A stretch of 64,000 nt of DNA from Fructilactobacillus ixorae (GTDB taxonomy: Bacteria; Bacillota; Bacilli; Lactobacillales; Lactobacillaceae), in contig NZ_CP097478.1 of assembly GCF_024029915.1 (NCBI RefSeq), positions 1,116,001 to 1,180,000 on the forward strand, in the 5' to 3' direction. The stretch's first letter is position 1, and each line of letters begins with the position of its first letter. Positions 1 to 64,000 of the stretch are shown one piece after another. Under the pieces are notes generated by a model. The model did no database searches. It saw only the letters and a list, made by a program, of their open reading frames with translations, and was not told the DNA's origin. The position numbers and the translations under genes were made by a program.

Positions 1-357
1 CTGTACTGATTCGTACAAGGGCGTCTGTGCACTGTTCCAACTTATTTTACCGCTTACTCACGCAACCGGCCTCACTGTCTTGTCATTAAGACCACTATTT
101 AGATTATAATAATGCATCCTTAACTGCCTTCCCGGGTTCCCTAGACGTTTTTTGCAGTTGCCAAACGCTCCCTGAACTAGGTCCGTTCCCGGTACTCTGT
201 TTAAGTTGGTCTTAGGATACTAAACGGAGTTCGGCTTGTCAATGTCTTTTCAAACGCTAGGTCCACCTTGCAAACTAAATGCTGGTAATCACAAACTGCA
301 AAGCATACAATTAAATTGTCGATATTTAAAATTAAATTTCTAAAGGAGCTGTCACTG
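1..357. other. Intergenic stretch, no gene recognised
   Basis: I see no convincing coding frame or known RNA here. A 37-codon open frame runs in from the left edge on the plus strand and ends near 114, but I do not recognise its product. The stretch just before 358 is AT-rich and carries the ribosome binding site (AAAGGAG near 342) of the next gene. Confidence 0.4.
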
Positions 358-969
358 ATGATGAAACACAAGTTAATTACAGTTGCTACTTTAGCTAGTT
401 TAGGCCTTTCGACCGCTACGGGAATCATTCCTACGGTTAATGCCGCTAGCAACCAGCAAATGAGTAGCAAAAAGATGGATCACAAGAGCGATGACATGAA
501 CATGAACGACCAGAACATGGACAAGGGCATGAAGATGGAAATGGATCACAACGGTAAGTTACCAACTGATCTGAAAAAAGCCAGTCATCCAAAGTACAAA
601 GTAGGCTCCACAGTTAAGTTGACTGCCAACCACATGCCAGGGATGAAAGGTGCTACGGCGACGGTTGCCGGCGTTTATGACTCCCCACTCTATGTCATTG
701 ACTTCAAAGACACCAAGACTAACCAAGAAGTTAAGAACCACAAGTACGTGGTTAAGTCCGAATTAAAGGCTGACCAGGGTCACAAATTAGCGAAGGGAAC
801 CAAGGTTACCATCAAAGCTGACCACATGGCCGGGATGAAGGGGGCCAAGGGTAAGATCGTGAAGGTTTGTGACGGTCCCGCTTACGCCGTTAACTTTACC
901 CCTACTAACGGTGGCGAAAAGTACACTAACCACAAGTGGTTAAGTCAAGCAGAAATGAAAAAAGACTAA
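358..969 (+). CDS. YdhK/DUF1541-like secreted protein with two repeated domains
   Basis: This predicted exported protein has 203 residues. The N-terminus is a signal peptide (KHKLITVATLASLGLS, cleavage likely after VNAA). A linker rich in Met, His, Asp and Lys (about residues 35-65) follows, then two copies of one domain (about 75-135 and 140-200). Each copy contains a K.T..HM.GMKGA core and ends near NHK(Y/W). This matches the DUF1541/YdhK family, whose members in other Firmicutes are usually lipoproteins; no lipobox cysteine is visible here. The Met/His-rich linker suggests metal binding, but that is inference. The ATG at 358 was chosen over the upstream frame because AAAGGAG lies 8-10 bases before it. 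Confidence 0.75.
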   Translation: MMKHKLITVATLASLGLSTATGIIPTVNAASNQQMSSKKMDHKSDDMNMNDQNMDKGMKMEMDHNGKLPTDLKKASHPKYKVGSTVKLTANHMPGMKGATATVAGVYDSPLYVIDFKDTKTNQEVKNHKYVVKSELKADQGHKLAKGTKVTIKADHMAGMKGAKGKIVKVCDGPAYAVNFTPTNGGEKYTNHKWLSQAEMKKD

Positions 970-980
970 TTTAACCTAAA

Positions 981-1016
981 AATCCTGAACTGGAAGTTCC
1001 AGTTCAGGATTTTTTG
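981..1016. terminator. Rho-independent terminator, probably bidirectional
   Basis: A long inverted repeat (AATCCTGAACTGG paired with CCAGTTCAGGATT) is followed by a T-run on the plus strand and preceded by an A-run. It sits between the convergent genes ending at 969 and 1021. Confidence 0.85.
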
Positions 1017-1020
1017 CTTG

Positions 1021-1443
1021 CTAATTATCAATGTTATCCATCATGCCATCCAGCGCATCCGCCAGGTTCGCCATGAACTTCTGCACGTTTTGTACTTCGC
1101 TATCTTCGTCATACGGATCGTTATGCGACGAAAGTAACAGGATTTCCTTGTTCGTCGATAAAATTGACTGCTTCAAATCAGAAATGCGACCGGAAAAGTC
1201 AAAGAACGAATCAATTCCTTGAATAATACTCATCGCCACCCCAGACAGGGATACGATTGCAAGGTACTTAATCTCGTGAGACGACATCGAAACCAGGAGC
1301 GGAATCGACGCCGATAACACGATTCGGGTAATGTTACTAATGCTCGACAACACCCGGTAATAGGTTAACTTCTTGCGTAACCGCTCGACGGTCCCCTTGG
1401 CCTGGTCAATGATTTGTACTTCTGTGGGAATCTCAGTTGTCAT
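1021..1443 (-). CDS. Small membrane protein, DUF4231/SLATT-like
   Basis: This protein has 140 residues. A charged N-terminal helix (about 1-30) is followed by two adjacent hydrophobic segments (about 38-55 and 60-78), then a polar helical C-terminus ending in acidic residues. The layout resembles DUF4231/SLATT two-helix membrane proteins, some of which act as pore-forming effectors in defence loci. The similarity is by pattern only and the function is unknown. Downstream it shares the bidirectional terminator at 981. Upstream lies tRNA-Arg. No obvious partner nucleotide synthase is adjacent, so a CBASS-like role is not supported here. Confidence 0.5.
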   Translation of the reverse strand: MTTEIPTEVQIIDQAKGTVERLRKKLTYYRVLSSISNITRIVLSASIPLLVSMSSHEIKYLAIVSLSGVAMSIIQGIDSFFDFSGRISDLKQSILSTNKEILLLSSHNDPYDEDSEVQNVQKFMANLADALDGMMDNIDN

Positions 1444-1546
1444 AATCTACTCTCCTCTAAATTTTTCATAAAAAAAACGATGTTTTAAGTAGTCACCCTA
1501 CCTAAAATCCCGTTCTTAATTCCTTGCTGTTATTGTGAGTAAAGGA

Positions 1547-1618
1547 TGCGTCCCCTCGGAGTCGAACCGAGATTATGAGGACCGAAATCTCATGTGCTAT
1601 CCGTTACACTAGGGACGC
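1547..1618 (-). tRNA. tRNA-Arg (anticodon UCG)
   Basis: The minus strand folds into a complete 72-nt cloverleaf. The acceptor stem is GCGTCCC/GGGACGC with discriminator A. The D arm is GTGT/GCAC, and the T arm is CTCGG-TTCGACT-CCGAG. The anticodon loop is TTTCGGT, with UCG at 1583-1585 (given on the minus strand), which reads CGA and probably CGG. The anticodon stem TGAGA/CCTCA has an A-C mismatch at 31-39, next to the loop. The CCA end is not encoded. Confidence 0.9.
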
Positions 1619-1667
1619 CTTACGTTGTTTATTTTACTGATTTCATCCCCACTTTGCAACCAGTGGT

Positions 1668-1988
1668 TTAGCGCGATCCCGCGATTTTCAGCGCAGCGGC
1701 TTCTAGGTCCAACAGCATTTGCAACGAATTGGTTTTAAAGTCGTCCACGAGGCTCTTCCCCTGAGCGTGGTAGGTCCCTAATGGACGCCCCATGACACTC
1801 ACAAACGCTAACGTCTGATCATCAACTGGTTGCACCGAATCGTAGTGCCCGTCTTCGGCGTTATCCAAGTAATTTTGCAATAAATCACAAATCGTTTCGT
1901 ACACTAACGCGGTTTCTGTAATTGTATCACCCGTGGCCTGGCGCTCCGCCAACCGCTGGTGGACTTCTTCCATGTTTTCTGGAATCAT
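1668..1988 (-). CDS. Hypothetical small acidic protein
   Basis: A 106-residue protein that I do not recognise. It is acidic, soluble and mostly helical by appearance, with no signal peptide, membrane segment or cysteine. The ATG at 1988 is preceded by GAAAGAGGGG at good spacing. It is divergent from the flavoprotein gene at 2082, so the roughly 90 bases between them probably hold both promoters. Function cannot be inferred from the neighbours. Confidence 0.7.
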   Translation of the reverse strand: MIPENMEEVHQRLAERQATGDTITETALVYETICDLLQNYLDNAEDGHYDSVQPVDDQTLAFVSVMGRPLGTYHAQGKSLVDDFKTNSLQMLLDLEAAALKIAGSR

Positions 1989-2081
1989 CGTAAATCGCCC
2001 CTCTTTCCTGCTTCATTATAAACATATGTGAGAAGTAAAGACCACTATGGTAAAGTAAAACTGAGAAAGGAAGTTACGTGT

Positions 2082-3917
2082 ATGAACATTGCATTAATTG
2101 GGGCGGGACCCCGGGGGATCCTGATCCTCGCGAACTTACAGCGCCACTCCTCCGCGAACCAGCACCTTCACGTCGACTGGTTTGATCCGGCCCCCATCGG
2201 TGGCGCCGTGTGGGATCCAGGCCAAGACCCTACCCTCATTATGAATTCACCGGCTCAACTAGTTACCCTGTATAACGATTACGACCAAGCAGCCCCCAGT
2301 GGTCCTACCTTTTACCAGTGGACCCAAGCCGCAGCTACCCAACTGTTCTTACAGCACAAGCGCTTCAACCCGGAAATTGCCGCGAGCGCCACAGCCTTAC
2401 AAGCCAACGACTATGCACCGCGTGCCCTCTTTGGTGCGTACGCCCAGTGGGTCACGGAGCAGCTTCTGGCGAAGCTCCCGGCGGGCTTAACCGTCACTTA
2501 CCACCAGACCGCGGTTACGAACCTTACTAGGCAACCCGCCGGCTATCTGGTGCACACTGCTACCGCAACGTATCCGGCCGACCAAATCGTTTTAAGCACG
2601 GGCAATACGTCCAATCAACCAAGCCCAGCCGAAACCGCTTTGGCCGACTATGGAACTGACCATGGACTCCGGTATCTTGGTCCCAAACTCCCGAACCAGG
2701 CGGACCTAATGGCCGTTCAACCGCACCAACCGGTCATCATCCGGGGACTCGGTCTCTCCTTCTTTGACTACGTTACCAAGCTCACCACGGGCCGCGGCGG
2801 CCACTTTACCGAAACTAGCGCACACCAACTAGAATACCATCCGAGTGGGCAGGAACCCCAGATTATCGCCGGTTCCAGGCGGGGCGTTCCTTACTACCCA
2901 AAACCGATTAATCAGGACCAAGTTGGCGAAACCCATCCCCATTATTTCCTGACCCCGGCTAACATCGACCAGCATCTGGTTAACGGCCATCTGCCGGGCC
3001 CCGTTTTCTTAGAACTGCTCCAGGCAGAAATTGAACTGCGCTACTACCAAATTCTGCTCGCCAATCAGGACCAGTCGGAAAAGACAATTAATGACTTCAC
3101 AAATGGTTTTGTCACAGCACCGGACCGCGCTCAGTTCGTGCAAAGTGCAGGAATCCCCGCCGATAAGCGGTGGAACTGGGACACCATTTTAAACCCCGTG
3201 GCGGGCACCAAGATTGAAACAACGCAGACGTACCAGCAGACCCTCTTAAAGTGGATGGATCAGATCATGGCTGATGCCCAGCAAGGTTCGCACCAGGCCC
3301 CTATCACGGGCGCACTCACGTTAGTCATTGAACTGCGACCCCTGCTCCAACAGCTGGTGATTACGGGAACGTTCACGCCAGATGACTACGTGCACGACTT
3401 TGTGGGCCGGTTCGTGCCCAGCAGTAGTTTTCTCACTGCCGGGCCACCCTTACTGCGTTACCGCCAACTAGCTGCCCTGATCAAGGCGCAGATTGTCACC
3501 ATCGTCGGTCCCCAACTCCGCATTGTCGGTGCCCAGCAACAGTTTAACGCCTTCTCGCACTTCTACCCTCACGAGCGCTTTCATGCCCAAGCACTACTCG
3601 AAGCACGGGTTCCCAACCAAAACCTGGAGCGGACCGCTAGTCCCCTGCTGAAAAACCTGCGCCAGCAAGGCCTTGTGCGTCCCGCTTCCCTGCCACTGCA
3701 AACAGGCCAGTTGTTTCAAAGTGGCGCCATCGACGTCGATTTAGCGACCTATCAAGCGCGCCAAGCTGACGGTAGTTCCATGCCCGGCTTGTTTATCTGG
3801 GGATTACCACTTAGCGGGTTGGAATGGATGACCACTGCCCTCCCGCATCCCGTCGCCAACGACCATAATTTTGCCGTTGCCAACTTGATTACCAAGCAAG
3901 TATTAGCCCATCAATAA
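2082..3917 (+). CDS. FAD/NAD(P)-binding protein (NAD_binding_9 type)
   Basis: This protein has 611 residues and opens with a Rossmann dinucleotide-binding motif (ALIGAGPRGI, residues 4-13). The FAD-dependent FAD-NAD(P)-binding family (PF13454 type), common in lactobacilli, fits this start, the long polar middle, and the conserved STGNT and PMPGLFIWG-like segments near residues 180 and 580. The substrate is unknown. Start ATG 2082 has GAAAGGAAG upstream, and the open frame that extends to 2028 has no such site. Adjacent genes are a small hypothetical (3966) and an oppositely oriented oxidoreductase, so no pathway is suggested. Confidence 0.75.
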   Translation: MNIALIGAGPRGILILANLQRHSSANQHLHVDWFDPAPIGGAVWDPGQDPTLIMNSPAQLVTLYNDYDQAAPSGPTFYQWTQAAATQLFLQHKRFNPEIAASATALQANDYAPRALFGAYAQWVTEQLLAKLPAGLTVTYHQTAVTNLTRQPAGYLVHTATATYPADQIVLSTGNTSNQPSPAETALADYGTDHGLRYLGPKLPNQADLMAVQPHQPVIIRGLGLSFFDYVTKLTTGRGGHFTETSAHQLEYHPSGQEPQIIAGSRRGVPYYPKPINQDQVGETHPHYFLTPANIDQHLVNGHLPGPVFLELLQAEIELRYYQILLANQDQSEKTINDFTNGFVTAPDRAQFVQSAGIPADKRWNWDTILNPVAGTKIETTQTYQQTLLKWMDQIMADAQQGSHQAPITGALTLVIELRPLLQQLVITGTFTPDDYVHDFVGRFVPSSSFLTAGPPLLRYRQLAALIKAQIVTIVGPQLRIVGAQQQFNAFSHFYPHERFHAQALLEARVPNQNLERTASPLLKNLRQQGLVRPASLPLQTGQLFQSGAIDVDLATYQARQADGSSMPGLFIWGLPLSGLEWMTTALPHPVANDHNFAVANLITKQVLAHQ

Positions 3918-3965
3918 GCGCTCAAACTGCTATAATGATAGAAAACGCCCCAAGGAGGCTTTACC

Positions 3966-4166
3966 ATGGCACACATTGACGAAGCGTTTAGTAACCTCGC
4001 CACTGAACTAATTAAATACGAAGAAAAGCATAATTTTGATGACAATCAAATGGCCGTTGCCCTCCACATGACGGTGGAACGCTACCATGACATCAAAAGC
4101 ATGTGGTCCCAACCAGACGCGGATGAAACCAAGCTGATTCAGGACTTCTTACTTCACAATAAATAA
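3966..4166 (+). CDS. Small LBP_cg2779-like protein
   Basis: A 66-residue soluble protein with AAGGAGG just upstream. The sequence LHMTVERYHDIKSM in the middle looks like the short helical proteins of lactobacilli annotated as the LBP_cg2779 family. That assignment is from memory of the pattern and the function is unknown. It lies 48 bases after the flavoprotein gene and may be co-transcribed with it. A terminator follows at once. Confidence 0.65.
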   Translation: MAHIDEAFSNLATELIKYEEKHNFDDNQMAVALHMTVERYHDIKSMWSQPDADETKLIQDFLLHNK

Positions 4167-4199
4167 AAAAGGCCGTTCCCTTCGGAACCGCCTTTTTTT
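4166..4199 (+). terminator. Rho-independent terminator
   Basis: A GGCCGTTCC-loop-GGAACCGCC type stem, with one bulged pair, is followed by seven T residues. It closes the 2082-4166 unit and, because of its A-run, may also serve the minus-strand gene that ends at 4225. Confidence 0.75.
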
Positions 4200-4224
4200 G
4201 TTGGCTTTAACCGCCTTGCCAGGG

Positions 4225-5241
4225 CTAGTTATTCACGTTTACAATCACTTTCCCCTGAGCGTGCCCACTTTCAAGGTAGTCATAGGCGGCCTGGGTTTCG
4301 CCAAAGGCATAGATCCGATCGATGATTGGTAGTAACGTTTCGGCTTCGATTAACTGACTAAGCACTTGCAGTTGGGGGCCACTCGGATGCATGATCAAAA
4401 AGTCATAGTGCACTCGGTGTTTCCGGGCGAGGCGTCGCAGCGGGGCACTAACCGCCCCAAACAACAAAGACTTCGCTAGGCCACAGCCGTGTTGCTGCCC
4501 GAATTGATAGGTTGGTAACCCATTAATCGTGACCACGTGCCCACCGGGACGCACGATTTTAAAGCTGTCGCGGAGGTACTTGCCACCGAGGGTGTCAAAC
4601 ACCACATCGTAGTGAAACAACACATCCGCAAAGTAGTTCTCGTGATAGTTAATCACCTGGTCGGCACCCAGCGAGCGCACCAGCGCGGTCTTCTCGGGAC
4701 TCGCCGTGGTGGTAACGTAGGCACCCAACGCTTTCGCAATTTGGATAGCCATCGTTCCAATTCCTCCGGCGCCGGCTTGAATGAAGACCTTTTGCCCGGG
4801 TTGCACGTGCCCCAGTTCAACGAGCGCCTGATAACTGGTCAGACCCGTCAGGGGGACTCCACTCGCCGCCTGAAAGTCTAGATCATCGGGTAACCGGGCT
4901 ATTTCCTGCGCGGGAACCGCAATGTAATCGGCTAACGTCCCCGTGTGCTCGTTATCCGGACGACCATAGACCCGGTCACCGACCACAAAGTTCTGAACCT
5001 GACTGCCAACCTGCACGACTTCTCCTGCAAACTCATTTCCCATGGTCAGGGGTAACTGAAACGAAAAGAGGGGTTTAAGCTTCCCCGCTTGAATTTTATA
5101 GTCGACCGGGTTTAACCCGGAATTACGAACGTACACTAGCACGTCCTGCGGTCCAACGGTGGGAACCGCCGTGCGCTGGTTCTCGGCGATGTCACCGTAA
5201 TGATTAAAACGAAAGGCTTTCATTTGCTTGGGAATTTCCAT
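4225..5241 (-). CDS. NADP-dependent zinc-free alcohol dehydrogenase / quinone oxidoreductase family
   Basis: This is a 338-residue medium-chain dehydrogenase/reductase. The N-terminal GroES-like domain (about 1-125) includes NSGLNPVDYKIQAG and GNEFAGEVV. The Rossmann domain carries AGAGGIGTMAIQIAKALGA (about residues 150-168), the NADPH site. The cysteine zinc ligands of classical alcohol dehydrogenases are absent, which places it in the quinone oxidoreductase branch that reduces enones or quinones. The substrate is unknown. I placed the start at the ATG with GGAGAAG upstream; the frame extends 16 codons further without a usable site. Confidence 0.8.
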   Translation of the reverse strand: MEIPKQMKAFRFNHYGDIAENQRTAVPTVGPQDVLVYVRNSGLNPVDYKIQAGKLKPLFSFQLPLTMGNEFAGEVVQVGSQVQNFVVGDRVYGRPDNEHTGTLADYIAVPAQEIARLPDDLDFQAASGVPLTGLTSYQALVELGHVQPGQKVFIQAGAGGIGTMAIQIAKALGAYVTTTASPEKTALVRSLGADQVINYHENYFADVLFHYDVVFDTLGGKYLRDSFKIVRPGGHVVTINGLPTYQFGQQHGCGLAKSLLFGAVSAPLRRLARKHRVHYDFLIMHPSGPQLQVLSQLIEAETLLPIIDRIYAFGETQAAYDYLESGHAQGKVIVNVNN

Positions 5242-5595
5242 ACTACTTCTCCTTACATTAACTGCGAAACTAACCAATCCTGGCGCCACGTTGGCAACCA
5301 GACAAGCGGTTTCGCTAGGTACCCCACTACATAACGGGAGCGTGGATGCTTCGATTCTAACGCCTTTTGAACCGTTTACGCAATTAATTCGGGGGCAGCC
5401 CCCGGTTTAGAGGCATCCGGTAACTCGACGGGCCGGGCGGGTTAAGTAACCAGTGTATCATATGCTTAAAAACCGCTTCCAACAAATAGCCAACCCCAAC
5501 TAGCAGGTCTCTCACTCTCATCGTTTTCAAAAATATGTTAAGATGACCCCGATTACAGCAAATCAATTCAGTTTAGTGATGAAAGGGGTTCCAGC
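5242..5595. other. Intergenic region between divergent oxidoreductases
   Basis: There is no convincing gene in these 354 bases. A short GC-rich palindrome (CGGGGGCAGCCCCCG) lies near 5389-5405. The right half should hold the promoter of the aldo/keto reductase and the left part that of the minus-strand oxidoreductase, but I cannot point to consensus boxes with confidence. Confidence 0.4.
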
Positions 5596-6426
5596 ATGGA
5601 AACTTATACTTTAGCCAACGGGATGCAGATCCCAAAGCTTGGCTTTGGCACGTACAAATTAACAGGGTTTAGCGGTGCCATGGCCATCAAATCTGCCATT
5701 AATCACGGTTATCGCCTGCTCGATAGTGCCTATAACTATGAAAACGAAGGCGCGCTCGGCAAGGGGATTCGGGATGCGGACGTCAGTCGGTCTGACTTAC
5801 TGGTCACCTCTAAGTTACCCGGCCGTTACTATCACTATGACGCCGCCATTCGGACCATTCAAGAATCACTTTATCGTAGTGGCTTGGACTATTTTGATCT
5901 TTATTTGCTTCATTGGCCAAACCCCAAGGACGATCACTACGTGGAAGCTTGGCAAGCATTAATTGCCGCCCAACAATTTGGCTTAGTTCGGACCATTGGG
6001 GTCTGCAACTTCTTACCAGCTCATTTAGACCGCCTCAGCCGGGAAACCGGGGTGCTCCCGCAAATTAACCAAGTGGAACTCCACCCGTACTTCAACCAGC
6101 TCGAACAGCGCCAGTACGACGAAGCGCATGAGATTCTCACCGAAGCCTGGAGTCCGTTAGGGCGAGCGAACGAGCTGTTAGCTGATCCCACGCTCGTGCA
6201 GCTGGCGCAAAAGTACGATAAAAGCGTCGTCCAGTTGATTTTACGGTGGGAAATCCAATTAAACACCTTGCCGATTCCCAAGGCTTCTAGTGATCAAAAT
6301 CAGCTTAGTAATCTGGATCTGTTTGACTTTACCATCAGCGCCGCGGACATGGACCAAATCAACCACCTAACCAAGCCCGATGGTCGGACGCACGACCAGG
6401 ATCCCGCAACCTACGAAGAATTTTAA
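5596..6426 (+). CDS. Aldo/keto reductase
   Basis: This 276-residue protein has the expected size for a bacterial AKR. The catalytic tetrad is visible: Asp and Tyr in LDSAYNYENE (about residue 43-52), Lys in VTSKLPG (about 73), and His in LLHWPNP (about 107). The C-terminal half has LPIPKASS and a conserved NADPH-contact region. It reduces carbonyl compounds with NADPH, and the physiological substrate is unknown. AAAGGGG precedes the ATG. It is divergently arranged from the quinone oxidoreductase gene, which is compatible with a shared response to electrophiles, but that is inference. Confidence 0.85.
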   Translation: METYTLANGMQIPKLGFGTYKLTGFSGAMAIKSAINHGYRLLDSAYNYENEGALGKGIRDADVSRSDLLVTSKLPGRYYHYDAAIRTIQESLYRSGLDYFDLYLLHWPNPKDDHYVEAWQALIAAQQFGLVRTIGVCNFLPAHLDRLSRETGVLPQINQVELHPYFNQLEQRQYDEAHEILTEAWSPLGRANELLADPTLVQLAQKYDKSVVQLILRWEIQLNTLPIPKASSDQNQLSNLDLFDFTISAADMDQINHLTKPDGRTHDQDPATYEEF

Positions 6427-6454
6427 CCCTGCTTAAAAATACTGCCATCAACTT

Positions 6455-6496
6455 AAAAAACCAGCTCCCGGAGCTACGCCGGGGACTGGTTTTTGG
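6455..6496 (+). terminator. Imperfect rho-independent terminator
   Basis: An inverted repeat AAAACCAGCTCCCGG / CCGGGGACTGGTTTTT, with small mismatches, lies between two convergent genes and probably serves both strands. Confidence 0.65.
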
Positions 6497-6520
6497 TTAA
6501 TTTAATCGGTGGACGGGTAC

Positions 6521-7690
6521 TTAATGATCGCCCCGAATGCATCGTTGGGTTAGTTCCGCATCTAAGTAGCCAAAGGCTAGTTCATCAATCTTACTCAGCT
6601 CAAGTGTCTTACGCTTCGTCCGGGTCGGGTCGTCTTGGTCTAAGTACCGGAAGGTGACCTTACCGCCCTGTAACTGATACGGAATGCCCAAGTAAGTCTT
6701 GCCCTTCTTGGTTTTAAACCGCACAAAGCGCCGGAAGTAAATCGCCTGCCGTAACGTGGTGTAGACCAAATCAACGCTGCGGTCAAAACTGCGGTCAGCG
6801 TTTAACAATGGTTGGCGGTAGGTTCCGTGTGCCAGGTTCAACGAAACCAGGTGGTTAATCAAGCGCAGGTAGTCACACTTCAACTGCAAGCGTTGAATTT
6901 CCCCCAACCGGATTAGTTCGTAGCCCCCAAACTGCCCGTTCATATCGACTACGGACATAATGAGAACCTCCGCGTTGACAGCCTTGACCTGCCCGATGAA
7001 AAACAAATCGGGATGCACCTTTGGAACCATGATGAGCCGCTGGCCGGTTTCTGCGGCCCGGTGCAAACTCGCAAAGATCGGCAACGCCCCGGTAACCTCC
7101 ACCGTTGCTTGGTGCGGAGCAAATAACTGCGTTTGGGACTGGGATAAAAGCTGTAATTCGGCCCCTAAAAATTCAACGGACCGAACTTCAGCCTTGGTTA
7201 ACTCGACTTCGTGCGCCCGCCGGTTATCGAATTTATCAAAACTCGTCACCACCAGGTGACCGGAAGTCAGCTGCTTCACGAACCCTTCGAGCATCTGCCC
7301 GTCCTGTTTGATGAGCAACAACGCCTGTTGGTAGACATAGGCATTGCCTAACACTTGGGTCAATAAATCCACCCGGTCGTTTAATTTAATGGTACTCGGC
7401 GTCGTTCCCAATAAGTGAAGTTGCTGAGCCGACCGGATGCGCATCTCCATCCGCAACAGATCGTCACTTTCAAAGTCCACATCAAAAATATCCTGGTAGG
7501 TCAAATAGACCAGTCCGTTGGCTAGCCCCGTTTCGGTATAGGTTGTGATAATCACGCCCACCCGGTCCGTTGCCACCACCATCCCGGTGTAAAAAATCGA
7601 CGAGCTGTTCTGCAAGACGTTTACCAGCGTGTGATTCCGCCGGGCCGTCTGCAGGGTTTGCCGGATTTCTTCTGTTTGATAGTTTTCCAT
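6521..7690 (-). CDS. Protein of four similar Sm/SH3-like beta units, function unknown
   Basis: This is a 389-residue soluble protein that I do not recognise as a named family. By eye it contains four similar units at about residues 15-75, 112-180, 212-280 and 312-378. Each unit has a Gly in an early turn followed by a hydrophobic strand (YTGMVV, LEGFVK, FIGQVK, YLGIPY). A Val-rich strand and a polar D..G turn come next, then a final segment with an L..I/V..L ending. This is the outline of a small beta-barrel such as an Sm or SH3-like fold. GAGG lies 8 bases before the ATG at 7690; an upstream GTG/ATG pair at 7699/7696 is too close to that site. It is followed downstream by the convergent reductase gene and lies just downstream of the asparaginase gene (17-base gap, probably co-transcribed). 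Confidence 0.65.
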   Translation of the reverse strand: MENYQTEEIRQTLQTARRNHTLVNVLQNSSSIFYTGMVVATDRVGVIITTYTETGLANGLVYLTYQDIFDVDFESDDLLRMEMRIRSAQQLHLLGTTPSTIKLNDRVDLLTQVLGNAYVYQQALLLIKQDGQMLEGFVKQLTSGHLVVTSFDKFDNRRAHEVELTKAEVRSVEFLGAELQLLSQSQTQLFAPHQATVEVTGALPIFASLHRAAETGQRLIMVPKVHPDLFFIGQVKAVNAEVLIMSVVDMNGQFGGYELIRLGEIQRLQLKCDYLRLINHLVSLNLAHGTYRQPLLNADRSFDRSVDLVYTTLRQAIYFRRFVRFKTKKGKTYLGIPYQLQGGKVTFRYLDQDDPTRTKRKTLELSKIDELAFGYLDAELTQRCIRGDH

Positions 7691-7707
7691 TGTCATCACC
7701 TCGTTAT

Positions 7708-8682
7708 CTACGAAAGTGCGTTGGCCATGTACTCTGCTAGGGTGCGACCGGATTTGCCACAGCTCAAACCCACGATCAACTTCATCCGGGCTTTGGGACC
7801 GTTGAGTTGCTCACAAAACACGATTCCCATGGACTGTAACTCAATGCCCCCGCCGGGATAGGCGTAGATGGGTTGGGCATAACCACTAAAGCACCGGGAC
7901 ACAAGCACCACCGGCACCTGCTGATCTAACAGCCGTTGCACAGCGGGGAGCGTCACTGCGGGCAAATTCCCCGCGCCCATTGCTTCAATCACCACGCCCC
8001 GTGGCTTGGCCGCATTAATGGCGTCAAAGAGTTCGCCCGTCATGCCAGCGTAGGCTTTCACCAGGTAAACCCCTTCGACCACATGGTCAATCTCAGTATA
8101 CTCGCTTCCAATTAATTGTTGGGCAAAAATCACTTGGTCATGGTCGACGGTCCCCAGCGTCCCATAAATCGGATCTTTAAAGGTGTCGACGCTCGTCGTG
8201 TGGGTCTTCGTCACGTACCGAGCCGAATAAATCCCCGTATTAAAGACCACTAAAACTCCCTTGTTACGAGCGGCATCGGAAGCTGCTACCTCCACGGCAC
8301 TCTTAAAGTTAAAGACTCCATCGGCACCAATTTCATTAGAAGAGCGCATCGCCCCCGTCACCACCACTGGAATCGTGTTGGGTAACGTCAAATCCAAAAA
8401 GTAGGCTGTTTCTTCGAGGGTATCGGTTCCGTGGGTCACGACGACCCCATCAATCCCGGCGGCCGCTGCTTGTTGAATCCGGGTTTTAATCTTTAACATG
8501 GCGTTGGGGGTCATGTGGGGCGACGGAAGGTTCAACAGTTCATCCGTTTCGACTTCAATCCCCGTTAACCCTAATCCTTCATTATTATCAAGCGGATTCT
8601 GTTCGTTTTGCACCACGCCCCCCTGCTCATTCAGGGACATGGAAATCGTTCCACCAGTGTGGATTGCTAAAATTTTTTTCAT
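7708..8682 (-). CDS. ansA: L-asparaginase, type I
   Basis: This 324-residue protein hydrolyses asparagine to aspartate and ammonia in the cytoplasm. The first active-site motif IHTGGTISM is at residues 6-14, and the second, VVTHGTDTLEETAYF, is near residue 82. There is no signal peptide, and the length fits cytoplasmic type I enzymes. Start ATG 8682 has GTAGGGAG upstream. The next gene on the same strand (the four-unit protein at 6521-7690) follows after 17 bases, so the two are likely one transcript. Confidence 0.9.
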   Translation of the reverse strand: MKKILAIHTGGTISMSLNEQGGVVQNEQNPLDNNEGLGLTGIEVETDELLNLPSPHMTPNAMLKIKTRIQQAAAAGIDGVVVTHGTDTLEETAYFLDLTLPNTIPVVVTGAMRSSNEIGADGVFNFKSAVEVAASDAARNKGVLVVFNTGIYSARYVTKTHTTSVDTFKDPIYGTLGTVDHDQVIFAQQLIGSEYTEIDHVVEGVYLVKAYAGMTGELFDAINAAKPRGVVIEAMGAGNLPAVTLPAVQRLLDQQVPVVLVSRCFSGYAQPIYAYPGGGIELQSMGIVFCEQLNGPKARMKLIVGLSCGKSGRTLAEYMANALS

Positions 8683-8870
8683 TTCAACTCCCTACTCCTA
8701 TTCGCGATCATCTCCACCAATCTTACCATATTCCGGGGGTCACCAACATTAGCCCTCCGACATTCCTGCCACCCTAACTTTTAAAAATTATCAAAGATTG
8801 ATTCGTTTTAAACATTAATGGTATGACTAACTTCGTTTTTGCTTTACAATTAAAGCTGAGGTGATTTTTA

Positions 8871-9212
8871 ATGTCGAAAAAGAAACTGGAACGGCAAGAA
8901 CGCGAAAAAATTGTAACTGATATGAACGAATTCCTAATCACGTACGCGAAATCAATTCTCCCCGCCGACGCTAACCTGGCCTCTGAGCTTTACCAAGCGG
9001 CTCAAGCAGACGTGACGGGCCTAGATCAGCTGTTCAAAGACGATGGCTACGGTCGCAAGGAACGCTACCAAAACATCGCCCAAGGGTTCATCTGTGACTA
9101 CTACCACCTTGAACCCGCGGACAGTGCCGCTGAACAACAGAAACTGATTGACGAAGCCGTTCGTTACTTGGGACAGCATCAAGACCAGTTAAACCGCTGG
9201 ATTAAGGAATAA
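8871..9212 (+). CDS. Hypothetical soluble protein
   Basis: A 113-residue protein with a basic start (MSKKKLERQEREK) followed by an acidic helical body. It has no signal peptide or membrane segment and one cysteine, and I do not recognise the family. The ATG is preceded by GAGGTG. It lies just upstream of the helicase gene with about 75 bases between them, so co-transcription is possible. Confidence 0.65.
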   Translation: MSKKKLERQEREKIVTDMNEFLITYAKSILPADANLASELYQAAQADVTGLDQLFKDDGYGRKERYQNIAQGFICDYYHLEPADSAAEQQKLIDEAVRYLGQHQDQLNRWIKE

Positions 9213-9287
9213 TTGCAACCTGACGTTAAGCAACTTGCTAGCTCGTAGCAATCGTTGCTTTTTTTCTGGACCAAAGGAGGGGCAACC

Positions 9288-11642
9288 ATGCAAACGGTGG
9301 GGGTGCGTGAACTCGTAGGCTTTATGCTGCGCAGTGGCGATTTAAACAGTGCGTTAAGTAGTTTTAACACGCCCCAGGCTGGGGCTAGGATTCACCAGCG
9401 CCTCCAACGCAAGCGACCCCAGGCTTACCAGGCGGAGTATGCGTTGCAAACCGAAGTGACCTGTGCAGGCGACCCGTTGCTGATTCACGGGCGCGCCGAT
9501 GGGGCTATCCTTCATGAAACCAGTGCCGAGTTAGAGGAAATCAAATCGTCGGACGTCGAGTTTAGCCAGCTACCCGCTAACCAACTCACCCTATACTGGG
9601 GGCAGGTGAAGCTCTATGCGGCGTTATTAATGCGCAAGCAACCCCAACTGACTCAGGTCACGATGACGTTAACCTACGTCCAAACTCCCGATGAAATCAC
9701 GACGCAGACGGAGCAACTGATTGAGCGGGACGCGGCGCTCAACTTCTTAACTTCCATTGTTAACGAATACGGCGAGTGGCGCAAACTCCAACAACGGTTG
9801 GCCAGCGAGCGCCAGCAGTCCGCGCAGACCCTCACCTTCCCCTTTCCTGCCTATCGAGCCGGGCAACGGGAACTGGCAGCTGCCGTTTACAAAGCTGCGG
9901 TCCGGGGAAAGCAACTTCTCGCGGAAGCCCCCACCGGAACCGGGAAAACCATTTCCACCCTGTTTCCAGCCATCAAGGCCTTCGCCACGACTCCGCTGGA
10001 ACGCATTTTCTACTTAACCGCCAAACAGAGTACCCGACGGGTTGCCGAAGCCGCCCTGGATCAGTTGCGTCAGCATGGGCTCCGGCTCAAAAGCATCACA
10101 CTCACTGCTAAGGAGCAGATCCAATTTCTTGAGGAACAAACGCTCCCCCCCGAAGAAAATCCCTATTTTTTAGGATACTATGACCGGTTAAAACCCGCCC
10201 TCAAAGCGATTTTGACCGAGCACCGCCACCTGACTCCGGCTCTCATTCAAACTTACGCGCGTCAATACATACTGGATCCCTTTGAATTTTCGTTAGACGT
10301 CAGCCAGTTCTGTGACGTCATCATCGGCGACTATAACTACCTGTTTGATCCCGTCGTCCGGTTACAACGCTTCTTTGCGGCTACCAATGACCGCCAGTTC
10401 TTTTTGGTGGATGAAGCCCATAACCTGGTCGACCGCGCACGAGCAATGTACTCCACGAGTTTATCCGCAAAAGACCTCACGCCCATCCTAGCGCTAATTC
10501 CAGAAAATAAGGCTAATCATGCCGTTCGACTAAAGTTGAAAAACCTCCGGCGCCACTTTCGCCGGTTGCAAACCGCCCTGGAAGCAGGCGAACTCCAGTC
10601 CAACAACGTCGCCCTCGACGACGGCTTCACAAGCGCCGTGAACCAACTCACCACTGCGCTGCGCCAGTGGCTCCCCCAGCAGCCCGCGAAACCCCAGCTT
10701 GATCCAATCCTCCAGTTTTTCTTTGCCTGCACGACCTATTTAAAAATCACCGAACTTTTCGGCTCCAATTTCCGGTTTCGCTTGGTCCAGCAGGAGCACC
10801 ACCTCACCGTGCGTCTCTTTTGTCTGGATGCCGCTCCGTTCATTAGTGAACAATTAGACGCCGGGCGGGGCGCCGTTCTGTTTTCCGCCACCCTCTCGCC
10901 CTTAGACTACTACCAACAAGTCTTAGGTGATAATCCCGAAACCTTGAAATATCAACTTCCATCCCCTTTTCCCACTAATTCACAAACTATATTGATTGCA
11001 ACTTACATTAATACAACTTATAATCAAAGAACCAATAGTTTAGCAAAAATTATAGCCAGTATCCATGAATTAGTTACTAGTCGACCGGGTAACTACCTCA
11101 TCTTTGCTCCATCCCATGCCTACTTAGAGCAAATTTACGCCGCCTATCGTCAGCACTTCCCCACCCAAACCGTCGTAGTCCAAACTGCTGCTATGACCAC
11201 GGACGAGCGGGACCAGTTCCTAGCTGCGTTTCAGCAACCCGCAACGCAACCCGTGGTCGGCTTTGCCTTATTGGGGGGCCTTTTTTCGGAGGGAATTGAT
11301 TTGGTCGGAGACAAACTGATTGGGGTTGCGATTGTTGGCGTTGGTCTGCCGGGACTCAATCCGGAAACCGACTTGATTCAAGCTTACTATGAAGCCCGAA
11401 CCGGCCAGGGCTTTGCCTTTGCGTACCAACTCCCAGGTCTGAACCACGTCTTTCAGGCGGCCGGACGGGTGGTGCGTAGCATGCAGGATCACGGGGTGGT
11501 GTTACTGTTAGACCAACGCTTTGCCCAAACTCGGTACCGGACCTGGTTTCCAGCGACCTGGAAGCACTACCACCTCGTCCACAATTTATCCGAGTTACAG
11601 CGGCAGTTGCAGTTTTTTTGGCACCAACACCACGATTTGTAA
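9288..11642 (+). CDS. DinG/XPD-like helicase with N-terminal PD-(D/E)XK-like nuclease domain
   Basis: This is a 784-residue superfamily 2 helicase. The N-terminal part (about 1-170) contains GRADGAI and, 13 residues on, EEIKSS, the spacing of a PD-(D/E)XK nuclease core. The helicase part shows Walker A EAPTGTGKT (about 215), the DEAH box VDEAHN (about 380), and late motifs including LLGGLFSEGIDL and QAAGRVVRS (about 660-735). XPD/DinG relatives carry four cysteines for a 4Fe-4S cluster between Walker A and DEAH. The matching positions here read QFLEEQTLPPEENPY and ILDPFEF, with no cysteine, so the cluster appears lost. AAAGGAGG precedes ATG 9288. The stretch about 10970-11070 is markedly more AT-rich than the rest. 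Confidence 0.8.
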   Translation: MQTVGVRELVGFMLRSGDLNSALSSFNTPQAGARIHQRLQRKRPQAYQAEYALQTEVTCAGDPLLIHGRADGAILHETSAELEEIKSSDVEFSQLPANQLTLYWGQVKLYAALLMRKQPQLTQVTMTLTYVQTPDEITTQTEQLIERDAALNFLTSIVNEYGEWRKLQQRLASERQQSAQTLTFPFPAYRAGQRELAAAVYKAAVRGKQLLAEAPTGTGKTISTLFPAIKAFATTPLERIFYLTAKQSTRRVAEAALDQLRQHGLRLKSITLTAKEQIQFLEEQTLPPEENPYFLGYYDRLKPALKAILTEHRHLTPALIQTYARQYILDPFEFSLDVSQFCDVIIGDYNYLFDPVVRLQRFFAATNDRQFFLVDEAHNLVDRARAMYSTSLSAKDLTPILALIPENKANHAVRLKLKNLRRHFRRLQTALEAGELQSNNVALDDGFTSAVNQLTTALRQWLPQQPAKPQLDPILQFFFACTTYLKITELFGSNFRFRLVQQEHHLTVRLFCLDAAPFISEQLDAGRGAVLFSATLSPLDYYQQVLGDNPETLKYQLPSPFPTNSQTILIATYINTTYNQRTNSLAKIIASIHELVTSRPGNYLIFAPSHAYLEQIYAAYRQHFPTQTVVVQTAAMTTDERDQFLAAFQQPATQPVVGFALLGGLFSEGIDLVGDKLIGVAIVGVGLPGLNPETDLIQAYYEARTGQGFAFAYQLPGLNHVFQAAGRVVRSMQDHGVVLLLDQRFAQTRYRTWFPATWKHYHLVHNLSELQRQLQFFWHQHHDL

Positions 11643-11738
11643 TTGTTATTACTTGAAATCCCATTTAGTTAGTGATTATGATATAATTAACTTTTGAGAT
11701 TTTAATACTTTTATTTTTAAGAAAGAGGTATCGTCATT

Positions 11739-12182
11739 ATGACTGACAAACGTTACGAAGAAGCAATGAACCGTTTAAAGGAGAATAACGTGCGTATCAC
11801 TCCCCAACGGCAAATTATTTTGAAATACATGATTGAAACGGATGAACACCCGTCAGTGGAAACCATTTTCCACATCCTGGAAAAAACCTTTCCTAACCTA
11901 AGTATGGCAACGGTTTACAACAACCTGCGGTTATTTAAGAAGTTGAACCTAATCATCGAGATGCCTAGTTCTGACGGTGGGTACCGGTATGATTTCTTCG
12001 ATCACCCCCACTTGCACGCTGCTTGCGACCAGTGCAACAAGATTTTTGACATCGATGACCCCGACTTCGACAAAATTAACGAGCATTTCACGGAACTCGC
12101 CAAAAAAACCGGCTTTGATCCGAAGGTGACGAACGTTGAAATTCACGGAATCTGTGCCGAATGCCAAGCTAAAGCTGAATAA
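11739..12182 (+). CDS. perR: Fur family transcriptional regulator, PerR-like
   Basis: This 147-residue DNA-binding regulator has an N-terminal winged helix (about 10-85) with the recognition helix in LSMATVYNNLRLF. The C-terminal dimer domain has two CxxC pairs (CDQC near 100 and CAEC near 141) for structural zinc. The regulatory metal site residues typical of PerR are visible: RYDFF, HPHLH and a later Asp in FDIDD. It is expected to sense peroxide or metal and repress oxidative-stress or metal genes. Targets are not evident here. The two VIT-type transporters 1.4 kb downstream are plausible but unproven targets. A TATAAT box lies about 55 bases upstream. Confidence 0.8.
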   Translation: MTDKRYEEAMNRLKENNVRITPQRQIILKYMIETDEHPSVETIFHILEKTFPNLSMATVYNNLRLFKKLNLIIEMPSSDGGYRYDFFDHPHLHAACDQCNKIFDIDDPDFDKINEHFTELAKKTGFDPKVTNVEIHGICAECQAKAE

Positions 12183-12189
12183 TTTCGAT

Positions 12190-12227
12190 TAAAAAAAGAC
12201 CATTGTGACCTACAATGGTCTTTTTTC
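12190..12227 (+). terminator. Rho-independent terminator
   Basis: AAAAAGACCATTGT pairs with ACAATGGTCTTTTTT around a short GACCT loop. It closes the fur-type gene. Confidence 0.9.
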
Positions 12228-12230
12228 GCT

Positions 12231-12258
12231 TTGAACTCCGATTTAAGTCCAGTATAAT
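12231..12258 (+). promoter_or_regulatory. Promoter for the DUF3290-DUF421-like gene
   Basis: TTGAAC at 12231-12236, a 16-base spacer, and TATAAT at 12253-12258, about 33 bases before the GTG start. Confidence 0.7.
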
Positions 12259-12290
12259 GAACTTAAAATTTAATTGTAGGAGTGACAATC

Positions 12291-13427
12291 GTGAACCTTT
12301 ATTCGTATCAATATTTAATTCACAACTTTAGCATCGTGAATTACCTGTATCTCGGCCTCATCATCTTTGTGGCCGCCTTCATTCTCATCACTGGGTACAT
12401 CTACTACCGTAACCAAAATGACTTCCGGTTCCGGAACCTGTTCATCCTGGTGTCGCTCGTCGGTGCCCTCGTAATCGCGCTCCAAGCCGGACGGATCAAC
12501 GAACAGCGCAGTAGTGACAGTCAAACTGGTCAGACCGTGCAGATCCTAAAGAGCATCGCCAAGCAAAAGCACGTCCCGATTAACCAGGTCTACTCTAGTA
12601 GTAATGCGCTAAGCGATGGGATGACCATCAAGGTCGGTAAGCACTTCTACGTGTTAAACTTTAATAACGATAAAACCAACTATAGTATGAAAGAAACTCG
12701 CCTCGTTAGTCACCCGAAGTACATCACGAAGGGCCAGTTTAAATTCGGGGGCGGAGATAACAACGGTGTCGATTACGGCACGATTGCCCTGAAGTTCATC
12801 GTCGGGTTCATCATGATTGTGTTACAAATCAACCTCTCCGGGAAGGGAAACCTCGCGCCGTCTAACGCCCTGGATCAACTACAAAACTACATTCTCGGGG
12901 GAATCATTGGTGGGGTCATCTACAACTCACAGATTACGGTGCTCCAATTCGTCGCCATCCTCTTAATCTGGTCGGTCATCGTCTTTGCGATTAAGTTCTT
13001 TACCAGCCAGAGTAACATCCTCGACAGCATCGTCAACGGGACGCCCCAGGTTCTCATTCAAGACGGGAAGGTGAACGTCCGGCGCGCCCTAAAAAATGGC
13101 ATCAACGCCAACGAACTGTCGTTTAAACTCCGGACCGACGGCATTAATGACATTAGTAACGTGAAAACCGCAACGTTGGAACAAAATGGTCAGTTGACGG
13201 CTACCACCTACAATGACGATAGCGTGAACTACCCGATTATCACCGATGGTCAAATTGATCTGACGACCTTGAAACACCTCAAGCTAACTACGGATGACGT
13301 TAACAAGCTGTTAAAAGACCAGCACGTCACGTTAAAAAACGTGTACCTGGGACAGTTTGAAAACGGGAAGTTAAACCTCGTTCTCTACCCACAAAACGAA
13401 CGCATTACCAGCAAATTTAAACCCTAA
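12291..13427 (+). CDS. DUF3290-DUF421 fusion membrane protein
   Basis: This 378-residue protein starts at GTG 12291, chosen because GTAGGAG lies 8 bases upstream. The N-terminal part (about 1-145) has two membrane segments and a soluble region (QAGRINEQRSSDS, then MTIKVGKHFYVL), which resembles DUF3290. The second half begins with further membrane helices (about 165-240) and continues into a soluble domain with NGTPQVLIQDGKVN and ELSFKLRTDGI. That domain is typical of DUF421/YetF C-terminal domains. In other lactobacilli I know these as two adjacent genes, and here they read as one frame. The function is unknown; YetF-type proteins are linked to membrane and stress physiology. Confidence 0.7.
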   Translation: MNLYSYQYLIHNFSIVNYLYLGLIIFVAAFILITGYIYYRNQNDFRFRNLFILVSLVGALVIALQAGRINEQRSSDSQTGQTVQILKSIAKQKHVPINQVYSSSNALSDGMTIKVGKHFYVLNFNNDKTNYSMKETRLVSHPKYITKGQFKFGGGDNNGVDYGTIALKFIVGFIMIVLQINLSGKGNLAPSNALDQLQNYILGGIIGGVIYNSQITVLQFVAILLIWSVIVFAIKFFTSQSNILDSIVNGTPQVLIQDGKVNVRRALKNGINANELSFKLRTDGINDISNVKTATLEQNGQLTATTYNDDSVNYPIITDGQIDLTTLKHLKLTTDDVNKLLKDQHVTLKNVYLGQFENGKLNLVLYPQNERITSKFKP

Positions 13428-13430
13428 GTC

Positions 13431-13463
13431 AAGCTCCCGAAGCCAAATTCGGGAGCTTTTTCA
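13431..13463 (+). terminator. Rho-independent terminator
   Basis: AAGCTCCCGAA / TTCGGGAGCTTTTT around a short loop, with a T-run. Confidence 0.85.
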
Positions 13464-13547
13464 ATTTGGTCCTTTACTAATTTACCCTAATCGATTACAA
13501 TATATTTGTTACAAAATTATAAACTTTACAAAAGGACTGACTTATTT

Positions 13548-14240
13548 ATGGCTAACCAAGCAAAAATGTCGCTTGCCCAAAAAATCAACGTCTTACGGGC
13601 GAGTGTGATGGGCGCTAACGATGGCATCCTCTCGATTGCCGGGATCGTTCTCGGGGTCGCCGGCGCTTCCACCAGTAACTGGGCCATCCTGATTTCCGGG
13701 CTGGCCGGGATGCTCGCTGGAACCGTCTCGATGTCAATGGGTGAATACGTTTCCGTCAACAGCCAAAAAGATTCGGAACGCCAGGCCATTACGACCGTGC
13801 GCACCGCGCTGCAAACGAACTACCAAGCCGAATTCGATTACGTCGAACATAAATACCGCCAAACCGGAATGAACGCTACCCTTGCCCACCAAGCGACCAG
13901 CGAAATGATGGCTGATGATCCGCTGACCACCGTGGTCCGGGAACGCTATTCCTTTGACCCAAGCAAGTTCACGAGCCCCTACGCGGCCGCCGTGGCCTCC
14001 CTGATCTCCTTTCCCCTGGGTTCCTTGCTACCCCTGATCTCCATCTTTGTGGGACCCGCCCGTTGGCACATTTTGACCACCTTTAGCGCGGTCATCATCG
14101 CCCTTGCCATCACCGGCTACCTGGCTGCCATTCTGAGTAAGGCGAACCGGGTTCGGGCCGTGCTCCGCAACGTCATTTCAGGCATTGTCACCATGTCCGT
14201 CACCTACCTAATCGGCGCCCTCGTTGGACTCGTCGCCTAA
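13548..14240 (+). CDS. VIT/Ccc1 family Fe2+/Mn2+ transporter
   Basis: This 230-residue membrane protein has five hydrophobic helices: two near the N-terminus and three after about residue 145. The N-terminal signature LRASVMGANDGILSIAGIVLGV and the second helix ending SMGEYVSVNSQKDSE are characteristic of the VIT1/CCC1 family, which moves iron or manganese out of the cytosol. The central cytosolic region is helical and acidic. AAAGGAC precedes ATG 13548, and the frame's extension upstream to 13506 has no site. It is followed by a paralogue 28 bases later, so the two probably form an operon and may form a heteromeric carrier. Confidence 0.85.
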   Translation: MANQAKMSLAQKINVLRASVMGANDGILSIAGIVLGVAGASTSNWAILISGLAGMLAGTVSMSMGEYVSVNSQKDSERQAITTVRTALQTNYQAEFDYVEHKYRQTGMNATLAHQATSEMMADDPLTTVVRERYSFDPSKFTSPYAAAVASLISFPLGSLLPLISIFVGPARWHILTTFSAVIIALAITGYLAAILSKANRVRAVLRNVISGIVTMSVTYLIGALVGLVA

Positions 14241-14268
14241 GTTATCGTTATCAAAGGAGGAACCTCTC

Positions 14269-14973
14269 ATGAAGCACCCAGTAAAAGCAAAATCCAAGCA
14301 ATCGATGGACGAAAAGTTAAATAACCTGCGGGCGGGCGTCCTCGGCTCCAACGACGGGATTTTAACCGTCGTCGGCGTGCTGTTCTCCGTCGGCGTGGCC
14401 ACCACCAATCCCTTTACCATTTTCATCGCGGGGCTGTCCGACCTGCTCGCCTGTGCCTTCTCGATGGCCGGTGGGGAGTACGCCTCCGTTAGTTCCCAGC
14501 GTGACACCGAGGAATCCGCGGTGGCCGCAGAACAACGCCTGCTAACGACTGACTACGCTGGTCAACGCCAGGACGTGATTGACTACTACCAAAGTCGGGG
14601 CATTTCCGCCACAACGGCCCAGGAAATCGCCGATGACCTGTTACAAAAGAACCCCTTGCAAACGCTCGTCGCCGTTAAGTATGACCTTCAGCTCGGAAAG
14701 TACATGAATCCCTGGTCGGCCGCCGGTTCCTCGCTGGTTTCAGCTGCCGCAGGGGGCACCCTCCCGCTACTTGCCATGACCATGTTACCCCAGGAGCTCA
14801 AATGGAGTGGGACAATCGTTGCCGTCATCATCGCAGTGGCTCTGACCGGTTTTTGCAGTGCTAAACTTGGGAACGGACTAGTGAAGATTGCCATCATTCG
14901 AAACGTGATCGTCGGGATCCTCACGATGTTCATTCACTACTTCGTCGGAATCATGCTCGATCACTTTATCTAA
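14269..14973 (+). CDS. VIT/Ccc1 family Fe2+/Mn2+ transporter (second copy)
   Basis: This 234-residue paralogue of the preceding protein has the same plan: LRAGVLGSNDGILTVVGVLFSV in helix 1, SMAGGEYASVSSQRDTE at the end of helix 2, a cytosolic helical bundle, and three C-terminal helices. Overall similarity is moderate, so the duplication is not recent. AAAGGAGG sits 8 bases before ATG 14269. It presumably exports or stores Fe2+ or Mn2+, like its partner. Confidence 0.85.
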   Translation: MKHPVKAKSKQSMDEKLNNLRAGVLGSNDGILTVVGVLFSVGVATTNPFTIFIAGLSDLLACAFSMAGGEYASVSSQRDTEESAVAAEQRLLTTDYAGQRQDVIDYYQSRGISATTAQEIADDLLQKNPLQTLVAVKYDLQLGKYMNPWSAAGSSLVSAAAGGTLPLLAMTMLPQELKWSGTIVAVIIAVALTGFCSAKLGNGLVKIAIIRNVIVGILTMFIHYFVGIMLDHFI

Positions 14974-15083
14974 CCTCCGTGTAAGCCTTTCCAAAATCCG
15001 AATTTTTTGGCAATGCCCAGCCTTTTTCATCCGTGAAACACTAATAAAATCCCCCTATCGCGCCGTTTTGCCTTGCCGTTTAT

Positions 15084-15113
15084 TTGACAAGCCAAACAGG
15101 AACTTGTTATGTT
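15084..15113 (+). promoter_or_regulatory. Probable promoter of the betaine ABC operon
   Basis: TTGACA at 15084-15089 and TATGTT at 15108-15113 with an 18-base spacer, about 60 bases before the first gene. Confidence 0.55.
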
Positions 15114-15171
15114 AGATAGAGGGTTTTTTATTTTTACTTAAATTGACCCACGAATAGAAAGGAGAAGTTCT

Positions 15172-16395
15172 GTGACAGAAAATAACGAAAAGATCAAAGT
15201 TGATCACTTGACCAAAATCTTTGGTCCGCATATTAATAAAGCACAAGAGCTTTTATCTGAAGGAAAAAGCAAAGAAGAAATCTTAGCCAAGACCGGGAGT
15301 ACGGTCGGAGTCGATAACGCTAACTTTACAATTAATGACAACGAAATTTTTGTCATCATGGGACTCTCTGGCTCTGGGAAATCAACCATGCTCCGGATGT
15401 TTAACCGGCTGATTGAACCCACGTTGGGAACTATCTACGTTGATGGTGAAAACATCATGCAACTCGATAAAAAGGGGTTGCTCGAATTACGCCGGAAAAA
15501 GATGAGCATGGTGTTCCAAAACTTTGCCCTCTTACCCGACCGGACCATCTTAGAAAACGCGGCCTTCGGACTCGAAGTGCAGGGCGTGGCGAAGGAAGAA
15601 CGGGAAACTAAGGCCCACGAATCGCTCGAAATGGTTGGGTTAAAGGGTTACGATCACCAACTACCTAGCGAACTCTCCGGTGGAATGCAACAACGGGTTG
15701 GCTTAGCCCGGGCCATCACGAATGACCCGGACATCCTCCTCATGGACGAAGCCTTCTCCGCCCTGGATCCGTTGAACCGGCGCGACATGCAGGACGAACT
15801 GATCGACTTGCAACACAAACTCCACAAAACCATCATCTTCATCAGTCACGATTTAAACGAAGCCTTACGAATCGGCGACCGGATCTTGATGATGCACAAC
15901 GGAGACGTCGTACAAATCGATACGCCAGAAGACCTCTTGACGCATCCAAAGAACGACTACGTCAAGAAGTTCATCCAAAACGTGGACCGGTCCAAGATCT
16001 TGACCGCTGGAAACGTGATGATTCATCCAAACACGATTAACATCAAAAAGGACGGACCAAAACTGGCGCTTCGGCGAATGAAGGAAGACCACATCTCCAG
16101 TATCTTTGCGGTGGATGACGACCAGCACTTACTCGGTTTAATCGATGCTGACGACGTGATCAAGTTGATTGAAAATCAGCAACGAGACATGTCAACGGTC
16201 TTAAAGACTGGTTTACCAACCACTAGTCCGGATACTCCGATCGCTGACCTCTTTAACAAGATTTCCAAGTCACCACTGCCATACGCCGTAGTCGACAAGG
16301 ACGATCGCTTAGAAGGAATCATCCTACGGAGTACCATTCTAGAAGCAATGTCTGGTTCAAATGGTAACGATGAAGGAGGCGCAACTAATGAATAG
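15172..16395 (+). CDS. opuAA: Glycine betaine/carnitine/proline ABC transporter ATPase
   Basis: This 407-residue ATPase energises uptake of quaternary-ammonium osmoprotectants. Walker A is GLSGSGKST (about residue 64), the signature LSGGMQQRVGLARA (about 164), and Walker B ILLMDEAFSALDP (about 185), the form typical of QAT-family ATPases. The C-terminal 130 residues hold two CBS repeats (for example SIFAVDDDQHLLGLI), which in OpuA-type systems sense ionic strength. The start is GTG with AAAGGAGAAG upstream. The last 8 bases overlap the permease gene (ATGAATAG), indicating translational coupling. Confidence 0.9.
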   Translation: MTENNEKIKVDHLTKIFGPHINKAQELLSEGKSKEEILAKTGSTVGVDNANFTINDNEIFVIMGLSGSGKSTMLRMFNRLIEPTLGTIYVDGENIMQLDKKGLLELRRKKMSMVFQNFALLPDRTILENAAFGLEVQGVAKEERETKAHESLEMVGLKGYDHQLPSELSGGMQQRVGLARAITNDPDILLMDEAFSALDPLNRRDMQDELIDLQHKLHKTIIFISHDLNEALRIGDRILMMHNGDVVQIDTPEDLLTHPKNDYVKKFIQNVDRSKILTAGNVMIHPNTINIKKDGPKLALRRMKEDHISSIFAVDDDQHLLGLIDADDVIKLIENQQRDMSTVLKTGLPTTSPDTPIADLFNKISKSPLPYAVVDKDDRLEGIILRSTILEAMSGSNGNDEGGATNE

Positions 16396-17263
16396 TTTTC
16401 TGGCAATTTTAAGTGGCGTGCCCGTTTTACCAATTGCAAAGTGGATTAACGCCTTTGTTAACTGGCTAACTGGCTTCGCGGGCTTTTTCAACGCCCTCAC
16501 GGCTGGGATTGGAGCCATCTTAGATGCCATCCAATGGGTCTTAGACCTCTTCCCCGCCTGGCTCTTTATTATTTTAATCTTACTGTTAACCTGGTTTATC
16601 CTCCGCAAGACGAAGCACTGGGGCTTCATGCTCTTTGAAGTCCTCGGGCTGGGCTTAATTTGGAACCAGGGTTACTGGCACGACATGACCCAAACGTTAA
16701 CCCTGGTGTTAGCAACGAGTTTGATCATCATCGTGTTGGGGGTGCCGCTCGGAATCTGGATGGCTAAGAGTCACATGGTGAACGTGATTGTTCGGCCAAT
16801 CCTCTCGTTCATGCAGACGATGCCCGCCTTTGTATACCTGATTCCAGCCGTGGCCTTGTTTGGAATCGGAATGGTCCCCGGAGTGGTTGCTTCCGTGATC
16901 TTCTCCCTCCCTCCGATTGTTAGTACGACCTGCCTCGGGATTCAACAGGTGCCGGCTGACCTAAACGAAGCTGCTGTGTCCTTTGGTTGTACCCCTTGGC
17001 AAAAACTGTTTAAGGTCGAACTTCCCTTGGCAAAAACCACGATTATTTCCGGGATTAACCAGGGCATGATGTTGGCCCTTTCCATGGTCGTAATTGCTTC
17101 CATGATTGGAACGTTGGGACTTGGTTCCCTCGTTTACTTCGCCGTTGGTCGCAACGATGCCGGAGCTGGATTTGCAGCCGGAATCGCCATCGTGATCTTG
17201 GCCATTATCCTGGACCGCCTATCCGAAGGGGTTAGCGGTAGTAACCAATCCCACAACGAGTAA
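16388..17263 (+). CDS. opuAB: Glycine betaine ABC transporter permease
   Basis: This 291-residue permease has about six to seven membrane segments and the binding-protein-dependent transport signature near residues 200-220 (LNEAAVSFGCTPWQKLFKVE). It begins inside the end of the ATPase gene, and GAAGGAGG precedes its ATG. Unlike many lactic acid bacteria, which fuse permease and binding protein, the substrate-binding protein here is a separate gene 16 bases downstream. Confidence 0.9.
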   Translation: MNSFLAILSGVPVLPIAKWINAFVNWLTGFAGFFNALTAGIGAILDAIQWVLDLFPAWLFIILILLLTWFILRKTKHWGFMLFEVLGLGLIWNQGYWHDMTQTLTLVLATSLIIIVLGVPLGIWMAKSHMVNVIVRPILSFMQTMPAFVYLIPAVALFGIGMVPGVVASVIFSLPPIVSTTCLGIQQVPADLNEAAVSFGCTPWQKLFKVELPLAKTTIISGINQGMMLALSMVVIASMIGTLGLGSLVYFAVGRNDAGAGFAAGIAIVILAIILDRLSEGVSGSNQSHNE

Positions 17264-17279
17264 AGGAGGGAGCGGTCAA

Positions 17280-18188
17280 ATGAAAAAATCAACGATGAAA
17301 CGCTGCATCGGCCTCGTCAGTTTAAGTATTCTGGCAATCACACTATCAGCTTGTAGTGTGACCCCGAAGCAGTATAATCCTCACGAAAGCGTCGGACCCC
17401 AAGTTCACAAGACGATCACTGGGATTGACGCGGGAGCTGGAATCATGGCTTCCACGCAAAAGGCGCTTACTGGTTACGGCTTAAAGCAACAGGACTGGCA
17501 ACTCCAAACCAGTTCGACCGCGGCCATGTGTAGCCAGTTAGAAAAATCGATTCGGTACAAGCAACCGATCGTGGTAACCGCCTGGCAACCCCACTGGATG
17601 TTCAAAAAGTACCCAATCAAGTTCTTGAAGGATCCGAAGGGAATCTACGGTAAGTCCGAACAGATCGACACGGTCGCACGCAAGGGCTTTCAAAAGGATA
17701 ATCCTGGGGCCTACAAGTTCTTCCAGCAGTTCAAGTGGAATCCGGACCTGATGGGTGACGTAATGTACGCCAACTTTAAGGGGGCCGATCCACAAAAGAC
17801 GGCGAAACAGTTCATCAAGCAACACCCCAAGGAAGTTGCCCAGTGGACGGCCGGCGTCCCCGACGGAAACGGGAAGCAAGTCCGCATGACCTACGTAACG
17901 TGGGATGATGCGATTGCCTCGACTAACGTTACCGCCCAAATCCTGCGAGATAAGGGGTACAAGGTTACGATGACCGCGATGGAAGCCCAACCAGAATGGT
18001 CCTCCATTGCGCGCGGATCTGCCGACGTTACGACCGCTGCTTGGATGCCCGTCACTTCCGGTCCCTTGTACGCTAAGTTCAAGGATCAGGTCGAAGTGGT
18101 CGGGACCAACTGTCCGGGCGCTCGGGTCGGCTTAGCCGTGCCGAAGTACATGAAGAACGTGAACTCAATCGAAGATTTGAAAAAATAA
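17280..18188 (+). CDS. opuAC: Glycine betaine-binding lipoprotein
   Basis: This 302-residue substrate-binding protein has a lipoprotein signal peptide with lipobox LSAC (Cys about residue 25). The mature part is an OpuAC-type domain. Aromatic residues suited to a cation-pi cage are visible in VVTAWQPHWMFKKY and AQPEWSSIARG and TAAWMP. AAAGGAGGG precedes the ATG. It completes a three-gene osmoprotectant uptake operon and is followed by a terminator. Confidence 0.9.
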   Translation: MKKSTMKRCIGLVSLSILAITLSACSVTPKQYNPHESVGPQVHKTITGIDAGAGIMASTQKALTGYGLKQQDWQLQTSSTAAMCSQLEKSIRYKQPIVVTAWQPHWMFKKYPIKFLKDPKGIYGKSEQIDTVARKGFQKDNPGAYKFFQQFKWNPDLMGDVMYANFKGADPQKTAKQFIKQHPKEVAQWTAGVPDGNGKQVRMTYVTWDDAIASTNVTAQILRDKGYKVTMTAMEAQPEWSSIARGSADVTTAAWMPVTSGPLYAKFKDQVEVVGTNCPGARVGLAVPKYMKNVNSIEDLKK

Positions 18189-18202
18189 AGTTGGTAGCAT
18201 TC

Positions 18203-18243
18203 GAAAAGCGGACGTTAAGTTTTCCTTAACGCCGCTTTTTTTG
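18203..18243 (+). terminator. Rho-independent terminator of the betaine operon
   Basis: AAAAGCGG-CGTTAAG pairs with CTTAACG-CCGCTTTTTTT. Confidence 0.9.
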
Positions 18244-18285
18244 GTAAGATAGCCAGTAACCTAACCAATGAAAGAAGGAATTAGT

Positions 18286-20205
18286 ATGGTACAAGCAGCT
18301 TTCCCCGTTAACCAAGCGGAAATTAAAACGAACCTCTACGACGCCGTCAACGGTGCCAGGGTTAAACAGGCTAAGATTCCCGCTGACCACTCGTCGGTCG
18401 GCGGCTTCATGGACCTGGTCGATGACATCGACAAAACCCTGATGCACGACTCCGATGCCTTGGCGCAGGGTGACTTAGACGTCCCGACTCCCGAAATGAG
18501 TGAATACGTCAAGTTCTACCGGCAGGCGATGGACTTTACCCGCCGCGACGCCGAAGGTGCCACTCCCCTTCGGCCCCGCTTAAAACGGATCGAAGGACTG
18601 GCCGACTATGCCGACCTCAACCAACAACTAGCAGACCTCGTACTGCAGGGCTACCCGACCCCGGTTAGCTTCGACATCGATGCCGACATGAAGAACGCCC
18701 AGGTCAACGCCCTCTTTGCGAGTGGTCCGGGGCTCTTTCTGCCGGACAAAACCTACTACGAACCCGAAAACCAGGCCTACACCCAACTGATGCCCGTCTT
18801 TACCAAGATGAGTGAACAGTTGCTAACCATGGCGGGCTACTCAGCCCCGGAGGCCCAGAAACTTGTAGCGGCAGCCAAGGACTTTGATGCCCAAATTGCC
18901 CCCCACGTGAAGTCCGCCGAAGAAGCCGCTGATTACAGTAAGACTTACAACCCGTACACGACCGCTGAACTAGCGGCCAGTACGAACGCGGTCAACTTGC
19001 AACAGACCGTCCGGGGCTTAGTCGGCGCCGTCCCGGAGAAAATCATCGTGACGGAACCGGACTACTTTACCCACCTAAACGACCTGCTAACGGACGCAAA
19101 CTTTGACAACCTGAAGGCCTGGATGCTGGTAAAGACGGTCAACGGGCTCGCCGGGTCCCTCTCCGAAGCCTTCCGGCAGGTCGGCGGGCAGTTCAGTCGG
19201 GCCCTCTCCGGGAAAAAGGAAGCCGTTAAACCCGAAAAAGCAGCCTTCTACCTCGCTTCTGGGACCTTTAAACATGTGGTCGGAGACTACTACGGAAAAC
19301 GTTACTTTGGACCAGAAGCCAAGGCCGACGTCCACCACATGGTTGAAAAAATGATCGGCATTTACCAACAACGACTCACTGATAACCAGTGGTTGAGTGC
19401 CGAAACAAAGGCCATGGCGATCAAGAAGTTGAAACGACTCGGAATTCAAGTTGGCTATCCAGACATCATCGAGCCAATTTACTACCAGTTCAAGGTTGAC
19501 GAAAAGGCGAGCCTCCTTGCCAACCTGCTCCACTTTGACTACCTCGAAACAAAGGACATGTTCTCCAAGTGGAACAAACCGGTCGCTCGGGATAAGTGGG
19601 AAATGAGCGCGAACACGGTGAACGCCTACTACCATCCGTTTAAAAACATCATCGTGTTCCCAGCGGCGATCCTCCAGGCTCCCTTCTACAGTCTCGACCA
19701 GTCGGCGAGTGCTAACTACGGGGGCATCGGAGCCGTGATTGCCCACGAAATCTCGCACGCCTTTGATAACAACGGTGCCCTCTTTGATGAATCTGGGAAC
19801 CTGAACAACTGGTGGACGGACGCCGACCGCCAGCACTTCACCCAGCTCGCCCAACAGATGATCAATGAATTCGACGGGTTGCCGTATGCCGGGGGGCAAG
19901 TCAACGGGAAGCTGACCGTTTCAGAAAACATCGCAGACGCCGGGGGACTTAGTTGTGCCGAAGCGGCCACGAAGGAAGAACCGGAGGCCGATCTCTACGA
20001 GTTCTTCACGAACTGGGCCCGGATCTGGCGCATGAAGGCAACAGCGGAATATCAACAACTGTTACTGACGATTGACGTCCACGCGCCCGGTCCATTGCGG
20101 GCGACCGTGCAGGTGAAAAACCTCGACGACTTCTACACCACCTTTGACATCCAACCCAGTGATGCCATGTACCTTGAACCAGATAAACGCGTCCAAATTT
20201 GGTAA
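18286..20205 (+). CDS. pepO: M13 family endopeptidase PepO
   Basis: This 639-residue neprilysin-type zinc metallopeptidase has no signal peptide, so it is probably cytoplasmic, cleaving oligopeptides brought in by the Opp system. The zinc site IAHEISHAFDNNGA is near residue 485 and the third ligand ENIADAGGLSCA near 550. The substrate-binding NAYYHPFKN segment and the C-terminal sequence ending RVQIW are family-like. I chose the ATG at 18286, which has AGAAGGAA upstream, over the one at 18268. Confidence 0.9.
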   Translation: MVQAAFPVNQAEIKTNLYDAVNGARVKQAKIPADHSSVGGFMDLVDDIDKTLMHDSDALAQGDLDVPTPEMSEYVKFYRQAMDFTRRDAEGATPLRPRLKRIEGLADYADLNQQLADLVLQGYPTPVSFDIDADMKNAQVNALFASGPGLFLPDKTYYEPENQAYTQLMPVFTKMSEQLLTMAGYSAPEAQKLVAAAKDFDAQIAPHVKSAEEAADYSKTYNPYTTAELAASTNAVNLQQTVRGLVGAVPEKIIVTEPDYFTHLNDLLTDANFDNLKAWMLVKTVNGLAGSLSEAFRQVGGQFSRALSGKKEAVKPEKAAFYLASGTFKHVVGDYYGKRYFGPEAKADVHHMVEKMIGIYQQRLTDNQWLSAETKAMAIKKLKRLGIQVGYPDIIEPIYYQFKVDEKASLLANLLHFDYLETKDMFSKWNKPVARDKWEMSANTVNAYYHPFKNIIVFPAAILQAPFYSLDQSASANYGGIGAVIAHEISHAFDNNGALFDESGNLNNWWTDADRQHFTQLAQQMINEFDGLPYAGGQVNGKLTVSENIADAGGLSCAEAATKEEPEADLYEFFTNWARIWRMKATAEYQQLLLTIDVHAPGPLRATVQVKNLDDFYTTFDIQPSDAMYLEPDKRVQIW

Positions 20206-20206
20206 G

Positions 20207-20240
20207 CAAAAAGCCCACTGACACCAGTCAGCGGGCTTTT
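20207..20240. terminator. Bidirectional terminator
   Basis: AAAAGCCC.CTGAC / GTCAG.GGGCTTTT hairpin between two convergent genes. Confidence 0.85.
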
Positions 20241-20246
20241 GCCTTG

Positions 20247-21188
20247 TTATTCGTTAAATAAGAAGCGGTTAATGATGCGTTCAGAAACCTGATTGTCTAA
20301 GATCTGGGAGTGCTCCGCCATCGGACCAGTCAGCCGGAGCGACTCATAGTTTTTGGTCGGAACAAGGTGCTGCAATGCCGTCGCCGACTTGGCTGACACC
20401 CGTCCGTCGGAGTTCGTCCGTTTGTCGATCACCCCGTAGATGTTAAGCACCTGCGTATTTTGCTCTAAATGCTTCGCCATCTGTTTTAATTCCGCATAGG
20501 ACGGATAGCGGCTGTTAATCGCCTGCTGGCGTTCCAGAGCTTGTTGCCGGAGTAACGCTGGAGTGGGGCCTGCGGGATGCGCCTGGTTAGGCTTGGCCTG
20601 GGTTGGTTGGTTCCCGTTGCCGGGTTGGCCCGGTTGCTGTCTCAGTGGCGGGACGTTGACCGTTACCCCTTGGTACGGACCAGCGACCGACACGAAGTGC
20701 TTTAACTTCATCCGGTTCTGCTTCAGCCCGTAGGTCGTCGCGTTCGTAAAGACCGCAAGGCTTCCCGAACCAAATCCAATCGCATCATACTGTTCGTACT
20801 GATACTTACGGTTTAAATGGCGCAGGATGCGATTTAAGGCCACTGATTGCTCCTTAGTGGTCTTACTCCGGTCACTGAAATTAACCTCTATAATCGGCTG
20901 TTTCGCCTTTAAATTGCCATTGGGGTAGTAGTTAATCTGACCATCACTCAACACGTCGATGTGCATGGCAACGGAACCGCCAGAGCGACTCGCCGTCGTC
21001 ACCAAGTGCCGAGCCGCGGTTGACGTGCGGTTTTGGTCGGACACAAACATGATGGGTGCCTGCTGGGGTTTGTGCAACTTGCTCGGGGTAAAGCTACCGT
21101 AGTGAACGTAACAAAAACCTAAGAAAGCGGCAGTTAAGCCAATGACAAGGACCACGAAGTCCCATTTATGAAATATTTTTTTGTTCAA
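20247..21188 (-). CDS. DUF915-like alpha/beta hydrolase lacking the nucleophile serine
   Basis: This 313-residue protein has an N-terminal membrane anchor (about 9-27) and an extracellular alpha/beta-hydrolase domain of the DUF915 type. The family elbow normally reads G-H-S-M-G; here the matching strand turn is IGFGSGSLA, so glycine replaces the serine. The later Asp region (NSDGRVS, about 265) and His (EHSQ, about 297) remain. A Pro/Gln/Asn-rich insertion (about 180-210) interrupts the fold. It may be a catalytically dead surface protein, or the neighbouring serine may substitute. The promoter lies upstream of 21188; there is no operon partner. Confidence 0.7.
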   Translation of the reverse strand: MNKKIFHKWDFVVLVIGLTAAFLGFCYVHYGSFTPSKLHKPQQAPIMFVSDQNRTSTAARHLVTTASRSGGSVAMHIDVLSDGQINYYPNGNLKAKQPIIEVNFSDRSKTTKEQSVALNRILRHLNRKYQYEQYDAIGFGSGSLAVFTNATTYGLKQNRMKLKHFVSVAGPYQGVTVNVPPLRQQPGQPGNGNQPTQAKPNQAHPAGPTPALLRQQALERQQAINSRYPSYAELKQMAKHLEQNTQVLNIYGVIDKRTNSDGRVSAKSATALQHLVPTKNYESLRLTGPMAEHSQILDNQVSERIINRFLFNE

Positions 21189-21344
21189 AAAATCACCTTT
21201 TACATTAGTTTCGACTAAAAGTGTCTATGCTTATCTTACCACAGATCATTACGAAGCCCCTAGTTGAACCAGGCAAGAATTGCATTTTTCACTAATTAAT
21301 TATTTAATAGGTAGGAGACAAATATTTTGGAGGTCAGATTAATC

Positions 21345-21860
21345 ATGGAAGTAGTTATTGGAATTTTAGGCTTTATCGGAGATTGGCTACTCTTCATCTT
21401 TCCCCTCTACCAGGGCCAAATGGAGCTGATGGAGTCAAACTCCGTGTTTGCCAAGTATCAAATCAAGGGCCACAAACCCAAAAACGCCAGCTTGTTGGAA
21501 TGGATGATTCCCCCCCTCCTGTTCCGGCGGATTAAACGCACGGCGGGCAAGGCGCAAATCAATGATCTGATTAATAACAAAGAAGACTTTCAAAACTTCT
21601 ACAGCTTTTATAACAAAGGGCTCGCGTGGTACTTCGTGTCCTACGCCGGCTTTTTAAACGGGGTCTGTTCCACGTACGAACTAATCATCGAAAAGCTCGC
21701 CCTCGGTCGAATCGGAATCGTGATCTTTATCGTGGTCAGCCTGCTCATCTTCTTCGCGGGTCACTACTTCGTTAGTTACCTAACCAGTGGCAAACGGGAA
21801 AAACGCTTCATCAAGCGAATGCTCCCGATCGTCAAAAACACGATTAAGAATAAACAATAG
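21345..21860 (+). CDS. Hypothetical membrane protein
   Basis: A 171-residue protein that I do not recognise. It has a hydrophobic N-terminus (about 1-22), a basic amphipathic middle, and two further membrane segments (about 95-115 and 125-147), ending in a strongly basic cytoplasmic tail. The start is uncertain. ATG 21345 has GGAGG 12 bases upstream, whereas a TTG at 21327 has GTAGGAG 10 bases upstream. The gene is about 100 bases before the methionine aminopeptidase gene and is probably separate from it. Confidence 0.6.
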   Translation: MEVVIGILGFIGDWLLFIFPLYQGQMELMESNSVFAKYQIKGHKPKNASLLEWMIPPLLFRRIKRTAGKAQINDLINNKEDFQNFYSFYNKGLAWYFVSYAGFLNGVCSTYELIIEKLALGRIGIVIFIVVSLLIFFAGHYFVSYLTSGKREKRFIKRMLPIVKNTIKNKQ

Positions 21861-21967
21861 CAGTAAGCGGTGCCTCGACGGCGTGAGAACCCGAACCGCC
21901 ACATTCGTGGTATAGTGATGATAGCGACTCAGAAGCACTACTGCACTAGCACCAAAGGAGAACAACA

Positions 21968-22759
21968 TTGATAACTTTAAAATCAGAACGTGAAATTAAG
22001 AAAATGGCCGAATCCGGCGCCGTCCTAGCGGGGGTTCACAAAGGCCTGCAAAAGTTAATTAAGCCGGGCTTAGATACCTGGGAAATCGAAGAATTCGCGG
22101 ATAAATACATCACCGACCACGGGGCGACCCCGTCTGAAAAGGGCTTTGACGGCTACAAGTTTGGAACCTGTATCTCGATCAACGACGAAGTGGCCCACGG
22201 CATCCCCCGCAAGGGCTTGAAGCTCAAGTCCGGGGACCTCGTCAAGGTCGACATGTGTGTCAACAAGGACGGCTTTGAAAGTGACTCCTGCTGGACGTAT
22301 GCCGTGGGTAAGATTAGTCCTGAAGCCCAAAAACTAATGGACGTCACCAAGGAAGCCCTGTACAAGGGAATCGACCAGGCCCAAGTTGGCAACCGGATTG
22401 GTGACATTGGCTACGCCATCGAACACTACGTCGAAAACGAAAACCACATGGGCGACGTGCGGGAACTAATCGGTCACGGCATCCAACCCACGATTCACGA
22501 AGACCCAGCCGTTCCGGCCTACGGAGAAAAAGGCCGTGGGCTACGGCTACGGCCTGGCATGACGATCACGATTGAACCGATGGTGACGCTCGGGGGCTGG
22601 CGAATCAAAGACCGCTTCGACGACAAAGATGACTGGACCTATTACGTTACCGAAGACGGTTCCCTCTCAGCCCAGTATGAACACACCCTGGCGATTACGG
22701 AAGACGGCCCAAAGATTCTGACGTCGCAGGATCCGGAGGCAGATGCGAAGTATTTGTAA
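21968..22759 (+). CDS. map: Type I methionine aminopeptidase
   Basis: This 263-residue enzyme removes the initiator methionine from nascent proteins using a dinuclear metal site. Metal ligands are visible: Asp in VKVDMCV (about 98) and in ESDSCW (about 109), His in GHGIQPTIHEDP (about 173), and Glu in TIEPMV (about 206) and in YEHTLAI (about 238). Translation most likely starts at TTG 21968, with AAAGGAG six bases upstream, because no ATG is available. The gene ends about 50 bases before an IS3-type element. Confidence 0.9.
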   Translation: MITLKSEREIKKMAESGAVLAGVHKGLQKLIKPGLDTWEIEEFADKYITDHGATPSEKGFDGYKFGTCISINDEVAHGIPRKGLKLKSGDLVKVDMCVNKDGFESDSCWTYAVGKISPEAQKLMDVTKEALYKGIDQAQVGNRIGDIGYAIEHYVENENHMGDVRELIGHGIQPTIHEDPAVPAYGEKGRGLRLRPGMTITIEPMVTLGGWRIKDRFDDKDDWTYYVTEDGSLSAQYEHTLAITEDGPKILTSQDPEADAKYL

Positions 22760-22818
22760 GATTGAATTAATAATAAGTATAGAAAAAAGCTTCTTTACTA
22801 GTTTTTATATAATGAGCT

Positions 22819-22860
22819 ATACCCCATAAATTAAAGTTTTTACTTTAACCTATGGGGTAT
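22819..22860 (+). promoter_or_regulatory. Stem-loop at the left IS end, terminator-like
   Basis: ATACCCCATA pairs with TATGGGGTAT. Inside it, after a two-base mismatch on each side, TTAAAGT pairs with ACTTTAA, leaving a TTTT loop. Five T residues follow, and the OrfA ATG comes immediately after. The structure would end or hide incoming transcripts and so shield the element from outside transcription. Confidence 0.6.
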
Positions 22861-22865
22861 TTTTT

Positions 22866-23369
22866 ATGACTAAAATTTCAAAACAAATGAAGTATAAAGC
22901 AATGATGCAGTATTTTTATGAAAACAAGTCTCGTAGATATATAAGAGAAAAATATGTATTCAATAGTATGGCACTTAGAATGTTAATCAGTGGGTTTAGA
23001 ACCTTCGGTTCAGATGTATTGTTTAAACCACCCCAAGTAACTGCTTCCTTTAGAATCATGCTTACTGAATATAAAATCAGAAATAATGCCTCTTATATTC
23101 AAATAGCTAAAAAATTTGGATATTTAGGAATCGCTCAAATTTATCAATGGGAAAAAATATATCGCCAAAATGGTCAAAATGGGTTATTGTCTTTAAAAAA
23201 AGGACGGGAACCCAAAATGACAAAACAAAAGAAAAACAAGCAAGAATTAACTCCAGAACAAAACAAAATTAAACAATTAGAACAAGAAAATTTAGAGCTT
23301 CGTATTAAAAATAAAGCTTTAAAATTATTCGCCTCGATGAAGCAACCAACCGACAAAAAGCACAAGTAG
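22866..23369 (+). CDS. IS3-family OrfA (helix-turn-helix)
   Basis: A 167-residue basic DNA-binding protein with two helix-turn-helix-like regions (SRRYIREKYVFNS near 20 and YIQIAKKFGYLGIAQIYQWEK near 80). The C-terminus is a leucine-zipper-like coiled coil (about 125-155). The slippery heptamer T TTA AAA lies at 23318-23324 in this frame. A -1 shift there joins OrfA to OrfB to make the transposase. There is no ribosome binding site, because the ATG follows directly on a hairpin and T-run. Confidence 0.85.
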   Translation: MTKISKQMKYKAMMQYFYENKSRRYIREKYVFNSMALRMLISGFRTFGSDVLFKPPQVTASFRIMLTEYKIRNNASYIQIAKKFGYLGIAQIYQWEKIYRQNGQNGLLSLKKGREPKMTKQKKNKQELTPEQNKIKQLEQENLELRIKNKALKLFASMKQPTDKKHK

Positions 23370-23428
23370 TATGCCAACTCGAGGCGGAATTTAGATTAGT
23401 TGATATCTTAAAAGTTGTTCCAATCAAT

Positions 23429-24220
23429 ATGAATACCTTATGTTACTGGAAACGTAAATTTAAAAATTGTAATATCAAAGAAATCAATTTGAATGACTTA
23501 ATCTATCGGATTTGGAGTGAAGATAAACACTTAGGAATCCTACGGATTACTGCTATCCTAAAAAACAAATACCAACTTAAAATTAATCATAAGCGGGTTA
23601 AAAGAATCATGAATGAACTAAATATTTTCGGAATTGGATACACGAAAAAAATTAGGAAATATGATTCTTCCAAGGGACCAGAAGGGAAACGAGTTAAAAA
23701 CAAATTAAACCGTCGGTTTTATAGTAATCGACCATATCAAAAGCTGGTTTCAGATGTAACAGAATTTAAAGTTAAAAACGGAGAAAAGGTTTATTTGGAA
23801 CCAATTATGGATCTATATAACAATCAAATTTTGACTTATTCAATCACAGATGAAAGTCCTGATTTAAAATTTGCAGTTAAACCACTGGAAGATCTTCGGC
23901 TTAAGCTACCTAAAACCGGTTATAAGCTAATGCTTCATACTGATCAGGGTTGGCAATATCGCCATCGACGATGGCGGATGGAGCTTAAAAAAGCTAAAAT
24001 TACACAAAGTATGTCACGAAGAAGTTGTTGCTTAGATAACGCTTGTATTGAGAGTTTCTTCAACAAATTGAAAGTAGAAATTGGCAATCTTAAACAATTC
24101 AATTCCTCTGAGGAATTAATTGTGAAAATCAAAAAATGGATTAATTATTACAACACGGAACGAGTTCAAACAAAATTAGGCGGCTTGTCGCCGATAAAAT
24201 ATCAGAAACAAGCCGCCTAA
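23429..24220 (+). CDS. IS3-family OrfB, DDE transposase
   Basis: An rve-type integrase catalytic domain of 263 residues from the first ATG. The -1 reading frame is open back to the slippery site at 23318, so the real product is most likely an OrfAB fusion. DDE residues are visible in LVSDVTEFKV (Asp), MLHTDQGWQYR (Asp) and NACIESFFNKLK (Glu), followed by YYNTERVQTKLGGLSPIKY, the usual end. The frame is intact, so the element may be active. Confidence 0.85.
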   Translation: MNTLCYWKRKFKNCNIKEINLNDLIYRIWSEDKHLGILRITAILKNKYQLKINHKRVKRIMNELNIFGIGYTKKIRKYDSSKGPEGKRVKNKLNRRFYSNRPYQKLVSDVTEFKVKNGEKVYLEPIMDLYNNQILTYSITDESPDLKFAVKPLEDLRLKLPKTGYKLMLHTDQGWQYRHRRWRMELKKAKITQSMSRRSCCLDNACIESFFNKLKVEIGNLKQFNSSEELIVKIKKWINYYNTERVQTKLGGLSPIKYQKQAA

Positions 24221-24477
24221 TCGCGACAAATATTTACTTTAACTTATGGGGTACACCTCAATTTCTTTTGCTATTTATTTTAAATTGGAGGAAAACCATC
24301 TAATTAGTGAATACGACTATTTAAAGTAATATTTGAGGTAACAAAAAATGATAAAAATATTGTATTTACTTACGCAAATTCTATAATTGTTTCAAACGCT
24401 AAATAAAATAAAAAAATAAAGTAATAACTTACAATGGTATTAACCAAAAAAAACCAGTAAGGAGATATTCCATTTTA

Positions 24478-25325
24478 GCATCTTATGATCGCGGTGCGTT
24501 AACACAATTAGTTAATGAAGGCCTTTCACTTCGTGAAATGACTGATAAAATAGTTTTTTCTAAATCAACGATTCATTATGAACTATCGTGATTAACTACT
24601 TATAATCCAGGATTAACTTAAGCTGATGCAGATTATAAACGGAAAAAATAATGTGGTAGAAAAACCAAATTAACTGTTTCGTTAAAACAAGTTGTGGAGA
24701 ATCAGTTGAAATTAACGTGGTCACCAGCCTTGATTAAACGTTTTTATGGAGTAGATACGGTCACTATTTATAATTGGTTAAACCGCGGTTGGATTGATTT
24801 CAGTTTAGCTTGTTTACCTAATCAAAATGTTAGACGAAAGCGAAAATCAGATAAGCGTGGAACCTTCAAAATCAATCAAACCATTGAAACCAGACCTAAC
24901 GATATTAATGATTGCGGTGACTTAGGTCACTAAGAATTAGATCCAGGTTTATCTGAACGTGGAAAAGCTAAAAACAGTTTAGCAACCTTTGTTGAACGAA
25001 GTTCCAGCTTACTTTGAGCAATTAAAATTTCTGATTGAACTTAATCGTCATTAAACACTGCTTTTGAAAAATTCATGGACATTTTTGGTTCAAACGTTAA
25101 ATCGATTACAGTCGACCACAACAAAGAATTCTATGGTTAATCAGGTATTACAAAGTAAATATAAGGTGGATGTTTATTTCTGTTACGCCTATTCGCCTTA
25201 GGAAAGAGGTAGTAATGAATATTTCAACCGAAGATTACGATGTTTTTTCCCAAAGCAAACTAAATTTGAAAATGTTTCTGATGATGAACTTTTTGAAGCC
25301 TTAGAGTTAATTAATAAGTGGCAGT
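24478..25325 (+). pseudogene. IS30-family transposase remnant
   Basis: Reading across frames recovers an IS30-type order: SYDRGALTQLVNEGLSLREM (N-terminal HTH), then SKSTIHYEL. TVTIYNWLNRG and RRKRKSDKRGTF follow, then GH-stop-ELDPGLSERGKAKN (family GHWELD), then ATFVERSS. Late fragments match the VDHNKEF and YAYSP blocks. At least six in-frame stops and several frame changes are present, so it is dead. The preceding 24261-24477 is AT-rich and holds nothing I recognise. Confidence 0.8.
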
Positions 25326-25395
25326 TAAAAATTCATTATTATTGTACTACAATTACGGTTTTTAAAGACCGTTAGAAATAAATTTGTAATTTGAC

Positions 25396-26994
25396 TTATT
25401 CAAATTTTTCCTCTTCTAACAAATCTATCCATTTCTGTCCTTCATTGTTACATCTAGTATTAGCATTAACTCTTATATATTTTATATTATTTTTTTCTTC
25501 TATTTTTAATTTTTCAGCTAATTTTGTCCTTTTTTTATCTAAATCATCTGAACTAACATCGATAATAACTAACTTCTTTTTAAATCTAGTTATTAAAGTT
25601 CTAATTATACCGTTTATATGTTCGTCATCAGGATGAAACCCAAATCCAACGGAACAAATATAATCAGAGGCTTTTAATCTATCAAAAAAGTCAACATATT
25701 TTTTAAGCATATCGATTGATGTCATTGGCTTTGTTCCACTTTGTGTAAATAATAATGGAACAATTATATGATCATTTTCATCCGATTTATTAACTAATGA
25801 GTTTATATATGGATCATAGTAAATATCTACACCTCCATTTAAAAAAAGTATATTTTTTTTATCTTTGTCTTCTTTACCTTCATTCAAAGCTTCATCAATA
25901 AAATTACTATAATTAGTTGTCGCAATAACATTAATTAAAGATGAATGATCATGTAAATCTGAGTAGTAACCACCCTTATTTATTCTCATGTGCTTAGACT
26001 TTTTTTCTATATAATCTCTAACAGTGTAAAGAAACACTACGATTTTAGAAAACTTTGCCCACTCGTTTTTAGGGTTATATAAATAATGCCAATTTGAATC
26101 AATCAACGTTTTATAATCAATAACATCAGCATATATTTGTTCAACTATTTTATAAGCTACTTTAATAATTGGATCTGGATATAATTTATCATCATAGCTT
26201 TCAGAGAGTAAATTAAGTCCAGCAATACCAGCAGCATCATAATTAATATTTAGAGTACCTCCGAGATCATCGAAAAAATCAAGATTTAATTCATTTTTTT
26301 CAAAAACAGATTCTTCAGTTTGTCTTGAAATATTTTCACTCAATGCTCCAAGCTGTAATTGGAAAATTGCAGTTAAAAGATCCCTTAAAAAATTTTTAAT
26401 ATTTATTGAGTCATTAAAATCGTTATATTTATAGTAGAATATAAGCATCCCAAAGTAATCACTTTCAAACAATTCATTTCCATCATCAAAAAATTTATCA
26501 TATTAAATAAGTTGAGATAAATGCATATTCTCTATTTTAATTTTATGTCCTTTATCGTCTTCTTTATCTTTTAACTTTTCTGCAATAATTTTTTTAAATT
26601 TATCTGTCTGGCTGATACTATCAGAATTATTATCATTGTCATTTTCAGTAAATACATCTTTAATAGCTTTTTGTGCCAGAGTATCAAAATTATTTATTTT
26701 TTCTATTATTAATTTTCTGTTATTCCCAATAGTATCTTTAATTATTGTATTGAATACAGATTTCCCATAGGATGATATACTTTTCTTTCCATAATCTTTA
26801 GGTAACCATGTTGATGCGTAATTTGAGCTAGCATTAACATTTTCCCTCATTGTTCTTAATTTATCTTTACTTTCAGTTACCGGTTGTCGAAATATATCTA
26901 ATGCAAACTTACTTCCACTAGGCATACCATAACTCATTTCAGCACCTGCCCCGAAAAGAAAACCTATTTTTTTATTTGAGTTATTAGAATACAT
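25396..26994 (-). pseudogene. SIR2-like protein interrupted by one in-frame stop
   Basis: A 532-codon frame reads straight through except for a single TAA at 26503-26505. The start is ATG 26994 with GGAGG six bases before. The N-terminus has the SIR2-type nucleotide loop FLFGAGAEMSYGMPSG. Further on, TTNYSNF matches the family TTNxD region, LNGGVDIYYDP stands in the usual histidine-glycine segment, and VGFGFHPDDEHING matches the GxSxxD region. Proteins of this class deplete NAD+ or act as nucleotide-sensing effectors in anti-phage systems. It sits beside IS remnants and a type I modification locus. The 359-residue part after the stop has no good start site. DNA is about 30% GC. Confidence 0.7.
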
Positions 26995-27070
26995 CAAATC
27001 CTCCATGAATTTATTCTAAAAATATATTTTATTTTTAATAATATAATTATATGACTAATTTTAACATTGT

Positions 27071-27315
27071 TTATGCAACTTGCTTAAAATATCCAAAAAT
27101 TGGGTACTTACTATTTTCCGCATATCGGGTAGCCACCGGAGTAGCATAAAGATTTATTCCATCCTTTTTAAACATTTCCAAAGCTGAAATTAGATTCATC
27201 AAATCTTCCACTTTTGCCACTTCTGAATTCTGATTTGCATAGTTCAATTGTAACGTCCGAACCTTGTATTGTTCCGTCTTGAATACAATACTAATTATAA
27301 AATTTTCATATAAAA
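27071..27315 (-). pseudogene. DUF2922-like small gene with early frameshift
   Basis: AGGAGG precedes ATG AAA ATT TTA TAA. One base out of frame, the reading continues as ISIVFKTEQYKVRTLQL and on to a proper stop at 27071. The pattern L.F.T...K.R.L.LNYA and the total length of about 75 residues resemble DUF2922. A one-base shift right after the start appears to have broken it. It follows the DUF1659-like remnant on the same strand. Confidence 0.5.
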
Positions 27316-27324
27316 TCCTCCTGT

Positions 27325-27470
27325 TTACGCCGTATCGCCGGTTAGTTCCGCTAAAATCTCCCCAAACTCACTTGGTAAGCAGTTAGATCATCAGTAAGGT
27401 TTTCAAAACCACGTCGCATTCCTTTTTAGTGTCCTAATCCTACCATCGTGTACGTTGCAGTCGTTTTTAA
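27325..27470 (-). pseudogene. DUF1659-like small gene remnant
   Basis: Minus-strand reading gives TYTMVGLGH, a stop, then KGMRRGFENLTDDLTAYQVS, a frame change, then GEILAELTGDTA and a stop. The arrangement resembles the roughly 50-70 residue DUF1659 family, which commonly precedes DUF2922. Both a nonsense and a frameshift lesion are present. Confidence 0.45.
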
Positions 27471-27870
27471 CCAACTTTTCTTCTCATAAATGTGTTACCC
27501 AGAATTGAAATTAATTTTTGTTGGATGCTTTTCCACCATTGATAAAAAGTTTTGCGAGATACCTTTAGTTCTGCGGAAATTAACAAAATCGTTTTTCCAT
27601 CTATATACAATAACTGTAATAATCGTTGTTCATGATCAGTTAGATGACTTAATACCAGTTCAAGATAAATTTTAGTATCCAAGTCATCTTGAGCATGATT
27701 ATTAAAGGCAAGGTTGCCCAGAAAGCTTCTGCCAGCTTGGAATGACATTCAAACCCATTCTTTGCCAACCACGTTGCCGACTTGTTAATTACTGAAAATG
27801 CGTCCGTAGCAAGGCAAGGGCAACGGCGAAAACAGCTCCGTAAATTCAAACGGTTCGCGTCCTGCCCACT
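27467..27870 (-). pseudogene. Sigma-70-like factor remnant (region 4 preserved)
   Basis: The last 80 codons (27467-27748) encode YLELVLSHLTDHEQRLLQLL followed by LKVSRKTFYQWWKSIQQKL, a sigma region 4 helix-turn-helix like those of small lactobacillar sigma-70 family factors. Upstream, the frame is broken by stops around 27749 and 27800. Only short pieces of coding-like sequence remain toward 27870, so the N-terminal sigma-2 domain is missing. It heads the decayed DUF1659/DUF2922 genes. Confidence 0.55.
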
Positions 27871-28201
27871 AACTTAATGACTTTGCCTTGACGGTGCTCG
27901 GCTTCCTCCACATCGAACCTTACTATGTTACTCTATAAAAATTTGAATTCTTAATTAATCACCATCAGTTGGTGTAAAATAAAAAAGATTATAATAATTT
28001 ATCCGTTATTTTGATCATAGTTACTTCTCACTACATTTGGGGGTTACTGAGGTGCTCGGTTATTTTCAAAAAATAAAAAAGGATTTATCCCGAATAACCA
28101 TCGGCATAAATCCTTAAAAATGAAATCATATTTTTTTTTATTAAATCCTTGGTAGCTGAGCTTTATGCGCTACGCAGTTTTTATCACCTCTTTAGATTGG
28201 A
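27871..28201. other. Gene-free spacer before the adhesin
   Basis: AT-rich sequence with no open frame of note. It contains the adhesin terminator at 28072-28115 and is the right edge of the low-GC block. Confidence 0.5.
28072..28115 (-). terminator. Terminator of the surface-protein gene
   Basis: On the minus strand AAGGATTTAT pairs with ATAAATCCTT, followed by TTTTTTATTT. It lies about 90 bases after the stop codon of the adhesin gene. Confidence 0.75.
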
Positions 28202-31200
28202 TTATTTCTCTTCACGACGCTTGTAACCAAAGATTCCAAGGAACGCTAGTAACAATGCCCCAATCATACTCAAAATCCCAGTTGCTTGGTCTTCACCAGT
28301 CTGTGGCAACATTTGCTTTTGTGGTGCCGACGTAGCTTTTGGAGTTACTGGTGCTGGCGCCATTGGTTGAGCCGGTTGTGGCTGAACGGGTGCATCGGGT
28401 TGAACCGGAGTGCTTGGCTGTTGTGGCTCACCTAGCTGATCCGGAGTTGGTTGGGTTGGTTCCACTGGTTTCGTTGGAACTTCATTTTTAATGTAATGAA
28501 TTGGGGTATCTTTTCCAATATTTTCTGGTGCAATTGGATAAGGCGTTCCAGGAACCAACTTGTTCCCATTTCCGTCAACCGGCGTGTAACCAGGAATATC
28601 TGGAATCAACGGATCGTTGATCTTACTTGGATCATTCGGATCGTTAGGATAGATTTCCGGATTAGATCCCGGAACATCCGGAACTAAGTGACCTAGTGGT
28701 AGGTAGATAACTGTGACTTCAGCATCTTGCGTTTCCGGGGTAACCGTAACAGCATTAACTACTGGAGTTTTAGTGTAGTAGCCATTAACCACTGGTGACT
28801 TCACTTCGTTCCAACTACCACCCTGAGAAATCCACTTGCCGGTTTCAATGATCTTGCTGGTTACTTGGTCAAACGTCAGGTTACGCGTGTACTTCACCGT
28901 TTCCGTTACGTCTTTGGCAGCCGTTTGCCCGTTCGCGTACCGGTAGTGAATCGTCCGCGTAATGTTCTTCACTAACTGACTTTCGTCCGTTCCATCCGGG
29001 TATTTTGGTCCTTCCGGATTGTTCGGGTCAACTGGTTGCCCCGGTTGGCCTGGATTATCCGGCGTCACCGTTTTCGTCTTATGTTTCAACGTAACCGTGA
29101 ACGTCGGTTCATCCGTCCCAAACTTGTAGTTTGGCGTGTAGCCATCGTTTACTAGTTCGTAACCGTGTTTTTCAAGGTCCGCGATCTTCGTCTTCGTGGA
29201 GTAGTCCGACGTATCCCCAAACTTACCCGTTAACGTATCACTACTAATCGTCTTGTTATTTTCATCTTGATCAACGTAAACAACGTGGGCTTTTTCGTCG
29301 TTAGCGTGGTACGTAACCGTGACTTCACGATCCTGATCATCCGGGGTCGTTGTGGCCGCCCCAACCGTCGGTTGGTCAGCCGTGTAACCAGGGATTGCTG
29401 GCGAGTTTACTTCGTCGTAACTGTCCTTGTCGCTTTCCCACTTGCCGGTTTCAATGATCTTGCCGGTTACTTGGTCAAACGTCAAGCTCCGCGTGTACTT
29501 CACTGTTTCCGTTACGTCGTTAGCGGCCGTTTGCCCGTTCGCGTACCGGTAGTGAATCGTCCGCGTAATGTTCTTTACTAACTGACTTTCGTCCGTTCCA
29601 TCCGGGTATTTTGGTCCTTCCGGATTGTTTGGGTCAACTGGTTGTCCTGGTTGGCCTGGATTATCCGGCGTCACCGTTTTCGTCTTATGTTTCAACGTAA
29701 CCGTGAACGTCGGTTCATCCGTCCCAAACTTGTAGTTTGGCGTGTAGCCATCGTTTACTAGTTCGTAACCGTGTTTTTCAAGGTCCGCGATCTTCGTCTT
29801 CGTGGAGTAGTCCGACGTATCCCCAAACTTACCCGTTAACGTATCACTACTAATCGTCTTGTTATTTTCATCTTGATCAACGTAAACAACGTGGGCTTTT
29901 TCGTCGTTAGCGTGGTACGTAACCGTGACTTCACGATCCTGATCATCCGGGGTCGTTGTGGCCTCCCCAACCGTCGGTTGGTCAGCCGTGTAACCAGGGA
30001 TCGCTGGCGAGTTTACTTCGTCGTAACTGTCCTTGTCGCTTTCCCACTTGCCGGTTTCAATGATCTTGCCGGTTACTTGGTCAAACGTCAAGCTCCGCGT
30101 GTACTTCACTGTTTCCGTTACGTCTTTGGCAGCCGTTTGCCCGTTCGCGTACCGGTAGTGAATCGTCCGCGTAATGTTCTTTACTAACTGACTTTCGTCC
30201 GTTCCATCCGGGTATTTTGGTCCTTCCGGATTGTTTGGGTCAACTGGTTGTCCTGGTTGGCCTGGATTATCCGGCGTCACCGTCTTCGTCTTGTGTTTCA
30301 ACGTAACCGTGAACGTCGGTTCATCCGTCCCAAACTTGTAGTTTGGCGTGTAGCCATCGTTTACTAGTTCGTAACCGTGTTTTTCAAGGTCTGCGATCTT
30401 CGTCTTCGTGGAGTAGTCCGATGTATCCCCAAACTTACCCGTTAACGTATCACTACTAATCGTCTTGTTGTTTTCATCTTGATCAACGTAAACAACGTGG
30501 GCTTTTTCGTCGTTAGCGTGGTACGTAACCGTAACTTCACGATCCTGATCATCCGGGGTCGTTGTGGCTGCCCCAACCGTCGGTTGGTCAGCCGTGTAAC
30601 CAGGGATCGCTGGCGAGTTTACTTCGTCGTAACTGTCCTTGTCGCTTTCCCACTTGCCGGTTTCAATGATCTTGCCGGTTACTTGGTCAAACGTCAGGCT
30701 CCGCGTGTACTTCACTGTTTCCGTTACGTCGTTGGCGGCCGTTTGCCCGTTCGCGTACCGGTAGTGAATCGTCCGCGTAATGTTCTTCACTAACTGACTT
30801 TCGTCCGTTCCATCCGGATATTTTGGTCCTTCCGGATTGTTCGGGTCAACTGGTTGTCCCGGTTGGCCTGGATTATCCGGCGTCACCGTCTTCGTCTTGT
30901 GTTTCAACGTGACCGTGAACGTCGGTTCATCCGTCCCAAACTTGTAGTTTGGCGTGTAGCCATCGTTTACTAGTTCGTAACCGTGTTTTTCAAGGTCCAC
31001 GATCTTCGTCTTCGTGGAGTAGTCCGACGTATCCCCGAACTTACCCGTTAACGTATCACTACTAATCGTCTTGTTGTTTTCATCTTGATCAACGTAAACA
31101 ACGTGGGCTTTTTCGTCGTTAGCGTGGTACGTAACCGTAACTTCACGATCCTGATCATCCGGAGTCGTTGTAGCCGCCCCAACCGTCGGTTGGTCAGCCG

Positions 31201-34200
31201 TGTAACCAGGGATCGCTGGCGAGTTTACTTCGTCGTAACTGTCCTTGTCGCTTTCCCACTTGCCGGTTTCAATGATCTTTCCGGTTACTTGGTCAAACGT
31301 CAGGCTCCGCGTGTACTTCACCGTTTCCGTTACGTCGTTAGCGGCCGTTTGCCCGTTCGCGTACCGGTAGTGAATCGTCCGCGTAATGTTCTTCACTAAC
31401 TGACTTTCGTCCGTTCCATCCGGATATTTTGGTCCTTCCGGATTGTTCGGGTCAACTGGTTGTCCCGGTTGGCCTGGATTATCCGGCGTCACCGTCTTCG
31501 TCTTGTGTTTCAACGTGACCGTGAACGTCGGTTCATCCGTCCCAAACTTGTAGTTTGGCGTGTAGCCATCGTTTACTAGTTCGTAACCGTGTTTTTCAAG
31601 GTCCACGATCTTCGTCTTCGTGGAGTAGTCCGACGTATCCCCGAACTTACCCGTTAACGTATCACTACTAATCGTCTTGTTGTTTTCATCTTGATCAACG
31701 TAAACAACGTGGGCTTTTTCGTCGTTAGCGTGGTACGTAACCGTAACTTCACGATCCTGATCATCCGGAGTCGTTGTAGCCGCCCCAACCGTCGGTTGGT
31801 CAGCCGTGTAACCAGGGATCGCTGGCGAGTTTACTTCGTCGTAACTGTCCTTGTCGCTTTCCCACTTGCCGGTTTCAATGATCTTTCCGGTTACTTGGTC
31901 AAACGTCAGGCTCCGCGTGTACTTCACCGTTTCCGTTACGTCGTTAGCGGCCGTTTGCCCGTTCGCGTACCGGTAGTGAATCGTCCGCGTAATGTTCTTC
32001 ACTAACTGACTTTCGTCCGTTCCATCCGGGTATTTTGGTCCTTCCGGATTGTTCGGGTCAACTGGTTGTCCTGGTTGACCTGGATTATCCGGCGTCACCG
32101 TCTTCGTCTTGTGTTTCAACGTTACCTTGAACGTCGGTTCATCCGTCCCAAACTTGTAGTTTGGCGTGTAGCCATCGTTTACTAGTTCGTAACCTTGTTT
32201 TTCGAGGTCAGCGATCTTCGTCTTTGTGGAGTAGTCCGACGTATCCCCAAACTTACCCGTTAACGTATCACTACTAATAACTCTATCGTGATCATCCTGA
32301 TCAATATATTGAACGGTTGCTTTTTCATAATTAGTAATGTAGCGAACAATAACCGTTTCTTCAGTACCTTCAAGCACATTTTGCGAGACTACTCGTGGTT
32401 TATCTGGAGTATAACCATCAATTTGCGGTGACGGAACATCATAACTATTATCTTCATTTGGAATCCAGTTACCCCAGGTAATGCTATTAGTTTCAAGGTT
32501 TCTAGTTCCGAATCGGTGATAAGTAAACCGGAAAGTCTTATCGGCAGCGGCCTGCTTTCCTGCCTGTGGGCCATCGCCATAAGTATACTTAATGGTAACG
32601 TCTGAAACTCCTGAATTATCGGTTATCTGTTCGACCGTTTTCTTAAACTTAATTGTATAGACTAATTGATTGCCATCGTTATAAGAAAGAATAATCCCAT
32701 TTTCAGGAAAATCACTACTAATTTGTTTGTAGCCCTGATTTTCCAAATTTTTAGTTTCATCAGCAGGTGAATAATTAGACTTTTCATTGAGCTTGCCGCT
32801 AACGTGATCGGTGTGGAGTTCGTTCCCCTGATCATCAATATAGTGAATCACAGCACTTTGCTGATCAACTACATAGGGCACCCGGGTTTCTGCTCCAGGA
32901 TTGGTAATTGGGACTTTGGTTCCCGGAGTAGTCGTTTTACTCTGATCATTTGGATCTAACGGAACGTACCCTGGAATGTTTGGCAATGGAGTCGGGTTAG
33001 CCTTCGTTGGATCATTAGGATCAAGGGTATAGGGAACATCATGATTTCCGTTGTCAATCGGATTTCCTTGCTTGTCAACTGGAACTAACTTACTTAATTT
33101 ATTAATTTCAAAAACGATGTTTCTAGTCTGTGGAACATAGATTGGATAAAGGGCGTAGAATCCCGTTCCAGGTAAACTAGCATCATGGTTGCGATTTTGG
33201 ACTGCCCAACCATATTCTCGGGTTTGATCGTTAAATTTGTAGTTAGCATCAATGTGATAAGTTTCGCCATACTGGGTTCCATCGGGACTGTAAAGGCGCG
33301 CGTCCATTCCACCATGATCATCAGTTTCCGTGATTTTGAGGACAGATCCATCTCCATAATGGGTCGTCCACACCGTCCCCACTTTTCCAAACGGTGAAAT
33401 ACTACCACTCGCATTATCTGGGATTTGACTAATATAGTAATAACCATCTTTAACTTTATTAGGTAATCCCGTTACCTTAAAGTCTTGCCCGGTCAAGCCA
33501 TTAAAGTGTGATTCATAAACTGTTTGGTGCGTCTGTTGATCAACGTAGCGGACCGTATGCTCCACGTTGCGTGGAATTTGCACTTTTTCGATTCCTAAGT
33601 CAATTTTGCTCCCATTGTGATCAGCCAGCATCCAGTCTCGGTTAAACCGAATTGGCGAGGAAGAACTAGTATCAAGTCCCCCGGTAAAATCACCATTATT
33701 ACTGTAATAGAAATCCTCTAAGTTTTTCGAGTCTTGTCTCGTTTGTCGACCAGCCGGATCTCTTTGCAGAACGTACTGCCCGATAATCCGATTATCGTCA
33801 TCCAGTTCAAAAACATATAAGGTTCCATCGCCATTTCGATCCGTCGAGAACACGATCGTGCGAACTCCATTGGCTTGGTTAAATCCCTTAACTACTCGGT
33901 CATATTGAAAGGTATAGTGATTTGCATCTGGATCAGTCCAACGACCGCCATAATCCGGATCACCAACTTCAATTTTTAATCCATTTTCATCAACTACGTT
34001 ACTAGCTAAATTAGTTTGGGCAGCCTTAATTTGCTCAACTGCTTGTTTTGTTTGATTCGTAACTGGGTTCGCAACTGGGTTCGTAGCCTTGGCTTCGCTT
34101 TCAGAAGCGGTTTGCGCGGTGGAGCTTGGTGCACTGGTGGAATCAGTCTGCGACTCTGGAACGGCTGGTTCCGGCTTAGCTGCCTCAGGTGCTGGCACAT

Positions 34201-34753
34201 CGGTCTTGGTGGTTGCTGATTCATCCGCTGGTTGGGCTTGATTTACCGGAGTAAGCGCCTGTTGAGCGGTTGCTTGCTTATCCTCAGTTTTACCTGTACT
34301 TTTTGAATCCAGCTCGTCTGCTTTAGAATTAGACTGGTTTCCCTGCTGACTTACAGTCGGTTCATTACTGGTCTGGTCAGTCGTTTTTGAACTGGCTTGG
34401 CCAGCAGAATCAGTCGTGGATGGTGCTGGTTCAGGGTTTTTAGTGGGATTTGAATCACTACCCGGCGTAGTGACATTCGGTTTCGGAGCAGCTGGCTCAA
34501 CTTGTGGTTGAACCGCTGCCGGTTGCTTGGCAGGAGCTTGCTGTTCTTGCCCAAGCTTATTTTGCGCTTGATTAGAACTACCACCGGAATCGGCCGTCGC
34601 TTGGGTGGGTAAAGAACTAGTATCAGCGTGCACATCATTAACATTGAATGAATAAAAACTGGCAGAAATAGCAGTTACCGTAATGGCACTAAATAACCAT
34701 CTTTTCCCAGCTTTGTACATTTTATAATGCATTTTGCTGTCTTTAAACGGCAT
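28202..34753 (-). CDS. Large LPxTG-anchored MucBP-type surface adhesin
   Basis: This 2,183-residue cell-wall protein starts with a KxYKxGKxW-type signal peptide (MYKAGKRWLFSA, residues 12-23), linked in other species to accessory SecA2 export and glycosylation. Residues about 45-245 are a Ser/Thr/Pro/Gln-rich stalk. About 250-560 form a unique N-terminal region, possibly the binding head. A diverged MucBP unit follows, then six MucBP-containing units of about 202 residues, each with YVDQDENNKTISSDTLTGKF and a Pro-rich spacer (PGQPGQPVDPNNPEGP). The C-terminus has a Pro/Gln-rich wall-spanning part, LPQTGE, a hydrophobic helix and KRREEK. AAGGAGG precedes the ATG. It is expected to bind mucus or other glycans; the ligand is unknown. 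Confidence 0.9.
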   Translation of the reverse strand: MPFKDSKMHYKMYKAGKRWLFSAITVTAISASFYSFNVNDVHADTSSLPTQATADSGGSSNQAQNKLGQEQQAPAKQPAAVQPQVEPAAPKPNVTTPGSDSNPTKNPEPAPSTTDSAGQASSKTTDQTSNEPTVSQQGNQSNSKADELDSKSTGKTEDKQATAQQALTPVNQAQPADESATTKTDVPAPEAAKPEPAVPESQTDSTSAPSSTAQTASESEAKATNPVANPVTNQTKQAVEQIKAAQTNLASNVVDENGLKIEVGDPDYGGRWTDPDANHYTFQYDRVVKGFNQANGVRTIVFSTDRNGDGTLYVFELDDDNRIIGQYVLQRDPAGRQTRQDSKNLEDFYYSNNGDFTGGLDTSSSSPIRFNRDWMLADHNGSKIDLGIEKVQIPRNVEHTVRYVDQQTHQTVYESHFNGLTGQDFKVTGLPNKVKDGYYYISQIPDNASGSISPFGKVGTVWTTHYGDGSVLKITETDDHGGMDARLYSPDGTQYGETYHIDANYKFNDQTREYGWAVQNRNHDASLPGTGFYALYPIYVPQTRNIVFEINKLSKLVPVDKQGNPIDNGNHDVPYTLDPNDPTKANPTPLPNIPGYVPLDPNDQSKTTTPGTKVPITNPGAETRVPYVVDQQSAVIHYIDDQGNELHTDHVSGKLNEKSNYSPADETKNLENQGYKQISSDFPENGIILSYNDGNQLVYTIKFKKTVEQITDNSGVSDVTIKYTYGDGPQAGKQAAADKTFRFTYHRFGTRNLETNSITWGNWIPNEDNSYDVPSPQIDGYTPDKPRVVSQNVLEGTEETVIVRYITNYEKATVQYIDQDDHDRVISSDTLTGKFGDTSDYSTKTKIADLEKQGYELVNDGYTPNYKFGTDEPTFKVTLKHKTKTVTPDNPGQPGQPVDPNNPEGPKYPDGTDESQLVKNITRTIHYRYANGQTAANDVTETVKYTRSLTFDQVTGKIIETGKWESDKDSYDEVNSPAIPGYTADQPTVGAATTTPDDQDREVTVTYHANDEKAHVVYVDQDENNKTISSDTLTGKFGDTSDYSTKTKIVDLEKHGYELVNDGYTPNYKFGTDEPTFTVTLKHKTKTVTPDNPGQPGQPVDPNNPEGPKYPDGTDESQLVKNITRTIHYRYANGQTAANDVTETVKYTRSLTFDQVTGKIIETGKWESDKDSYDEVNSPAIPGYTADQPTVGAATTTPDDQDREVTVTYHANDEKAHVVYVDQDENNKTISSDTLTGKFGDTSDYSTKTKIVDLEKHGYELVNDGYTPNYKFGTDEPTFTVTLKHKTKTVTPDNPGQPGQPVDPNNPEGPKYPDGTDESQLVKNITRTIHYRYANGQTAANDVTETVKYTRSLTFDQVTGKIIETGKWESDKDSYDEVNSPAIPGYTADQPTVGAATTTPDDQDREVTVTYHANDEKAHVVYVDQDENNKTISSDTLTGKFGDTSDYSTKTKIADLEKHGYELVNDGYTPNYKFGTDEPTFTVTLKHKTKTVTPDNPGQPGQPVDPNNPEGPKYPDGTDESQLVKNITRTIHYRYANGQTAAKDVTETVKYTRSLTFDQVTGKIIETGKWESDKDSYDEVNSPAIPGYTADQPTVGEATTTPDDQDREVTVTYHANDEKAHVVYVDQDENNKTISSDTLTGKFGDTSDYSTKTKIADLEKHGYELVNDGYTPNYKFGTDEPTFTVTLKHKTKTVTPDNPGQPGQPVDPNNPEGPKYPDGTDESQLVKNITRTIHYRYANGQTAANDVTETVKYTRSLTFDQVTGKIIETGKWESDKDSYDEVNSPAIPGYTADQPTVGAATTTPDDQDREVTVTYHANDEKAHVVYVDQDENNKTISSDTLTGKFGDTSDYSTKTKIADLEKHGYELVNDGYTPNYKFGTDEPTFTVTLKHKTKTVTPDNPGQPGQPVDPNNPEGPKYPDGTDESQLVKNITRTIHYRYANGQTAAKDVTETVKYTRNLTFDQVTSKIIETGKWISQGGSWNEVKSPVVNGYYTKTPVVNAVTVTPETQDAEVTVIYLPLGHLVPDVPGSNPEIYPNDPNDPSKINDPLIPDIPGYTPVDGNGNKLVPGTPYPIAPENIGKDTPIHYIKNEVPTKPVEPTQPTPDQLGEPQQPSTPVQPDAPVQPQPAQPMAPAPVTPKATSAPQKQMLPQTGEDQATGILSMIGALLLAFLGIFGYKRREEK
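28842..32278 (-). repeat. Tandem 606-bp repeats inside the adhesin gene
   Basis: Near-identical copies recur at exactly 606-base intervals. For example, the TTGATCAACGTAAACAACGT anchor lies near 29273, 29879, 30485, 31091 and 31697. Edges at about 28842 and 32278 are where similarity fades. Most differences are third-position changes or swaps shared between non-adjacent copies (AAN/AAK, VGA/VGE, IVD/IAD), which points to recombination between units. Confidence 0.9.
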
Positions 34754-35062
34754 AAAAATTCCTCCTTAATTAACTAGAGCCAAAAATATAAAAATGGTTA
34801 TATATATAACTGCCCACACTATATGATTAAAGATGATTTTATGCAATCATTGTTTGTACAACATACGATTGCAAAACCTAACGCTCGCAAAATAAACCTA
34901 TAAATAATTAAAACTGCCCGCCTTGTTTTTATAACAAGACGAGCAGTCAAAAATTAATTCTTCAATTTCAAAACGACCGTACGCAGTAGCTTCTAAACTA
35001 GCCTTTCACAAATTATCCAGACCCCAGTTATTTTTAATCAACCAATCACTTTTAATTGTAGA
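34754..35062. other. Intergenic region: adhesin promoter and hsd operon end
   Basis: AT-rich. The left part (34754-34860) should hold the adhesin promoter and contains several TATATA-like stretches. A hairpin at 34909-34949 is followed by TTTTAATT on the minus strand. In the bases just before 35063, a short frame (LINQSLLIVDV) runs into the hsdS repeat, but it has no start and looks like a relic. Confidence 0.5.
34909..34949 (-). terminator. Probable terminator of the hsd region
   Basis: ACTGC.CG.CTTGTT / AACAAG.CG.GCAGT imperfect stem, with TTTTAATT following on the minus strand. No minus-strand gene ends close to it in the present orientation. It lies beyond the invertible segment and may be an old end of the hsdMS transcript. 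Confidence 0.5.
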
Positions 35063-35190
35063 TGTAAAACAGCGTAAGCTTGCTAAGTTGCGACAGCTAA
35101 AAAAGGCGTTACAACGCCATCTCTTCCCTGCTCCCGGCCAGTTAACCCCGGGCTTTAGATTTGCTAATTTCGCTGATAATTGGCAACAGC
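35063..35190 (+). repeat. Left 128-bp inverted repeat of the hsdS inversion system
   Basis: Identical by my reading, base for base, to the reverse complement of 36869-36996. It encodes the central conserved region of HsdS (QRKLAKLRQLKKALQRHLF to the NFADNWQQ start of the second recognition domain). Confidence 0.9.
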
Positions 35191-35732
35191 AAGACATCGC
35201 TAATTTAATTATTCGCAACACAACTAAAAACAAACAGTCAACCCTAAACAACGTGGAATCAATTTCAAATCAATCTGGTTTTGTTAAACAAACCAGTCAA
35301 TTTCCAAATGCTTCACTGTCACCAACCAATTTAAGCAACTACTATATTGTTAACCCCGGTTATTTTGCTTACAATCCATCTCGAATTAACGTAGGCTCAA
35401 TTGCTTATAAAACCGGTTCACATGCTTGTTTGGTATCACCATTATATGTCTCGTTCTATACCATCCCAGGTATCAACGATCAATATTTTTGGGAATGGTT
35501 ACAAACAGATGCTTTTATTAACCAACGACGTAGATTATCAAATCGTGGAATTCGCGATACATTATCATTCGAACAATTAGCTGAAATGAAATTAAAGTTT
35601 GGTAGCTATCAGGAACAAAAAATGATTGCCGATCTTCTAACCATAGTGGATCAACAAATCACCATTACTAACCAGAAAATAGCCAAGTTAGAAGGCTTAA
35701 AAAAAGCACTTTTGCAAAAAATGATTTTATAA
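35063..35732 (+). pseudogene. hsdS: Silent 3' half of hsdS (second target-recognition domain)
   Basis: An open frame without its own start or ribosome site. It begins in the inverted repeat and continues with 180 residues of a target-recognition domain (for example YYIVNPGYFAYNPSRINVGS and DQYFWEWLQTD). It ends in the C-terminal conserved helix (KIAKLEGLKKALLQKMIL). Joined in frame at the repeat to the first half at 36869-37493, it would give a 388-residue HsdS, the normal family length. In the sequenced orientation it is not expressed as part of HsdS. Confidence 0.85.
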
Positions 35733-35805
35733 ATGCAAATATTCCTAGATAATGTTACTGGTGCATTTATTTGTGCACAGTATGATAATCAAGGGAGCTT
35801 ATGAA

Positions 35806-36735
35806 ATGACTAAAAACAAAGAATCACAATTATTTTACGAGTATCTTGCTGACTGGATTAAAATCTATAAACAAGACGCCGTCCGCGACGTAACTCTTAA
35901 TAAATATCGAAGTAGCTTAAAATGGGTCCGCAGAATTGCGCCCACTTTATATTTAAAGGATCTAACCAAACGGACCTATCAAGAAATTATTAACGAATAT
36001 GCCGTTACGCATGAACACCAGACTACTTTAGATTTTCATCACCAAATTAAAAGTGCGATTTTAGATGCCGTTGACGAAGGGCTAATTCCCAGTAACCCTA
36101 CCAGAAATGCAGTCATTAAAGGTAAAACTCCCCGGAAAAAGAAATTAAAATTTTTAAATGAAGCTGAACTAAAAAAATTGATCCAGCAGTTGGACTTAGG
36201 TAACGAAATTAATTGGGACTGGTTTTTACTATTAATCATTAAAACTGGCCTTCGTTTTTCAGAAGCCCTTGCCGTTACTCCAAATGATTTTGATTTTAAT
36301 TCCAAAATGCTTCGCATTAATAAAACCTGGGACTATAAATCCATTCAGGGGGGCTTTCAAAAAACCAAAAATGAAGCTTCTGTGCGTAGCATCCAATTAG
36401 ACTGGCAATTATCCATGCAATTTTCGTTGCTAATTCACGGAATGCCACCAGAGAAACCCATTTTTATTTCCAACAAACGGATTTTTAATTCTACGATTAA
36501 CAATCATTTAAAATTATTATGCAAGCAAGCCGATATCCCAGTTATCACCGTCCACGGGCTCCGTCATACCCATGCTTCCTTGCTCTTGTTTGGAGATGTT
36601 TCAATTGCTACGGTAGCCGAACGACTAGGTCATTCTAGCATGACGACTACTCAGGAAACTTATATTCACATTATTCGTGAGCTAGAAGCCAAGGATAATG
36701 AGAAAATTATGCACCAAATGTCAAAATTAAACTAA
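35806..36735 (+). CDS. Tyrosine recombinase (hsdS invertase)
   Basis: A 309-residue phage-integrase-family recombinase. The N-terminal core-binding domain spans about 1-115. The catalytic domain shows Arg in KTGLRFSEAL (about 150), His-x-x-Arg in HGLRHTHAS (about 255), His in LGHSSMTTT (about 281), and the nucleophile Tyr in TQETYIHI (about 290). Start ATG 35806 has AAGGGA 10 bases upstream; the upstream frame to 35752 lacks a site. It lies between the two inverted repeats, the usual place for recombinases that shuffle hsdS in lactobacilli and streptococci. A GTGCA...TGCAC dyad (about 35761-35778) lies in its promoter region. Confidence 0.9.
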   Translation: MTKNKESQLFYEYLADWIKIYKQDAVRDVTLNKYRSSLKWVRRIAPTLYLKDLTKRTYQEIINEYAVTHEHQTTLDFHHQIKSAILDAVDEGLIPSNPTRNAVIKGKTPRKKKLKFLNEAELKKLIQQLDLGNEINWDWFLLLIIKTGLRFSEALAVTPNDFDFNSKMLRINKTWDYKSIQGGFQKTKNEASVRSIQLDWQLSMQFSLLIHGMPPEKPIFISNKRIFNSTINNHLKLLCKQADIPVITVHGLRHTHASLLLFGDVSIATVAERLGHSSMTTTQETYIHIIRELEAKDNEKIMHQMSKLN

Positions 36736-36835
36736 CTAAAAAACACCAAAATCATAAGGCTAACCACAAAAATTAGATGTTTGTCTAATTTTCATGAGGA
36801 AAGGACTAAATTATGATTTTGGTGTTTTTTAGTTA
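36733..36835. repeat. Nested palindrome between recombinase and hsdS ends
   Basis: A perfect 25-base arm at 36733-36757 pairs with 36811-36835. A second hairpin (AATTAGA.. / ..TCTAATT) sits in the middle. It overlaps the last codons of the truncated hsdS and the stop of the recombinase gene. With A/T-rich arms on both sides it can act as a terminator for both convergent genes. Confidence 0.7.
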
Positions 36836-37493
36836 CTTTTAAATTTTTGCAGGAAAAATGATGTTTTCGCTGTTGCCAATTATCAGCGAAATTAGCAAAT
36901 CTAAAGCCCGGGGTTAACTGGCCGGGAGCAGGGAAGAGATGGCGTTGTAACGCCTTTTTTAGCTGTCGCAACTTAGCAAGCTTACGCTGTTTTACAGTAA
37001 TAAGTTGGGTGAATGTTTGAAAGAACGCCCCAATTTTAGTTTGTTCAGCCCGAGTCGGCATCGTAATTGTGATTCTCTGTAGATCCGCTTTAGTTAGCTT
37101 CACTCTGCCTGTCCCAGTAAGATACGGGCGCATGTTGACTTTGTGCAAACTCATCCCAATAAACCACCAATCTACTGTTTCTTTCGGGGCAAGGACGTGC
37201 GTATGGTTATTAACCCAAATCCTATAACTTACCAGCTGAATTGGATAATCATTAACATCCCGGGCCCCATCTTCAGCAATTAAAATAAATTTCCCTTGGT
37301 GGGTAAAGCCTTGAACGTAATCCTGAATACCATTTGCGCCATAATAGGGAGTCGTGCCGGGAATTCGCTTACTTTTAGCAATTGGAATTCGCTTAACATC
37401 TAAGTTAACCGTAACCTGACTTAATTGTTGTTGTTCCCAAGGAGCAGAAAATTCTTGAAATCTAATTTCTGGAACATTTTTCAAGCTGATCAC
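36792..37493 (-). CDS. hsdS: HsdS specificity subunit, truncated (OFF or half-subunit form)
   Basis: A 233-residue product. Residues 1-208 are a genuine HsdS first half: VPEIRFQEFSAPWEQ start, one target-recognition domain (for example GTTPYYGANGIQDYV), and the conserved central helix. The last 25 residues (RKHHFSCKNLKVTKKHQN to the stop) are read from the palindrome and are unrelated. The second recognition domain sits silent at 35191-35732. The gene overlaps hsdM by four bases, so it is translationally coupled. A half-length HsdS could still dimerise and recognise a palindromic site, so the form may be active rather than dead. Confidence 0.85.
   Translation of the reverse strand: MISLKNVPEIRFQEFSAPWEQQQLSQVTVNLDVKRIPIAKSKRIPGTTPYYGANGIQDYVQGFTHQGKFILIAEDGARDVNDYPIQLVSYRIWVNNHTHVLAPKETVDWWFIGMSLHKVNMRPYLTGTGRVKLTKADLQRITITMPTRAEQTKIGAFFQTFTQLITVKQRKLAKLRQLKKALQRHLFPAPGQLTPGFRFANFADNWQQRKHHFSCKNLKVTKKHQNHNLVLSS
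36869..36996 (-). repeat. Right 128-bp inverted repeat of the hsdS inversion system
   Basis: Exact inverse of 35063-35190. It lies inside the hsdS gene at codons of the central conserved helix. Confidence 0.9.
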
Positions 37494-39073
37494 CTTAACA
37501 CTTTCTTAATTAACCTTAATTCATTTTGCTTTTCCGCAGTACTCCCACTTAAATTATTCAACATGCCATTAAGTTCCCGAATTAATCGCTTTTCGCGTTG
37601 ATGCAGTTCTTGCATTTCAGTGGCGACCTTTGCAACATTGACCGGAACTGCAGTTTCCACCGCATCTACATACCGATTAATGTTTAGTTTGTAGTGATTA
37701 GCTCGAATCTCATTCAAACTAGCGACATGGGCGTACTTATCAACATCTGTTCGGTCCAAATAGGTTTTTACAATTTGCGTAACATCACGTTGCCGTAATT
37801 GGTGTTGCTTTTTAATTTTGACGCCGTCATGGGAAGCGTCAATAAACAGTACATCATCACGCTCTCGTTGTTTTTCTAAAACCAAAATCACGGTTGCAAT
37901 TTCCGTATTAGTAAAAATTTTTTCTGGTAAGCCAATCACCGCTGAAATCTGATGGTGTTCTAGGAGCTGCTTACGAATTCTACCTTCGGCCCCACCGCAA
38001 AATAGCACTCCGTGGGGGAGGACAATCGCCATTCTCCCGGTTTGCTTCAAATGATACAAGCCGTGCAATAAAAAAGCATAATCTGCTTTCGACTTGGGAG
38101 CGATGCCCATTTCAAACTGGGGCTCATTTTCCCGATTTTGATTATCCCATCGGAGTGAATAGGGGGGATTCGCCATCACCGCATCAAATTTTAAGGACTC
38201 ATTAACTGTGCCTTCCGTTTCCAAAGTCCCACTGCGAGTGAGCGTGTCGGCATTTCGCAAGTGAAAATCCCGATAGTCTACTTGATGCATCATGAGATTC
38301 ATCCGGGCCAAATTATACGTGGTCGTCAGCAATTCTTGACCATAATACTGAATCGTCCCCGGTTGCTTAGCGTGTTGCAAATGCTTAGCAGTCGTTAGCA
38401 GTAATGATCCAGACCCCATGGTTGGATCATACAAGCGATAGTTTGTAGCTTCCTCATGACCCGCGGTGACAATCTGGGCCATGATTTCTGAAACTGGCTG
38501 TGGCGTATAAAATTCACCCGTCTTGGTGGCTGCATGAGTTGCAAACATTCCCATCAGGTATTCATACAAATCACCAAGCACATCCGAGTCATCATCTAAC
38601 TCGATTTCACTCATCAATTTAATCATGTCGGTAATGGTAGCCGTCCGTGCTTTAGCAGTGTTTCCCAGCCGGGTAGCGGTTAAATCCAGGTCCGCAAAAA
38701 TCCCAGACAACGCCGCGTTGGCGACGGGAGCAATCCGCTGTTGAAATCGCGTTAGTGCTGTTTGCATCATCTCAAGCTTAAATTGACCAGCTTCAATCGC
38801 AGCCTGCCAGTCAGAGAATAAGTCACCGGGTTGAATTACATACCCAAGCTGACTTTGCATCTTAGCAGTAATTTGCGCGGGCTGGGCTTGCCAGATTGCT
38901 TTCAAGCTGGTAGCGGGAGCGTGGGCTTGCAACCAAGCTTGTGCTTGCTTAGATAAATATTGATAGAACATAATCCCAAACACATAATTTTTGTATTCCA
39001 GCGGTTCCATCTTGCCCCGGGTTTGATTAAGGGTCCTCCATACGAGGGCTTCCGTCTTAGCATCTAGTACCAT
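37490..39073 (-). CDS. hsdM: Type I DNA methyltransferase subunit HsdM
   Basis: This 527-residue N6-adenine methyltransferase subunit shows the SAM-binding motif I DPTMGSGSLLL (about 216), the catalytic motif IV NPPYSLRWD (about 302), and an N-terminal helical HsdM_N domain starting LVWRTLNQTRGKMEPLEYKN. With HsdS it methylates adenine in bipartite targets. The start is ATG 39073 with AAGGAGG upstream; a TTG three bases earlier is too close to that site. It overlaps hsdS by ATGA. No hsdR lies up- or downstream in the window. Confidence 0.9.
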   Translation of the reverse strand: MVLDAKTEALVWRTLNQTRGKMEPLEYKNYVFGIMFYQYLSKQAQAWLQAHAPATSLKAIWQAQPAQITAKMQSQLGYVIQPGDLFSDWQAAIEAGQFKLEMMQTALTRFQQRIAPVANAALSGIFADLDLTATRLGNTAKARTATITDMIKLMSEIELDDDSDVLGDLYEYLMGMFATHAATKTGEFYTPQPVSEIMAQIVTAGHEEATNYRLYDPTMGSGSLLLTTAKHLQHAKQPGTIQYYGQELLTTTYNLARMNLMMHQVDYRDFHLRNADTLTRSGTLETEGTVNESLKFDAVMANPPYSLRWDNQNRENEPQFEMGIAPKSKADYAFLLHGLYHLKQTGRMAIVLPHGVLFCGGAEGRIRKQLLEHHQISAVIGLPEKIFTNTEIATVILVLEKQRERDDVLFIDASHDGVKIKKQHQLRQRDVTQIVKTYLDRTDVDKYAHVASLNEIRANHYKLNINRYVDAVETAVPVNVAKVATEMQELHQREKRLIRELNGMLNNLSGSTAEKQNELRLIKKVLR

Positions 39074-39144
39074 CAACGTCCTCCTTTTTTATAACTAGAC
39101 TTATCAAAAAACAACTATGTAATGAAAGTTGATTCCAATCATCG

Positions 39145-39173
39145 ATTATATCAAATACATTTGTACAATGTAA
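39145..39173 (-). promoter_or_regulatory. hsdM promoter with operator-like dyad
   Basis: On the minus strand, TTACAT (39173-39168) and TATAAT (39150-39145) are separated by 17 bases. A perfect dyad TACATT-TGTAC-AATGTA (39156-39172) fills the spacer and overlaps the -35 box, the right place for a repressor. Confidence 0.65.
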
Positions 39174-39396
39174 GGATTTGGCAATAAAAAAGAACATTTC
39201 AAGTTTAGAATTGAAATGCTCAAATAATTGATAAAATGGTTGACTTTAAAGCATTAATGGTTAGCAACGGCTCCATAAAACCTCGAGTGCAAGCTCCTGA
39301 GCCAATCAGTTTATAACTACAGCCTAGGATAGTTTTTTTGAAAATGCAAACTTACAATTAATCATCATTCTAGCTTTAATCGGTCTGGATTAAGCA
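39174..39396. other. Intergenic, no hsdR remnant seen
   Basis: AT-rich sequence with one hairpin (CATTTCAA / TTGAAATG near 39196-39220) and no coding frame. hsdR would be expected here in a complete hsdRMS operon, but no piece of it is recognisable. Confidence 0.5.
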
Positions 39397-40596
39397 TTAT
39401 GATTCCGTCAGTTCTCGTTTCACGATTTCTTCCTCATGACGCATCCGCATGCTCATGATCTGTTTCAAGACCAGCACAATGATCGTTACGACCACTACCG
39501 TAAAGACCACCGTAAACAGCGTTGCCCCGAGTTGAATCCCAAACTGGTGGAAGTTCCCGCCGGCTAACCAGCCGTTATGGGTGACCACCGGGTTAATCGC
39601 CTTGCTAGCAAAGAGGCCGGTTAAGACGCTGCCCATGATCCCAGACACCCCGTGACAACCAAAGGCATCTAACGTATCATCGACTTTCAAAAGTGGCTTA
39701 ATCACGGTAATAAACCCGTAGCTGGCCATCGTAGCGAGCGCGCCGATAACCATCGCACTTTCAATCGACACGTACCCACAGGCCGGCGTGATGGCCACTA
39801 ATCCACAAATGGCCCCCGAACAAATTCCAAACAGCGTCGCGTTGCGTTTGGTGAACACGTCCAGGATGATCCAGATTAACATGGCGGTGGCGGTTGCTAC
39901 CGTGGTGGTAAGCATTGCCTGCATCGCAATCCCGTTAATTGCAAAGGCGGAGCCGGCGTTAAACCCGTACCAGCCAATCCAGAGGAAGGTCGTTCCGAGT
40001 AATACCCAACTCAAACTCTTCGGACTCCCCTTCTCCTGAATCAACCGCGGTCCTAAGAAGTACGCCAGTAACAGGGCCGTCACTCCGGCGTTAATGTGCA
40101 CGACTAACCCGCCGGCAAAGTCTAAGACGCCGAGGCTTTGGAGCAAACCGCCACCCCACACAATGTGGACCAACGGATAGTACACCAAGAGTGACCATAA
40201 CACGACGAATAATAAGAGAAAGCGGAAGTTAATTCGTTCCACGACGGCCCCGACAAACAGTGCGGGCGTAATCACCGCAAACATCATTTGAAAAATCAAG
40301 AACGCAACGTTCGTAATGCTACCACCGGTGGTCGGCGCTCCCGCGTTCAGTTTCACGTGGTGCAAAAAGAAGTTATGTAGGTTCCCGATCAGGTTCCAGT
40401 TATTCCCGGAAAACGAGAGTGAGTACCCGCACACGATCCAGAGAAGCACCGGCACACAACACATGATGAAGACCGCCATCAGAGTATTGTTAATGTCTCT
40501 ACGGGGCACCATCCCACCGTAGAAAAACGCCAGGCCCGGCGTCATCAGCAGGACCAAAATCGAACATAGAAAAATAAATAACACGTTAACCGACAT
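39397..40596 (-). CDS. amt: Ammonium transporter
   Basis: A 399-residue Amt/MEP/Rh family channel with eleven predicted membrane helices. Family segments are visible: TPGLAFFYGGMV near residue 18, FAGGLVVHINAGVTALL near 160 (the pore His is in VVHIN), and DAFGCHGVSGIMG near 310 (second pore His). It imports ammonium for glutamine synthesis. No glnK/PII gene is adjacent, unlike in many bacteria. GAAGGGGAG precedes the ATG. A 390-base gap separates it from the divergent PLP-enzyme operon. Confidence 0.92.
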   Translation of the reverse strand: MSVNVLFIFLCSILVLLMTPGLAFFYGGMVPRRDINNTLMAVFIMCCVPVLLWIVCGYSLSFSGNNWNLIGNLHNFFLHHVKLNAGAPTTGGSITNVAFLIFQMMFAVITPALFVGAVVERINFRFLLLFVVLWSLLVYYPLVHIVWGGGLLQSLGVLDFAGGLVVHINAGVTALLLAYFLGPRLIQEKGSPKSLSWVLLGTTFLWIGWYGFNAGSAFAINGIAMQAMLTTTVATATAMLIWIILDVFTKRNATLFGICSGAICGLVAITPACGYVSIESAMVIGALATMASYGFITVIKPLLKVDDTLDAFGCHGVSGIMGSVLTGLFASKAINPVVTHNGWLAGGNFHQFGIQLGATLFTVVFTVVVVTIIVLVLKQIMSMRMRHEEEIVKRELTES

Positions 40597-40700
40597 TGTA
40601 AATCTCCCCTTCGCTGTTTTTCTCAGTATAGAAAGCTCATTTCCATTTGTTTAGGGTTGATGTCGGGTTATGCAACATCATCCCCCAGAAAAATTAAGGA

Positions 40701-40729
40701 TTGACAGCTGGTAAGGCTGGTTCTATACT
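40701..40729 (+). promoter_or_regulatory. Consensus promoter for the leader peptide
   Basis: TTGACA (40701-40706), 17 bases, TATACT (40724-40729). This is the best sigma-A promoter match I found in the window and lies about 30 bases before the 27-codon frame. Confidence 0.85.
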
Positions 40730-40758
40730 AATAAAAATTACTGAAAGGAGTGACAAGC

Positions 40759-40842
40759 ATGGCGACCCCCACCACAACTACAATGATCATTTTATTGTCC
40801 GTCATTGTTAAGCATGCGGATGATAAAGTGGGGTACGCCTAG
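40759..40842 (+). CDS. 27-residue leader peptide with Thr and Ile/Leu/Val runs
   Basis: A short frame with its own promoter and a strong ribosome site (AAAGGAG, 8 bases before ATG). The product reads MATPTTTTMIILLSVIV and then KHADDKVGYA. Five of residues 3-8 are Thr and eight of residues 10-17 are Ile, Leu or Val (Ser apart). It is followed by stacked hairpins and a terminator, then by a gene of branched-chain amino-acid metabolism. This is the layout of a translation-coupled attenuator. Alternatively it could be a small hydrophobic toxin, but no antisense promoter is apparent and the charged tail does not match the Fst family. Confidence 0.65.
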   Translation: MATPTTTTMIILLSVIVKHADDKVGYA

Positions 40843-40854
40843 CTCGTCATTTCA

Positions 40855-40948
40855 CCGTCCGTACAGCTTGCTAACTGTGGGGACGGGCTTGATTTACACA
40901 TAACAGCCCTTTACAAAGCGCCCCCAGTCACCAGCTGGAGGCGCTTTT
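40855..40948 (+). promoter_or_regulatory. Attenuator hairpins and terminator
   Basis: Hairpin 1:2 pairs CCGTCC..ACAG (40855-40866) with CTGT..GGACGG (40875-40886). Hairpin 3:4 is the terminator: AAGCGCC.CCAG (40916-40927) with CTGG.GGCGCTT (40935-40946) and TTTT. Arm 2 (CTGTGGGG) can instead pair with arm 3 (CCCCCAG), with one bulged base, giving a 2:3 antiterminator. The three-way choice is the classical attenuator scheme. Confidence 0.6.
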
Positions 40949-40982
40949 CAGTGTTAATTGGAATTCTAGAGGAGGAACCGTT

Positions 40983-42317
40983 ATGTCACAGAATCAAGCA
41001 CTACTGCACCAAGAAGCCCATGGTTTGGCACCCGCTAGTCGCATCAAGTTCTTTGATGTCGTTTTAAAGTCTGGCAAGGGAGCCATCCTAACCGACGCTG
41101 ACAACCGCGATTACATTGACCTACTCTCCAGTGCTTCATCCACAAACACCGGACACGCGCATCCGCACGTCGTTCATGCCATCCAGGAACAGGCTGCCCG
41201 CTTAATCCAGTACACCCCCGCCTACTTTGCGACTGAACCAGAGATTGAATTGGTCAAGCGCTTAACCGCGCTGGCTCCGATTGCTGGTCCCGTTAAGGTC
41301 GCCTTTGGTAACTCCGGGTCGGATGCGAATGATGCAATCATCAAGTTCGCCCGCGCCTATACTGGTCGGCAAAACGTGGTGAGCTTCACCGGCGCTTACC
41401 ATGGTTCCACGTACGGTTCAATCACCACTTCGGCGGTGAGCCTCAACATGGCACGCAAGATTGGTCCGTTATTACCGGGCGTCGTTAAGGTTCCGTTCCC
41501 CAGTCATTGGGACCAGTTACCCCACGAAACTGAGGCGGAGTTCTGTGATCGGCTGTTTGCCGCTTTCAAGCAACCCTTCGAAACCTACCTTCCCGCCGAC
41601 GAAACGGCCTTAGTCGAAATCGAAGCAATCCAGGGTGACGGTGGCTTTTGTAAGGCCCCTGCTCGCTACCTCGATCAGGTCTATAACTTCTGTCAGAAAC
41701 ACGGGATTCTGTTTGCCGTTGACGAAGTTAACCAGGGACTAGGGCGCTCCGGAACCATGTGGAGTATCGACCACTTTCCTAACGTCCATCCTGATCTCAT
41801 TGCCGTCGGTAAATCAATTGCTTCTGGACTACCATTAAGTGCGGTCCTCGGCCGGGCTCCGGTCATAGACGCCCTTGCTGCGCCCGGAAACGTCTACACC
41901 ACCGCTGGCAACCCGGTCACCACGGCGGCGGCTAACGCAACTCTCGACGTCATTACCGATGAACACCTGGTCGAACGAAGTGCCCGATTAGGAGCGACGG
42001 CCCGCGAGTTCTTTCTCAACTTACGTAAGCAGTATCCTTTCATTGGAGACGTCCGCATCTATGGCCTCAACGGTGGGATTGACGTGGTGAATCCCGCTAC
42101 AAAGCAACCCGATGCAATCGCGGCTTCGATGTTAATCACCCGGTTATTGGAACTAGGCGTCTTGATGATTACCGTCCGCGGCAACGTGTTACGGTTCCAA
42201 CCACCACTGGTAATTCCGGAACAGACCTTACACCGGGCCTTTCAAATCATTGAAACTGCTTGTGCTGACTTACAGGCGGGGCGGATTGCCAAACCAGACC
42301 ATCAGATTGGGTGGTAA
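40983..42317 (+). CDS. Class III aminotransferase-fold enzyme, isoleucine 2-epimerase-like
   Basis: This 444-residue PLP enzyme has the fold of GABA/ornithine aminotransferases: FGNSGSDANDAIIKFARAYTG near 105 and AYHGSTYGS near 140. IEAIQGDGGF (about 218) and FAVDEVNQGLGRSG (about 245) follow, and the Schiff-base Lys lies in VGKSIASGLPLSAV (about 280). Recalled similarity is highest to isoleucine 2-epimerase of Lactobacillus buchneri-type species, including the GLNGGI and RFQPPLVIP segments and the IGW C-terminus. That enzyme racemises Ile, Leu and Val at the alpha carbon. GAGGAGG precedes the ATG. Expression is probably controlled by the leader at 40759-40948. Confidence 0.8.
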   Translation: MSQNQALLHQEAHGLAPASRIKFFDVVLKSGKGAILTDADNRDYIDLLSSASSTNTGHAHPHVVHAIQEQAARLIQYTPAYFATEPEIELVKRLTALAPIAGPVKVAFGNSGSDANDAIIKFARAYTGRQNVVSFTGAYHGSTYGSITTSAVSLNMARKIGPLLPGVVKVPFPSHWDQLPHETEAEFCDRLFAAFKQPFETYLPADETALVEIEAIQGDGGFCKAPARYLDQVYNFCQKHGILFAVDEVNQGLGRSGTMWSIDHFPNVHPDLIAVGKSIASGLPLSAVLGRAPVIDALAAPGNVYTTAGNPVTTAAANATLDVITDEHLVERSARLGATAREFFLNLRKQYPFIGDVRIYGLNGGIDVVNPATKQPDAIAASMLITRLLELGVLMITVRGNVLRFQPPLVIPEQTLHRAFQIIETACADLQAGRIAKPDHQIGW

Positions 42318-42320
42318 AAG

Positions 42321-42353
42321 AAAAAATAGCTGACTTAAAGTCAGCTATTTTTT
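42321..42353 (+). terminator. Rho-independent terminator
   Basis: AAAATAGCTGACTT / AAGTCAGCTATTTTTT hairpin. Confidence 0.9.
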
Positions 42354-42442
42354 CAATACAGCTAAATTATTATAAGCATTGAAATTTTTAGTGATTGTGA
42401 TTAAATGAAAATAAATTAAATTTTCATTAAGGAGATAAGATT

Positions 42443-43267
42443 ATGATCTTTTTTGCTATCTTAGGAATTATTTTAATAATCGTTGGATTTTACTTTAAAA
42501 GCAAGAATAATCACGACTCTACCATTTTTTGGCTTACCTACGGAACACTAGTTGCTGGGTTTTCCTTATTAATTGGCTCATTTAATCTGAAATCCTTAGA
42601 TAGTTTACTATTCCTAATTTTTATCATCTTTATATTTTATTGTGGCTTTACAATCTTCAAAAATCGAACGAATCAATCCAAAAAAAGGGAATGGATCAGA
42701 AAGTTAATTTTAACCATCATTGCTATTTTTACAATTACACTTCCGAGTGCAGCAACTACCAATAATAAACCTGAAAATTCAAAAATGAATCAACACACAA
42801 CTAAACATAAAAAACATCAGCAGAAAACAACTAAAAAAGCTGACAATAAAACCAACAAGAATCAAGACAACAAAAAAGAAAAACAGCAACAACCTTCAAA
42901 AAATGACGCTCAAAAGAAGCCAGAAAAATCAGAACCAGCTTCTGCACAGCCTTCAAACGAAGACAATAAAGCTGAAAATCAAGCAACACCAAGTTCTGCT
43001 TCTAACCAGGATCAAAATAATAATTCCCAACAATCAGACACAAGCAACGATTACGCTAATCAACCAAGTTCTACTTCACCATCCAATCAACAATCAGATG
43101 ATTCAGATAAAGTTAATAGCGCTTCTGGTCCCGTAATTGGTAATAGTAGAACCATGACTTACCACACCTCTAATCAGGCTAATTATAAAATCAGTAGTAG
43201 CAATACCGTCTATTTTAGTTCCGAAGCAGAAGCCCAAGCTGCCGGTTATCATAAAGCTCTCCGGTAA
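42443..43267 (+). CDS. Membrane-anchored protein with Lys/Asn/Gln-rich linker and YHKA C-terminal domain
   Basis: A 274-residue protein. The N-terminus has three or four hydrophobic segments (about 1-18, 27-45, 50-72 and 88-105). A long low-complexity linker (about 110-230) is rich in Lys, Asn, Gln, Ser and Pro. The last 45 residues are a compact domain (VIGNSRTMTYHT, then SSEAEAQAAGYHKALR) similar to the Ada/thermonuclease-type zinc-binding C-terminal module, but without its cysteines. The same domain ends the next gene. Function is unknown; it is probably an envelope protein with the domain outside. AAGGAGAT precedes the ATG. The gene is more AT-rich than its surroundings. Confidence 0.6.
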   Translation: MIFFAILGIILIIVGFYFKSKNNHDSTIFWLTYGTLVAGFSLLIGSFNLKSLDSLLFLIFIIFIFYCGFTIFKNRTNQSKKREWIRKLILTIIAIFTITLPSAATTNNKPENSKMNQHTTKHKKHQQKTTKKADNKTNKNQDNKKEKQQQPSKNDAQKKPEKSEPASAQPSNEDNKAENQATPSSASNQDQNNNSQQSDTSNDYANQPSSTSPSNQQSDDSDKVNSASGPVIGNSRTMTYHTSNQANYKISSSNTVYFSSEAEAQAAGYHKALR

Positions 43268-43374
43268 TTTTTTTAGATTATCATTTTGTGACAACTAGCC
43301 CGCGTTCGTCACACCCTAGGCTGGAAAATACTCCGAACAATTGCTATCATAAAAGCTAGTGTTTGGTTAATTTT

Positions 43375-43800
43375 ATGGAGGAGTTGTTCATCATTCATCA
43401 TTTTCATACTGTGTTTATATTCATCATAAGCGGGATCACCCTACTAACCTTCAGTAGTGCAGGAACCCCCCAACTGTCCGTACAGGCCGCTAGTCACCAC
43501 GCTAAGACGCATCACCCTAGCACGGCACACCACAAAAAGCACCACCAACGAGCCCGGCACCGGCAACCACAGGCGGTGCAAACCCCGACTCCAAAACCGG
43601 CCACCGCTACTTCAGAGCCCAGCACGAATGATAAACCGGATCCGCAACCAAACTCTGCGGTCACCATCATTGGTAACAGTCGCACGCTGGTTTACCATAC
43701 TCCGGACCAGTCAAACTATCACATTAACAGTGGCAATATCGTTTCCTTCGATTCCGAAGCGGAAGCGCAGGCTGCTGGCTACCATAAAGCAACTCGTTAA
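43375..43800 (+). CDS. Secreted His/Lys-rich protein with the same C-terminal domain
   Basis: A protein of up to 141 residues. A hydrophobic signal segment (VFIFIISGITLLTFSS) is followed by a cleavage-like VQAA. A His/Lys/Arg/Gln-rich linker (HHAKTHHPSTAHHKKHH) comes next, then a C-terminal domain (IIGNSRTLVYHT...SEAEAQAAGYHKATR). That domain is about 70% identical by eye to the one ending the preceding protein. The start is uncertain. ATG 43375 has no upstream ribosome site, and a perfect GGAGGAG (43377-43383) lies just inside it. That site would suit a start at ATC 43390 or ATT 43393. The His-rich linker may bind metal. Confidence 0.55.
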   Translation: MEELFIIHHFHTVFIFIISGITLLTFSSAGTPQLSVQAASHHAKTHHPSTAHHKKHHQRARHRQPQAVQTPTPKPATATSEPSTNDKPDPQPNSAVTIIGNSRTLVYHTPDQSNYHINSGNIVSFDSEAEAQAAGYHKATR

Positions 43801-43832
43801 AAAGGAACCGCCCCTGTGGTTCCTTTTTTGGT
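43801..43832 (+). terminator. Rho-independent terminator
   Basis: AAAAAGGAACCGC / GTGGTTCCTTTTTT with a short loop. Confidence 0.8.
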
Positions 43833-43874
43833 ATCATGAAACTAAATTAATCTTGTCAATAAAGAAGGAGCCCT

Positions 43875-44522
43875 ATGCTGAACCACTTTCGTAACAGTCG
43901 TGATTACCAAATTCTCAATGAAATTCTCAGTGCCCTGACCCACGGAATTGGGGCGACAGTGAGCATTGCCGGCTTAGTCCTGCTCATTTTACGCGGGGTG
44001 CAAGAAGGCGGGGCCCTCAGAATCACCTGCTTTGCCATCTACGGTTCAATTCTGATGCTCTTTTACCTGGCCTCTACCCTCTTTCACAGCCTCTCGTTTA
44101 CGCCTGCTAAACACGTTTTCCAGATCTTTGACCACTCGGCCATTTACATCTTGATTGCGGGAACCTACCTGCCCTACTGTTTGGTAACCATCGGGGGCTG
44201 GCTCGGTTGGATTACTTTGCTTGTGATCTGGCTGATGGCGCTCTCCGGCATTATCTATAAAGCCATGTATGGCAATCGTTTCCCGGTCGTTTCCACCGTC
44301 ATTTACGTGGTGATGGGCTGGGCCTGTCTAGTGGATGCCCTCCCGTTGTGGCAACGTCTAAACCATCTGAGTTTTTGGCTCCTGTTAGCGGGGGGCGTTG
44401 CTTTTACCGTAGGCGCCGTGCTGTACAGTTTTAAACGAATCCTCTTTGGTCACGTGCTTTGGCACCTCTTCGTGATGCTCGGAACGGTCTTAATGTACTT
44501 TTCGATTTATTTAGGGGTCTAA
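43875..44522 (+). CDS. Hemolysin III / YqfA family (PAQR-like) membrane protein
   Basis: A 215-residue protein with seven membrane helices. The family signature is visible: NEILSALTHGIGATVSI in helix 1, STLFHSL in helix 2, IFDHSAIYILIAGTYLPYC, and HVLWHLFVMLGT near the end. His and Asp residues correspond to the zinc site of PAQR receptors. Bacterial members are named hemolysin III, but most act in membrane-fluidity or lipid homeostasis, so lytic activity should not be assumed. AAGAAGGAG precedes the ATG. Confidence 0.85.
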   Translation: MLNHFRNSRDYQILNEILSALTHGIGATVSIAGLVLLILRGVQEGGALRITCFAIYGSILMLFYLASTLFHSLSFTPAKHVFQIFDHSAIYILIAGTYLPYCLVTIGGWLGWITLLVIWLMALSGIIYKAMYGNRFPVVSTVIYVVMGWACLVDALPLWQRLNHLSFWLLLAGGVAFTVGAVLYSFKRILFGHVLWHLFVMLGTVLMYFSIYLGV

Positions 44523-44541
44523 CCTAGGGCCTAGATAAAAA

Positions 44542-44580
44542 CAACGGGGTGGGAGAACTTTTAATTCTCCCACCCCGTTT
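44542..44580. terminator. Strong terminator, probably bidirectional
   Basis: ACGGGGTGGGAGAA / TTCTCCCACCCCGTTT hairpin between convergent genes. Confidence 0.85.
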
Positions 44581-44605
44581 GGAGTTTGAATTCATTCCCA
44601 AATCC

Positions 44606-46234
44606 CTAGACACTTGTTGCTTTCCGCTTAATCACCTGGACCTCATCACCACCAATTACCAGTTCATCACAGACGTTTAAAAACAGTCCGTGTTCCACCA
44701 CGCCTGTTTGTTTCTTAAGGTTCGCGGCTAAATCGGGTAAATCAGCGCCCTTTGGAATCGTGATGTCAATCAGGTAGTTACCAGAATCAGTGGCGAGGAT
44801 ATCACCATTGTCCCGGAAGCAAAAGGCTGGTTGATATCCGTGGTCACGCAGGTAGCGAAAGACGCCCATGCCGCCAAACGGAATCACTTCGACTGGCAAC
44901 ATTTGCCCGGCGAGTGACTTGCGCGGTTTGCTAGAATCAACAATCCAGATGTTACGGTTCGACATGTTAGCGACCAGCTTTTCAAACAGGAGCGCGGCCC
45001 CACCGCCTTTAATCCCATCGAGGTGGTCGTCCACCACATCGGCGCCATCAACCGTGATATCGACGGTATCAATCGTATTGACGTCTAACATCCGCATCCC
45101 CAACTGTTCTGCGAGTTGTTGGGTGCCAACCGACGTTGCGACACACTCAATGTCTAAATGCTCTGCTTCAATCCGGTCATGGATGGCCTGCACAAAGTAA
45201 GCTGCCGTGGTCCCGGAGCCTAACCCCAGCACAATGTGATCGGGAATCCAAGCCGCCACGGACTGCGCTGCCTGTTGCTTTTCCCGTTCGATCCGTTCCT
45301 TTGAATGGGTCCGTTTTTGATTAGCGGCCACGATTTGGTCCCGCGTAGGAATCGAATTTTGCGCCCCTGCCGTTTGCACCGTCAAAGACGAGGCACGGTT
45401 AGCGTACAGCATTGCATCTTCAATGTTGTGATTATCCAAATCTAATTGCGTTGCTAAGGCTCCAATAAAAGTGTCACCGGCGGCAGTTGTATCAATGGCT
45501 TTGACCTTAAAGGCCGGAATAAAACCGTGCGCTTGCGGAGTTGCATAGAACGCGCCCTTTGCTCCGACCGTAATAATCACCATCGTAATTCCTAGGCTGA
45601 AAAAGGCCATCGCATTATCCAACATCGAAACCTCATCGGTGACTTCGATGCCCGTCAGGGTCTGAGCTTCCGTCTCGTTCGGCGTGATGACGTCCGTGAG
45701 TCGCAATAACTCTGCGGGTAACTCCCGGGCCGGCGCTGGATTTAAAATCGTTTGCACGCCGTGTTGCTTGGCAATCCGAAAAGCAGCGAGGATTGCAGGC
45801 AAGGGGATTTCCAGTTGGGCGATCACGCGGTCTGCCTGGGCAATCACGTCCGCTTGGGCATTGACATCAGCCGCCGTCAACTCCATGTTAGCTCCGCCGT
45901 ACACGTAAATTGAATTCTGGCCGGACTGATAGACCGTTATGTATGCTTGCCCCGTTTGGGCTTGGTCCGTGGTAACTAGGTGGTCCACGTTAATCTGATC
46001 GCGCGCAAAGCCCGCTACCATCGCTTGACCATCCTCATCATTGCCTAACTTAGTAATGAAGGTCGTCACGGCTCCCGAACGTGCAGCCGTGATTGCTTGG
46101 TTGGCTCCCTTGCCCCCGCCGTGGGCTTGTTGGTAACTGTCAATCGCTAACGTTTCGCCGGGGAGGGCATACTTAGGTACGTTTAAAACCTTATCCACGT
46201 TGGTAGAACCGACCACCACGATTTTTTTCTCCAT
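44606..46234 (-). CDS. Ribokinase-ribose-5-phosphate isomerase A fusion
   Basis: A 542-residue bifunctional enzyme. Residues 1-305 are a PfkB-type ribokinase: VVGSTNVDKVL at the start, AHGGGKGANQA near 37, NPAPARELP, and the catalytic AAGDTFIGALA near 250. Residues about 315-542 are RpiA: LGLGSGTTAAYFV (about 338), TVDGADVVDDHLDGIKGGG (about 395-413), and DITIPKGAD near 490. It would convert ribose to ribose-5-phosphate and then to ribulose-5-phosphate for the phosphoketolase pathway. A perfect cre box lies 46 bases upstream, so glucose repression by CcpA is likely. No ribose transporter is adjacent; the GRP porter at 60.6 kb is a candidate. Confidence 0.88.
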   Translation of the reverse strand: MEKKIVVVGSTNVDKVLNVPKYALPGETLAIDSYQQAHGGGKGANQAITAARSGAVTTFITKLGNDEDGQAMVAGFARDQINVDHLVTTDQAQTGQAYITVYQSGQNSIYVYGGANMELTAADVNAQADVIAQADRVIAQLEIPLPAILAAFRIAKQHGVQTILNPAPARELPAELLRLTDVITPNETEAQTLTGIEVTDEVSMLDNAMAFFSLGITMVIITVGAKGAFYATPQAHGFIPAFKVKAIDTTAAGDTFIGALATQLDLDNHNIEDAMLYANRASSLTVQTAGAQNSIPTRDQIVAANQKRTHSKERIEREKQQAAQSVAAWIPDHIVLGLGSGTTAAYFVQAIHDRIEAEHLDIECVATSVGTQQLAEQLGMRMLDVNTIDTVDITVDGADVVDDHLDGIKGGGAALLFEKLVANMSNRNIWIVDSSKPRKSLAGQMLPVEVIPFGGMGVFRYLRDHGYQPAFCFRDNGDILATDSGNYLIDITIPKGADLPDLAANLKKQTGVVEHGLFLNVCDELVIGGDEVQVIKRKATSV

Positions 46235-46279
46235 CTCATGACCTCATTTCTCTTGGTTTGCTTAATTATACCACGTGTG

Positions 46280-46293
46280 TGTAAGCGCTTACT
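46280..46293 (-). promoter_or_regulatory. cre box (CcpA operator)
   Basis: TGTAAGCGCTTACT matches the cre consensus TGWAARCGYTWNCW at every position. It sits between the divergent ribokinase-fusion and dehydrogenase genes, nearest the former. Confidence 0.85.
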
Positions 46294-46452
46294 AAAAAAT
46301 CCCAAAAACCTTCGTTACGTAAGTTTGTGAAAAAATTCCTAATTTTTGACGACCAAATTAGCCCATTGAAGCTTCTGATTGATGCTAATCTGGTTTTGCA
46401 CAAAGTTGCATTTGTGAAATTAATTTGGTTATGAAAATCTAACTAAAACCCC

Positions 46453-46481
46453 TTGCAATAATAATGTAAACGGTTTATATT
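46453..46481 (+). promoter_or_regulatory. Promoter overlapped by a cre-like site
   Basis: TTGCAA (46453-46458), a 17-base spacer and TATATT (46476-46481). TGTAAACGGTTTAT (46465-46478), a cre consensus with one central mismatch, covers the spacer and part of the -10 box, so CcpA binding would block the promoter. Confidence 0.6.
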
Positions 46482-46608
46482 CTTAGGTGTACCATCGAGT
46501 AATATTTCTGGTTAAAAGCAACCCCCACCCAATGGAGTTTGCTTCCAACTAGTAAACATGCTCAAATTATCACTTTATTTTTTAGATTATTATATGAGGA
46601 GAATGACT

Positions 46609-47634
46609 ATGGCTGACAAAATGAAAGCTTTGGTAATGACTGCCAAACAACAAATGGAAATCCAAGAACGCGATGTTCCAACTCCCAAAGATGATGAAGT
46701 TTTAGTAGAAACTGCCTACACGGGAATTTGTGGAACTGATACGGGACTCTTTAACGGTCTCCCCGGTTCAGCTGACGCCGTTCCCCCAATTGTCCTTGGT
46801 CACGAAAACTCTGGAATCGTGCGGGCCGTTGGTAAAAACGTGCAAGCCTTCAAAGAAGGCGACCGGGTCGCCGTTGACCCTAACATCTACTGTGGTAAGT
46901 GTCACTACTGTCACATCGGTCTTTACGAAGAATGTGACAACCTTTCTGCCGTTGGGGTTACTCGTGACGGTGGTTTGGAACAATACTTCACTGCTCCAGA
47001 AGAAGTAACTTACCATGTTCCGGATGACTTATCATTAAAAGCTGCTTGCTCAACGGAACCAGTTTCATGTGGTGTTCACACGATGCACATCATGGAAGAC
47101 ATTCAACCCAGCATGACTGCTTTGATCATTGGTGATGGTTACATGGCTAAACTGTTTGCTCAATTATTACGGGCTTACGGAATCCAAAACATCACGATGA
47201 CTGGTCGTCACGATGACTTGCTTTCCCAAGAAAAAGAACAATTAAACTTAACCAACGTCGTAAACACGACTAAGGAAGACATTCCGGGTAACTACGACAT
47301 CGTGATCGAAGCCGTTGGTAAGCCCGAAACGCAAGAACAAGCCGTTCAACACACGAACAAGGGGGCGCAAGTCTTCATGTTCGGGGTTGGTGCTCCTGGT
47401 CAAACGTTCTCAATGAACACGTACGAAATCTTCAAAAAACAATTAACGGTTAAGGGTTCCATGATTAACCCGCACGCTTTCGTTGATTCAATTGAATTAC
47501 TTGAATCCGGTGCCGTTAAGGTTGAACCATTCCAAGCTAACGTAATTTCGTTAGAAGAAGTGGAAGGGGTTTTGAACCACTCTACTCCAAAGACTGGTAA
47601 AACCATCGTTGCTGTTAACCCGAACTTGAAATAA
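46609..47634 (+). CDS. Zinc-dependent polyol-type alcohol dehydrogenase
   Basis: A 341-residue medium-chain dehydrogenase. Catalytic zinc ligands lie in GICGTD and GHENSG, and structural zinc cysteines in CGKCHYCHIGLYEEC (about 94-108). The nucleotide-binding turn is IIGDGYMAKLFAQ (about 177). The sorbitol/arabinitol/ribitol dehydrogenase branch fits best, but the substrate cannot be told. Start ATG 46609 has GAGGAGAA upstream; the upstream frame to 46558 lacks a site. It has a cre-overlapped promoter and a membrane protein 20 bases downstream, suggesting a sugar-alcohol operon. Confidence 0.8.
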   Translation: MADKMKALVMTAKQQMEIQERDVPTPKDDEVLVETAYTGICGTDTGLFNGLPGSADAVPPIVLGHENSGIVRAVGKNVQAFKEGDRVAVDPNIYCGKCHYCHIGLYEECDNLSAVGVTRDGGLEQYFTAPEEVTYHVPDDLSLKAACSTEPVSCGVHTMHIMEDIQPSMTALIIGDGYMAKLFAQLLRAYGIQNITMTGRHDDLLSQEKEQLNLTNVVNTTKEDIPGNYDIVIEAVGKPETQEQAVQHTNKGAQVFMFGVGAPGQTFSMNTYEIFKKQLTVKGSMINPHAFVDSIELLESGAVKVEPFQANVISLEEVEGVLNHSTPKTGKTIVAVNPNLK

Positions 47635-47654
47635 TTGGCATAAAGGAGACCAAC

Positions 47655-48494
47655 ATGGCTAATCAAAAACCGAAAAAAACGCCGCGGACCATTTCCATGA
47701 AGACATCCATCATGTTTTTTGCCCTTTCGTTGGTTATCAACTCCTTGGGAAACGTGCTCACGCTGGTTTCTAGTTCTAAAGTGCTCCCATCGTTTTTAGG
47801 TTCGGCCTACTGGACCGCTGCTGAAACAAACCTGGGAATTGCCTTTCACTGGAACCTCTTTTGGGCCTTCTTAATTCTCGGAGTTGTGATTACCATCCTA
47901 AATGCCATTCTGGTGGGCCACTGGGATTGGGGCCGGGCTATCGGAAACGTGATTTTCATGGTGCCGTTCTCCTTTTTAATCCAATTCTTTAACAACCTGT
48001 TCGTGGGTGGTGACATCTTTGGGATTCACATGAATCCCATCGTCAACATTCCGGTGGCCGATGGGCACGCCGGGGACTGGTGGCTAATCGCCATCTACAT
48101 CCTGATTAACTTTATCGGGGTGGCGTTCATTGCGATCGCAATTTCAATCTACCAACGGGTAAACCTCGTCTTGCACCCGGCCGATGATCTGATGCAGATC
48201 CTGCGGTTTAAATACTTCAAGGGAAACGCTGGTCGGGCGATGTGGGCTTCCTACATTCCCCCAACGATCATGGCCGTGATTGCCTACGTAATGACCCGAC
48301 AATTTACCTTCTACGGAATTGGAACCATCTTTGCCTTCCTCTTCCAAGGAAACATTACCGGCTGGGCCGATAAAATGGTTTTCCCACGGTTGAAACACCA
48401 AGCAGTCGACGTTGCTGATGGTGACGAACCCATCATCGTCGAAAAAATCGATAGTGATATCGAAGCCTACGACGAACGTCACGACCACCAATAA
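47655..48494 (+). CDS. YczE/YyaS/YitT-like membrane protein
   Basis: A 279-residue protein with about six hydrophobic segments, an N-terminal basic stretch (NQKPKKTPRTISMK) and an acidic tail. The region ALSLVINSLGNVLTL and the overall length resemble the YczE/YitT group, sometimes labelled sugar-specific permease. Function is unproven. It is 20 bases behind the polyol dehydrogenase with AAAGGAGA before its ATG, so it may carry the dehydrogenase substrate. A terminator follows. Confidence 0.6.
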   Translation: MANQKPKKTPRTISMKTSIMFFALSLVINSLGNVLTLVSSSKVLPSFLGSAYWTAAETNLGIAFHWNLFWAFLILGVVITILNAILVGHWDWGRAIGNVIFMVPFSFLIQFFNNLFVGGDIFGIHMNPIVNIPVADGHAGDWWLIAIYILINFIGVAFIAIAISIYQRVNLVLHPADDLMQILRFKYFKGNAGRAMWASYIPPTIMAVIAYVMTRQFTFYGIGTIFAFLFQGNITGWADKMVFPRLKHQAVDVADGDEPIIVEKIDSDIEAYDERHDHQ

Positions 48495-48502
48495 CTACTT
48501 GC

Positions 48503-48542
48503 AAAAACCCCTCGTTACTAACTTAGTAACGGGGGGTTTTTT
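48503..48542 (+). terminator. Rho-independent terminator
   Basis: AAACCCC.CGTTACTAA / TTAGTAACG.GGGGTTTTTT hairpin. Confidence 0.85.
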
Positions 48543-48697
48543 AGTTTTGCAATCCGTCAACCGTAGGCGGCTCATGGTGGGAGCTTTCTCCTAATGTTTT
48601 GTTTTATAACATGAACAACTGTACACAAAATGTTGACACTAATTTAAAGTTCATGCTATCGTTAGAAAAATTTATTTTACTCACAGGAGGATTGCTC

Positions 48698-50110
48698 ATG
48701 AACAGTCTCTTTCGTAAGAAAAACATTGCTACACTGCTCAACCAAACTACGCCCCTGAAACGCACCCTAACCGCTAAGGACCTGACCCTGCTTGGAATTG
48801 GGGCCATTATTGGAACCGGAATCTTCGTGCTGACCGGGAAGGGAGCCTTAACGGCTGGTCCCGCGCTCTCAATCTCATTTCTGCTGGCTGCCATTTGTTG
48901 TGGCTTTGCCGGTCTCTGTTACGCAGAATTTGCGTCGATGGCACCAATTGCCGGCTCTGCCTACACCTATTCCTTCATTGCCTTTGGGGAATTAATCGCC
49001 TTTATCATCGGCTGGGACCTGATTTTGGAGTATGCGCTGGCATCAGCCACCGTGGCCGTCGGCTGGTCGGGTTACTTCGTCAACATCCTGGCAAACATCG
49101 GGATTAAAATTCCCACCGCCTTAACCGCAGCCGCGGGAACCACCCCAGGTGTACACACCGTCTTTAACCTCCCCGCCTTTGTCATTGTCTTGGTAATCAC
49201 CTGGGTGATTGCACTGGGGATTAACGAAACCAAACGCTTAAACACCATCATGGTCGCGATTAAACTGGGCGTGATCCTCCTTTTCATTCTGTTTACCGTT
49301 TGGTCCATCAAAGTCGCCAACTGGAAACCTTTCAGTCCCTTTGGCTGGTACTCACTTCACAACCACACGGCCGCGGGGATTATTCCGGCCGCTTCGATTG
49401 TCTTCTTCTCCTTCATCGGGTTTGATTCGGTTTCTTCGAGTGCTGAAGAAACCATTAACCCGAGCAAAAACCTGCCGCGCGGGATTCTCTTTTCACTGAT
49501 CATTTCAACCCTTCTCTACATCATCATGACTTTAATCATGACTGGGGTCGTGAAGTACCCCGGCTTTGCTAAGTACCTGAACGCTCCCGTGCTCGCGGTG
49601 CTCGCACAAACCGGACAAACCTGGTTAGCCGCCGTGGTCAGTTTGGGGGCCGTAGTCGGCATGACCACCGTGATTTTGGTGATGCTCTACGGTCAATCCC
49701 GGATTAGTTACTCAATGGCCCGCGATGGCCTCTTCCCCAAGATCTTTAGTAAGGTCGATCAAACCCACCAAACGCCCTACGTGGTAACCTGGTTCTTTGG
49801 GATCATCACCGCGCTTGCCGCCGGGCTCGTCAACCTGAACATTCTCTCCGAGCTGGTTAACATTGGGACCCTGTCCGCCTTCATCTTGGTGGCCGCTGGA
49901 ATCATGGTGATGCGTTACACCCAACCACACGCCAAACGGGGCTTTAAAGCCCCCTTGGTGCCATTGACGCCAATCCTATCAATTATTTTCTGTGGTCTGC
50001 TCATCGCGGGGCTCAACTGGGAAACCTGGATCCGATTCTTAATCTGGCTCGCCCTCGGCCTCCTCGTTTACTTTGGCTACAGCCGGAGACACTCCGTTTT
50101 AAATCACTAA
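48698..50110 (+). CDS. APC-family amino-acid permease (YfnA/CAT-like)
   Basis: A 470-residue transporter with twelve membrane helices. The APC signature in helix 1 reads LLGIGAIIGTGIFVLTG (about 28-44), and FIGFDSVSSSAEETINPSKN (about 240) is the helix 6 region typical of the cationic amino-acid transporter branch. The substrate is uncertain. ATG 48698 has CACAGGAGG upstream; the frame extends to 48599 without a site. It stands alone between two terminators. Confidence 0.85.
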   Translation: MNSLFRKKNIATLLNQTTPLKRTLTAKDLTLLGIGAIIGTGIFVLTGKGALTAGPALSISFLLAAICCGFAGLCYAEFASMAPIAGSAYTYSFIAFGELIAFIIGWDLILEYALASATVAVGWSGYFVNILANIGIKIPTALTAAAGTTPGVHTVFNLPAFVIVLVITWVIALGINETKRLNTIMVAIKLGVILLFILFTVWSIKVANWKPFSPFGWYSLHNHTAAGIIPAASIVFFSFIGFDSVSSSAEETINPSKNLPRGILFSLIISTLLYIIMTLIMTGVVKYPGFAKYLNAPVLAVLAQTGQTWLAAVVSLGAVVGMTTVILVMLYGQSRISYSMARDGLFPKIFSKVDQTHQTPYVVTWFFGIITALAAGLVNLNILSELVNIGTLSAFILVAAGIMVMRYTQPHAKRGFKAPLVPLTPILSIIFCGLLIAGLNWETWIRFLIWLALGLLVYFGYSRRHSVLNH

Positions 50111-50114
50111 CTTA

Positions 50115-50146
50115 ACAAGCAGTCCTTAGTTGGACTGCTTTTTTAA
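50115..50146 (+). terminator. Rho-independent terminator
   Basis: AAGCAGTCC / GGACTGCTTTTTT hairpin. Confidence 0.85.
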
Positions 50147-50317
50147 CAGGTTGCTGGCAGAATTTCATTCGCCATTAACAAAGGAGGGAGCTCCTCAAGG
50201 CGGGCGTATATTACTCTCATCATTGTGATTTGCAAACATTTAATGTTACTTTTTATCACATGTTCGTAAATTAATTCAGAACGTCTTCATTAATATGATT
50301 AATATTAACATTTTTTA

Positions 50318-50346
50318 TTTACATTTTGGGTTACGGGGGGTACGAT
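50318..50346 (+). promoter_or_regulatory. opp operon promoter
   Basis: TTTACA (50318-50323), 17 bases, TACGAT (50341-50346). The 240 bases between the previous terminator and oppA hold no gene; the upstream part is AT-rich. Confidence 0.55.
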
Positions 50347-50388
50347 AAGAAAAACTTAAGTTTTTGAATTTTTTTGGAGGTAGTCACT

Positions 50389-52041
50389 ATGGATTTTTTT
50401 CGGCACCGTAACTTAGTTTCAGTTGCGCTGATTGGTGCCGCTGCCCTCACGCTAACCGGACTAGCGCGCCCGGTACATGCTGCGGACGACAGCGGTTCTA
50501 AAACAACGCTTTCAATTAGTGCCAAGGCCCCGGTTAATACCATGGACTCATCTTTAAATACTGATGCCTATGGGGCACAGTCTTTAAATAACACCATGGA
50601 GGGTCTGTATCGTTTCACCGGTCAAAAACTCAAGCCGGCAATTGCCAAACAAATTGCTGCTCCGACCAATGACGGTAAACGCTATACGATTGACCTCAAA
50701 AAGACCAAGTGGTCAAACGGGGACCCGGTCACCGCACATGACTTTGTCTATGCTTGGCGGCGCATCGTCGACCCAAAGACGGCCTCTCAGTATGCCTACA
50801 TTTACAGTGGGATTAAAAACGCTGACGCGATTGCCGCGGGGAAGAAACAGCCCAGTGAGTTAGGAATCAAAGCACTTGGGCCGTACAAGTTGCAAATTGA
50901 CTTGGATCACCCGATTCCGTTCTTTGACACCCTCATGAGTAGTTCCCAATTCTACCCGTTAAACCAGAAGGTCGTTGAAAAACTGGGGGATCAATACGGA
51001 CTTTCCAGCAAGGGAATGGTCTTTAACGGTCCGTACAAGTTGCAAAACTGGAAGGTCGGCGATACCGAGTGGACTGACGTGAAGAATGACTCCTACTGGA
51101 ATGCCAAACACGTCCAACTCCACAAGATTAAGTACTACTACATCGCAGATCCAAACACTGGTTTGAACCTTTACGATACAAACGTCTTAGACCGGTATCA
51201 GGATCTGAGTGGGGATACGGCACGGCAACTAGCCGGCAGTAAGCAGTTTAAAACCGATCCGTCCAACTCCACTTCCTACCTAGAACTAAACCAGAAAAAG
51301 ATTCCGGCCCTTAAAAACGCCAAGTTACGCCAGGCAATGGCCCTCACGATTAACCGGAATGAACTCGCGAACATCATCCTCGGAAAAACGGGATTGCCAG
51401 CCCACGGCTTGGTTCCTAGCAAGATGAGCAAGAATCCCGAAACGGGTCAAGACTTTACAAATGATCCGCAAGCCGTTGCGGACCGCAAGTACACCGCTTA
51501 TAACCCAACCAAAGCTAAAAAGCTGTGGCAAGCAGGGATGCAAGAAACCGGCCAAAAAGAGCTGAAGCTCACCTTCACGGCTGATAACTTGGACACCACC
51601 AAGAAGATGGCCGAATACATCCAAAACAACATGGAAACCAACCTGCCTGGGTTAAAAATAACGATTAGCACCGTGCCGTTCAAGACCCGGTTGCAACGGC
51701 AAGCGAGCGGTGAATTCGACATGGTTACCTCCGCTTGGAACGCCGATTACCCAGACCCAACCAACTTCTTAGACCTGTTGACGACCGGTAACTCCCAAAA
51801 CAACGGAAAATGGTCTAACCAGGCCTTCGACCAACAAGAAAAAGCCGCAACGACCACGAATGCTAACGATCCGATGGCCCGGTGGCAAAACATGCAAGCC
51901 GCTCAGCACATTTTGACGCAGCAACAGGGGATCATCCCGCTCTACCAGTACAGTACGGCTTCCGTTACCAAACCAGGAATTCACGGTTTCCAAGTTACCC
52001 CAACTGGCCAATACGACATGGGCGCAATCTACAAAAAATAA
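50389..52041 (+). CDS. oppA: Oligopeptide-binding protein OppA without lipobox
   Basis: A 550-residue extracellular solute-binding protein of family 5. The core includes TKWSNGDPVTAHDFVYAWRR and the C-terminal DYPDPTNFLDLL region. The signal peptide ends LTLTGLARPVHAAD. OppA proteins are normally lipoproteins, with Cys where this one has Leu (LTG-L). The nearby VHA-AD suits ordinary signal peptidase I, so the protein may be released or held by other means. TTGGAGG precedes ATG 50389. It is first in oppABCDF. Confidence 0.88.
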   Translation: MDFFRHRNLVSVALIGAAALTLTGLARPVHAADDSGSKTTLSISAKAPVNTMDSSLNTDAYGAQSLNNTMEGLYRFTGQKLKPAIAKQIAAPTNDGKRYTIDLKKTKWSNGDPVTAHDFVYAWRRIVDPKTASQYAYIYSGIKNADAIAAGKKQPSELGIKALGPYKLQIDLDHPIPFFDTLMSSSQFYPLNQKVVEKLGDQYGLSSKGMVFNGPYKLQNWKVGDTEWTDVKNDSYWNAKHVQLHKIKYYYIADPNTGLNLYDTNVLDRYQDLSGDTARQLAGSKQFKTDPSNSTSYLELNQKKIPALKNAKLRQAMALTINRNELANIILGKTGLPAHGLVPSKMSKNPETGQDFTNDPQAVADRKYTAYNPTKAKKLWQAGMQETGQKELKLTFTADNLDTTKKMAEYIQNNMETNLPGLKITISTVPFKTRLQRQASGEFDMVTSAWNADYPDPTNFLDLLTTGNSQNNGKWSNQAFDQQEKAATTTNANDPMARWQNMQAAQHILTQQQGIIPLYQYSTASVTKPGIHGFQVTPTGQYDMGAIYKK

Positions 52042-52057
52042 AGGAGGTTAGTTACTG

Positions 52058-52990
52058 ATGACGAAGTACATCTTAAAACGCATTTTCTACCTGTTCTTAA
52101 CGTTATTAATTATCGCGTCCATCACCTTCTTCATGATGAAGGGGCTGCCCGGAACGCCTTATACCAACCAAGCGAAAATGTCGCCCGATCAGCTTAAAAT
52201 GATGAACCATAAGTATGGGTTTGATAAACCCTTGTACGTCCAATACTTTATCTACCTGGGCAACTTGCTCCACGGTGACTTAGGGACCTCGTTCCAATTT
52301 AATAACCAACCCGTTACCCAGTTAATTGGTGACCACATCGGCCCTTCCATCCAACTGGGACTGCAAGCCATGGTAATTGGAACGATTCTCGGCATTATCC
52401 TCGGGAGCATTGCAGCGATTCGCAAGAATACCTGGATCGACGCCCTCGCCACGATTGTGTCCATCCTCGGGCTCTCAATTCCGAGTTTCGTGTTGGCAAT
52501 CCTGCTCCAATACTACCTTGGTTACAAACTTCAGCTGTTCCCGGTTGCCCTGTGGCACGGGTTCAGTTCCTCGGTCCTGCCCACCCTTGCCCTTGCAGCC
52601 TTTCCCTTGGCCAGCATCGCGCGGTACATGCGGACGGAAATGGTAGATGTTTTGCACAGCGATTACATTGAACTCGCCAAGGCGAAGGGGGATACCAGTC
52701 GCCAGGTCATCATCAAACACGCCCTGCGGAACTCTTTAATCCCGATCATCACGGTGGTTGGTCCCATGGCCGTTTCCATCATGACTGGTTCCATGGTGGT
52801 GGAATCCATCTTCTCGATCCCAGGCATTGGGAATCAATTTGTGCAATCAATTTTAACCAACGATTACCCCACCATCATGGGTCTGACCATCTTCTATTCA
52901 GTCTTGATGGTTTCCATTATCCTGATTGTTGATATTCTCTACGGAATCATCGATCCACGGATTAGACTTGGTAAAGGAGGAAAAGCATAA
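52058..52990 (+). CDS. oppB: Oligopeptide ABC transporter permease OppB
   Basis: A 310-residue permease with six membrane helices. The N-terminal hydrophobic segment (ILKRIFYLFLTLLIIASITF) and the dipeptide/oligopeptide permease signature (YIELAKAKGDTSRQVIIKHA, about 205-225) are clear. AAAGGAGG precedes the ATG, and the stop TAA shares one base with the oppC start (TAATG), indicating coupled translation. Confidence 0.92.
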   Translation: MTKYILKRIFYLFLTLLIIASITFFMMKGLPGTPYTNQAKMSPDQLKMMNHKYGFDKPLYVQYFIYLGNLLHGDLGTSFQFNNQPVTQLIGDHIGPSIQLGLQAMVIGTILGIILGSIAAIRKNTWIDALATIVSILGLSIPSFVLAILLQYYLGYKLQLFPVALWHGFSSSVLPTLALAAFPLASIARYMRTEMVDVLHSDYIELAKAKGDTSRQVIIKHALRNSLIPIITVVGPMAVSIMTGSMVVESIFSIPGIGNQFVQSILTNDYPTIMGLTIFYSVLMVSIILIVDILYGIIDPRIRLGKGGKA

Positions 52991-54015
52991 TGGCACAAAA
53001 TTTACCCCCACAGGAAACCGAATTTCAATTCGTCAGTAACGACCTCTCCAACCTTCCGACTTCCGGTGAGGTGGTCGGTGATTCTCGAACCTACTTTCAA
53101 GACGTTAAGCGCCGGTTTGTTCACAATCGAATCGCAATGGTGTCGGGAGTCCTGCTCGTAATCATCATTTTAATTGCCTTCCTCGGCCCGGCGTTCGTTC
53201 CCACGGACCCGAATGCCCAAAACGTGCTATTCGCCAACCTCCCGCCCAAACTCGGTAACCTCAACATTCCCGGCTTAAACGGAATGCAGACCGTGGCCGG
53301 TCATACCGTTGACGCCTACCAACAGGCTCATGTGCCTCACGGGACTTACTACCTGTTTGGAACTGACTACCTCGGGCGGGACCTGTTTGCTCGGGTTCTC
53401 TACGGAACGCGGTTATCAATCATCGTGGCCATCATTGCTACCCTTCTGGACTTATTCATTGGGGTCCCATACGGAATTGTTTCTGGACTAGCCAGTGAAC
53501 GAGTGGATACGTTTATGCAACGGATTATCGAAATTATTTCGTCCGTTCCGGACCTAATCGTCGTAATTCTGTTGTTGATTGTGCTTAAACCTGGTTTGAC
53601 CTCAATCATCATTGCGATTGCCTTTACCGGTTGGATCACAATGGCCCGGTTAGTCCGGGCGCAGGTCTTCAAACTGAAGGAAAACGAATACGTGTTAGCT
53701 TCCCAAACCCTAGGAGAATCCAAACCGAAGATTGCTTGGAAACACTTAATTCCAAACCTGAGTTCCACCATCATCATTCAAACGATGTTCTCCATCCCAA
53801 CTGCGATCTTCTTTGAAGCCTTCCTAAGCTTCATTGGAATCGGGATTCCAGCTCCAAATGCTTCCCTTGGGACGCTTATGAGTGATGGCCAAAAGGCTTT
53901 CCACTTCTTGCCGTACCAGATGTGGATTCCCGCCTTAATCCTGAGTTTGATCATGATCACAACCAACCTCGTTGGCGATGGCATGCGCGATGCCTTTGAC
54001 CCACAATCTGATTAG
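52990..54015 (+). CDS. oppC: Oligopeptide ABC transporter permease OppC
   Basis: A 341-residue permease. A roughly 45-residue cytoplasmic N-terminus is followed by a membrane helix (MVSGVLLVIIILIAFLG), an extracellular loop with FGTDYLGRDLFARVLYG typical of OppC/DppC, and four to five further helices with the permease signature YVLASQTLGESKPKIAWKHL. It forms the channel with OppB. Confidence 0.92.
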   Translation: MAQNLPPQETEFQFVSNDLSNLPTSGEVVGDSRTYFQDVKRRFVHNRIAMVSGVLLVIIILIAFLGPAFVPTDPNAQNVLFANLPPKLGNLNIPGLNGMQTVAGHTVDAYQQAHVPHGTYYLFGTDYLGRDLFARVLYGTRLSIIVAIIATLLDLFIGVPYGIVSGLASERVDTFMQRIIEIISSVPDLIVVILLLIVLKPGLTSIIIAIAFTGWITMARLVRAQVFKLKENEYVLASQTLGESKPKIAWKHLIPNLSSTIIIQTMFSIPTAIFFEAFLSFIGIGIPAPNASLGTLMSDGQKAFHFLPYQMWIPALILSLIMITTNLVGDGMRDAFDPQSD

Positions 54016-54030
54016 AAAGGAGGAGTACTG

Positions 54031-55080
54031 ATGACTGAAAACATTTTAAACGTACAAAATCTCGAAGTGGACTTTACCACGCTCAATGGAACCGTGCACG
54101 CAATTCGGGACGTTAGTTTTAACCTGAAAAAAGGGGAAACCCTAGCTCTCGTTGGGGAATCGGGTTCCGGAAAGTCCGTCACCGTGCGGAGCGTGATCCA
54201 ACTGTACGCTAAGAACGCAATTGTGACCGGTGGAACCGTCACTTTCCATGATCAAGACCTCCTCCGCTTACATCCAAAGCAAATGGATAAGATTCGTGGG
54301 AAAGACATCTCGATGATCTTTCAGGACCCGATGACGTCTCTCGACCCGACGATGCCAATTGGTAAGCAGGTCGCCGAACCACTCCTAACCCACGGAGAAG
54401 CCTCGAGATCAGACGCCATGAAGCGGTCGCAAGAAGTCCTCGAACTGGTGGGCATTCCGAACGCTAAGGAACGAATGAAGGACTATCCCCACCAGTTCTC
54501 CGGGGGGCAACGGCAACGGATCGTAATTGCCATGGCGATTATTGATAATCCCGAAATTTTAATTGCTGATGAACCAACGACGGCCCTTGACGTGACCGTT
54601 CAAGCTCAAATTATTAAGCTGTTAAAGGAGCTCCAACAAAAGATTGGGACTTCGATCATCTTTATTACCCACGACCTCGGTGTAGTGGCAGGGATTGCCG
54701 ATCGGGTGGCCGTTATGTACGCCGGTAAAATCATCGAATACGGCCAAACGGACGAGATTTACTATGATCCCCGCCACCCCTATACCTGGGGGCTGCTCGA
54801 TTCGATGCCAACCCTGGATATTCAGGGACAACGCCTCAAAGCCATCCCTGGGACGCCGGCCAACTTGATCAATCCGCCGAAGGGGGATGCCTTTGCGCCC
54901 CGGAATCCCTACGCCTTAAAAATTGATGAACGGTTACAACCACCCTTCTTCAAAGTGACCGATACCCACTACGCTGCCACTTGGTTGTTAGATCCGCGGG
55001 CGCCCAAGGTGACACCCCCGGCTTCCATCCAAAAACGGTTTGCCAAATACCAACAACTGCGAGGTGAACAAGATGCCTAA
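54031..55080 (+). CDS. oppD: Oligopeptide ABC transporter ATPase OppD
   Basis: A 349-residue ATPase with Walker [10 protein letters not shown] (about 39), signature [14 protein letters not shown] (about 155), Walker [13 protein letters not shown] (about 175), and the C-terminal oligopeptide-transporter extension (about 265-320). That extension in some OppD/DppD proteins carries Fe-S cysteines; none are seen here. AAAGGAGG precedes the ATG. The end overlaps oppF by eight bases. Confidence 0.92.
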
Positions 55081-55993
55081 GTCCGAACAAAAACCAATCG
55101 TAAAGGTCCGCCACTTAAAGCAGTACTTTAACGAAGGTAAAAAAGATGAAGTCAAAGCGGTTGACGACGTTTCTTTCGACATCTACCAGGGTGAAACGTT
55201 GGGACTCGTTGGAGAATCCGGTTCCGGAAAAACCACTACCGGCCGGAGTATCATCCGCCTCTACAACCCGACCAGTGGGGACGTTTACTTCCACGATGAA
55301 AACATCGCGAAGTTAAAACACCGCCACCTAAAGGATTTTCGGAAGCAAATGCAAATGATCTTTCAGGATCCGTATGCCTCGCTCGATCCGCGAATGAAAG
55401 TCAAAGACATCATTGCCGAGGGAATTGACATTCACCACCTGGCTAAGAACCACGAGGATCGGGACCATCAGGTAGCAGAACTTTTAAAGCAGGTTAATTT
55501 AAACCCGGAATTTGCCAACCGGTACCCCCATGAATTCTCCGGAGGCCAACGGCAACGAATCGGGATTGCCCGGGCCCTCGCCGTCCAACCAGACTTCATC
55601 ATTGCCGACGAACCCATTTCCGCGCTGGACGTTTCGATTCAAGCGCAGGTGGTGAACCTGTTGCAAGACATCCAAGAAGAACAAGGTCTAACCTACCTGT
55701 TCATCGCCCACGACTTGTCAATGGTGAAGTACATTAGCGACCGCATCGCCGTGCTCTACAAGGGGAAAATCGTCGAAATGGCAGAGACCGAAGAGGTGTA
55801 TAACAACCCCTTGCATCCCTACACCCAGAGCCTACTTTCGGCGGTCCCCGTGCCTGATCCAGAACAAGAAAAGCAGCATCACATCATCGAATTTGACCAC
55901 TCGCATCCCTTTAAAGCGGGAGAGCAACTCCGCGAGGTCAAACCGGGTCACTTCCTCTACTGCGATGAAGCGACGGCCAAACAATATCAATAA
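55073..55993 (+). CDS. oppF: Oligopeptide ABC transporter ATPase OppF
   Basis: A 306-residue ATPase with Walker [10 protein letters not shown] (about 49), signature [14 protein letters not shown] (about 160), and Walker [13 protein letters not shown] (about 180). The C-terminus carries the oligopeptide extension ending near [10 protein letters not shown]. The start is ATG 55073, inside the end of oppD, with GAGGTGAA upstream. It completes the opp operon, which would feed peptides to PepO and other peptidases. Confidence 0.92.
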
Positions 55994-55994
55994 G

Positions 55995-56025
55995 TAAAAA
56001 ACCACTCAAAGGAGTGGTTTTTTTA
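55995..56025 (+). terminator. opp operon terminator
   Basis: AAAACCACTC / GAGTGGTTTTTTT hairpin with AAAG loop. Confidence 0.9.
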
Positions 56026-56110
56026 GTTCTTGCTTCTAACCGGCGTCACTAGGGTCTTGGTGAAAGTGGTATAATAATAAAAAACTGATTCTAAAGGAGC
56101 ATCCGCCCTC

Positions 56111-56758
56111 GTGAAAATTAGGCAACTGCGGCAACAAAACGCCGACTTACAACAGCGGCTCACGCCTGCAAACCAGCGCTACTACCAATCCTTGCTGCTC
56201 TACGTCCGCTTTTTCAGTTTCTTTATTCACAAAACTGAAATTGAATCACAACTGCTAGCAATTCTGTACCAAATCCTAGACGGCCAAGCACAGGGCCAGA
56301 CGGCCGCAAAAACTCTCGGTCGAAACCCAAAGATGCTCGCCTACCAAATTACCCAGGCGCACAAGATTAGCAATAAATCGTTGTGGCACTTACTGGGCAT
56401 GATTACCGTGATCATCATCATCGCCATCTGCGTTCCCGTCCTGCTGATTCCCAACCTGCAACTGAACCTGGGGAGCTTCGCCCTTGCCATCGCCTACCTC
56501 TGGCTGTTTGGCTGGATTGTCACCCGCCCCTGGATGCTGAAGTTCTTCCTGCGGTTACCCACGTGGGGTAGCATTGTGCTCACCGTTTTTCTGTGGGTGC
56601 TGTTCTTTTATCCGCTCATCTTATTACCGATCATTAGTAAAACGACCGCCCCTCCAATTGGGGGGTCCCGGCTCATCCGCTTTCTGGTTCTCGCCCTCAT
56701 TATCGTGATTGGGCTGGGAATTTATCTGTACCAGACCCATACCAAAGCTGATAAATAA
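56111..56758 (+). CDS. Hypothetical membrane protein
   Basis: A 215-residue protein that I do not recognise. The N-terminal 90 residues are basic and helical (RQLRQQNADLQQRLTP), and four hydrophobic helices follow (about 95-118, 122-140, 150-175 and 190-208). Such a layout resembles small DUF1129-type membrane proteins of lactobacilli, but I cannot confirm it. It starts at GTG with AAAGGAG upstream and stands alone before a terminator. Confidence 0.55.
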   Translation: MKIRQLRQQNADLQQRLTPANQRYYQSLLLYVRFFSFFIHKTEIESQLLAILYQILDGQAQGQTAAKTLGRNPKMLAYQITQAHKISNKSLWHLLGMITVIIIIAICVPVLLIPNLQLNLGSFALAIAYLWLFGWIVTRPWMLKFFLRLPTWGSIVLTVFLWVLFFYPLILLPIISKTTAPPIGGSRLIRFLVLALIIVIGLGIYLYQTHTKADK

Positions 56759-56759
56759 C

Positions 56760-56795
56760 TAAAAAGCCGAACTCTTTGGAGTTCAGCTTTTTTTA
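56760..56795. terminator. Terminator between convergent genes
   Basis: AAAAAGC.GAACTC / GAGTTC.GCTTTTTT hairpin. The right end touches the fetB stop, so it likely serves both strands. Confidence 0.8.
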
Positions 56796-57554
56796 GCGAA
56801 TTAATTGTGATTGTTGGTTAAAGAAACTTTGATACCCTAAGTAACACCCAATGATGGAACTGATTGAGGTAATCCCCAGCAACATGAAGGTCACCATGAT
56901 CTGGTACTTAATTGCCAGCACCGGATCTGCACCAGCAAAGATCATTCCAGACATCATCCCCGGTAAGGCCACCAGCCCCACCGTTTTCGCACTATCAATG
57001 GTGGGTTGTAACCCGGTCTTAATTGCATCCCGAATAATTCCCTTGCTGGCTACCATCGGGGTGGCCCCAAGCGCTAACATTTCTTGTACCTGGGACCGCC
57101 GGTCTTTAAACATCGAATTCATGGTCCGGAAACAGAGCCCCATTGAGACCATTGAATTACTAACGATCATTCCGGACACCGGAATGATTTGCGACGGGAT
57201 AAACTTCAAGGCCCCGTCGAGCACCAGGACCAATAAAATTACGAGGGTACTCGTAGCAATGGCCGTTAACGAAATCCAGAAGGCGTTTCGTAATCCGCCA
57301 CTGCGTCCCTTCGCATTGTAGGCTCCATTGAAAATGATAATTAAAATCAAAGTCAACGTTAGCAACCAGTTGTTAACTTGGAAGACATACTTGAGGACGT
57401 ATCCCACTACAAACAACTGGATCACGCACCGAATCGTCGCAACGATGAGATCCTTGGTAATTCCCAGGTGTTCCCGGTATCCAATCCACATGGCAAAGAC
57501 CACGAAGACCCCCGTGAGTGCCAGAGCCGTATTGGAAACAATTAAATTACTCAT
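56793..57554 (-). CDS. fetB: Iron export ABC permease FetB-like (UPF0014)
   Basis: A 253-residue permease with about seven hydrophobic helices. The family core includes IRCVIQLFVVGYVLKYVF and SGMIVSNSMVSMGLCFRTM, followed by EMLALGATPMVASKGIIRDA and ALPGMMSGMIFAGADP. In Escherichia coli FetAB exports iron and protects against oxidative stress; the same role is plausible here alongside the VIT transporters. Its start overlaps fetA by eight bases. Confidence 0.85.
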   Translation of the reverse strand: MSNLIVSNTALALTGVFVVFAMWIGYREHLGITKDLIVATIRCVIQLFVVGYVLKYVFQVNNWLLTLTLILIIIFNGAYNAKGRSGGLRNAFWISLTAIATSTLVILLVLVLDGALKFIPSQIIPVSGMIVSNSMVSMGLCFRTMNSMFKDRRSQVQEMLALGATPMVASKGIIRDAIKTGLQPTIDSAKTVGLVALPGMMSGMIFAGADPVLAIKYQIMVTFMLLGITSISSIIGCYLGYQSFFNQQSQLIR

Positions 57555-58203
57555 GTTTAGCTACCTCCTGAATTTGCCCCGCTTTGAGTTCGTATAGGTG
57601 TTCGGCGGCGTTGATCTCCGCATCATCGTGCGTGATCATAATCACCGTCATCTGGTACTTGTGGTTAAAGTAAGCTAACATCTTATGCACACTCTGCTTA
57701 CTGTCATTGTCCAGCCCGGTGGTCACTTCGTCGGTAATTAACACCTTGGGTGGGAACAGCACATTCCGTAACAAAGCAATCCGCTGCTTTTCCCCTCCCG
57801 AGAGACTCGTCACCTGCCGGTCCAAATCGGCAGCCCCAAGGTCCACCGTTTGCAAGGCCGTAATGACGTGTTGCTCATCAAACGGTTGCTTGCGAATTTG
57901 GTAGGGAAACTCCAGGTTTTCGCGCACCGTATCCCCAAACAAAGTCGGTTGTTGCACGGCGTAGGAAACCTCACGCCGATACGTGATGGGATCCAGTTGG
58001 TCTAAGGCCTGGTCCTCAAAGGTGATCGTCCCACTAGTGGGATTTAACAGGTACGCCAACAGCTTTACAAAGGTCGACTTCCCACTCCCAGATGGTCCGG
58101 TAATCGTCACCACCGCGCCGGGATCGATTGCCCAATTGAGATTTTGAATAATCTGGCGGTCATCCACCGTATAACACAAATGATGGGTTTCTAACTGATG
58201 CAT
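57547..58203 (-). CDS. fetA: Iron export ABC ATPase FetA-like
   Basis: A 218-residue ATPase with Walker A TGPSGSGKSTF (about 38), signature SLSGGEKQRIALLR (about 132), Walker B VLITDEVTTGLD (about 154), and the H-loop His in ITHDD. AAGAGGAG precedes ATG 58203. The frame extends much further upstream to 58365 but overlaps the divergent rlmD promoter region without a site, so I use the shorter form. Confidence 0.87.
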   Translation of the reverse strand: MHQLETHHLCYTVDDRQIIQNLNWAIDPGAVVTITGPSGSGKSTFVKLLAYLLNPTSGTITFEDQALDQLDPITYRREVSYAVQQPTLFGDTVRENLEFPYQIRKQPFDEQHVITALQTVDLGAADLDRQVTSLSGGEKQRIALLRNVLFPPKVLITDEVTTGLDNDSKQSVHKMLAYFNHKYQMTVIMITHDDAEINAAEHLYELKAGQIQEVAKHE

Positions 58204-58344
58204 CGCGTTCTCCTCTTTTCTTAAATCTTTTGTTATTATACGCTGATTTACCGTGCACTCCAACCAAAAAACCGGGTGCACCAACTCCTGAGGGAACCGC
58301 CCAGAAATGATATAATTAAACAGATTCGTTACAAAGGAGAAAAA

Positions 58345-59751
58345 ATGAAAAAACAACGCAAGCAAGTTTCAAAGCATACCGGAGACGTCCAGGTGCAAAT
58401 AAACCAGTGTGTGACCGTCACAATCAAACGCCTGGGGATTAACGGGGAAGGAGTCGGCTACTACCGGCGGAAGTTAATTTTTATTCCAGGCGCCCTTCCA
58501 AACGAAGTGGTACAAGCAAACATTAGCGAAATCAAACCACGTTATTTACGCGGGATCATCCAGCAAATTGACAAAAAGAGTCCGTTTCGGGTCGTTCCCC
58601 GCGACGACTATGCTGAGACAGTTGGCGGGTTAGAATTAGAAATCCTCGACTATCCCCAACAGCTGAAGTTCAAGCGCGATTTGGTTAAACAAGCGCTCAG
58701 TCGGTACCACCCGCGCGGCTTTGAAAAATACGACGTCCGGCCCGTAATTGGCATGCAACATCCCTATGAGTACCGCAACAAGGCGCAGTTCCAGGTGCGA
58801 ACGGCAAAAGATGGGCACGTGATCGCGGGGCTATACCGGGAAGGGACCCATGACGTCGTGGACATGGAAACCTGTGCTGTGCAGGATCCGGTGACAATGA
58901 AGGTTATGCGCGCCGTCGTCCAGATGGTCCAAGAACTGGGAATTCCCACCTATGATGAAGAAAATAACACCGGGATTTTGAAGACCATTATGGTCCGGGC
59001 TGCTCACAACACTGACCAGGTTCAACTGGTTTTTATCACCCACGCAAACAAACTCCTTAAGCAACACCAGTTAATTTGGCGGATCGCAGCCGAATTACCG
59101 GAAGTGACCTCCATCATGCACAACGTTAATCCGGGAACTTCCCCGCTGATCTGGGGTGACAAGACCACAAGGTTAGCAGGAACTGAAACCATTACCGAAA
59201 AAATCAACGGACTCGCCTTTGCCCTATCGGCTCGCGCCTTTCTTCAGTTAAATTCAATTATGACCCCTAAACTGTATCAGTTGGCCGGGCAGGCCCTCGA
59301 GTTAGCCCCCACTGATCGCTTAGTCGATGCCTACGCCGGAGTAGGAACAATCGGATTAACCTTGGCAAAGCAGGTTGCGGAAGTCCGAGGAATGGAAACC
59401 ATTCCGGAAGCGGTGGAAGATGCCAATCAAAATGCGCTTACCAACCAGATTGATAACGCTCACTACTTTACCGGGAAAGCCGAGGAATTGTTACCAGAAT
59501 GGGAAGCCGATGGTTGGTATCCAGACGCCCTCGTAGTTGATCCCCCGCGAGTTGGCTTAGACCAAAAACTAATTGATACCATTTTAGCTACCCGACCGCG
59601 CAAATTTGTCTATGTTTCCTGTAACCAATCAACCTTGGCCCAGGATCTTGTTCAACTAACGAAGGAATACAAGGTCGACTATTTACAGCCGGTCGACATG
59701 CTCCCACAAACTCCCCACGTGGAAATCGTGGTGAAATTAACCTTGAAGTAA
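58345..59751 (+). CDS. rlmD: 23S rRNA (uracil-C5)-methyltransferase RlmD/RumA-like
   Basis: This 468-residue enzyme methylates uracil C5 in 23S rRNA. An N-terminal TRAM domain (about 20-80, GINGEGVGYYRRKLIFIPG) is followed by a SAM methyltransferase domain with DAYAGVGTIGLTLA (about 335) and DPPRVGLDQKLI (about 397). The catalytic Cys lies in VSCNQSTLAQDL (about 430). RumA-type enzymes carry a 4Fe-4S cluster in a C-x5-C-x2-C segment after TRAM. The equivalent stretch here (DDYAETVGGLELEILDY) has no cysteine. AAAGGAGA precedes ATG 58345. Confidence 0.85.
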   Translation: MKKQRKQVSKHTGDVQVQINQCVTVTIKRLGINGEGVGYYRRKLIFIPGALPNEVVQANISEIKPRYLRGIIQQIDKKSPFRVVPRDDYAETVGGLELEILDYPQQLKFKRDLVKQALSRYHPRGFEKYDVRPVIGMQHPYEYRNKAQFQVRTAKDGHVIAGLYREGTHDVVDMETCAVQDPVTMKVMRAVVQMVQELGIPTYDEENNTGILKTIMVRAAHNTDQVQLVFITHANKLLKQHQLIWRIAAELPEVTSIMHNVNPGTSPLIWGDKTTRLAGTETITEKINGLAFALSARAFLQLNSIMTPKLYQLAGQALELAPTDRLVDAYAGVGTIGLTLAKQVAEVRGMETIPEAVEDANQNALTNQIDNAHYFTGKAEELLPEWEADGWYPDALVVDPPRVGLDQKLIDTILATRPRKFVYVSCNQSTLAQDLVQLTKEYKVDYLQPVDMLPQTPHVEIVVKLTLK

Positions 59752-59763
59752 AGGAGAATGTTT

Positions 59764-60171
59764 ATGAACCAGTTCAACTTTAATGACGATGATGATTCCC
59801 AATTAAAACAACTGATTACCATGCTCCCCGATAACTATGCAGTCGTCTATCGCAAGGACGGGCGGGTTCGGATTAACAAAGTCGGACTTTCGTTTACCGC
59901 CCTTTTCTTTGGCATCCTCCCCGCTTGGTTCCGGGGTGACTGGTACAACATCTTCTGTATGTTAGGGATTGAAGCTGGGTTAACGATGCTGTACAGTTTT
60001 TTGACTGGCAGTGATTTAGCAACCGCTTCATACCAGCTTGGCATCTTTTTTAACTTTTTGTGGTGTGGCCTCTATAATTTGATGTACTTTCGCCACTCCC
60101 AAAGCAGCGGTTACAAGCCGTATGATGACCGCTCAGCCCAGTTGTTGAAGCAACATCGTTATTATCGCTAG
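59764..60171 (+). CDS. Small membrane protein, DUF2628-like
   Basis: A 135-residue protein. The acidic N-terminus (NFNDDDDSQLKQLI) is followed by a basic patch and two or three hydrophobic helices (about 42-58, 68-80 and 90-106), then a polar tail ending QHRYYR. It resembles DUF2628-type proteins; the function is unknown. The ATG at 59764 is seven bases after AAGGAG; the ATG at 59758 is too close. It starts 12 bases after rlmD and is likely co-transcribed with it. Confidence 0.65.
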   Translation: MNQFNFNDDDDSQLKQLITMLPDNYAVVYRKDGRVRINKVGLSFTALFFGILPAWFRGDWYNIFCMLGIEAGLTMLYSFLTGSDLATASYQLGIFFNFLWCGLYNLMYFRHSQSSGYKPYDDRSAQLLKQHRYYR

Positions 60172-60184
60172 TTATATTTATAAA

Positions 60185-60226
60185 TAAAAAGACCCCTTAG
60201 ACTATTTTTCTAAGAGGTCTTTTTAT
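60185..60226 (+). terminator. Rho-independent terminator
   Basis: AAAAAGACC.CTTAGA / TCTAAG.GGTCTTTTT hairpin after the rlmD unit. Confidence 0.9.
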
Positions 60227-60246
60227 CTAATTATCGCTAACCAAAC

Positions 60247-60288
60247 ACACCCTCAGTTTGCCCCATGCAAATTGAGGTGCTTTTTTAA
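60247..60288 (+). terminator. Second plus-strand terminator
   Basis: CACCCTCAGTTTGC / GCAAATTGAGGTG imperfect stem with CTTTTTT after it. It overlaps the end of the small minus-strand gene at 60285. It may back up the previous terminator or end an undetected short plus-strand transcript. Confidence 0.65.
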
Positions 60289-60467
60289 TTAAGCTGTTTC
60301 TTGCTGTAACTTGCGTAAGTCCAACCGGGATAACCGGTAATTAGCTCACTAATGACGGGTGCAGACCAACCATTCGTCTTAACAATGTTATCCGTGGTCA
60401 TCCCAAGGACCATTAACCCCGCCATCATTCCGGTAAAAAACAATTCTTCTTTTCAATTTTGGGGCAT
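60285..60467 (-). pseudogene. Small membrane-type gene with in-frame TGA at codon 5
   Basis: A strong site (AGGAGGAG) precedes ATG 60467. The frame reads MPQN, TGA (60455-60453), KEELFFTGMMAGLMVLGM and on to a proper stop at 60285, 61 codons in all. A TGG-to-TGA change would explain it. The product would be a single-span hydrophobic peptide. Restart at TTG just after the stop is possible but lacks a ribosome site. Confidence 0.5.
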
Positions 60468-60545
60468 GTTGCTCCTCCTTTATGCTAACTGTTAATTACT
60501 CTAGCACGAAGCACCCCCGCTTCGTAAGCACGTTTTTATCCCGAC

Positions 60546-60584
60546 AAAAAACTCCTTGCATCATTGCTGGTGCAAGGAGTTTTA
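60546..60584 (-). terminator. Terminator of the GRP transporter gene
   Basis: AAAACTCCTTGCA / TGCAAGGAGTTTTTT on the minus strand, just after the stop at 60595. Confidence 0.85.
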
Positions 60585-60594
60585 TTTAACGTAA

Positions 60595-61524
60595 TTAGTT
60601 TAAGAATGCGGTTACGGCAGCGGCAACAATAATTAACGCTAATCCAATTAAAGTTGCCACCATTTCCTTGTGGGTCTTGTGTTGACCTAACATGTAAATT
60701 CCCGTCAGGGTTGCGATGACGACACTAACTTGAGAAACTACGAAGGCCGTTGACAAACCTAAACCACCCTTTTCGACTGGTTGAGCAGCCACTAAGTAAG
60801 CAAGGGCTGCGATTCCAAAGAAGAACCCAGCAATAATTTGCTTGTACGAGGTTGCTTGCTTAAAGACGTTTTCCTGCTTCAACAAGGTGATGCCGTAAAT
60901 TACAGCAACTAATACCATCCCGATTGCTTGTGGCAAGAAGGCTTGTAACCCACTCATTGGAGTAGTCCGGGGAACAAAGCCCTGCGCCCACTTCAGATTT
61001 TCAATCTGTGGTGCAGCAGAGTACAACCAGTACCCAATTACCCCAACCAGTTGGTAAATGATGGCTTTGCGCAGCGCTGCGACATTAGTGTTTTCCTTGT
61101 TTTCATTCCACGTGGTAAGGGTGGCCCCAATGATAATTACGATCAGCGCAATCATACCGATGACCTTGTTTGTAACTCCAGGCCAACTACCCAGCGCAAA
61201 AGCCCCCCAGAGCGCCGTTACGATTAATTGAAAGGCCGTGGTAATCGGCATTACCCGGGATGATCCAATCAAGGTGTATCCCTTAAAGGCCATAATTTGA
61301 CCAAAACCCCAGCCACAACCAGACAGAATTCCAAAGACTAAGTTCCAGCCCGTGGGAAACCCACAGCCAGTTACTAAGAAAACGACGAAAGCCACAATCA
61401 AGGCTCCGATGGTCGCCCCTAAAATTTGGTTAGCAGGCTTCCCACCAATTTTTGAGGAGACCGTGGGGAAGAATCCCCAACCGATTACGGGAACAATCCC
61501 GATTAATAACGCTAATGCACTCAT
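60595..61524 (-). CDS. GRP-family glucose/ribose porter
   Basis: A 309-residue transporter with ten short hydrophobic helices. The start (LLIGIVPVIGWGFFPTVSSKIGG) and AFKGYTLIGSSRVMPITTAFQLI near 85 are typical of GlcU/RbsU proteins of the drug/metabolite superfamily. These carry glucose or ribose with protons, and sequence alone does not decide which. GGAGGAT precedes ATG 61524. A TATAAT box on the minus strand lies at 61576-61571, and a cre-like site is 71 bases upstream, so CcpA control is possible. Confidence 0.8.
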   Translation of the reverse strand: MSALALLIGIVPVIGWGFFPTVSSKIGGKPANQILGATIGALIVAFVVFLVTGCGFPTGWNLVFGILSGCGWGFGQIMAFKGYTLIGSSRVMPITTAFQLIVTALWGAFALGSWPGVTNKVIGMIALIVIIIGATLTTWNENKENTNVAALRKAIIYQLVGVIGYWLYSAAPQIENLKWAQGFVPRTTPMSGLQAFLPQAIGMVLVAVIYGITLLKQENVFKQATSYKQIIAGFFFGIAALAYLVAAQPVEKGGLGLSTAFVVSQVSVVIATLTGIYMLGQHKTHKEMVATLIGLALIIVAAAVTAFLN

Positions 61525-61594
61525 GTAAATATCCTCCACTGCATCTGATTTAAATCTCTTTGATGAATCAATTATACCGCAACACGCTAATTAA

Positions 61595-61608
61595 TGAAAG
61601 CGATTTCA
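61595..61608 (-). promoter_or_regulatory. cre-like site
   Basis: TGAAAGCGATTTCA matches the cre consensus except one central position. It lies just upstream of the -10 box of the GRP transporter gene, at or over the -35 region. Confidence 0.55.
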
Positions 61609-63129
61609 CAAATTTTCTTGGGGACGCGGAGTTGGCTGAAAGACGGAGGCCGCTCGGACGGCACGCTGCCACCCAGAATACAAGCGGGTGCGCTCTTCAG
61701 CGGGCAGGTCTGGGACAAACGCTTTCCCCGCTTGATAAATCGCTTTTACTTCCGCCCAATCTGCCCAAAACCCAGTCGCAACCCCTGATAACGCCGCGGC
61801 GCCAAACGCCGTAATTTCTGCATCGTTAGTCCGCAGTACCTGGCGGTGCAACAGATCCGCTTGAAATTGCATTAAGTAGCTATTCCGACTGGCTCCACCG
61901 GCCGCACTTAACTGGGAAATTGCTAACCCAGTATCCTGTTCCATGGTTTCTACAATGTCACAGGTACGGTAGGCGGTCGCCTGCAAGGTGGCCTTGACCA
62001 GGTCCTCCTTGGTGGTCCCCCGGGTCAAACCAAACCAGGCCCCCCGGGTAGTCGGATTCCAGTACGGAGCTCCTAAGCCAGTTAGGGCGGGAACAAAGTA
62101 CACCTCATTCTGATTAGTCGATTGTTGTGCCGCTAGGCGTGATTCGGGGACGCTTTGAATTAACCCGACCTGGTCTTTGAGCCACACCAAGGCACTACCA
62201 GCGGTGAAAATGCTTCCTTCTAACGCATAGGTAATTTTTCCATCCAACCCGTAGGCAATCGTGGTTAACAAGTGCTTCGAGGTCGCTGGGGTTTTCCCAC
62301 TGTTCATCATGACAAAGGCCCCGTCCCCGTAGGTAGTTTCCACCATTCCGGGTTCCAAACTCAACGACCCTAAGAGGGCCGCCTGTTGATCCCCAATGAT
62401 CCCCGCAATCGGCACCGAGACACCGTAAAACTGATAGTTCTCCGTTGTCCCGTACCGTTCATCTGAAGCCCGGACGGCGGGAAGTAGTTGGCGGGGAATC
62501 CGCAGCAATGCTAACAGGTCGTCATCCCACTCCAACCGATGAATGTTATACAGCATCGTGCGGCTGGCATTGGTATAGTCAGTCACGTGGCACTTACCAT
62601 CGGATAACTTCCAAGCCAACCACGTATCGATGGTCCCCGCTAACAGTTCGCCCCGTTCGGCCCGTTCTTGGGCGCCCGGAACGTGGTCTAAAATCCAGCG
62701 AAGCTTGGTGGCTGAAAAGTAAGCATCGAGCACTAACCCCGTCTTTTCCTGAATCAGGGCTTGATAACCCGCGGCTTGCAACTGGCGGGCGAGCTCCGCC
62801 GTCTGATTTGAAAGCCAGCCGATCGCATGATAGATCGGTTTTCCGGTCTGTTTGTCCCACACCACCACGGTTTCTCGTTGGTTGGTAATCCCAAGTGAAT
62901 GAATTTCATCGGGATGAATCCGCCCATCAATCAACGCATTGGCAATCGCAGCTAACACCGAGCTCCAGATTTCATCTGGATCCTGTTCCACCCACCCCGG
63001 ATGGGGGCGCAGTTGGCGGAGGGGTTGCGTACTGGCAATCACCTTGCGGCCGGCGTGATCATACAGCACGGCCCGGGTACTGGTTGAGCCCTGGTCAATT
63101 GCTAATACATATTTACTGGTTGCGTTCAT
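61606..63129 (-). CDS. glpK: Glycerol kinase
   Basis: A 507-residue FGGY kinase that phosphorylates glycerol to glycerol-3-phosphate. The N-terminal ATP/sugar-kinase motif is [25 protein letters not shown] (about 262), [18 protein letters not shown] (about 325) and [10 protein letters not shown] are glycerol-kinase-like. In Gram-positive enzymes HPr phosphorylates a His in a YHFxG loop. Here the loop reads NYQFYG (about 249), with Gln in place of His. GlpF and GlpO are not adjacent. ATG 63129 has AAGGGG at good spacing. Confidence 0.87.
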
Positions 63130-63193
63130 CAAACGTGCCCCTTTTTTTCAATCGTCGCTTGCGACCTAATCATACCATAGCTGTAAAAAGTTC

Positions 63194-63228
63194 AAGAAAA
63201 AAGAAGGAGCAAGCTCCTTCTTTTTTAA
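63194..63228. terminator. Rho-independent terminator
   Basis: AAAAAAGAAGGAGC / GCTCCTTCTTTTTT hairpin after the minus-strand gene at 63236. Confidence 0.85.
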
Positions 63229-63235
63229 TCACGGA

Positions 63236-63487
63236 TTACCGTTTAATTTGGACCCGAATGTCACAATCAATCTCAGCTGGTTCAACCTGTTCTTGATAGT
63301 CGAAGTTTGCTTCGTTAAAGTAGTGTTTCATTTCATCATTAATGACGTTTAAATCCCGAACGTCCCCCGTTTGGCGCTTAATCAGTAGGGTGTATTCCTT
63401 CGTGTCTTCATCCACATTTTCGAAGTCATAAATTACATCAACTGTGTTTAAAATTTCTTGAATTAACTGGCGCTCGGTCATTTCCAT
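63236..63487 (-). CDS. Hypothetical small acidic protein
   Basis: An 83-residue soluble protein with alternating helix and strand character (TERQLIQEILNTV, YTLLIKRQTGDV, EIDCDIRVQIKR). I do not recognise a named family. The start is a choice between ATG 63496, only two bases from GAAGGG, and ATG 63487, about ten bases from it; I took the latter. It lies before glpK on the same strand, but a terminator separates them. Confidence 0.6.
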   Translation of the reverse strand: MEMTERQLIQEILNTVDVIYDFENVDEDTKEYTLLIKRQTGDVRDLNVINDEMKHYFNEANFDYQEQVEPAEIDCDIRVQIKR

Positions 63488-63626
63488 CTGCTTCATTTCC
63501 CTTCGTAAGTCATTACCCTAAGCCTAGTGCAATTAACTTCGTTTGTAAACAATTATTATCCTTCAATTCTCGAATCTTTCAGTGCTATAATAGCGGTATG
63601 ACAATCGAGCAAAGGACGTGAATCAG

Positions 63627-64000
63627 ATGAAGAACGAACGCATCATCAAGCTTGATTCTACGGAAAATCTCCGGGAATTGGGTGGTTACCAAACGACTGA
63701 TGGGCGCACCATTAAATGGCATAAATTACTGCGTTCTGGAAGTTTAGGTCTGCTGACGCCCACTGACCAAGCCTTTTTAGCGGCATACGGAGTCCGTTAC
63801 GACGTGGACTTCCGTTCTGGTCAAGAACGAACGACCGCCCCAGATGCGGTGACTACTGATCAGATTGAATACCGGTTTGATCCCGTGTTTGACGAAGACC
63901 GGACCGATAACTCGCAGGATCCGGCCGAATTTCGTCAGATGCTCGAGGACAATCCCAACTACGCCCATGACCACATGGTAGACGTCTACCAGCGGATGGT
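63627..64000 (+). CDS. Tyrosine-protein phosphatase, 5' part only
   Basis: The frame runs off the right edge after 124 codons. The start (LDSTENLRELGGYQTTDGR, then LLRSGSLGLLTPTD and VDFRSGQER) matches the Y_phosphatase3 family of bacterial phosphatases. The catalytic HCxAGKDRTG segment must lie beyond the window. AAAGGAC precedes ATG 63627. The true end is outside the window. Confidence 0.8.
   Translation, partial: MKNERIIKLDSTENLRELGGYQTTDGRTIKWHKLLRSGSLGLLTPTDQAFLAAYGVRYDVDFRSGQERTTAPDAVTTDQIEYRFDPVFDEDRTDNSQDPAEFRQMLEDNPNYAHDHMVDVYQRM

Follow-up and report, generated by a model that had tools for sequence, protein, structure and literature searches.

Type I specificity genes (hsdS) that are divided by a recombinase gene are usually expected to exchange one full allele for another. 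Analysis of a 64-kb stretch of a Fructilactobacillus genome (G000:C1:1116001-1180000; genome of 1.42 Mb in 2 contigs), hereafter called the window, revealed an hsdS gene that encodes only half a specificity subunit (HsdS) and a second, silent target recognition domain (TRD2) on the opposite strand. This arrangement raises the question of whether inversion switches the locus between a half and a full HsdS, and what the half form would do. Inversion probably switches the specificity gene of this IC-like type I DNA methyltransferase between two states, an interpretation that appears well supported by comparison with related loci.

RESULTS

Organization of the hsd locus

The features of the locus are listed in Table 1. 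The original prediction described a perfect 128-bp inverted repeat around about 1.68 kb containing a tyrosine recombinase gene, and exactly this was found: the arms are 100% complementary over 128 nt, 1678 nt lie between them, and the gene between the hsdS parts encodes a tyrosine recombinase of the Phage_integrase family (E 8.9e-21). A chance origin of a perfect repeat of this length can be excluded. The arms connect the two hsdS parts and flank the recombinase gene and the silent TRD2, so that a site-specific tyrosine recombinase adjoins hsdS and the inverted repeats lie within hsdS at the TRD borders. The expressed hsdS starts with GTG and encodes 233 aa with one Methylase_S domain (E 9.8e-16); the silent plus-strand frame encodes a second (E 3.3e-8).

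Table 1. Coordinates of the hsd locus within the window
Feature	Position	Strand	Remarks
Terminator-like hairpin, reading leftwards	34912..34948	-	weak support against shuffled sequences
Left arm of 128-nt inverted repeat	35063..35190	+	helix CR1 and start of TRD2
Predicted recombination core CAGCGTAAG, left	35070..35078	+	one copy per arm
Silent TRD2 and C-terminal helix	35191..35732	+	without ATG/GTG start of its own
Tyrosine recombinase, 309 aa	35806..36735	+	Phage_integrase family
Hairpin, 29-nt near-perfect arms (97%)	36729..36839	.	between convergent ends of recombinase gene and half hsdS
Expressed half hsdS	36792..37493	-	TRD1 and CR1 helix (residues 1-208), then 25 stray residues
Right arm of 128-nt inverted repeat	36869..36996	-	inside expressed hsdS
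Predicted recombination core CAGCGTAAG, right	36981..36989	-	one copy per arm
hsdM, 528 aa, IC-like	37490..39076	-	4-nt overlap with hsdS start

The recombinase start was judged by eye and is more likely at 35806, where GGAG precedes a frame of 309 aa, than at the first in-frame ATG at 35752. Residues R150, H250, R253, H276, and Y286 are retained by 97% or more of the 116 rows aligned; we take them to be the catalytic positions of the tyrosine recombinase. The hairpin at 36729..36839 appears terminator-like by eye, and that at 34912..34948 would lie downstream of hsdM, hsdS, and the recombinase gene in the full state; terminator-like sites numbered 7 in all, compared with 5.5 ± 2.7 in shuffled sequences. 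Promoter prediction gave no usable excess (16 sites versus 14.2 ± 3.6 in shuffles). In a plasmid search, the best places covered at most 20% of the query, nearly all at 60 to 80% identity.

To the left of the locus, positions 28202-34753 (minus strand) encode a 2183-aa surface protein with a KxYKxGKxW signal, an LPQTG end, and seven Muc_B2 and seven MucBP_2 stretches; the gene contains near-identical repeats of about 600 bp. Two neighboring frames at 25396-27006 (minus strand), the first weakly SIR2-like (PADLOC E 5e-4) and the second without a family match, perhaps represent one broken SIR2-type defense gene. A frame pair with helix-turn-helix and rve integrase-core domains at 22866-24220 (plus strand) resembles an IS3-like transposase.

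Half and predicted full forms of HsdS

Inversion of positions 35063-36996 in silico yielded an open HsdS frame of 388 residues from the GTG start, composed of 208 fixed residues and 180 contributed by the silent frame; the product contains both half domains in frame. The expectation that the silent opposite-strand domain joins in frame (208+180) was thus reproduced by scripted inversion. The sequenced form likewise corresponds to the earlier description of one recognition domain with 25 junk residues, since its 208 HsdS residues are followed by 25 residues unrelated to HsdS. The HsdS reading frame stops where the repeat stops, and there is no simple-sequence tract at this point.

An AlphaFold model of the half protein (45-row alignment, mean pLDDT 87.6) showed a confident TRD, a helix at residues 148-186, and low confidence for the last 25 residues. 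According to this model, the half HsdS is a TRD with a complete helix. Comparison of the model with the PDB gave 14 matches at E <= 0.001, including the HsdS chains 5ybb, 1ydx, 3okg, 1yf2, and 7bst. The two helices of the joined HsdS are identical at 12 of 32 positions, a value reached in 1 of 100,000 shuffles.

A protein search with the half HsdS accepted candidates of 0.55 to 1.75 times the query length, so that the 388-aa full form would qualify; no opposite orientation was seen among the best 120 of 3676 matches. Within these 120, only this genome's own protein was near-identical, and the next half-length match was 55% identical. The species is represented by one sequence, in one orientation, among the matches listed.

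Methyltransferase type and restriction gene

The hsdM product scored 273.9 bits against EcoR124II M and 48.6 against EcoKI M. By this measure it is IC-like, closer to EcoR124II than to EcoKI, and both HsdS halves carry similar dimerization helices. The hsdR profiles TIGR00348 and PF04313 matched nothing in this genome, a search that a divergent hsdR could escape; of the 10 genomes of the genus, 5 had a PF04313 match, as did 9 of 14 controls. A complete type I restriction-modification system, with hsdR in the genome, was thus not detected with these profiles. Because no hsdR was found, the locus looks like a methylation-only switch, which would alter the methylation pattern rather than restriction. 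A second hsdM-hsdS pair at another place in the genome encodes a full HsdS and has neither a repeat of at least 25 nt nor an adjoining recombinase gene.

Related loci in Fructilactobacillus

The recombinase was detected at E <= 1e-40 in 5 of 10 genus genomes, the source genome counted. Two of them, G001 and G002, show the same layout and orientation as the window (silent TRD2, recombinase, half hsdS, hsdM), and when they are inverted at the short repeat, uninterrupted full HsdS frames result, with 392 codons in G001 and 394 in G002, compared with 392 in the window by the same counting. Their TRD2 sequences are 52 to 61% identical to that of the window. All three known half/full loci sit in the half orientation; one core copy is altered in G001, and hsdM is broken in G002. 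The left flank of the G002 locus matches the surface-protein gene of the window (66% over 1572 residues), and that of G001 matches it at the stretch edge (40% over 281 residues). Unlike in the window, other genes are inserted between the half locus and the surface-protein gene in both genomes. We propose that the three half loci are orthologous, a claim carried by this left-flank synteny.

G001 and G002 also contain hsdR, and a classical locus (hsdS, recombinase, hsdS, hsdM) adjoins their half locus; G005 contains only the classical locus. Parts of the classical loci are broken, for example the recombinase gene in G002 and G005 and an hsdS frame in G001. At L034 16744-19140 (G002) and L038 6998-8204 (G005), the recombinase is split into facing pieces within inverted repeats of 975 nt and 504 nt, respectively, as if these two classical loci were locked. 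The window hsdM is 66% identical to the classical-locus copies versus 59% to the half-locus copy of G001. In the hsdM tree, five of six inner branches are open and the window hsdM forms a long branch; its history may include exchange between loci. The gene block at window positions 18265-22756 corresponds to L035 5948-9000 (G001) and L038 11014-14999 (G005). In G001 and G005, it flanks the classical locus on its hsdM side; in the window, it is found on the opposite side, past the surface-protein gene, which amounts to a rearrangement around the hsd region.

Conservation of the silent TRD2

The three half loci allowed the silent TRD2 to be compared with the expressed TRD1. At codon positions 1/2/3, TRD2 of the window differs by 0.29/0.20/0.56 from G002 and by 0.39/0.24/0.59 from G001, and TRD1 by 0.29/0.18/0.54 and 0.31/0.17/0.54, respectively. 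The difference between positions 2 and 3 gave p values of ~1e-11 to 1e-15 across the three TRD2 pairs. Codon positions were used because synonymous change was saturated and several dN/dS estimates failed, so that dN/dS was not relied on. TRD2 therefore looks selected as protein, with the signature of the expressed TRD1, although, with synonymous change saturated, this signal speaks for the long term only. The only start of the frame as sequenced is a TTG at 35088, inside the repeat, and inversion would be the simplest route by which selection could act on TRD2. A hairpin with a T run lies ahead of TRD2 in G001 and G002, as judged by eye. The suggestion that terminators shield TRD2 in all three species proved too strong, since the window hairpin at this place reads leftwards.

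Repeat arms and predicted recombination core

Inward of the core, 105 bases are identical in both arms of the window. The inner arms of G002 and G001 match at 66 and 62 of 115 columns (0.57 and 0.54) and have decayed to a level hardly above that of random pairs (median, 0.50; 95th percentile, 0.54; maximum, 0.57; n=200). Because the inner arms are identical here and decayed in the relatives, the window arms must have acquired their identity recently. A site-specific exchange confined to the core would not equalize them, so gene conversion or homologous exchange is the likely cause.

The window contains two copies of the predicted core CAGCGTAAG in its 64 kb, one in each arm. Across 106 stretches from Lactobacillaceae that carry this recombinase, 198 copies were counted, whereas shuffled anagrams of CAGCGTAAG (up to 300) averaged 4.6 copies and never exceeded 23. 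An inverted pair surrounds the recombinase gene in 38 of the 106 stretches and in at most 1 for the anagrams. Since CAGCGTAAG encodes the QRK of HsdS, QRK codon usage was compared: 192 of 325 QRK in HsdS frames are coded exactly by CAGCGTAAG, versus 2 of 20 in non-HsdS frames of at least 200 aa, although relatedness among loci inflates both the core and the QRK counts. QRK is conserved as protein too, and part of the core enrichment may therefore be coding. For Listeria monocytogenes ST8, the published account infers inversions at agcttgggaacagcgt and ctatcgctcttcatcagcgtaagttagat; the former has CAGCGT in common with the core, and the latter contains the whole CAGCGTAAG (PMC4783014).

Layouts in Lactobacillaceae and other bacteria

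At E <= 1e-90, the recombinase was detected in 113 of 397 family genomes and 23 of 40 genera. Of the places listed outside the genus, 100 were analyzed, and the layout survey covered 121 stretches, made up of the window, further places in the genus and the family, and 13 loci from other bacteria; 28 stretches lacked hsdM. Among 86 hsdS frames adjoining hsdM, 63 are uninterrupted with two domains, and 22 encode one half domain and are shorter than 280 aa. Another hsdS or a piece of one lies upstream of hsdM in 11 of these 22 (L160, L016, L136, L117, L145, L114, L131, L132, L110, L140, and L127), and 5 are interrupted (L035, L134, L099, L152, and the second locus of L034). The remaining six are the window, L036 (G001), L141, L147, L167, and L175; the half locus of L034 is outside the 86 because its hsdM is broken.

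Inversion predicts a full-to-full exchange at 14 loci with a repeat of 108 to 146 nt at the same junction (L083, L084, L086-L091, L098, L100, L113, L162, L178, and L179). In L141 and L175, the single half domain flips to a full frame, and at 17 loci inversion between a short repeat pair would leave only one half domain. Half states thus occur in larger shufflers as well, and half/full switching is not unique to the window locus. The original prediction of a half/full switch that differs from the usual swap of full alleles holds in this difference, but needs to be narrowed in this respect. Confined to the window and its two relatives among the mapped loci is a locus with two TRDs only, split by the repeat.

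Two loci, L150 and L163, were considered as the ON state of the same design because they contain hsdM, a full hsdS, a co-directional recombinase gene, and no other TRD in the stretch; they were rejected, as the search for a sufficiently large inverted repeat found none there. In a recurring layout (L110, L114, L117, L131, L132, L136, L140, and L145), a full hsdS lies upstream of hsdM, and downstream of hsdM there is one half domain together with a recombinase of the same family. In L147, hsdM is followed on the same strand by a half hsdS (234 codons) and a full hsdS (400 codons), and no flanking inverted repeat was found.

DISCUSSION

Proposed mechanism

In the proposed switch, the recombinase would act at CAGCGTAAG, which is located close to the outer boundary of either arm, and invert 1.9 kb. 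The sequenced state would express hsdM followed by the half HsdS (TRD1, helix, and 25 stray residues); in the other state, as predicted in silico, TRD2 would be joined in frame to give the two-domain HsdS of 388 aa, whose expected target for methylation is a bipartite, asymmetric site. The half form would be either inactive or a homodimer methylating a palindromic site built from the TRD1 half-site. The full state would place the recombinase gene directly downstream of hsdS and in the same direction, where it may be co-transcribed, which would favor return to the half state; speculatively, this could account for the half orientation of all three known loci.

Comparison with known systems

Inverting hsdS loci have been surveyed, with Lactobacillus species among those mentioned (PMC7394358). 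The nearest studied case is LreRMII/lsrA of Limosilactobacillus reuteri, which shares with the window locus an hsdM, facing hsdS parts across a site-specific recombinase gene, inverted repeats in hsdS, and TRDs rearranged in strains; unlike the window locus, it has two full hsdS genes and hsdR, and the forms reported in that account all have two TRDs (PMC6122466). The hsd locus of L. monocytogenes ST8 also combines two inverted repeats in hsdS with an integrase, but is described with four full-length configurations and hsdR (PMC4783014). In the pneumococcal locus (cod/SpnD39III/Spn556II), the psrA tyrosine recombinase inverts at a 15-bp repeat and the C-terminal TRD is exchanged; there, however, silent genes provide alternative TRDs and inversion leads to full alleles, and the short alleles described arise from excision and show no methylation (PMC4190663, PMC4948785). 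NgoAV of Neisseria gonorrhoeae is alike in its outcome, with phase-variable half (208-aa) and long HsdS of different specificities, the half form being palindromic, but its switch is described as a poly-G frameshift, with neither recombinase nor inversion (PMC9577141, PMC3874165, PMC7394358). In the usual inverting hsdS loci, all forms are full-length with two TRDs, a usual rather than strictly defining feature, whereas one form of the window locus has a single TRD. Searches of the open-access literature revealed no inversion described as switching between half and full HsdS.

Alternative explanations

Published results on half HsdS point both ways, so that an active half form and an inactive one are left nearly even. 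That the half form is simply OFF, making the locus an ON/OFF phase-variable methyltransferase within the two-state reading, has a probability somewhat short of even. This possibility agrees with reports that an N-terminal half HsdS from Staphylococcus xylosus gave no modification (PMC10030836), that pneumococcal alleles shortened by excision gave no methylation (PMC4948785), and that a pneumococcal tvr locus whose C-terminal TRD is short was judged inactive, a dimer having first been considered (PMC6265443). Against it, truncations of EcoR124I and EcoDXXI and the natural NgoAV, all type IC, are described as half HsdS homodimers active on palindromes (PMC3874165), the window hsdM is IC-like, and the truncated NgoAV HsdS has 208 aa, the length of the HsdS part in the window half form (PMC9577141). 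The more specific proposal, a restriction-less methyltransferase that flips between a palindromic homodimeric half HsdS and a full HsdS with a bipartite site, as a minimal switch in at least three Fructilactobacillus lineages, is tentative and less likely than not.

Two explanations dispense with switching. The locus would be a functionless remnant if a classical shuffler with two hsdS genes had, besides hsdR, lost one TRD on each side (TRD2 on one, TRD1 on the other) and had become locked in the half state. The missing hsdR, the stray tail, and the common orientation of the three loci are compatible with such decay, as are the broken hsdM of G002, the altered core of G001, and the adjoining, partly broken classical loci with the same recombinase type in G001 and G002. 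It is nevertheless improbable, because hsdM, the half hsdS, the recombinase gene, and TRD2 are all open in the window, its arms are identical over 128 nt despite the decayed inner arms of the relatives, and TRD2 has kept both its frame and the signature of selection as protein in the three species. Alternatively, TRD2 could be translated as sequenced, from the TTG at 35088, and the halves could assemble in trans. Such a split subunit would also account for selection on TRD2, and co-expressed N- and C-terminal halves of EcoDXXI are reported to restore wild-type activity (PMC3874165). We consider it very unlikely, since no ATG or GTG precedes TRD2 in frame in the window, the upstream sequence is not conserved, the T-run hairpins lie ahead of TRD2 in the two relatives, and the recombinase and the repeat would be left unexplained.

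Significance

Inverting type I systems are known to swap alleles, and half/full switching is known from NgoAV through a slippage tract. If the two-state switch proposed here is correct, what is new is that inversion performs half/full switching in a minimal locus of two TRDs in which no restriction gene was detected. The nine-base core CAGCGTAAG offers a cheap DNA signature for finding such switches. The locus would also provide a simple natural test of whether a Gram-positive type I half HsdS acts as a homodimer, a point on which published results disagree.
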